Below are positions 1 through 24,722 of a stretch of 24,722 bases of DNA, piece after piece. This DNA comes from a virus. A program made the translations under genes and the position numbers. The notes under the pieces are model-generated. The model worked only from the letters and a program-made list of their open reading frames with translations. It had not been told where the DNA came from and searched no databases. The stretch's first letter is position 1; the number at the start of each line of letters is the position of its first letter. The stretch covers positions 1-24,722 of the IMG/VR virus record IMGVR_UViG_3300028766_000033; one strand, written 5' to 3'.

Positions 1-1
1 G

Positions 2-223
2 ATGACGGTGACGCTCGCGCACCCCCACCTCTACGACGTGCACACGAAGATGGCTGAGGAGTCGTTGGTAGCCATCCCGACCTACAGCAATGTGCCGCTG
101 ATGGGGTTCGCCACCCTGGGCGACGTCACGGATGACCCCGACGGGTTCGTCGCGTCGTACAGGGAGCGCGCCAGCAAGGCCGAGTGGCCGACATTCAAGT
201 GCAACCCGGAGCTCGTGCTGTGA
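2..223 (+). CDS. C-terminal end of a thymidylate synthase (ThyA)-family protein, truncated by window edge
   Basis: The frame is open to the left edge, so the ATG at position 2 is probably internal and only about 73 C-terminal residues are visible. The segment with a His-Leu-Tyr triplet (residues 9-11) followed by a helix (VHTKMAEESL) matches the end of ThyA-family enzymes. There the E. coli HIY motif contacts the nucleotide deoxyribose. The family methylates dUMP using methylene-tetrahydrofolate; phage relatives hydroxymethylate dCMP or dUMP, and the residues that separate these activities lie outside the window. The following genes are a dCMP deaminase, which makes dUMP, and a DHFR-fold protein, which could recycle the folate. 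This context supports the call. Its TGA falls inside the AGGAAGGA ribosome binding site region of the next gene, suggesting coupled translation. Confidence 0.6.
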   Translation: MTVTLAHPHLYDVHTKMAEESLVAIPTYSNVPLMGFATLGDVTDDPDGFVASYRERASKAEWPTFKCNPELVL

Positions 224-237
224 GGAAGGACCGGCAG

Positions 238-699
238 ATGCCCGTCATCGCCAAGCTCGGGAAGTGGGACGAGAGGTTCATGTACATGGCCTGCGGTGTG
301 GCGGACTGGTCGAAGGATCCGAAGGTCAAAGTCGGCGCAGTGGTCGTCTCCCCCGACAAGCGTCAGTTCAGCGTGGGGTACAACGGCTTCCCAGTCGGTG
401 TGGACGACAGCGACGCCAGGCTGAATGGGCCGCTGCGCGTGGACCTGACGGTGCACGCCGAGCTCAACGCCATCCTGAACTCAGGCAAGGACCTCACCGG
501 GTGGACGCTGTACGCGACGCGGCAGCCGTGCCTCGAGTGCGCAAAGGCCATCATACAGGCGCGCATCGCGCGCGTCGTGTCGCCACCCATCGACCGAGTG
601 TCCTCGTGGAAGGACAGCTGCGACTGGGGAGGCCAGATCATGCGCGAGGCGGGGGTAAACACGGACTACTTCACACAGACGGAGGTATCATCCCTATGA
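238..699 (+). CDS. Deoxycytidylate (dCMP) deaminase
   Basis: Zinc-dependent hydrolysis of dCMP to dUMP, feeding thymidylate (or modified pyrimidine) synthesis in the cytoplasm. The 153-residue protein has the full cytidine/dCMP deaminase signature: His73 and catalytic Glu75 in VHAELNAI, then Cys98 and Cys101 in PCLEC, and a GYNGFP segment (48-52) typical of dCMP deaminases. Length matches the family (about 150-190). I chose the ATG at 238 because AGGAAGGA lies seven bases upstream; a GTG at 220 that overlaps the upstream stop is an alternative and adds six residues. The stop overlaps the next start as ATGA. Function is confident at family level; allosteric control by dCTP/dTTP cannot be judged. 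Confidence 0.9.
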   Translation: MPVIAKLGKWDERFMYMACGVADWSKDPKVKVGAVVVSPDKRQFSVGYNGFPVGVDDSDARLNGPLRVDLTVHAELNAILNSGKDLTGWTLYATRQPCLECAKAIIQARIARVVSPPIDRVSSWKDSCDWGGQIMREAGVNTDYFTQTEVSSL

Positions 700-1133
700 A
701 GCTCATCATGGCGGTCAGCAAGGACGGGTACATCGCCAAGGAGGACAGCGACGACATGTCCTGGACGGGGTTCGACGACAAGCTCGTCTTCCGCCTCATG
801 ACCATGGTCGGGGGCAAGCCGCTCGGCGCGGGCCGCAAGACCTACGAGACGATGCCGGCGCTCAAGGCCAGGACGCTCGTGTCGCTGTCCAACGACCCGA
901 GGCGCGGGTGCACGCTCGACGCGTTCGACGCGCAGTACCCCGACGCGTGGCTCATCGGCGGACAGGACGTGGCGCTGCAGGCGATCGCCGAGGAACGGGT
1001 CACCGAGTTCTTCCTGTGCCACTCGCCCAACGCCATCTTCCGCGGCGTGAAGGCCGACCACCGCGTCCTCAACTGGGGCACCGTGGTCACCGAGATCCGA
1101 GTCGGCCACACGCGCGTCGAGGTGCGCCGGTGA
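696..1133 (+). CDS. Dihydrofolate reductase-like protein (DHFR / RibD C-terminal fold)
   Basis: A 145-residue protein with the layout of the DHFR/RibD-C superfamily: an N-terminal strand with MKLIMAVSKDGYIA, a GAGRKTYETMP segment (44-54) like the GRxTWES motif that binds NADPH, and WLIGGQ (85-90) like the second GG nucleotide-binding motif. DHFR regenerates tetrahydrofolate, which ThyA-type synthases oxidise, so its place behind the ThyA-family and dCMP deaminase genes makes metabolic sense. The start is set by GGAGGT at 681-686 and the ATGA overlap with the deaminase stop. The protein is divergent and slightly short (classical DHFR about 160), so a different pteridine or pyrimidine reductase activity remains possible. 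Confidence 0.72.
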   Translation: MKLIMAVSKDGYIAKEDSDDMSWTGFDDKLVFRLMTMVGGKPLGAGRKTYETMPALKARTLVSLSNDPRRGCTLDAFDAQYPDAWLIGGQDVALQAIAEERVTEFFLCHSPNAIFRGVKADHRVLNWGTVVTEIRVGHTRVEVRR

Positions 1134-1558
1134 GCCTGGAGTCTTCCCTCTGGGGTTGGCTGTACAGGGTGTGGAAGGACGTCAAGGGACTCCACTTCAC
1201 GCGCATAGAGAACTCCGCGTCGTCCGGCACGCCGGACGTGGAGGGGTGCACCGGCGGTCTGCAGTTCTGGATAGAGCTCAAGATCGCCAAGAGGCCGAAG
1301 CACAGACACGACATCATCAAATTAGACCACTTCCGCGTCAAGCAGGTGGTGTGGCTCCACAACAGGTGGCTGGTCGACGGGAGGGCCTGGGTACTGGTGA
1401 GGGTCGAGGGCAACGGCCCCCGGGTCCACTATCTCCTGAGCGGCGGCATGGCCCGCGCGCTGTACGAAGGGATGACCGAGGACGCCATGGACGAAGTGTC
1501 CTGGATCGACGCACACGCATCGCCCATGGATGTGTTGCGCCGGGCGAGCGTCTGGTAA
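1130..1558 (+). CDS. PD-(D/E)XK (VRR-NUC-like) endonuclease
   Basis: Predicted metal-dependent nuclease of 142 residues. The catalytic pattern is visible: Glu27 in the first helix, GTPD (33-36) supplying the first acidic residue, and Glu49-Leu-Lys51 in WIELK as the (D/E)XK arm. A helix and strand follow with HFRVKQVVWLHNRW, as in VRR-NUC and Hjc-like phage nucleases. These enzymes cut branched or flapped DNA, so a role in replication, recombination or Holliday junction processing is likely; the substrate cannot be read from sequence. The GTG start overlaps the upstream TGA (GTGA), with GAGGTG (1119-1124) as ribosome binding site. Four consecutive genes are therefore coupled. It ends the G+C-rich cluster, and the following 120 bases are a control region. 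Confidence 0.75.
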   Translation: MSLESSLWGWLYRVWKDVKGLHFTRIENSASSGTPDVEGCTGGLQFWIELKIAKRPKHRHDIIKLDHFRVKQVVWLHNRWLVDGRAWVLVRVEGNGPRVHYLLSGGMARALYEGMTEDAMDEVSWIDAHASPMDVLRRASVW

Positions 1559-1577
1559 CTTTTCGTTAGCTATAAAG

Positions 1578-1619
1578 TCCAAGTATACTTGAAAATAGTG
1601 CTTTACTTCCAAGCTTGGA
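1578..1619. promoter_or_regulatory. Pair of related palindromes, possible operators
   Basis: Two near-perfect inverted repeats share the half-site CCAAG/CTTGG. The first, TCCAAGTATACTTGAA at 1578-1593, has a perfect 12-bp core (1580-1591). The second, TCCAAGCTTGGA at 1608-1619, is a perfect 12-bp palindrome. Their centres are 28 bp apart. The second lies between the -35-like and -10-like boxes of the possible promoter, as expected of a repressor site. No candidate repressor is in the window, so function is inference. Confidence 0.45.
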
Positions 1620-1630
1620 CATGGCACAAT
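1602..1630 (+). promoter_or_regulatory. Possible sigma70-type promoter for the small-gene run
   Basis: TTTACT (1602-1607, four of six consensus positions) and CACAAT (1625-1630, four of six) are separated by 17 bases in the A+T-rich gap between the nuclease gene and the 53-aa gene. The position fits a start of the small-gene transcript near 1637. The match is only moderate. TTGGAC at 1615-1620 is an overlapping -35 alternative with too short a spacer. Confidence 0.35.
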
Positions 1631-1637
1631 ATTCTTA

Positions 1638-1661
1638 ATCGATCGGGATCATCCGGTCGAT
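1638..1661 (+). promoter_or_regulatory. 5'-leader hairpin ahead of the 53-aa gene
   Basis: The 24 nt fold on themselves with up to ten base pairs (two of them G-U) around an ATCA loop. The hairpin ends seven bases before the CTAGGAG ribosome binding site (1668-1674). There is no U-run, so it is not a terminator. It could protect the 5' end of the mRNA, or bind a protein that controls translation. Confidence 0.35.
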
Positions 1662-1679
1662 GAAACCTAGGAGAAAACC

Positions 1680-1841
1680 ATGGAAAAATCGAAAACCACC
1701 TATTGGGCTGTTTATCAGCAGAAGGACATCTTGTTCTCAGGTACGTTCACGCAATGCTGGAACTATCTGACGATGGAGTTCGGACACATGACGATGGCTG
1801 AAGTCGTCATGGTGGGCGTCAAGATCGCCCGCAAGGCTTAA
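1680..1841 (+). CDS. Small hypothetical protein (53 aa)
   Basis: Unrecognised. The ATG follows TAGGAGAAAACC, a good ribosome binding site. The protein is aromatic and Met-rich (TYWAVYQQKDILFSG at its front, then a helix with several Met residues) and ends KIARKA. It has no signal peptide or membrane segment and looks like a small two-part alpha/beta fold. It is the only gene between the putative promoter and a strong terminator-like hairpin (1848-1867), so it may be made as a separate abundant short transcript. Base composition is more A+T-rich than the nuclease cluster upstream. No function is proposed. Confidence 0.7.
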   Translation: MEKSKTTYWAVYQQKDILFSGTFTQCWNYLTMEFGHMTMAEVVMVGVKIARKA

Positions 1842-1847
1842 CCCTAA

Positions 1848-1873
1848 GGGGAGCCTACGGGCTCCCCACTTTT
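1848..1873 (+). terminator. Rho-independent terminator-like hairpin
   Basis: GGGGAGCC (1848-1855) pairs perfectly with GGCTCCCC (1860-1867) around a TACG loop, giving a C(UNCG)G-type tetraloop, which is unusually stable. AC then TTTT (1870-1873) follow. The U-run is short, so partial read-through into the next small genes is plausible. Confidence 0.6.
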
Positions 1874-1882
1874 CCACACGCT

Positions 1883-1898
1883 AAGGAGACTGACCATG
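1883..1898 (+). promoter_or_regulatory. First copy of a recurring translation-start cassette (AGGAGACTGACCATG)
   Basis: The same start context recurs at 2161-2176, 2671-2687 (GAGACC variant), 2935-2950 (GACAATG variant) and 3679-3696 (GAGAGACTG variant). Related forms occur on the leftward strand before the SleB-type endolysin (GGGGAGACTGAACATG ending at 7745) and the 61-aa gene (AAAGGAGACTCTTATG ending at 5282). It contains the Shine-Dalgarno sequence, but the conserved ACTGACC spacer exceeds what ribosome binding alone needs. Confidence 0.6.
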
Positions 1899-2162
1899 AA
1901 GAAAGATCCATTATTCTCAGAAGAAAATGTTGAACTCGTCGCGAACGAGTTCTTGAAGATTCTCACACGTTGGTTCGCGCACGACGGCAAGAAGCTCTCA
2001 GCAGACAGAGTCAAGAACGCGAATGACTACTACGACGCCAACATGGCTATGTTAGAGGCGGCTGAGAAATGCGACGCCACAGCGAACATAGAAGACGAAA
2101 AATTCTACTACTTTATGAATCGTGCGTGGAGCAGAGCCATCGAAATTCAAACCAAGAAATGA
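1896..2162 (+). CDS. Hypothetical protein (88 aa)
   Basis: Unrecognised. The start is fixed by AAGGAGACTGACC directly upstream. The protein is mostly helical and charged, with aromatic clusters (FLKILTRWFAHDG around 19-31, KFYYFMNRAW around 69-78) and no membrane segment. It resembles the small cytosolic host-takeover proteins common in phage early regions, but no family is visible. It is followed after 11 bases by the next gene with the same start cassette. Codon use is more A+T-rich than in the structural arm. Confidence 0.7.
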   Translation: MKKDPLFSEENVELVANEFLKILTRWFAHDGKKLSADRVKNANDYYDANMAMLEAAEKCDATANIEDEKFYYFMNRAWSRAIEIQTKK

Positions 2163-2173
2163 GGAGACTGACC

Positions 2174-2341
2174 ATGACTAAGACAGAACGCTACGTGCGT
2201 AAACAAATAAAGACTTTGGAGAAGGACATCGTGTTCGACGGACAGGTGTACAGTCGCGGCATGCTCGCCGCATTCCAACTTGTTCTACAAAGAATCGAGG
2301 ATGAGAAGATAGACGAGTTCTTGGACGAGGTACCATTATGA
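2174..2341 (+). CDS. Small hypothetical protein (55 aa)
   Basis: Unrecognised. The chosen ATG has GAGGAGACTGACC in front; upstream starts in the same frame would run into the previous gene and lack a ribosome binding site. It is a basic N-terminal helix (KTERYVRKQIKTLEKD), a short hinge and an acidic C-terminal helix (IEDEKIDEFLDEV), suggesting a helical hairpin or dimer. The start motif and the ATGA overlap with the next gene argue that it is real. Confidence 0.65.
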   Translation: MTKTERYVRKQIKTLEKDIVFDGQVYSRGMLAAFQLVLQRIEDEKIDEFLDEVPL

Positions 2342-2505
2342 AGACGCTCATACCCTTCCTGTCCGTGGTGCTAGTGGTGTGCCTTGGCGCGTACAGCCAA
2401 GGCTACCGCGTCTTGAACCTCAACCAGTTCGACTTCCTCACGCAACTCGAACTCGTAGGTGCCTTGAGCAAGGAGGTACACCATGACGGTGCGCGTGCTG
2501 AGTAA
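2338..2505 (+). CDS. Small protein with N-terminal membrane segment or signal peptide (55 aa)
   Basis: The ATG overlaps the previous TGA (ATGA). The protein begins with one Lys and a hydrophobic stretch of about 14 residues (LIPFLSVVLVVCLGAY), so it is either exported or anchored in the inner membrane. The Cys at 15 is not in a good lipobox because Val precedes it. The rest is a short soluble tail. It is the only exported candidate in the rightward arm, so a role at the cell envelope (for example superinfection exclusion) is possible but unsupported. It overlaps the next gene by 23 bases. Confidence 0.6.
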   Translation: MKTLIPFLSVVLVVCLGAYSQGYRVLNLNQFDFLTQLELVGALSKEVHHDGARAE

Positions 2506-2659
2506 ACCCGTGTTTCAGATGGTGCTGAGAGAGCTGCGGAAGACCGGTCACAAGGTCACGAAGCTTAGCGCCGGCTACGTAGTTCACGACGGACAAGGCG
2601 TGCAGAAGCTCAAGGCTATGCAGGGCACCCGCGGGTACCTTGTCCGCTACGACAATTAA
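2483..2659 (+). CDS. Small hypothetical protein (58 aa)
   Basis: Begins inside the end of the preceding gene with a strong ribosome binding site (AAGGAGGTACACC). The protein is basic: a helix (VFQMVLRELRKTGHKV) is followed by beta-rich segments (LSAGYVVHDG, GYLVRYDN). The pattern helix-GYxVHDG-strand resembles very small phage toxin- or DNA-binding-like folds (similar in layout to HicA-type dsRBD minis), but key residues cannot be confirmed, so this is only a layout comparison. Confidence 0.65.
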   Translation: MTVRVLSKPVFQMVLRELRKTGHKVTKLSAGYVVHDGQGVQKLKAMQGTRGYLVRYDN

Positions 2660-2684
2660 CTCAATCAAAAAAAGGAGACCGACC

Positions 2685-2927
2685 ATGTCAGCCCAAATCA
2701 TAGATTTCCCAGTTAAAAATAGGGTGGAGAAGAACTCCGTCCAACAGACCGGTCAAGCTATGTTGGACGCCTTCGAGCGCCACGACACGTACGCCGTAGC
2801 GCTCGCCATTGTCACCTCCGCATGCGGGTGCGACGAGTGCGAGTACGTCCGGGAGCTGATGGCCACAGACCAAGACGAGGCCATAAAGTACCTCGAACGC
2901 AAATACTACGTCCAACCCTCTGTCTAA
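2685..2927 (+). CDS. Hypothetical protein with Cys cluster (80 aa)
   Basis: Unrecognised. The ATG follows AAAGGAGACCGACC. Residues 1-25 are polar and start with SAQIIDFP, a short hydrophobic strand. A helical region then carries CGCDEC (47-52), three cysteines that could bind a metal or form a disulfide. The C-terminal helix ends YLERKYYVQPSV. No fourth Cys or His is nearby, so a zinc finger would need a partner or dimer. It sits in the run of small cassette-start genes. Confidence 0.65.
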   Translation: MSAQIIDFPVKNRVEKNSVQQTGQAMLDAFERHDTYAVALAIVTSACGCDECEYVRELMATDQDEAIKYLERKYYVQPSV

Positions 2928-2947
2928 CCAACCACAGGAGACTGACA

Positions 2948-3235
2948 ATGACGACCAACTACAAACACCGCATCGACAGCATCGCCAAACAGATCGGCGT
3001 GCTCTTCAACGACATGATGGACGAGCCGATGGGCGGCTCGGACCTGCAGAACACGCAGCAGTTCATCCGCAACCTCGACGACGTCGTGTACGGCGTCGAG
3101 GACGCGCTGGCCGAGTTCCGACATCAGCTGCTCATCGAGAACGGGGAGGTCGCCCAGTTCGAGCGCCTCAACAGACCGCTCCGCGCGCCGAGCTACGAGT
3201 CGGTGGCCAAGATCATGTCGGAGGACCGCGGGTGA
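2948..3235 (+). CDS. Hypothetical helical protein (95 aa)
   Basis: Unrecognised. Starts with the cassette variant AGGAGACTGACA. It is predicted to be helical throughout (HRIDSIAKQIGVLFNDMMD, then NLDDVVYGVEDALAEFRHQL) and acidic in the middle, and could form a coiled-coil dimer. Its stop overlaps the GTG start of the glycosylase gene (GTGA at 3232-3235), so the two are probably co-translated; it may be an accessory of that enzyme, though nothing in the sequence proves this. Confidence 0.65.
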   Translation: MTTNYKHRIDSIAKQIGVLFNDMMDEPMGGSDLQNTQQFIRNLDDVVYGVEDALAEFRHQLLIENGEVAQFERLNRPLRAPSYESVAKIMSEDRG

Positions 3236-3672
3236 GGTCGGTCGCGCCGCCGAGGGGGAGACTCTTCCAGGAGGACCTCCTCCGCCGACCCTTCTGGATG
3301 CTGGTCGCGTGTTCGCTCGTCAACAGGACGACGTGGGAGGTCGCCGAGCCGGCGTTCCTGTCCATCCGCAGGAGGTACCCGACGCCGGGGCACCTCGCGC
3401 GGGCGAGGGCTTACGACATCGGCAGGACGCTCCGACCGCTGGGACTGTGGCGTCAGCGCGGACGCAGGCTGCCCGAGTTGGCTAAGGCCTGGCTCGCCCG
3501 GAGGCCCGAGACGTCTGCCGACGTGGAGTCCCTCCCCGGATGCGGGCGTTACGCGGCCGATTCGTGGGCCATATTCGTAGAAGGTAGACGCGACGTCGAG
3601 CCTGACGACGGGAAATTAAACTGGTACGTAGAGACCAGGATCAAGAACATTGAATGCAGCAAAAACACTTGA
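3232..3672 (+). CDS. MBD4-like HhH-GPD DNA glycosylase
   Basis: A 146-residue protein matching the catalytic domain of MBD4-type mismatch glycosylases along its length. Features are RRPFWMLVACSLVNRT (18-32), LRPLGLWRQR (67-76), the helix-hairpin-helix LPGCGRYAADS (101-111), and VEPDDGKLNWY (122-132). Human MBD4 has the catalytic Asp560 in the equivalent PEDHKLN motif; here the match is Asp126. No four-Cys iron-sulfur motif of EndoIII/MutY is present. Known MBD4 enzymes remove T or U (and 5-hydroxymethyl-U) opposite G. Near thymidylate-pathway genes, it could repair deaminated cytosine in phage DNA or attack specific bases in host DNA. GTG start, overlapping the upstream stop. The last 13 residues look unrelated to the family. 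Confidence 0.78.
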   Translation: MRSVAPPRGRLFQEDLLRRPFWMLVACSLVNRTTWEVAEPAFLSIRRRYPTPGHLARARAYDIGRTLRPLGLWRQRGRRLPELAKAWLARRPETSADVESLPGCGRYAADSWAIFVEGRRDVEPDDGKLNWYVETRIKNIECSKNT

Positions 3673-3693
3673 AACCTACAGGAGAGACTGACC

Positions 3694-4152
3694 ATGCCAC
3701 AGACTGCCAAGAAGGCGAGACTCACCCACAAACTGAAACCCCACACCAAGAAGAACCTGCCGACGGTCGCCGTCGCCGTCGCCGTCGCCCAGCCGCACGT
3801 CATGGCCGAGGTGCGCATGGTGATCGAGACCAAGAAGGACGCGCTCGCCGAGATCGCCGACATGCCCGAACTGTCGGACGTGTCTAGCGTGAAGACTGTC
3901 GCGTGCCAGCTGCTCGTCGCCGTGCACTTCCCGGGCAAGACGAAGGACGACTGGAAGATCGGCTTCTCTTTCAACTCCATACTCATGCGCATCGGCCAGC
4001 TCTTCCCGGATGCCAAGACCTCTGAGAAGTGCCTGCGGTGGTACCTGATGCGGATCCGGCAGGAGGACAAGGGCTTCGCCGGGTACGTCATGCTGACCCG
4101 TTTCCAGCGCCCTAAGTCGAAGACGTCTGCGACGCTCAACAGGTTGACGTAA
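3694..4152 (+). CDS. Hypothetical protein (152 aa) with basic N-terminus
   Basis: Unrecognised. CAGGAGAGACTGACC precedes the ATG. The N-terminus (1-22) is rich in Lys and His and could contact nucleic acid. It is followed by a VAVAVAVA tract (25-32) encoded by four exact GTCGCC units. From about residue 40 a folded domain follows, with alternating strands and helices (VRMVIETKKDALAEIADM, LLVAVHFPGKTKDDWKIGFSF, KCLRWYLMRIRQEDKGFAGY). The C-terminal tail is basic again. It is the last rightward gene and ends against the terminator stem. A nucleic-acid-binding role is conceivable but unproven. Confidence 0.7.
   Translation: MPQTAKKARLTHKLKPHTKKNLPTVAVAVAVAQPHVMAEVRMVIETKKDALAEIADMPELSDVSSVKTVACQLLVAVHFPGKTKDDWKIGFSFNSILMRIGQLFPDAKTSEKCLRWYLMRIRQEDKGFAGYVMLTRFQRPKSKTSATLNRLT
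3766..3789 (+). repeat. Four tandem GTCGCC units
   Basis: Exact hexamer repeat inside the 152-aa gene, encoding (VA)4. Length change by slippage would stay in frame, so only linker length would vary. Confidence 0.8.
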
Positions 4153-4188
4153 AGAAAAAGGGCCCCTCGGACTCGCGTCCGAGGGGCC
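4151..4188 (-). terminator. Terminator between the convergent arms
   Basis: A 12-bp perfect stem (4161-4172 with 4177-4188) around TCGC. On the leftward strand it is followed by CTTTTTCTTT, a proper U-run, so it ends the late structural and lysis transcript just beyond the holin gene. On the rightward strand the A-rich side comes first and no U-run follows, so for the early arm it is at best a barrier. The stop codon of the 152-aa gene sits in the A-run. Confidence 0.8.
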
Positions 4189-4213
4189 AGTGCAACCAGG
4201 GAGACTGGTATCT

Positions 4214-4660
4214 CTATTGCTGCCAGGGCAGGTTGCCCTTGTCGGCCAGCTTCTCCGTCGTACGGAGCACGCCTAAACCCAACATACCCATCAGCGTAGT
4301 CGTCAACGTGCTCGTGTCGAAGTCGGGCAGTTTGACTTCGTGGCCTGTGTTCGCCAACGCGAAGGCGAGGACGGGCTGCAGGATGAGGTGGTACACGAAC
4401 GCCGCGCCGCACGCCCACCCGATGAACGGCCGCCACCCGGAGACGAAGAGCGAGTTGCTGGCCGCTTCGACTTGGTTGATGGCCAGCTGCCCCGCCGCGA
4501 GTTGCGAGTCCAGCGCCTCGGCCTTCAGCATGAACTCCTGCGCGTCCTTCTCGGCCTGGGCCTTGTCGGGCCCGGCCACCCGGTCGATGATGTCCTTGGC
4601 TAGGCTCGCGATGTCACCTAGGCCTGGGCCCCCGGTGACTAGGTCTGCTACGACCCCCAC
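4214..4660 (-). CDS. Holin, GTA-type 3-TM family
   Basis: Forms inner-membrane lesions that release the endolysin. The 148-residue protein has the layout of the GTA_holin_3TM family: an amphipathic Ala-rich helix (about 30-70), the hallmark VSGWRPFIGWACG (73-85) opening a hydrophobic segment to about 102, then TTTLMGMLGLGVLRTTEK (120-137). Two hydrophobic segments are clear; the third is weak. The frame starts with GTG at 4660, one base after the TAG of the 134-aa gene and without a good ribosome binding site, so translation is probably coupled. It is the last gene of the leftward transcript, separated from the SleB-type endolysin by the fibre genes. Confidence 0.8.
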   Translation of the reverse strand: MGVVADLVTGGPGLGDIASLAKDIIDRVAGPDKAQAEKDAQEFMLKAEALDSQLAAGQLAINQVEAASNSLFVSGWRPFIGWACGAAFVYHLILQPVLAFALANTGHEVKLPDFDTSTLTTTLMGMLGLGVLRTTEKLADKGNLPWQQ

Positions 4661-4661
4661 G

Positions 4662-5066
4662 CTACAGCTTCTTGATCTCGTCCTCGACCTTCATGTCGAG
4701 GGCCTTGTACTTCGAGACGATGAGCGTGAGGAACTCGTGCAGGTGCGAGTCGACGTCCGCGCCGACGGTAGAGAGCTTCTTGACCTCGTCGGCGATCTTC
4801 AGGCCGACAGCATCGAACTTCTGCGCTGTCCAGGCTAGGAGTTCGTGCAGGTGTGACTTCTGTTCGTTCTCGAGTTGCTTCTTCTGACGCTCGACGAGCA
4901 GATCGGCCGCGTCGGTGGTGTTGACCACGATCGTCTTGACGTCTGCTGTCACTTCGGTCACCGCGACCTTCGTATCTGCAGCCGTGCTCGCCACGGTGGC
5001 TGACGCCGCGGCCACAGATGCCTTGACTGCGTTCTCTGCGTTCTTCACTGGTTTAGGGTCGGCCAT
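4662..5066 (-). CDS. Hypothetical helical protein with internal duplication (134 aa)
   Basis: Unrecognised. CAACAAGGAGC precedes the ATG. The N-terminal half is Ala/Val/Thr-rich and low in complexity (about 10-55). The C-terminal half holds two 27-residue copies, 72-98 and 108-134, both beginning HLHE and ending KKL, identical at 13 of 27 positions. They predict amphipathic helices, so a coiled-coil or membrane-surface protein is likely. Placed directly before the holin, it might modulate lysis timing; a small virion decoration protein is an alternative. Confidence 0.65.
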   Translation of the reverse strand: MADPKPVKNAENAVKASVAAASATVASTAADTKVAVTEVTADVKTIVVNTTDAADLLVERQKKQLENEQKSHLHELLAWTAQKFDAVGLKIADEVKKLSTVGADVDSHLHEFLTLIVSKYKALDMKVEDEIKKL

Positions 5067-5098
5067 TGTATAGCTCCTTGTTGATAGTTGATGTCGTC

Positions 5099-5284
5099 TC
5101 AGGACCCCTGAGTGGGGCTAGGCGTAGGGCTAGGTGTCGCTTGCAGCGTAGCAATCTGGCTCTGCCAGTTGGTGATTTGCAGGCCCAGAGTGGTATTCTG
5201 GCGGGCTGCATTGGCCGTGTTTGTTGCTTGCTGTGCCTCGGCAGCAGCGACATTAGCGTTCAGTACGTCGATCTGTGTAGTCAT
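5099..5284 (-). CDS. Small coiled-coil protein (61 aa)
   Basis: Unrecognised. AAAGGAGACTCTT precedes the ATG and overlaps the stop region of the tail fibre gene. Residues 1-48 form one helix rich in Ala, Asn and Gln with heptad-like spacing (IDVLNANVAAAEAQ..., LGLQITNWQSQIATLQ). A Pro/Ser/Thr tail (SPTPSPTQ) follows. The layout suggests a trimeric or dimeric coiled coil. Its position behind the fibre gene fits a fibre-associated or lysis-related small protein; neither can be shown. Confidence 0.6.
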   Translation of the reverse strand: MTTQIDVLNANVAAAEAQQATNTANAARQNTTLGLQITNWQSQIATLQATPSPTPSPTQGS

Positions 5285-5295
5285 AAGAGTCTCCT

Positions 5296-6981
5296 TTAAA
5301 AACCTTCGATGATTAAAAAACCCGTGCTGGTAGTTCCAGTCACGGTGACAGCAGTGGTAGAAAGGCTCGTAATAAGTGTTGCAGTGAGTTCATTGGTATT
5401 CAAAATAGCGGGCGTGTGTGAGAATGCGGTAGGAAATGTGTATGATGCTGTCCCTAGCAAAGCGGCGCAATAGATAATCACCTTTTTATAACTGCTGCCC
5501 TGCTCCGGTTGCGAAAACACTGCCGAGCCGGAAGTAGAGCCGCTCACGGTTGTTTGGACTGCCGTATTGTTGACGATAGGTGTCGAAAGTGATTGCCCCG
5601 CCGTGATACCTGTCGATTGGCTTATACTAAGCGTCACGGCAGAATACGCACTCCCGGGATCGCCAAGAAGAATATCACCAGCATTATCCGTACTCAAATA
5701 GATGTTGCCATTTGTGTCGGAGAATGCGCTCCCCTGAATATTGGCCTCTGATACCAGGCCATCTTCAAATGTAGGTGAACCACCACTCATAATAAAGGAG
5801 CCTGTGATATACCCAAGGCCATTATTAAATATCAATGTTTCTGTACTTACACTTGTACTAAAAAATGCTGTTCCATTCGGTGTGATATTCCAAATATTCC
5901 CGTTGCCATCCCCCTGAGAATTTCCGGCATCGTACATAAATGTATTCGAGGAATCGCCGTTAATATTTCCGCCATCAAAATCCATCAGGTAGGAGTCATT
6001 GTTGTAGAACCGCCCGGTGTTAATCCCTATGCCGTAGAAAGCCCCTACAGCACCCCACTGCACGAACTCACCGTTTGAAAATCCGGCAGCATATTGAAGC
6101 AAGCTATCATCGCCGTTTACATCATACACATAAGTGGTGTATCTACGCTGCTCCCCACTCGCGTCACGATTACAATAATTAATCTCTCCGTATCGCTGGC
6201 CATATCCCCCATACATAGTAAAGGAGCACCAATTCTCCCCAAAGTTTTCATCGAGTGCGCCAATGCCGAACAGAACATCGTCTGTCGAATCGTAAGCAGC
6301 GATTAGTGGCTGGTTATAGCCGTCTGCAATAGCGGAAAAGCCTTGTACGATTAAGGCAGTCGTTGCCGATGTGCCCGTGCTGATTGTTGTCGTATTGGTA
6401 AAAAGATTCTGTCCGGTGAAAGTTTGGTCAGCATTTAATAGCGCAAGATTGCTAGATGCAATGCCGCTGTCCTGCACGAGCTTGCCCCCGGTGCCGCTGA
6501 AGGACGCGATGTGCCCGGAGACCGCCGAGCTGGGGCCGGCCACGAACGAGGCTGCGTTGCCGTTCAACTTGCCGATGGCCACGACGACACTGTCCGTGGC
6601 CGCGATGACGCCGGCGGAGGACGCGTAACCGGTGAGGGGCGCGGATATGGCCCGGGAGTTCGTGAAGTAGAGGTTCGTGTTCTCCGTCACCTGCGCGGTG
6701 GTGTAGTCCCCGGCCGTCGCGACTATCGCCCCGTTGCGGCCGAAGACTGACGTCACACCCGCGGGAGTCGGTGTCTGCCACGACACGGCGTAGTCCGCGT
6801 TGCTGCTCTTCGTGGCGACCTGGCCCGTGGTGCCGCCGACGGGCAGACCCCGGCCGGACGCGCCCTGTGGACCGACACCCGCCAGGTTGACCACCATGGA
6901 GACCGGGGACAACGTCACCTTGATAGCGTTGTTCACCACGACAACGGCGGTGGGCTGGGAGACGATGGTGACGTTTGTCAT
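5296..6981 (-). CDS. Tail fibre / receptor-binding protein (561 aa), mosaic
   Basis: Begins with a beta-rich N-terminal region and a collagen-like [10 protein letters not shown], followed by the fibre segment typical of tail fibres ([28 protein letters not shown]). The middle (about 200-470) is rich in Asn, Gly, Tyr and Asp, as in beta-helical receptor-binding shafts. The C-terminal 90 residues ([24 protein letters not shown] to the end) form a small beta domain seen at the tips of many phage fibres. The start overlaps the BppU-like gene as ATGA. DNA for residues 1 to about 170 is clearly G+C-rich like its neighbours; the rest is far more A+T-rich, pointing to exchange of the host-range part. 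Confidence 0.8.
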
Positions 6982-7337
6982 GGGACCGGACTCACGTTTG
7001 CGGTTACAGAGAAATTACCCGAGAAGATGGGCGTCTCGACGCCCGCGCCGCTGACGATCCACACGTCGTAGGGATAGGAGCCGGGCGGCATCGATGCGGT
7101 CACTGCGCTCGCTATGTTGAGCACGCACTGCCCGGTGGTCGGACTCGGGACGGTGATCCCCCCGTTCATGGTGTTGAGTGTGAGCGGGTCGGCGCCGACG
7201 TTGATCTGACACTTGAGCGAGTAGCCCGTGAGGTCCATCGCTGCGCCGCTCGCCTGAGAGAGGGCGAAGGAGAGAGCGACGGTCTCACCCGCGATGATCC
7301 CGATCGATGTCTGGTTGTTGATGGATGTGACGTTCAT
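6978..7337 (-). CDS. BppU-like N-terminal-domain protein (119 aa)
   Basis: A short beta-sandwich protein with the pattern of the baseplate upper protein (BppU) N-terminal domain: [29 protein letters not shown] (17-45), then GQCVLNI and [28 protein letters not shown]. In lactococcal phages this domain attaches receptor-binding proteins to the tail. Here it is coupled by ATGA overlaps to the endolysin gene upstream and the fibre gene downstream, consistent with an adaptor between tail tip and fibre. Assignment rests on pattern only. Confidence 0.6.
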
Positions 7338-7747
7338 GCGATCCCCCTGTAGAACTCGTGTCTGCCTATGACCTTGCAGGGCGTCTGGCCCTCAGCCCAG
7401 TCCGCGTGCGTGCCCACCACCTTGTAGAACGTGGCGCCGTCGGTCAGGTCCGCTAGATCGCCCGCGACGGCCTGCGCCGCGATGTCGAGGCACTGCGCGA
7501 AGATCGGGTCCGACGCGTCGACTGACTCGAGCAGCGCCCTGTTCGGGTCGTTCTCGTTGTGACAGGAGAACTGCCACGGGGCGAGGCAGCAGGCGACGAC
7601 GTCCCCGTGCCCGAAGTGCGGGTGGTCCGGCAGCGCGATGCGGTTCATCACCACGTTGGCTATGGCGGTCAGGCCGTCGACGCCCTGGTTGCGTGCCTCG
7701 CCGAACATCGTGCGGCCGAGCGTGTCCTGCGGGTCTGTTGTGTCCAT
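7334..7747 (-). CDS. Endolysin, SleB/CwlJ-type cell wall hydrolase (Hydrolase_2)
   Basis: Cleaves peptidoglycan at lysis. The 137 residues cover a Hydrolase_2 domain: LGRTMFGEARNQG (10-22) with the catalytic Glu17, GLTAIANVVMNRI (25-37), CLAPWQFSCHNENDPNR (54-70), DPIFAQCLDIAAQAVAGD (80-97), DLTDGATFY, and a final IGRHEFYRG. These motifs match SleB-family hydrolases used as endolysins by many phages of proteobacteria. There is no signal peptide, so release needs the holin. The start has the cassette GGGGAGACTGAACATG. It is translationally coupled to fibre genes rather than next to the holin. Confidence 0.88.
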   Translation of the reverse strand: MDTTDPQDTLGRTMFGEARNQGVDGLTAIANVVMNRIALPDHPHFGHGDVVACCLAPWQFSCHNENDPNRALLESVDASDPIFAQCLDIAAQAVAGDLADLTDGATFYKVVGTHADWAEGQTPCKVIGRHEFYRGIA

Positions 7748-7749
7748 GT

Positions 7750-8115
7750 TCAGTCTCCCCTCGATGTCTTGGTGATGATGCCGACGATGCTGCTGAGCTG
7801 GGCGGACAGGCCGCCCATCTGCGTGTTGAGGCTGCCGAACTGGAGGTTCATCTCGCTGCGCACGCTGGCGAGGTTGCCCTTGAGTTCGTTCACATCGTCC
7901 TTGAGCGCGAACTTTCTGTCCGCATCCTTGAAGTCCTCCCTATGCTCGTCGTACTGCTTCGTCAGCAACCCTTCCACTTTCTCGACCTCCCCGTTGATGT
8001 GTTCGTAGATGGCCCCCACCGCCCGGAGGATGTAGGCCCACATGACGCCCATGAGCACCATGAAGAACGTGCCGCCGAGGCCGATCACCCAAGTCAGTAC
8101 TGTAATGTCAGACAT
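7750..8115 (-). CDS. Single-TM coiled-coil protein (121 aa), possible spanin- or XhlA-like lysis accessory
   Basis: I chose the ATG at 8115 because GGAAAGGATTGAG precedes it; the longer frame to 8202 lacks a ribosome binding site. Residues 5-33 are a hydrophobic segment (VLTWVIGLGGTFFMVLMGVMWAYIL). A long charged coiled coil follows (INGEVEKVEGLLTKQYDEHREDFKDADRKFALKDDVNELKGNLASVRSEMNLQF). This topology fits an inner-membrane spanin, a hemolysin XhlA-type protein or a second holin partner, and it is next to the endolysin. No outer-membrane spanin lipoprotein is recognised nearby, so the role is open. Confidence 0.6.
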   Translation of the reverse strand: MSDITVLTWVIGLGGTFFMVLMGVMWAYILRAVGAIYEHINGEVEKVEGLLTKQYDEHREDFKDADRKFALKDDVNELKGNLASVRSEMNLQFGSLNTQMGGLSAQLSSIVGIITKTSRGD

Positions 8116-8174
8116 CTCAATCCTTTCCGTCATATCCTTAGTTGCGTTGCTGCCGTCGGCCAGAGTGGACCCCG

Positions 8175-8699
8175 TCAGAGTGTTAGTGCGTACAGGGTGC
8201 ATCCGATGATCGCTCCGTCGGTGAACTCAGAGAACTCCACCGCGTGGGCCTTGTTGATGAAACCGTAGACGTAGTAGGGCAGCCCCATGAGGACGAACAC
8301 GCCCGCGTAGACCGCCCGGTCGAGGTGTCCGAGGATGAGCGCGTCGCCCACGACTACCGGCACGAACAGCGCCTGTCGCGCGGTCATGCACGCGAGGCCG
8401 TACAGCCTCGAGTGGTCGGGGTCGTTGCCGATCTCCTCCGACCAGTACTTGTCCCATGCCGGCGTGCACCAGAGCATCAGCGAGATGTACGTCCAGCAGA
8501 ACAGTTCGAAGGCGACGTGCCAGTCCGGCAGCTCCAGCGCACCTACGCACAGCGCCATGAGCCCCATGCTGACCAGCCTCCCCGCCTCGGTGGAGTCGGT
8601 CTCCTCGTAGAGCCTGCTGCCGCGCGCGCGGTTGAAGAGCATGCACGCGGCCGCGACGAGCAGGCCGGTGATGATCTGCGTCGTGTCCAACGTGAACAT
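8175..8699 (-). CDS. Polytopic membrane protein (174 aa), unknown
   Basis: Starts at MFTLDTTQII (8699); upstream extension would cross into the preceding gene. About five to six hydrophobic segments are visible: near 8-22, 43-58, 63-82, 108-126, 130-149 and 160-173. Short polar loops include YWSEEIGNDPDHSRLYG (about 85-101). It is larger than typical holins and shows no Lys-rich tail, so holin is not the obvious reading; a membrane-modifying or immunity protein is possible. Gene context: between a fibre-associated protein and the TM coiled-coil and endolysin genes. Confidence 0.65.
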   Translation of the reverse strand: MFTLDTTQIITGLLVAAACMLFNRARGSRLYEETDSTEAGRLVSMGLMALCVGALELPDWHVAFELFCWTYISLMLWCTPAWDKYWSEEIGNDPDHSRLYGLACMTARQALFVPVVVGDALILGHLDRAVYAGVFVLMGLPYYVYGFINKAHAVEFSEFTDGAIIGCTLYALTL

Positions 8700-8707
8700 G
8701 GTTCGCC

Positions 8708-9082
8708 TCACTCTAGAGTTTGTTCGGGGGTATCGACCGACTGTCCGATCTGTACCCAGTAATTGACCTGCTGCACCGTGAGGCCTTCCGGCGGGGTGTA
8801 GCGCCACTTGTTGGCCTCCCGGTATTCTCTCTCCCACAATTGGAAATTGAGGTGGTAGGTTTGGATCGCCTCGCCGTAACTCTTGAGATTAGCGAAGTGG
8901 GCGGACAGGTCTGCGAAGTAGATCTGGATTTCATCCGGTGTGGATTCCGCTGTCGGCCTCCTGGGCGCTACGGGTTCCACCGGCACAGGGATAGGGTCAG
9001 GCAGCGGCGGCAGATCGTCCTGGTCGCGCAGTTCGATAAAGTTCTTGACAATGTTGTTAGAGTCGACGAGTGCTGTACGCAT
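8708..9082 (-). CDS. Fibre-associated protein / possible tail fibre assembly protein (124 aa)
   Basis: The ATG at 9082 is preceded by TAGGAGAAAATATC, which contains the TAG of the glycine-rich fibre gene. The N-terminus MRTALVDSNNIVKNFIEL matches the opening typical of small proteins next to tail fibre genes (xxALVDxxNxVxNxI). A Pro-rich linker (32-55) leads to a helical region, and the end carries YTPPEGLTVQQVNYWVQIGQ. By position and start it is probably a fibre chaperone or small tail component; the call is at class level only. Confidence 0.55.
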   Translation of the reverse strand: MRTALVDSNNIVKNFIELRDQDDLPPLPDPIPVPVEPVAPRRPTAESTPDEIQIYFADLSAHFANLKSYGEAIQTYHLNFQLWEREYREANKWRYTPPEGLTVQQVNYWVQIGQSVDTPEQTLE

Positions 9083-9093
9083 GATATTTTCTC

Positions 9094-10422
9094 CTATAGA
9101 ACCCATTCAATTACGCAAACACCATTCGCGCCTGCGCCGCCAGCAGAGCCAGTGCTAGAAGATCCGCCACCACCAGAACCATAGGCTTGACCGGCGACAC
9201 CATTACCCGTTGTTGCAACGCCACCGCCACCGCCGCCCCAAAATGAACTGCCGCCGATGCCAGAGAATTGCGCGCCACCTTGGTTAGCATTCGCACCGCC
9301 ACCGCCACCCAATATGGATAACGTAGCATTCGTACAAGCGCCGCCGCCAGCACCGCCCACCTGACTAAGACCAGCGGTTCCAGCACCACCACCAGGTGCG
9401 GTGACCGTCGTTGCACCAAAAACCGCAATGCTGCTTCCGCCCGCTGAACCTGCACCTGACGTGCCACCCGCGCCTGCACCGCCGATCGTGATTGAGTAGT
9501 TCGTACTGGGCGACAGACCTGTCGCGATGTAGACCGCCGTGGACGCGGCGCCACCGCCCGGCGCTGCATTACCGCCACTTTGTCCACCGCCGCCGCCGCC
9601 GCCGCCCGTGATCGTGATCTTGAACTGCGTCGACGAAGTGGTGGCCGAGGGTGTCGTGAAGTTGCCGCTACTGGTGATGTTGGTGTAGTGCAGCTGACCG
9701 ACCGCATTCGCCCACTGCGGGTTAGCGCTCGAACCCTGAGTCTGCAGGAACTGACCAGATGTGCCAGGGGCCAGCACGTTCCACGCGCTCGCCCCGCGGT
9801 AGAGGACGTTCCCCTGCGTAGAGCCGATGCACGCGTCTATGATTGCCGTCAATGTGTCTGCGGAGGGGGACGCCGTGCCTCCGCTGATGTTCGCGAGGAC
9901 CGTGTTGTTCGACTGCGTGGCGAGTGCGCCAAGTGGGAGTTCACCCGCGGTCACACCCCAGAAGTTGCGCTCGTCCACGACCATAGCGTTGGTGATCGCC
10001 GTCGTCGTCGAGAGGAGGGGGGAGGCGACGGTGCCGATCTGCGCGACCGGGAAGCACCCCGCGGTGATGGTCGGGGCGGAGGGGGTGCCCGTCGTCGGCG
10101 TGCCGGTGACGATCGAGAGGACGCCGGTGAGCGCGTTGATGACCGCGCGGTCGATGCGCTTGTTGCTGCCGGAGGGCGCAGTGATGGTGCCGGACACCTG
10201 GCTGGCCACCTCCGTCAACACCGGGCTGTTGGTGCTGTTCATGATCGAACCGGCGTCCAGCGTGATCGTCATGTTCGGCGTCACAGACTGGTGCGGCAGG
10301 AACTGGTCGACCACGCGCGCGGCGGCGACTGAGTTGGCGTCGATCTGCCCGGTGTACGCGGCCGCGTTGGTCGTCGTGTGGTTCGTCTGCGTGTAGCTCG
10401 CAGTCGGGTTGGTTCCGCTCAT
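9094..10422 (-). CDS. Glycine-rich tail fibre / adhesin (442 aa)
   Basis: The N-terminal 250 residues are a beta-rich fibre region with phage-typical segments (NNTVLANISGG, NVLYRGASAWNVLAPGTSGQFLQTQG). From about 272 to the end the chain is dominated by Gly runs separated by Ala, Ser, Thr and Asn and ends GANGVCVIEWVL. This is the pattern of the phage glycine-rich domain; comparable Gly-runs in the T-even-type adhesin gp38 of phage S16 form polyglycine II bundles with receptor-binding loops. The start follows CTAGGAGAACAG, overlapping the TAG of the tail-tip gene. It is probably a distal receptor-binding fibre attached to the tail tip. Its (GCC)n run at 9587-9607 could vary Gly number without changing frame. 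Confidence 0.8.
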   Translation of the reverse strand: MSGTNPTASYTQTNHTTTNAAAYTGQIDANSVAAARVVDQFLPHQSVTPNMTITLDAGSIMNSTNSPVLTEVASQVSGTITAPSGSNKRIDRAVINALTGVLSIVTGTPTTGTPSAPTITAGCFPVAQIGTVASPLLSTTTAITNAMVVDERNFWGVTAGELPLGALATQSNNTVLANISGGTASPSADTLTAIIDACIGSTQGNVLYRGASAWNVLAPGTSGQFLQTQGSSANPQWANAVGQLHYTNITSSGNFTTPSATTSSTQFKITITGGGGGGGGQSGGNAAPGGGAASTAVYIATGLSPSTNYSITIGGAGAGGTSGAGSAGGSSIAVFGATTVTAPGGGAGTAGLSQVGGAGGGACTNATLSILGGGGGANANQGGAQFSGIGGSSFWGGGGGGVATTGNGVAGQAYGSGGGGSSSTGSAGGAGANGVCVIEWVL

Positions 10423-10434
10423 TTTTCTGTTCTC

Positions 10435-13400
10435 CTAGTTTCCTGTTGCTTGCCAGTTGATGCTGCCGCCGACGTCTGAGCCGGAGCTGTTCCACACGTG
10501 CGCGGTGAAGCCTGTGCTCGATATACCCGCCGCCGATGCAGTGAGTGCCGTGCCCGTCGTTATCGCGGTGCAGACCACGTTCGGGAGCGAGTGATACGGC
10601 GTCGCGAAGGTGACCGCCGTCCCGCCGGGGGCGATGACAGCAGGCCCCGAGCTGTTGTTCTCGATCTGCGGCGCGTCGTCGATGCTCGGCGTGAAGTCCG
10701 TGATGTAAGAGACGTTGCCGGCTGTGATCCCGCTATACGTCACCCTCGCATTGAGGTAGCGCATGGTGACGAAGCCGATGCTCCAGTTGATGTACGTGTT
10801 GGGGTCGGACCCGCCCGTCAACCACGTGTCGATAGACAACTGGAGGTTCGCCGCCGCGCCGGACTCGCCAGCCCCCAGCGTGCCGGCCATCGAAGAGTAG
10901 ACGCGCAGGCTGTCGTTGTACCCCGTGTCGACTGTGGGCGCGGTGTAGTACGCCGTGGCGACGGGGTTCGCGACCATGGCGTCGAAGATCTGCCAGCCTG
11001 TCGTGTTAAGGGACGGTGGCGAGGCGCCGGTGATGAGGCCGCCGACGGGTTCCGTCCAACCGGTGCCTAGCACCAATGGCGTGGCGTTCTGTAGCGTCTC
11101 CGAGCCACTCGACGTGCCGACGTAGACGTTCCACCCGGTGGCGGGTTGGCTGCCGCCTGGAATCGACGGCGAGGCGACAGTCAGGAGGTTGAGCGCCAGC
11201 ACAGCCAGCGAGGACTCTGAGCTGACGGTGGTCTCCCCCGTCGAGTCGACGTAGGTGATCTTGACATAGTACGTCGTGAGCCCCAGCGAACCGCCGGCCA
11301 CGCTGCCGAGCGTCGGCGCGGAGGGCGCCGAGAGCGTGGTGTAGAACCCGGCATCCTGCTGGTCCAGCGGCACGAGGACGCCCGTCCAGTGGAGGTAGAG
11401 GTTGTAGAGCGTGCCCGGCCAGGTCGGTTCCTGGGCGACCTGCGACACCAGGCTGTTCGTGTTCGTGACCACGAGCTCGACCGAGCTGACGGGTCCCAAC
11501 TGGTTGGCGATGTCGCGGCCGCGGATGTAGAAGATCCACGTGCCGGGGATGACGCTAGCATTGGTCATCTCGGTCGCGCGCGAGGCCTCTGTGAGGATTG
11601 TCGCCGTCCCGACTGCCCCGCCGACGGGGCCGTAGAGAATGTCGTAGAAGTTCAGCGCGTCGTCTGTCAAGTCGTCCCACACGAACACGACGGCGCCGCC
11701 GACCTGCGTGGCGCTGAAGTTCTGCACCGTACCCGGGAGGGGAGGCCCCTCGATCACGTGCTGGAACGGCTGCACCTCGGCCAGCGTCTGCGGGTTGCCG
11801 CCCCAGAGGTTGAACGAGAGCAGTTTGATGTAGAGCGTGAGCCCGATCTGCGCCTGGTCGTACGGGAAAGCGAGCTGAGACCCGTCGAGGCGTGCGAACT
11901 GCGACCCGGCCGGGTGGTCGGAGATCGTCGTGCCGTACATCCCACGTCGCAGGTAAGTGCCGAGGTTGTACTCGCTGCCCGTGACCAGGTTGGCAGTCTC
12001 GTACGCCACCAGCTCGTAGGAGGTCTCGGACGGGGGCGGCGCCGTGCCGCCGATCAGCCCGCCGGTCGGCTCCGTCCAGTTGGTGCCGATTGAGATCGGC
12101 GACGCGTTCTGCTTGGTCTCTGCACCGGTGCTGGTGCCCACGTAGACGTTCCAACCCGTCGCACCGGTCTGCGCGACGGGCGACGTCACCACTAGGCACG
12201 TGCTGGCCGGGAGCGAGAGGTTGTCCTCGGGCGACGGCGGCCCCTCCCCGCTCGAGAAGACGTAGGTCACCCTCGTGAAGTAGTCGGTCGCGGTCAGCGC
12301 GCCGCCCGCGATGCTGCCGAGCGTCGGGGCAGGGGGGTTGGGGTAGCCGCCCTCGAAGCACAGCGTGTGGCCGAGGTCGACGTCGTTGGTGCTCGTGGCG
12401 CTGTAGAGCTCGCCCGTCGTCGACAGGTTCACCTGGAGCGTGTCCGTCGTGTCCGGGTCGGAGCCGGACGGGAAGTCCGCGTTGTTCACGCCGATGCGCG
12501 AGCCGCCCTCGATCCTACCCATGAGGCGGTAGGTCTGGTTGTCCGTCGAGGTGTAGACGTCGCACCCGCCCCAGTTGGCGCCTCCGCCGGTCAGCAGCCA
12601 GATCTCGAGGCCGCTGTTGGAGGCGATCTGGACTGGCGCCTCGAAGACGATCGGGGCGATAGGCGCGCCCGGCGAGATGTTCGTGTTTGGGGTATACCCG
12701 GCCTTCACCTGCGTCCCGTAGATCGGTGAGGAGCCGGTGCCGGCCAGGTAGTCTTCCACGACGAGCGTGAGCGTGCTGTCCTGCTGGTTCTCCGTGATCT
12801 CCTTGATGCGTACCCAGGCCGCGCTCAGCCCGAGGTTGGGGTCCGTGATGGCGACGATGTCCATCGGGTCCAGCATGATGTAGTACCACTCGACGGTGAA
12901 GGTGTAGCTGTTGCGGACCAGTTGGCGTCCGAGCTGCATTTGCGCAGACGTGAGCGCCGGCGCGGCGCTGCAGAAGAAGTGCAGCGACTTCGAGTCCGCC
13001 GGGCGGAGGCCGTACTCGTTGATGGCCGCGTCATCCTTCGCCTCGACGATGGCGGGGTTGTATGAGTTCCCCCTGTCCAGGTACTCGACCTTGACGTCGT
13101 TGTACGCGTCGGACTGGCGCGTGCGTGTGCAGATGACTGGGTCGTCGCTGGTGAAGGACGAGGCGCCCGACCCGGATCCTTCGTTCTTGAGGAAGTCCGA
13201 GTCGGCGAGCGAGTAGATCGGCGCCGACGGCGCCGTGTATGTGTAGCCGTTCGCTGAGATCGTCGTGTCCCCGTACGGCTGCCACGTCAGCAGGCCCGAC
13301 GACCAGACGAACTCGCCGTTGAGCCCGGCCGAGAAGTCCTTGAAGAAGTCCTGCGCCGCCTGTGCCTGCGCGAATGCGGGCGAGATGAAGAGGCCGTTGG

Positions 13401-14712
13401 CGAAGGTGAATTGCTGCAGCGAGGTCAGGCTGCCGATGTTGGCCGCTGGGAACCCGACGCCGTAGCGCGGGTTCGTGAGGAAGTCTGTGAGCGAAAGGGA
13501 CGGGTCCGCGTCGACGACATCGATGATGCCGAGCAGCGCGCCGTTGTCCGCGGACGAGAACGTGTACTCGCCGTACGAGCCGTTCGCCACGCTGATGCTG
13601 AACTGCCCCTGCAGGGGTGCGCCGAGCACCTGGGCGAGCGGGTTGCCCCAGCACGTGAGCGTCGCGCCTCCCGACGCGGTCGCCGCCTGCGAGAGCGTGA
13701 GCGTGTCGGATCCGACTGAGATGATGACGGTGCCAGCGGGTATGCCCGCGGCGGTCACCAGCATGCCTGCCACCAGGTTCGCCGTGCTGCTGACGCCGGT
13801 GACGTTGACCGTCCCGTTGAGCGTGGCGGTCGGCTGGTAGATGTACGAGACGCCGGGGCCGATCGCGAGGTCGATGACCGTGACGTTCTTGCCCGCGTCA
13901 GCCACCGCGAACTGGTAGAGCCCGGCCACGCTGACCGAGTACTGACCGGTCGTCGGCCCGCTGCCGACGAGCGCGAACACGTTGCCGAGGCTGTCGACCA
14001 CGCCCGCGCTCGCCGTGCCGACCGGGTTGGCGAGGTTGCCGAGCACGACGGGGAGGGCGGTGAGGGCCTGGTAGTTCTGCGCCTGGAACTGGTACGGCGT
14101 CGCGGGTATCACCGCGGCCTCGGTGAGCGAGGATGACAGGCCGAAGTAGGACGGGGTGAACGTGTACGGGCTCCCGACGGTGTAGGTCTCGGAGACGGCG
14201 CCGGAGATCGCGCCCCGGACCTCGAAGTTGAAGTTGGGCAGTTCAGGCTGGTTGCCGAGGTTGTAGTTCGCCGACGCGGCGTACGCCATGGACGAGTATC
14301 CGAGCGCCTGGCTCGGGTCCGCGCTCGAGAGGTACGACCACGCAGGCTGCCCCTGGTACCCGTCGAAGGCGGACACGCCCTGGCTGGCCAGCGCCTCGGG
14401 CGTCTTGTTGTCCCAGAGCTCTAGGATCGCGTCGACCGGGCCCTCGCAGATGCCGAGCATGAAGCTGGCGCTGTACGAGGCGCCGGACCCGCCGGCCTTC
14501 CCGCCGCCGCCCGCGATGCCACCCTTGCCGCCCTTGCCGCTGCCTGACCCCCCGTTGTAGCTGAAGTTGCCGTACCAGATCAGGTTGCCGGCGATGCGCT
14601 GCTGCCCGTGGACGAACGGCATGGCGACGCCCTGCACGGAACTCTGGATGCGCAGCGCCGTGGCGATCGGCGTCTTGCTGTTGACCTTGCTGCCCTTGCT
14701 CAGGATCGCCAT
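10435..14712 (-). CDS. Tail-tip / host-specificity protein (Phage-tail_3 type, 1425 aa)
   Basis: Central tail-tip protein contacting the host. It starts KGSKVNSKTPIATALRIQSSVQGVAMPFVHGQQRIAGNLIWYGNF, then a Gly-rich loop (about 55-78) and SFMLGICEGPVDAI, the usual start of this family. Residues about 204-285 and 356-403 carry two GQY-type beta modules, separated by another Ig-like segment (about 290-350). From about 400 to 660 is the Phage-tail_3 core (LTDFLTNPRYGVGFP, DVKVEYLDRGNSYNP, PMDIVAITDPNLGLSAAWVRIKEI). Two 98-100-residue copies (797-894, 1134-1233) flank fibronectin-like segments. The start follows the NlpC/P60 gene by one base. This is the longest gene in the window. Confidence 0.85.
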   Translation of the reverse strand: MAILSKGSKVNSKTPIATALRIQSSVQGVAMPFVHGQQRIAGNLIWYGNFSYNGGSGSGKGGKGGIAGGGGKAGGSGASYSASFMLGICEGPVDAILELWDNKTPEALASQGVSAFDGYQGQPAWSYLSSADPSQALGYSSMAYAASANYNLGNQPELPNFNFEVRGAISGAVSETYTVGSPYTFTPSYFGLSSSLTEAAVIPATPYQFQAQNYQALTALPVVLGNLANPVGTASAGVVDSLGNVFALVGSGPTTGQYSVSVAGLYQFAVADAGKNVTVIDLAIGPGVSYIYQPTATLNGTVNVTGVSSTANLVAGMLVTAAGIPAGTVIISVGSDTLTLSQAATASGGATLTCWGNPLAQVLGAPLQGQFSISVANGSYGEYTFSSADNGALLGIIDVVDADPSLSLTDFLTNPRYGVGFPAANIGSLTSLQQFTFANGLFISPAFAQAQAAQDFFKDFSAGLNGEFVWSSGLLTWQPYGDTTISANGYTYTAPSAPIYSLADSDFLKNEGSGSGASSFTSDDPVICTRTRQSDAYNDVKVEYLDRGNSYNPAIVEAKDDAAINEYGLRPADSKSLHFFCSAAPALTSAQMQLGRQLVRNSYTFTVEWYYIMLDPMDIVAITDPNLGLSAAWVRIKEITENQQDSTLTLVVEDYLAGTGSSPIYGTQVKAGYTPNTNISPGAPIAPIVFEAPVQIASNSGLEIWLLTGGGANWGGCDVYTSTDNQTYRLMGRIEGGSRIGVNNADFPSGSDPDTTDTLQVNLSTTGELYSATSTNDVDLGHTLCFEGGYPNPPAPTLGSIAGGALTATDYFTRVTYVFSSGEGPPSPEDNLSLPASTCLVVTSPVAQTGATGWNVYVGTSTGAETKQNASPISIGTNWTEPTGGLIGGTAPPPSETSYELVAYETANLVTGSEYNLGTYLRRGMYGTTISDHPAGSQFARLDGSQLAFPYDQAQIGLTLYIKLLSFNLWGGNPQTLAEVQPFQHVIEGPPLPGTVQNFSATQVGGAVVFVWDDLTDDALNFYDILYGPVGGAVGTATILTEASRATEMTNASVIPGTWIFYIRGRDIANQLGPVSSVELVVTNTNSLVSQVAQEPTWPGTLYNLYLHWTGVLVPLDQQDAGFYTTLSAPSAPTLGSVAGGSLGLTTYYVKITYVDSTGETTVSSESSLAVLALNLLTVASPSIPGGSQPATGWNVYVGTSSGSETLQNATPLVLGTGWTEPVGGLITGASPPSLNTTGWQIFDAMVANPVATAYYTAPTVDTGYNDSLRVYSSMAGTLGAGESGAAANLQLSIDTWLTGGSDPNTYINWSIGFVTMRYLNARVTYSGITAGNVSYITDFTPSIDDAPQIENNSSGPAVIAPGGTAVTFATPYHSLPNVVCTAITTGTALTASAAGISSTGFTAHVWNSSGSDVGGSINWQATGN
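11014..11313 (-). repeat. Second copy of duplicated fibronectin-like module (residues 1134-1233)
   Basis: Matches the copy at 12031-12324 in protein sequence: both open with TLGS(I/V)AGG, contain TGWNVYVGTS(T/S)G and end with WTEP(T/V)GGLI. The DNA has diverged, so the duplication is not recent. Confidence 0.8.
12031..12324 (-). repeat. First copy of duplicated fibronectin-like module (residues 797-894)
   Basis: See the partner at 11014-11313. The two copies are 240 residues apart in between, with an unrelated segment (LVTGSEYNLGTYLRRGMYG region and a fibronectin-like domain) separating them. Confidence 0.8.
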
Positions 14713-14713
14713 G

Positions 14714-15154
14714 TCAGCCCCACCTGGAGAAGAACTTGACGGCGTAGCCGGAGAGGCGGCCGGTGTCGGCCCGCTCCTCCAGCACCATCTTGGCCTCGCG
14801 CGAGGCGTGCACGATGAGCGGCCACTGCGTGACGACGCCGCCGTGTGCGAAGACGCGGCCGACCTTGAACAGCGCGATGTCGCCGGGCCCCGGTCCCCGC
14901 ACCTCGTGCGTGTGCCGCAGGACGGTCTCCATGTACCTCTCCACGCCGCGGTGGAGGAAGAAGTCTGGTGTGTACTCGGTGATGGGCATCTCGGGCGACA
15001 GCCCGCACCCGCGGAACACGAGGTAGACCAGCTGGGCGCAGTCGACGCCGCCGGCCTTGCCCTTGGCCCTGCCGCGGTGCGCGTACTTCGTGCCCACCCA
15101 CGACTTCGCCTCTGCCACGACGGCCTGGCGCTGGAGTTCGTCCTCGAAGGTCAT
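14714..15154 (-). CDS. Tail-associated NlpC/P60 peptidoglycan peptidase (146 aa)
   Basis: Cuts peptide cross-links in peptidoglycan during DNA entry and sits at the tail tip. The catalytic Cys39 is in AGGVDCAQLVY (34-44), His104 in VFAHGGVV, and a third polar residue His116 in PLIVHAS. PGPGDIALFKVGR (89-101) is the typical strand before the catalytic His. Length and position match the GTA gp14-type cell wall peptidase. The ATG overlaps the hub gene stop (ATGA at 15151-15154); a long in-frame extension upstream is ruled out because it reads the hub gene in the wrong frame. Confidence 0.9.
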   Translation of the reverse strand: MTFEDELQRQAVVAEAKSWVGTKYAHRGRAKGKAGGVDCAQLVYLVFRGCGLSPEMPITEYTPDFFLHRGVERYMETVLRHTHEVRGPGPGDIALFKVGRVFAHGGVVTQWPLIVHASREAKMVLEERADTGRLSGYAVKFFSRWG

Positions 15155-16119
15155 GTCGCCGCCTCCGGCACTGGGATGAACGGCTGTCCGCCGAAGTTCT
15201 GGGTGTTGCTGAAGACGGAGCAGGTGCCGAAGCTCTTGTCGCAGCCAGGGTACGCGGTGAACGCGTCCCCCGGGGCGACGGGGAACGGCATCGGCGCGAT
15301 GAGGGTGAAGGTTCCTGGCGAGCCGGCGACCCACGACCTGACCCCGCGCGAGAAGCCCGCGTTCTGCCCGCTCGTGAAGACGATGCGCCCGAGCGCGTAG
15401 GTGCCGGACCCGCTGGGGGCCGCGACGGCCGAGGTGAGAATGTTGGAAGTCGTGCCCGCTGCCGCGGTGGCGGACTTCGCGAAGGACGACGCCTGGAGCG
15501 TGCACCCGCTGTCGAACAGCGTCCAGCGGCAGCCCGACTGGAAGAGGTTGCGCGGCATCGTCTGGTTGAGCAGCTCGAGGTGGCTGTTGATGTTGACGAC
15601 GCAGTTGGTCCTGCCCATGTCCACCTCGGCCACGCGCCCGGTGAAGATGTTCACGACGCCGAGCGGGGAGATGGACATGGCGCCCTGCGGCATGCCGGAC
15701 GACCTGTTGTCCCAGTATGCCCTGTCGATCTGCACCGTCGCGCCGTCGAGGACGCCCGCGCGGAGCGCCGCGAGCCAGAACACCCCGCCGATCGTGCTGC
15801 CGGCGTAGCTGTTGGCCGCGTTGGGGAGCCGCGGCATCGCCACCACCTGCCACGTGTCCACGTCCACCCCGACCTTCCAGTGGCCCGTCGCCTTGTTGTT
15901 GAGCTGGTCGAACTGCACGTCCTTGGACGTGTACGTGACCGGCGAGGCGTAGGGCACGAGGACGTCGACGTCCGCGGTCGTGTAGGTCAGCGGGTTGCCC
16001 GAGTTGAGCGTGCCGGCGAGGTTGAACGTGTAGAGGTCGCAGGCGAAGGCCGACTGCGGCTTGCTGTTCAGGAACGCGAGCAGCGCCCCGGCGCTCGTCT
16101 CGTACTTCGCGGTCTTCAT
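15151..16119 (-). CDS. Tail hub / baseplate protein, DUF2163 (GTA gp13-like), 322 aa
   Basis: The N-terminal domain (1-170, with MKTAKYETSAGALLAFLNS and DLYTFNLAGT) and C-terminal domain (FTSGQNAGFSRGVRSW, APGDAFTAYPGCDKSFGTCSVFSN, NFGGQPFIPVPE) are those of the DUF2163 family found in GTA-type tails. Four Cys (SGCRW, SGCTL, PGCDK, GTCSV) are spaced like the cluster that holds an iron-sulfur centre in lambda gpL-type minor tail proteins; a metal cluster here is inferred. It probably forms the trimeric hub below the distal tail protein. ATGA overlaps tie it to both neighbours. Confidence 0.85.
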   Translation of the reverse strand: MKTAKYETSAGALLAFLNSKPQSAFACDLYTFNLAGTLNSGNPLTYTTADVDVLVPYASPVTYTSKDVQFDQLNNKATGHWKVGVDVDTWQVVAMPRLPNAANSYAGSTIGGVFWLAALRAGVLDGATVQIDRAYWDNRSSGMPQGAMSISPLGVVNIFTGRVAEVDMGRTNCVVNINSHLELLNQTMPRNLFQSGCRWTLFDSGCTLQASSFAKSATAAAGTTSNILTSAVAAPSGSGTYALGRIVFTSGQNAGFSRGVRSWVAGSPGTFTLIAPMPFPVAPGDAFTAYPGCDKSFGTCSVFSNTQNFGGQPFIPVPEAAT

Positions 16120-16730
16120 ATCACCTTCATCCCTTCCAGCTCGACCTTCTTGAGGTTCCAGAAGCGGAACAGGAAGTTCTCGAAGTCGAGGCTGTCCGCG
16201 CTGAAGCGGCAGGGCCAGTTGTAGTTGAAGGTCGCCGTGATGGCGTGTCCCGCGACGGGGGCGACGGTGAACTGGACACCGTACGTGAAGCCCCAGTTGG
16301 GGTCGGTGAGGTAGGTGAACGCGACGGTGGGGGTGCCCGCGTTGTAGACGGTGACCGACGCCTGCGTGACGTCCTGGATGGGTTCGACGAACCCGCCGAG
16401 GGCCCGCACGAAGATGAACTGCGTCTGGGTGCCGTTGCCGACGCCGAGCGACTGGTTCGCGACGGAGTTGTCGTCGGGGTCGTTGAAGTGGAAGGGGAGG
16501 GCCGTGCCGGCCACGCTGTTGAAGAAGCCGAGGAGGGTCTGCCAGTCGGTGTTCGAGCCGGCGCTGCCGAGGTAGCTGAAGCTGAGCGACCACTTGTAGA
16601 GGGGGTACGTGAACAGCTGGAGCACGGTCTTGACGCCGCTGATGGCCTGCTGCGGGATGCTCGACCACAGTGGCGAACGCTTGACCGGGTACTCGAGGCC
16701 ACTGAGGGTCGGGAATGTGGGTATCGTCAT
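16116..16730 (-). CDS. Distal tail protein, DUF2460 (GTA gp12-like), 204 aa
   Basis: Forms the ring that joins the tail tube to the tip. The family pattern is plain: FPTLSGLEYPVKRSPLWSS (6-24), TYPLYKWSLSFSYLG (41-55), DWQTLLGFFNSVAGTALPFHFNDPDDN (62-88), and a C-terminal WPCRFSADSLDFENFLFRFWNLKKVELE. Length about 200 is normal for the family. It lies between the tape measure and the hub, which is the standard order, and overlaps the hub start by ATGA. Confidence 0.88.
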   Translation of the reverse strand: MTIPTFPTLSGLEYPVKRSPLWSSIPQQAISGVKTVLQLFTYPLYKWSLSFSYLGSAGSNTDWQTLLGFFNSVAGTALPFHFNDPDDNSVANQSLGVGNGTQTQFIFVRALGGFVEPIQDVTQASVTVYNAGTPTVAFTYLTDPNWGFTYGVQFTVAPVAGHAITATFNYNWPCRFSADSLDFENFLFRFWNLKKVELEGMKVI

Positions 16731-16731
16731 G

Positions 16732-18903
16732 TCAGTACGCTCCCCTCACGCTCGGGTTGTTGACCATGTACGCCCCGATGTTCCTGGACAGCTGCCGCAG
16801 GGTCGAGGGGTTGTTGAGGGCCGCCATGACGCTCTTGCTGTCCATGGCGGTGATGTTGATGTTGGCCGACGCGCCGCCGGAACCGCCGGACGGCGAGTAG
16901 GGCGCGCCCTGGCCCGAGGCCGGTATGATCTGCTCGCCCTGGTGGACCATCGCGAGGCCCGTCTGCGGGACGTAGTTGGTGCCCACGTCGAAGGACGCGA
17001 CGCCCGCCCCGAAGGCCTCGACCGCGACGAAGGCCGCCGCGGCGGCGGGCGGTGCAAGCAACCACCCGACGTAAGGGATCTCGGCGACGTCGGCGTACAC
17101 CGCGGCCGCGGCCTTCGCCGCGCTGCCGCTGATGCTGGTCTTGTTCGCCGTGGCCTCCGCGGCGGCGCCGACGCTGGCCGACGTGACCGCAGAGGTCGTG
17201 ACCGCCGTGTCGGCCGCTATGGCCGCCTGCACCTTGGCGAGCTGGGACTGCGCCCACTCCACGGTGCCCTTCACGACGACGTCGTCGATGAACTTCAGGA
17301 TCAGGTTGTCGAACAGCTTGTACATGGCCTGCTGCCACGTCTGCGTGCCTTGGAGCACGCCGTTCACCATCCCGTCGACGCCCGACGTGATCGACTTGAA
17401 GAACGAGTCGTAGGGCTTCTCCTGCGCCGCCGCGCCCTGCGTGGCGATCTTGTTCAGGTCCTCCATGTGCTTCGCGTAGAGGATCTTGATCTGGTCGTAG
17501 ACCTTCTGCTTCTGTGCGACGGTCTGGTCGTCGATGGCCAGCTCCTGCTGGAGCGCGGCGTAGTTGAGGTTGTACTCCTCGTTGGCGAACTGGGTCTCTG
17601 CGTCGAGCTCCTGTTGCTTGGAGATCTGGTGCGTGGCGACCTCCGCCTGGAGCGTGTCCTTCTGCGACTGCAGGCCGATCTTGTCCAGCGTCAGCTGGGT
17701 CTGGATCTGCTCGCGCTGCGCGTCCTCCGCGTCCTTGGCGGCCTTCGCCCCATCCGCAGCACTGCTATCTGGCGTCCCGACCCCTCCGACCTGCTGCGAG
17801 GCGTTCTTGGTGGGTCCGTACGTAGGCTGGGGGTTGTTGATCTGCTGGATGACCGCATTCGTCTTCTCGAGGTTCGCCTGCATCCTGTCCGTGGCTTCGG
17901 CGACGATCTCGTCAATCTGGTCCATCCCGTCTTTCCAGGCCTGCTTGCCTCCTGTGAAGTCGAACTTCACGAAGTGGGAGGCGGCATCCGCGGCGGCGCC
18001 GAACAGCGTGACCAGTTGGACTAACTCCGCGCCGATGAGCTCGCAGGTCTCCTCGGCGGCGAGCTTCAGGATCTCAAACGCGGTGGCGAGTCCGGCCACC
18101 ATGTCATGGAAGATCCCTCCAGTCTTGACGTTCTCGTTCAGCTCCTCGAGGAAGTGCTGCATGCTCTCCGCGCCGTCGTCGATGGCGGGTTTCAAGATCT
18201 CCACGACAGAGATGCCAACACCCTCGAACGCCTTGCCCGTGATGGTGAGCTGCTGGTGGGTCTGCTCGAGCTGCTGCGCCTGGAACTCGGTGAGGAGCGC
18301 GCCGGTCTCCTCGAGCTTCTGGCCCATCTCGTCGAGCCCCGCGCTGCCGTCCTTGAGGGCAGCAGCCATCGTGACGATGCCCCGGCCGCCGACGATGCTG
18401 AGGTCGGCCGTGCGCTGTATGCTGGGACCGAGTCGCTCAAATCCATCATCTACGAGCTTGAGTATCTCATCAGGACTGGAGTTTCGAATCTGGTCGAGGC
18501 TGATGCCGAACCTGGTGAACGCGTCGTAGGCGGCGCCAGACCCACTGGAGGCGGTGAGCATGTTGCGCTCGAGCCTCGCCATCGTGGCGCCGACCCTGTC
18601 CGCGCTCCCGCCGGTGAGCTCCATCGCGAATCCGAGTTTCTGCGTGGTCTCCGCGCTGAGGCCGGTCATCGCCTCGGTGCGCTCGACCTGTTCGCCCAAC
18701 TCAGTGATGTGGTTGATGAACTCGACCACCTTGTCGATGGCGAACGCCTCGACGATCATGTTGCCGAGTTCCTCGAACTGTGCGCCCGCGCCCTCCGCCG
18801 ACTCGCCTACACTCTGGACCTGCTGCTTCGCCTGCTCCGACGCTGCGCCGAGCTCGGACGTGTCCCCGCCGAACCTGACATTGACTTGATCGTCGTCGGC
18901 CAT
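16732..18903 (-). CDS. Tail tape measure protein (723 aa)
   Basis: Sets tail length. The N-terminal region (1-60) is a polar helix; FAIDKVVEFINHITELGEQVERTEAMTGLSAETTQKLGF (54-92) and GGRGIVTMAAALKDG are typical tape measure segments, followed by a membrane-like helix region (about 265-300). A long Gln-rich coiled coil follows (about 385-480). The Ala-rich end contains GTNYVPQTGLAMVHQGEQIIPASG, the usual C-terminal signature of tape measure proteins. At about 0.15 nm per residue, the length predicts a tail near 110 nm. The gene follows the frameshifted chaperone pair, as expected. Confidence 0.9.
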   Translation of the reverse strand: MADDDQVNVRFGGDTSELGAASEQAKQQVQSVGESAEGAGAQFEELGNMIVEAFAIDKVVEFINHITELGEQVERTEAMTGLSAETTQKLGFAMELTGGSADRVGATMARLERNMLTASSGSGAAYDAFTRFGISLDQIRNSSPDEILKLVDDGFERLGPSIQRTADLSIVGGRGIVTMAAALKDGSAGLDEMGQKLEETGALLTEFQAQQLEQTHQQLTITGKAFEGVGISVVEILKPAIDDGAESMQHFLEELNENVKTGGIFHDMVAGLATAFEILKLAAEETCELIGAELVQLVTLFGAAADAASHFVKFDFTGGKQAWKDGMDQIDEIVAEATDRMQANLEKTNAVIQQINNPQPTYGPTKNASQQVGGVGTPDSSAADGAKAAKDAEDAQREQIQTQLTLDKIGLQSQKDTLQAEVATHQISKQQELDAETQFANEEYNLNYAALQQELAIDDQTVAQKQKVYDQIKILYAKHMEDLNKIATQGAAAQEKPYDSFFKSITSGVDGMVNGVLQGTQTWQQAMYKLFDNLILKFIDDVVVKGTVEWAQSQLAKVQAAIAADTAVTTSAVTSASVGAAAEATANKTSISGSAAKAAAAVYADVAEIPYVGWLLAPPAAAAAFVAVEAFGAGVASFDVGTNYVPQTGLAMVHQGEQIIPASGQGAPYSPSGGSGGASANINITAMDSKSVMAALNNPSTLRQLSRNIGAYMVNNPSVRGAY

Positions 18904-18904
18904 C

Positions 18905-19147
18905 TCAGTCCTCTACATCTGGCAGCATCGCCCGCGGCGCGCCGGTGGTCTTGGATTCTTTAGGCTTGTACCCCACGTGACCCGCCATCAGCAGGTGGGT
19001 CGGCGGGTGCTTCGCCCAGTATCTGTTCAGCGCCTCGAGACGCTGGAATGTGAGATTGTCTTCGACGTAGTCCCATGTCCAACCGATGGACTGGCAGACG
19101 TGCGCTGCTAGTTCGTCGAGGTCGACGGACTTCTGGTCTCTTCCCCC
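18905..19147 (-). CDS. Tail assembly chaperone, GT extension made by -1 frameshift
   Basis: This frame has no good start of its own; it is expected to be reached by -1 slippage at 19141-19147, giving a 185-residue fusion (19461 to 18905) of 106 residues of G and 79 new residues. The extension (SVDLDELAAHVCQSIGWTWDYVEDNLTFQRLEALNRYWAKHPPTHLLMAGHVGYK) has the W-Y-LT...L..YW.KHPP layout of the T part of lambda GT-type chaperones. The fusion binds the tape measure protein during tail assembly. The frame is also open upstream to 19393, so the exact slip point is inferred. Confidence 0.75.
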   Translation of the reverse strand, partial: GGRDQKSVDLDELAAHVCQSIGWTWDYVEDNLTFQRLEALNRYWAKHPPTHLLMAGHVGYKPKESKTTGAPRAMLPDVED

Positions 19148-19461
19148 GCTGCACCGCCGTCTTCCGCGGCCTTCATGCCAGACTGCGTCGCGATGACGGG
19201 TAGGGCGGTCAGCATCTCGTTCTGCGAGATCGGCAGGTCCGTGAACGCGTCGTAGGTCAGGCCGGGCGAGACCGGGGCCACCGCGGTGAACACGACGAGC
19301 GCCAGGTCGTCCATCGCCTCCGCGGTCATGCCGGTGCGCGACAGCGCCCTCAGGCGGCCGAACGCCGGGATCACGGTGCGGAGCTGCTTCCACACGAGGG
19401 GTTTCACGTCGTAGTTGACCCCGGCCAGCGTGACCTGGGGCAGTTGGGTTGCATCGTTCAT
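19108..19461 (-). CDS. Tail assembly chaperone G (117 aa)
   Basis: The non-shifted product of the chaperone locus. It begins MNDATQLPQVTLAGVNYDVKPLVWKQLRTVIPAFGRLR, a small beta-hairpin then helix as in G-type chaperones that use the formula G-V-x-Y-x-V. The ATGA overlap with the 107-aa gene stop fixes the start. Residues 107-117 (EETRSPSTSTN) are a disordered end beyond the slip point. Position between major tail protein and tape measure is diagnostic for this pair even in the absence of strong sequence similarity. Confidence 0.8.
   Translation of the reverse strand: MNDATQLPQVTLAGVNYDVKPLVWKQLRTVIPAFGRLRALSRTGMTAEAMDDLALVVFTAVAPVSPGLTYDAFTDLPISQNEMLTALPVIATQSGMKAAEDGGAAGEETRSPSTSTN
19141..19147 (-). 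promoter_or_regulatory. Candidate -1 ribosomal slippery site (GGGGGAA)
   Basis: Read on the leftward strand the zero-frame codons are GCG GGG GAA. Slipping back one base keeps the GGG pairing perfectly at the P site and moves into the GT frame, which then reads GGA AGA GAC CAG. It lies eleven codons before the G stop, the usual distance. Confidence 0.6.
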
Positions 19462-19781
19462 GTGTTTAGGTTCCTTGCTACTGTCATCATGTTGTCTGGG
19501 CCGACGACCTCCACCTGGATGTCGCGGTATTCCGGCTCTTTGCTGAGGTTGAGTTTGGGCAGGACCTGCAGGCAGGTGATCTGGTAACGCCGGGCCGACT
19601 CGATGTCGGACGCGACGATCATGGGCAGCTGCCTGAGGAAGATGTAGTTCTTGATCTTGCGGAGCACGAAGGAGAAGACGCGCATGACCTCGTTCTCTGT
19701 GGTGTGGAACGCCTGCGCCACCTGCGGCACGGGCACGCCGTTGATGAGGTTCGAGAAGATGATCTTCTGGTTGTCTTGCAC
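19458..19781 (-). CDS. Hypothetical protein between major tail protein and chaperone (107 aa)
   Basis: GTG start preceded by GGAGGAG with seven-base spacing. Residues 1-45 look like a small helix-turn-helix or chaperone-type fold (IIFSNLINGVPVPQVAQAFHTTENEVMRVFSFVLRKI); the PVPQVAQAFHTTENEV part reads like the two helices of an HTH. The remainder (YQITCLQVLPKLNLSKEPEYRDIQVEVVG) is beta. Its position in the tail operon argues for a tail or assembly protein rather than a transcription factor, though the HTH resemblance stands. The stop overlaps the G start by ATGA. Confidence 0.65.
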   Translation of the reverse strand: MQDNQKIIFSNLINGVPVPQVAQAFHTTENEVMRVFSFVLRKIKNYIFLRQLPMIVASDIESARRYQITCLQVLPKLNLSKEPEYRDIQVEVVGPDNMMTVARNLNT

Positions 19782-19823
19782 GCGTCTACTCCTCCGCTGG
19801 TTCCAATTGTCTGTCGCCGGGTG

Positions 19824-20594
19824 TTAGCTGGTGACCGGCACGCTGACGAGGCCGAGGTTGCCGGCCGAGTTCACGGTGCAGCTGAAGTCGAGCTCCGGCA
19901 TGGAGAAGTCGCCGATCTTCGTGTCGTACGCCTTCAGGCCCTGCGGGATGCACGAGTAGAGGAGGAAGTTGGTCTCGAGGCTGTTGTAGGACGAGCCCAT
20001 GACGCACTGGAAGGAGTTCGCCGCGCCCGCGCTCGCGTTGGACAGCAGGACGCTGGCACCGGAGGTCGACACGGTCGAGGTGTACGAGATGTTCACGCCG
20101 CCCGCGACCGCGGTGTCGGCCGCCGCGAAGGTGTAGACGCCGGCCGAGTACGAGTACTGGCCGACCGAAGGCGAGGACGCCACGTTGGTCATCACGATGC
20201 CCGTCGCGCCGTAGGTCACGCCGAGGTCCAGGACGAAGTTCGCGCTGTTCGTCACGGTGACCTGGTACGGCGTGCTCGGGATCGCGTGGTTCTCGGCCGG
20301 GTTGATGATCGTCTGGCCGGCGGTCATCAGCGAGTTGTTCGGGCCGCCGATGAAGTCGCGGATCTGGCGCGGCTGGTAGTCGGCGAACTTGAGCTTGCCC
20401 GTCACCTTCACCTGGCTGCGGCCGACGGCCACTGGGAAGATGTTCTGGCCGAAGAGCTCCTTGGTCGTCGCCTTGAGGTCGATCGACGCGGACTGCAGGA
20501 TCTTGGGCTGCACCGGGGTGGGGTTGGTGTCGCCGTCGATCATGTAGGCGAAGCCGGAGTTGAAGACTAGTGCCGGGGGGTTGTTGGCGGTCAT
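19824..20594 (-). CDS. Major tail (tube) protein with inserted beta module (256 aa)
   Basis: Stacked as hexamers it forms the tail tube. The ATG at 20594 overlaps the previous stop and has AAGGAGAACCCC. The tube fold is visible on both sides of an insert: FAYMIDGDTNPTPVQPKILQSASIDLKATTKELFGQNIFPVAVGRSQVKVTGKLKFADYQ at the start (15-74), and FQCVMGSSYNSLETNFLLYSCIPQGLKAYDTKIGDFSMPELDFSCTVN at the end (194-241). In between, residues 107-175 form a GQY-type module shared with two other structural proteins here. Its position before the chaperone and tape measure is standard. Confidence 0.85.
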   Translation of the reverse strand: MTANNPPALVFNSGFAYMIDGDTNPTPVQPKILQSASIDLKATTKELFGQNIFPVAVGRSQVKVTGKLKFADYQPRQIRDFIGGPNNSLMTAGQTIINPAENHAIPSTPYQVTVTNSANFVLDLGVTYGATGIVMTNVASSPSVGQYSYSAGVYTFAAADTAVAGGVNISYTSTVSTSGASVLLSNASAGAANSFQCVMGSSYNSLETNFLLYSCIPQGLKAYDTKIGDFSMPELDFSCTVNSAGNLGLVSVPVTS

Positions 20595-20797
20595 TTGGGG
20601 TTCTCCTTGTTGGGGTTGTCGTGTTCCGCTGGTCTGCTCACGCCCAGCGAGCGCTTCAGGTCGTCGCGCGCTATGCAGAGCGCGGCGTGTAGTGCCGAGC
20701 CCGGCAGCACCTGGTGGAAGTGCCTGTCGAACCAGGTGTCGATGGCCCGCTCGCGCGCGCGGCGCGCCTGCTCGCCCGCCCTCGCCATCCTGTCCAT
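20591..20797 (-). CDS. Small structural-operon protein (68 aa)
   Basis: Unrecognised, basic and helical (Arg-rich RMARAGEQARRARERAIDTWFDRHFH, then ALHAALCIARDDLKRSLGV). I placed the start at the ATG at 20797, which shares a base with the upstream TGA (TGATG); a GTG at 20800 is equally possible. Its stop overlaps the major tail protein start. Size and place suggest a tail-completion or assembly factor, without sequence evidence. Confidence 0.6.
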   Translation of the reverse strand: MDRMARAGEQARRARERAIDTWFDRHFHQVLPGSALHAALCIARDDLKRSLGVSRPAEHDNPNKENPK

Positions 20798-21243
20798 CAC
20801 ATGAACAGGACCTTGATCGGCACCACGGCGACGCCGTTGCCGTCGAAGTCGCCGGGGACCTTGACGACGTCGCCGTCGATGTAGCAGTTGGTGACCAGGC
20901 CGCCCAGCGTCTGCTGGCCGTTCGGCCCGGGCGCCAGGACTCCCCCACTGACGGGGTCGATCGCGTCGATCAGGTTGTTCAGCGCGGTCATCGGCACCAC
21001 GTTCGGGTCCTGCCCGACGCTGATGAAGATGAACACGTCGACGTCCATCGTGCGGATGGCGGGCGTTATGTTCTTGCCCTTGGCGTGCTGCTCCTTGTGC
21101 TCGACCATGAACAGCGCGGGTTTGTCGAGCGGCCCCACCTGGTCGATGGTCTGCAGCCTGCGCGAGGACGTCACGTAGTTGCCCGAGGTGAGCAGCAGCG
21201 CGAAGAGCGCCGTCGCCACCTGTTCCCTCGTCGCTGTCGTCAT
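20797..21243 (-). CDS. Tail terminator / completion-like protein (148 aa)
   Basis: Layout: an N-terminal helix (TREQVATALFALLLTSG), the VTSSRRLQTIDQVGPLDKPALFMVEHKEQ segment (24-52), strands with RTMDVDVFIFISVG (64-77), a helix NLIDAID, and a C-terminal strand VPIKVLFM. This fits the tail terminator fold that caps the tail and joins it to the head, and the gene stands in the usual place between the HK97-gp10-like gene and the major tail protein. No signature residue settles it. It overlaps both neighbours by 3-4 bases. Confidence 0.65.
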   Translation of the reverse strand: MTTATREQVATALFALLLTSGNYVTSSRRLQTIDQVGPLDKPALFMVEHKEQHAKGKNITPAIRTMDVDVFIFISVGQDPNVVPMTALNNLIDAIDPVSGGVLAPGPNGQQTLGGLVTNCYIDGDVVKVPGDFDGNGVAVVPIKVLFM

Positions 21244-21686
21244 AGCTTGGATCCCTCCTCGACTGCGTTCGTTATGCCCTCCACGATGTCGTCCCGCATG
21301 TCGGCGAGCGACGAGCGCATGAAGGAGCGCTCTGGGTAGTGGTACGTCACGTCGTGCGGCGCCCGCAGGTTCTTGCCCCAGGCCACCGACATCCGGCGGG
21401 TGAACGTCGCGCCGTACTCGTGTATCCGCCCGTACACCACGTCGCCCGACGAGTAGACCGTCCCGACGACGCCGGTGGCGGACGACTCGACAGTCTCCTG
21501 TATGCTGCGGCCGAGGTCGCCGGTCACCCGGTTGAGCACCTGGCCCAGGAGCTTGTCCTGGATCACGTGGTTGCGCAGCTTCTGCGCGAGCGTGTTTATC
21601 GCGACCTCCAGCCTCGCGCGCACGCGGTCGGGCAGGGAGTCGAGCCTCGCTAGTACCGCCGCGTCGTCTACCTGGACCGTGAACAT
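21240..21686 (-). CDS. HK97 gp10-like head-tail joining protein (148 aa)
   Basis: Contains the gp10-like family pattern: a start helix (DDAAVLARLDSLPDRVRARLEVAINTLAQKLRNHV), then SIQETVESSATGVVGTVYSSGDVVYGRIHEYGA (65-92) where the Y-x-x-x-x-E-Y-G turn is typical, and RSFMRSSLADMRDDIVEGI near the end. These proteins belong to the neck or tail completion group. The ATG shares one base with the stop of the adaptor gene (TGATG). Frames extending upstream to 23369 are antisense/frame shadows of the capsid gene. Confidence 0.8.
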   Translation of the reverse strand: MFTVQVDDAAVLARLDSLPDRVRARLEVAINTLAQKLRNHVIQDKLLGQVLNRVTGDLGRSIQETVESSATGVVGTVYSSGDVVYGRIHEYGATFTRRMSVAWGKNLRAPHDVTYHYPERSFMRSSLADMRDDIVEGITNAVEEGSKL

Positions 21687-22501
21687 CAGACGGGCAGGAA
21701 CTTCCGGTAGCCGGAGAGCATCTGGTCGATGTGCTTCGGGATGGCGGACAGGTCGTAGGCGAACGTCTCGTTGCCCCCGACGGACTTGGACTTCTGGCCG
21801 ATGCGCTGCTTGTAGCTGTAGCGCTCGCCCACCCACTCTATGACCGCCTCCTCGAGGCCGCCCGGGACGAAGCTGTAGCTTATGCGCACCGCGGCCCCGG
21901 CGTCGGACGCGTTGAACCCGTAGACCACCGTGCCGTCGGACCCGACGTTCACCGTGTACTGGCCGGCCGCCGGCGAGGACGCCACCGGCGCGAGCGCGGC
22001 GCCCGTCGAGGCGTAGGAGATGCCGTCGTCCTGGCACCACGAGCCCAGCGGGGGCTTCACCTTCACGAGGTAGTTGCCTGGGCTGACCGTCGCCGCCTGG
22101 GCGGACACGCAGTAGCCGGCCTGGTAGACGATCTGCACGTTGTTCTTGCCGCGCGCGAAGCCGTACCCGTTCAGGGTCAGCGACTGCGGCGCGCCGGAGC
22201 TGGTGCCGTCCCACGTCTCGAGCGTGTAGCCCGTCTGCCCGAAGGTGAGCGAGGACGGGACCACCTGGGGTCCGACCTGGAGCGACGTCACGCTGACCAC
22301 GGGCCAGTTGCGGAGGGTCATGCGCTGGTTGCCCACGCCGTCGCGGAGCTCCGTGTACGTCGCCCTCGCGATCGAGGGGCGCTGGAGCTCGTTCAGGGCC
22401 GCCTGGCTGATCTGGGTGATGAGCCTGGAGAGGAGCGTGTCGTCGTTGTTCGTCGTCACGTTCAGCCAGTTCTTCACCGCGGGGAGCGAGGTCAGGTCCA
22501 T
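21686..22501 (-). CDS. Head-tail adaptor (HK97 gp6-like) with inserted beta module (271 aa)
   Basis: Forms the ring under the portal. The N-terminal part is the gp6-like helical domain (LPAVKNWLNVTTNNDDTLLSRLITQISQAALNEL, 6-39, with the usual D-D-xLL-x-LI motif) followed by RATYTELRDGVGNQRMTLRNWPVVSVTSL (46-74), and the C-terminal helix EEAVIEWVGERYSYKQRIG continues the family. Residues 141-215 are an insertion of the GQY-type module, which makes the protein longer than usual adaptors (about 100-200). Ribosome binding site is weak (AGAGAGAAAAAC); it follows the structured spacer behind the capsid gene. Confidence 0.8.
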   Translation of the reverse strand: MDLTSLPAVKNWLNVTTNNDDTLLSRLITQISQAALNELQRPSIARATYTELRDGVGNQRMTLRNWPVVSVTSLQVGPQVVPSSLTFGQTGYTLETWDGTSSGAPQSLTLNGYGFARGKNNVQIVYQAGYCVSAQAATVSPGNYLVKVKPPLGSWCQDDGISYASTGAALAPVASSPAAGQYTVNVGSDGTVVYGFNASDAGAAVRISYSFVPGGLEEAVIEWVGERYSYKQRIGQKSKSVGGNETFAYDLSAIPKHIDQMLSGYRKFLPV

Positions 22502-22526
22502 GTTTTTCTCTCTGTGTTTTTAAGAG

Positions 22527-22573
22527 GCTGGGCGGCGGGACTCGAACCCGCGGCAGGCCTGTCTGCGCCCAGC
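22527..22573 (-). ncRNA. tRNA-minihelix-like structure (acceptor stem plus T-arm) after the capsid gene
   Basis: In the leftward transcript, GCTGGGCG (22573-22566) pairs perfectly with CGCCCAGC (22534-22527). Directly against this stem stands a T-arm: GCGGG, loop TTCGAGT, CCCGC (22551-22535), matching the TTCRANN T-loop consensus and a 5-bp stem with no spacer before the acceptor strand, as in tRNA. D- and anticodon-arms are replaced by 14 nt that can form GCAG/CTGC. There is no CCA. Function unknown: possible tRNA remnant, processing site for RNase P, or stabiliser of capsid mRNA. Confidence 0.45.
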
Positions 22574-22578
22574 TTTGT

Positions 22579-22597
22579 GCCCGGATTTTACCCGGGC
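22579..22597 (-). other. Hairpin directly after the capsid stop codon
   Basis: GCCCGG (22597-22592) pairs with CCGGGC (22584-22579) around GTAAAAT. It starts seven bases after the TAA of the capsid gene and is followed by ACAAAG, not a U-run, so it is more likely an mRNA 3'-end protector than a terminator. Both structures together fill most of the 102-nt spacer before the adaptor gene. Confidence 0.5.
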
Positions 22598-22603
22598 GGT
22601 CGG

Positions 22604-24385
22604 TTAGCCGTTCGCGATGCCGCAGATCACGCCGAGGCAGAACGGTGCGTACACGGCGAGGACTTCCTCGGTGTAGACGCCGAACTGGTACTCGCGGGTC
22701 ACGTCGGCCCACTCCTTGCTGTAGTAGTCGCGGCGCGTCAGGACCTCGGCGATGTTGGGCGTCGCGTTGGTCTTGAAGTACGGCGGCAGGGTCTTGGCGT
22801 AGCCGATCAGCGTGCCGGGCGGCAGCGTCGGGTGCACCATGATCGGGATCTTGCGACCGCCCGGGATGTACGGGTTGTGGTAGAACGAGATCACGCCGTA
22901 GCCCGTCACGTCGAAGCCGTCCGAGTCGCCGAGGACGCGGAGCAGGGGCGCGCTGGAGCCGTTCAGGACGCGCGCCGTGATGTTGGCGAGCTCCTGGGCG
23001 TTCACGTAGATCACGTCGACCGTCACCTTGTACTGGTTCCACATGTTGGCCAGCATCGCGTCGATCTCCTTGACGTTGCCGCTGCCGCCCGTGGTGAGCG
23101 TCGCGCCCGCCAGGTTGTTGACGTACGCGTTCTGCGGGCTCAGGCTCGTGTTGTTGAACGCCTGGGTCAGCAGCCCGTCGAAGCCGGTCACCTGGCCGGT
23201 GCCGCCGCCGAGGGTCCCGTTGTTGACCGAGAAGTCGCCCACCGTGAGGTTGGAGAGCAACTGGCCGGTCGTCTGGGGGGCCGCGGTGAAGGAGTAGCTG
23301 GGGACCGTGGTCACCGCCTGGAGGTACAGGGCGCTCGTCGAGGACGAGGTGCCGACGTACCACGCCCACGCCAGTTCGCCCGTCTTCGGGGTCACCGTGA
23401 AGGTGGCGGTGATGTTGGAGCTGGGGGCCGCCGTGGTCGTGGAGATGGCGGACGCCTGGCCGCAGCCGCGGTTGACGGTCATGGTCTTGGAGTCGAGGGT
23501 GGTGATGACCGACTGCTGGTTCACGCCCACCGTGTTGGAGACGGGGATCAGCGGGGTGTTGGTCGTCGAGTTCAGCCCGTTCGAGAGCACGAAGTCGCGG
23601 TAGCCCTCGTAGGTGAGGCCGATCGCGGCGGCGTAGAACGTGCCGGAGAACGAGCCCGTGCCCGTGGCGGAGCCGACAGGCTTGTTGGCCGTGCCCAGGA
23701 TCAGGCTGAAGTTGCCGCCCAGGAGGGCGTCCTCTTCCTTGACCATCAGCGTCTCGAGCGCGAAGAAGTGGCCGGCGGCCAGCGCGTCCTCGAAGCCCTG
23801 CGAGGCGGACTCAGCCTCCCAGGTCACGTTGCCGTCCACGCCGAGCGAGGCGTAGGTGGCGGACGCGTTGAGGGCGTTGATGCTGAGCAGCGGGGCGCGC
23901 TGGCCCTCGTTCAGCCACGCGCAGGCGGGCGCGCCGCCGCGGGTGTAGGACGAGGAGGAGGCGATGATCGCCTTCCAGTGGGCCAGGGTGCCCGGGCTCG
24001 GGCGCTTGACGCGCGGGAGCGACTCGCGGATCGGCGAGAGCCACGGCACCAGGTGGAGCGACGGGCTGCGCAGGTCGTACGGCGTCAGGTTGCTGCCGGT
24101 GCTGATCGAGGCCTTGGCGAGCTGGTCCGCCGTGGCGGTGCCCTTCTGGACCGCCGCGCGGGCGGTCATCGCCTCCGCGTACGGCTTCAGCACGGCCTTC
24201 ATAACCTCCATGCGGAGCTGCTTCGCCTGCGGGGTCTCGGACGCGACGAACACGCCGGTCTTCTCGATCTCGTTGGCGGAGACCTTGGGCCCCTCGAAGT
24301 CGAAGTCGTTGTACGCCTTCACGAGGCGGTCCGCGAGTTGCGGGTCCGTGTCATGGGGCAGCGCGTTCTTGTTCATCTTGGTCAT
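22604..24385 (-). CDS. Major capsid protein, HK97-fold type (593 aa)
   Basis: Builds the head shell. No signal peptide; the N-terminal 100 residues are polar and helical (delta-domain-like). PSPGTLAHWKAI and APACAWLNEGQRAPLL (129-166), EESASQGFEDALAAGHFFALETLMVKEEDALLGG (190-224), the SFSGTFYAAAIGLTYEGYRDFVLS segment and the C-terminal IPIMVHPTLPPGTLIGYAKTLPPYF...VTREYQFGVYTEEVLAVYAPFCLGVICGI fit the capsid P- and A-domain order. At 593 residues it is longer than common HK97-fold capsids (300-400); residues about 305-400 look like a fibronectin/Ig-like insert (TFTVTPKTGELAWAWYVGTSSST...YSF). GAGGAAACGACT precedes the ATG. Confidence 0.8.
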   Translation of the reverse strand: MTKMNKNALPHDTDPQLADRLVKAYNDFDFEGPKVSANEIEKTGVFVASETPQAKQLRMEVMKAVLKPYAEAMTARAAVQKGTATADQLAKASISTGSNLTPYDLRSPSLHLVPWLSPIRESLPRVKRPSPGTLAHWKAIIASSSSYTRGGAPACAWLNEGQRAPLLSINALNASATYASLGVDGNVTWEAESASQGFEDALAAGHFFALETLMVKEEDALLGGNFSLILGTANKPVGSATGTGSFSGTFYAAAIGLTYEGYRDFVLSNGLNSTTNTPLIPVSNTVGVNQQSVITTLDSKTMTVNRGCGQASAISTTTAAPSSNITATFTVTPKTGELAWAWYVGTSSSTSALYLQAVTTVPSYSFTAAPQTTGQLLSNLTVGDFSVNNGTLGGGTGQVTGFDGLLTQAFNNTSLSPQNAYVNNLAGATLTTGGSGNVKEIDAMLANMWNQYKVTVDVIYVNAQELANITARVLNGSSAPLLRVLGDSDGFDVTGYGVISFYHNPYIPGGRKIPIMVHPTLPPGTLIGYAKTLPPYFKTNATPNIAEVLTRRDYYSKEWADVTREYQFGVYTEEVLAVYAPFCLGVICGIANG

Positions 24386-24422
24386 AGTCGTTTCCTCTTC
24401 GTGTTGGGTTGTCCTTCGCCGG

Positions 24423-24722
24423 TTAGCGACGGTTGTTCATAAGGGCGCGGCTCTGCTCCGGCGAGAGTCCGTTCATCATAACAGGGGCCTCGACGGACCG
24501 TACCGGATCGGTCTCGTGGCCCTTCTTCACCGGCTTGCCGCCCGCGTCGGTCGCGTAGAGGGCGCCCTTCGCTGGGAGCGGCTGGTTCGCCAGGTCCTGC
24601 ACCCGCTTGGTCAGCGCGGGGATCTGCCCCGCGAGCTGGTCGAGCGACTTCTGCAGCTCGCCCTGCGCGGCGGCCGACTTCTCGACGGCCTCCCTCAGGG
24701 CGGCGTTCTCTTCCTTCATCTT
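24423..24722 (-). CDS. C-terminal part of a coiled-coil protein, truncated by window edge
   Basis: The frame is open to the right edge, so the first visible Met is probably internal. Visible: a coiled coil (ENAALREAVEKSAAAQGELQKSLDQLAGQIPALTKRVQDLANQPL, about 4-48), a Gly/Lys hinge (GGKPVKKGHETDPVRS) and a short tail ending MNGLSPEQSRALMNNRR. Standing just before the capsid gene with a helical end, it may be the C-terminal scaffold region of a prohead protease or a separate scaffolding protein. The catalytic part, if any, is outside the window. Confidence 0.6.
   Translation of the reverse strand, partial: KMKEENAALREAVEKSAAAQGELQKSLDQLAGQIPALTKRVQDLANQPLPAKGALYATDAGGKPVKKGHETDPVRSVEAPVMMNGLSPEQSRALMNNRR

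Follow-up and report, generated by a model that had tools for sequence, protein, structure and literature searches.

One beta domain of about 80 residues shared by the tail tube, head-tail adaptor and tail tip of a soil-type phage, a likely tube brace

Four segments in three virion proteins of a soil-type phage are homologous and are best explained as copies of a single accessory beta domain of ~80 aa, which probably serves as a constant brace of the tail tube and would have been added long ago to other rings and hubs of the virion, a reading to which we assign a probability of roughly 0.6. Extra beta domains are common on phage tails, and their role is debated, with adhesion and reinforcement as the opposing views. 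In the family described here the domain is a constant part of the tube, and at known sites of the adaptor, tip, hub and distal tail protein (Dit) it may be present or absent; the family amounts to a large natural experiment among its carriers, i.e., related soil phages and proteobacterial or acidobacterial phages, in which matched pairs with and without the module permit direct tests of the function of such domains.

The window, i.e., the whole stretch of DNA that was analysed, comprises the 24.7-kb record IMGVR_UViG_3300028766_000033 (24,722 nucleotides). The structural genes lie on its minus strand and encode, in order, a capsid-position protein, a gp6-like adaptor, small neck proteins, the major tail protein (MTP), a tape-measure-like protein, a DUF2460 Dit, a BR0599/phiJL001_Gp84-type hub and a Phage-tail_3/Rcc01698_C tip, and the tail gene order is that of a gene-transfer-agent-like siphophage. 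The three host proteins, the module copies and one neighbouring domain are as follows:

21686-22501, minus strand: head-tail adaptor, gp6-like, 271 aa (PF05135, E=3e-7; PHROG 442, head-tail adaptor, E=2e-15)
19824-20594, minus strand: major tail (tube) protein, MTP, 256 aa (PHROG 8234, E=3e-36; model with pLDDT 90 that resembles solved tail tubes)
10435-14712, minus strand: tail-tip/baseplate hub protein, GTA-megatron-like, 1425 aa (PF13550 Phage-tail_3, E=1e-23; PF23666 Rcc01698_C, E=6e-8; PHROG 1101, E=2e-87)
21869-22111, minus strand: module copy in the adaptor, approximately residues 131-211 (MTP-only profile, E=7e-17; relatives exist without exactly that stretch; model pLDDT 95)
20061-20306, minus strand: module copy in the MTP, approximately residues 97-178, lying between helix 75-81 and strand 195-203 (other-phage profile, E=2e-34; module pLDDT 95-98; present in all complete relatives)
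13867-14130, minus strand: module copy 1 in the tip, approximately residues 195-282 (MTP-only profile, E=3e-10; PHROG 8234, E=6e-10)
13510-13653, minus strand: module copy 2 in the tip, C-terminal half, approximately residues 354-401 (MTP-only profile, E=7e-7; contiguous counterpart in locus L078)
13654-13818, minus strand: M2, an unrelated 55-aa repeat domain directly before tip copy 2, residues 299-353 (profile match of 68 bits)

The adaptor belongs with the gp6-like proteins by homology outside the module, as PF05135 scored above its cut-off and the adaptor profile (A7) matched the T5/DT57C head completion protein (2e-8) and the RcGTA adaptor Rcc01688 (5e-4). The kinship of the tip to the GTA megatron runs through Phage-tail_3 and Rcc01698_C only, the NCBIfam GTA_megatron equivalog cut-off of 800 bits being missed with 109 bits.

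The initial annotation had claimed that the four segments are related, a claim to be checked with a profile, and had taken them to be segments of 45 to 80 residues with a shared core. A profile was built from 81 modules found in the MTPs of other phages, with the window left out, and run against the 231 ORFs of the window. It recovered all four copies, in the MTP with 111.9 bits (2e-34), in the adaptor with 55.4 bits (7e-17) and in the tip with 34.0 (3e-10) and 23.3 bits (7e-7), while the next-best ORF of the window reached 3.9 bits and the best decoy, among 500 shuffled tips and all reversed ORFs, 7.7 bits; the homology at these places is thus confirmed. An adaptor-only profile likewise returned all four places, and the public profile PHROG 8234 independently matched residues 135-211 of the adaptor (E 1e-9) and 234-278 of the tip (6e-10) in addition to the MTP. 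Furthermore, tblastn within the record recovered the copy in the MTP, that in the adaptor and the first of the two in the tip.

The extent of the module had to be revised. The proposed core is present, but the full module measures ~80 aa and begins upstream of it, at a strand with the consensus EAxTVPxxPYxVTV, and the consensus elements run in the order EAxTVP strand, PYxVTV, xFxxDxGVxY, xLTxVASxP, GQYSV, GxYTF, AADAG turn and VxISYxY. Comparison with locus L078 indicates that tip copy 2 represents the C-terminal half only, with a nested M2 preceding it. The motif VASSPxxGQY, which had been singled out as shared directly by adaptor and MTP, is indeed present in both, but in relaxed form it fits 65 of 82 MTP copies and 13 of 26 adaptor copies; it is a consensus that the family shares as a whole, not a sign that one of these two genes passed it directly to the other.

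Known families offer little to name the module with. A Pfam scan of 78 module copies returned no convincing family, but only scattered weak matches such as DUF11 (1e-3 at best, in 10 of the 78) and Big_9 (0.02, in one), and none of these copies matched the Ig families Big_2, I-set or FN3. An alignment of diverse modules proved too variable to serve in a pattern search, which was based on the alignments of MTPs and adaptors for that reason. Among PDB entries, no credible homologue of the module emerged from profile searches, and the module profile matched no tail tube chain; the distal tail protein of Chi (8vjh_B) gave a weak match (E 0.28) that was discarded, as it was absent with a larger profile. 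Direct tblastn against 50,697 phage records yielded nothing for the adaptor copy and six matches only for the MTP copy, so that the family resides mainly in metagenomic phages.

Among relatives, the module behaves differently in the tube and elsewhere. A first count for the MTP (91 of 92) was biased because the search patterns sat inside the module; in a set gathered with patterns from the N-terminus only, i.e., outside the module, all 81 complete proteins carried it. The same holds for 20 of 20 MTPs from cellular genomes of Alpha-, Beta- and other Proteobacteria and of Acidobacteria, and for isolated Acinetobacter, Brevundimonas and Pseudomonas phages, including Pseudomonas phage KT1. Since the module occurs in every complete MTP seen, it is integral to that protein. 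Adaptors from IMG/VR loci carried it in 28 cases and lacked it in 52 of the 80, their length being ~272 aa with and ~188 aa without the module, and the insertion site is exact in the alignment, between YTAGY and VPxD. The adaptor of locus L046 contains what appears to be a diverged copy that the profile missed. The module was found in 14 of 47 tips, with one to four copies each and up to four in locus L008, and the gap between the N-terminal anchor and Phage-tail_3 spans 262-470 aa with the module as against mostly 144-182 aa without it. Four of 56 BR0599 hubs also possess it (gap of 115-118 aa, versus mostly 32-49 aa otherwise), as does one DUF2460 distal tail protein (L024). The module thus extends to five classes of virion protein (MTP, adaptor, tip, BR0599 hub and DUF2460 Dit), a spread over several classes as known for phage Ig-like domains, and in Brevundimonas phage Strzyga the MTP and the adaptor each contain a copy. 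For the adaptor and the tip, the module is a genuine optional insertion, with homologues that have it and homologues that lack it and a single site in the adaptor. The claim of the initial annotation that the segment is an insertion in three different folds accordingly holds for adaptor and tip but not for the MTP, where it is constant (81 of 81).

AlphaFold2 monomer models were made from the locus alignments, from which GenBank phages had been taken out, with a pLDDT of 90 for the MTP (95-98 within the module) and of 95 for the adaptor (pTM 0.88). The MTP model has strands at 111-113, 120-128, 146-150 and 153-156, a helix at 158-162 and a strand at 167-181, and the adaptor model has strands at 145-148, 153-163, 181-186 and 192-196, a turn at 198-200 and a strand at 204-213. 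Corresponding elements follow one another in equal order in these two confident models, and by the listing of elements the predicted module comprises six to seven strands and a helical turn in both hosts. The initial annotation had allowed that structure prediction might reveal integral, unrelated parts of each fold; the equal order of elements speaks against unrelated parts, while integral is an apt description for the MTP only.

The MTP model matches the tail tubes of SPR, YSD1, Chi and JBD30 in Foldseek (E 2e-10 to 1e-4), the best matches being the SPR TTP (8xkn, E 2e-10, TM 0.64/0.67) and YSD1/Chi (7e-9). Proteins consisting of the tube domain only, e.g., that of R4C (8gtb), reach a TMq of only ~0.36 to this model, so that the SPR match should, judging by whole-chain scores, reach beyond the tube domain. 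Domain 2 of YSD1 wraps round adjacent subunits in a latch-like manner (PMC7385642), and BS2 of SPR likewise latches neighbouring tube subunits (PMC10973363). In the MTP model the module follows helix 75-81, is carried on a two-strand neck (strands 91-103 and 167-181) and precedes strand 195-203, i.e., it is inserted where the latch domains are, behind helix alpha1 and ahead of the next strand of the core. YSD1/Chi domain 2 and SPR BS2 share with it a beta-rich nature, a position after helix alpha1 and before the outer-sheet strands, and the two-strand neck; their phages, moreover, have sheathless siphophage tails, and their tube proteins match the MTP of the window in the whole-chain Foldseek comparison. 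The MTP profile (A6) gave no PDB match at E<=10, and sequence homology to YSD1 domain 2 or SPR BS2 was not found, so that the equivalence rests on position and fold comparison. The systems also differ, as domain 2 of YSD1/Chi is described as specific to Chi-like phages, and the papers on the YSD1 and SPR tubes cited here report no copies in adaptor, hub, Dit or tip.

The constant home of the module is the tail-tube protein of this phage group, where it takes the place of YSD1 domain 2 and SPR BS2 and most likely folds outward, packs on the next subunit and so encircles the hexameric ring of the tail, which has no sheath. The two end strands of the module appear side by side, which would permit insertion into a beta-hairpin or a strand-helix junction without disturbing the host fold. 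Some lineages gained copies long ago at fixed sites in the adaptor, the megatron-like tip, the BR0599 hub and the DUF2460 Dit, where a similar bracing or collar-filling role, fitted to each ring, may apply. In the adaptor model the module is inserted between the last strand of a beta domain of the attachment type and the next helix. The corresponding attachment domain of the RcGTA adaptor touches the capsid around the portal (PMC7296036), and the adaptor insertion should therefore sit at the outer collar. When the adaptor was compared with the folds in BFVD, the matches were for the most part other gp6-like adaptors, and the module was not singled out. The homology of the copies, their extent, where they are inserted and in which relatives they occur, the order of elements in two hosts and the position in the tube fold are direct observations, whereas packing between subunits and an equal purpose in the other hosts are proposed by analogy. 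The tip can hold several copies in tandem (as many as four, in L008), which exceeds the need of a simple latch and counts against a brace. That one unnamed beta cassette is a general ring brace, a fixed part of the tube that is employed again at set hairpin positions in rings ranging from the neck collar with its 12-fold symmetry to the trimeric hub and tip, every copy being specialised for its ring, is a tentative extension to which we give rather less than even odds.

The initial annotation had instead suggested a common surface domain, perhaps for binding sugars or mucus. Such an exposed Ig-like adhesin, binding envelope sugars or mucus weakly and multiplied along the virion for avidity, would accord with the frequent speculation that phage Ig-like domains bind sugars (PMC8718954; PMC9022992) and with the tandem arrangement of one to four copies per tip. 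Furthermore, the RcGTA hub and Dit bear insertion domains that are oligosaccharide-binding-like (PMC7296036) and the module enters the hub and Dit of some relatives, for which reason sugar or mucus binding is conceivable for the tip, hub and Dit copies. As a common function, however, it is not borne out: the Pfam scan of 78 copies matched no sugar-binding family, the best-conserved positions (Gly, Pro, Tyr, Phe and Asp) resemble a fold core, the adaptor at the neck is a poor site for adsorption, and the copy in the tube is never missing and sits where a bracing domain would. Whether the adaptor carries the module is also independent of whether the tip does (both in 4 loci, adaptor only in 8, tip only in 12, neither in 28; Fisher p=1.0), and the adaptor copies have a signature of their own (PxGxWxxD), with no shared conserved residues outside the apparent fold core. 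Taken together, this independence, the gene-specific signatures and the lack of shared residues beyond the core are more easily reconciled with interfaces particular to each host protein than with a single ligand for all, and we regard the adhesin as unlikely.

The same annotation had the domain moving between genes. Module copies cluster by host gene (7 label changes versus a shuffled mean of 48.5), adaptor copies are no closer to the MTP copy of their own phage (34.1% identity, n=24) than to those of other phages (34.3%, n=2082), and in similarity the MTP of the own phage ranks anywhere between 2 and 78 of 81. Grouping by gene without closeness to the own MTP indicates that the spread is old. 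A single origin of all adaptor copies was not rejected by the AU test (p=0.65); repeated transfer, suggested by a first module tree in which the adaptor copies of loci L052 and L085 derived from MTP copies, is not claimed for this reason. In a backbone tree of 109 adaptors, built without the module, presence changed three times and 29 of 34 carriers fell in one supported clade. From these comparisons, the module was copied between genes at some point, long ago, and recent or ongoing movement finds no support. These data also bear on the alternative of a mobile passenger, neutral or of slight use, in which insertion-tolerant beta domains spread by recombination and are kept with no common job. 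Its optional presence in adaptor and tip would suit a passenger, as would the similar scatter of the domains M2, M3 and M4, but the module is fixed in every MTP seen, has been inherited vertically by gene for long with a conserved core, and has been gained or lost only a few times in adaptors; this alternative appears slightly less plausible still than the adhesin. That each segment belongs to its own fold without kinship to the others, the likeness arising only from the richness of phage structural proteins in G, S, T, A and V, would suit the pairwise identity of only 25-34% among the copies of the window, but is highly improbable given a cross-gene E-value down to 7e-17, homologues without exactly the segment and the equal order of elements, chance similarity having been rejected by the leave-out profile test with shuffled and reversed decoys.

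Ig-like domains of the Big_2, I-set and FN3 families are known to be shared by different virion proteins (PMC9022992), and the source for such promiscuous phage domains is Fraser et al. 2006, as cited in PMC9022992 and PMC10276861. Like these, the module is one family in several virion proteins, and theirs is thought to have spread horizontally; unlike them, it matches none of those Pfam families, is internal in the MTP rather than C-terminal or added by frameshift, and reaches the head-tail adaptor, a class outside the published list of five. A siphophage adaptor with an extra beta domain, read by its authors as structural and not for adsorption (PMC10276861), is comparable, although there the beta domain is the N-terminal attachment domain itself, whereas the module is an additional insertion behind it. 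PHROG 8234, of unknown function, equals the MTP family with the module included, but lacks a tail tube annotation and does not recognise the module as a separate domain; the present results would annotate it as a tail tube protein. Judged from sequence, what appears to be new here is a module without a Pfam family that is internal in the MTP and present in the head-tail adaptor.

At least three further beta-type domains (M2, M3 and M4) are found scattered among the adaptors, tips and Dits of these loci, and M2, which precedes tip copy 2 in the window, was also found in the adaptor of locus L050 and in other ORFs of the structural region.

The main module, the ~80-residue beta domain of the adaptor, major tail and tip proteins, is not the only scattered domain. 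The second such domain, M2 (pattern '..VTGVSSTANLVAGMLVTAAGIPAGTVIISV..TLSQAATASG..'), immediately precedes the second, C-terminal-half copy of the main module in the tail-tip protein, and in relatives it is found in one adaptor and in further ORFs of the structural region. The third, M3, spans ~100 residues with the pattern 'APTLGSxAGGxLxxxxYxxxxTY..ATGWNVYVGTxSG..'; it occurs twice in the tip protein and once within the adaptor of another phage. The fourth, M4, is of beta type (pattern '..LPAALSPNTNYFIQSV..GGPAITL..').

Scattered domains in the window and in loci of related phages (L numbers)
Window 13654-13818, tip residues 299-353: M2
L050 adaptor ORF 7852-8796, residues 129-184: M2
L050 ORF 9254-9913: M2
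Window 12034-12330, tip residues 795-893: M3
Window 11014-11319, tip residues 1132-1233: M3
L089 adaptor ORF 7021-8076, residues 116-217: M3
L136 ORF 795-1688, divergent adaptor-like protein, residues 178-247: M4, at the TAGY^VP site
L024 ORF 16328-17689, distal tail protein: M4, in tandem with the main module

M4 of the L136 protein occupies the very adaptor position, TAGY^VP, at which the main module is inserted in other adaptors, and this site looks like a general hotspot for insertions.

The 593-residue protein in the major capsid protein position (window 22604-24385) belongs to PHROG 13692, of unknown function, and its Pfam search returned no match. The major tail protein (window 19824-20594) belongs to PHROG 8234, whose function is likewise entered as unknown in the database; structure modelling and a fold search identify the window member as a tail tube protein. 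L050 carries two major tail protein genes side by side (9989-10726 and 10757-11491), each with the main module, possibly representing a tail tube duplication.
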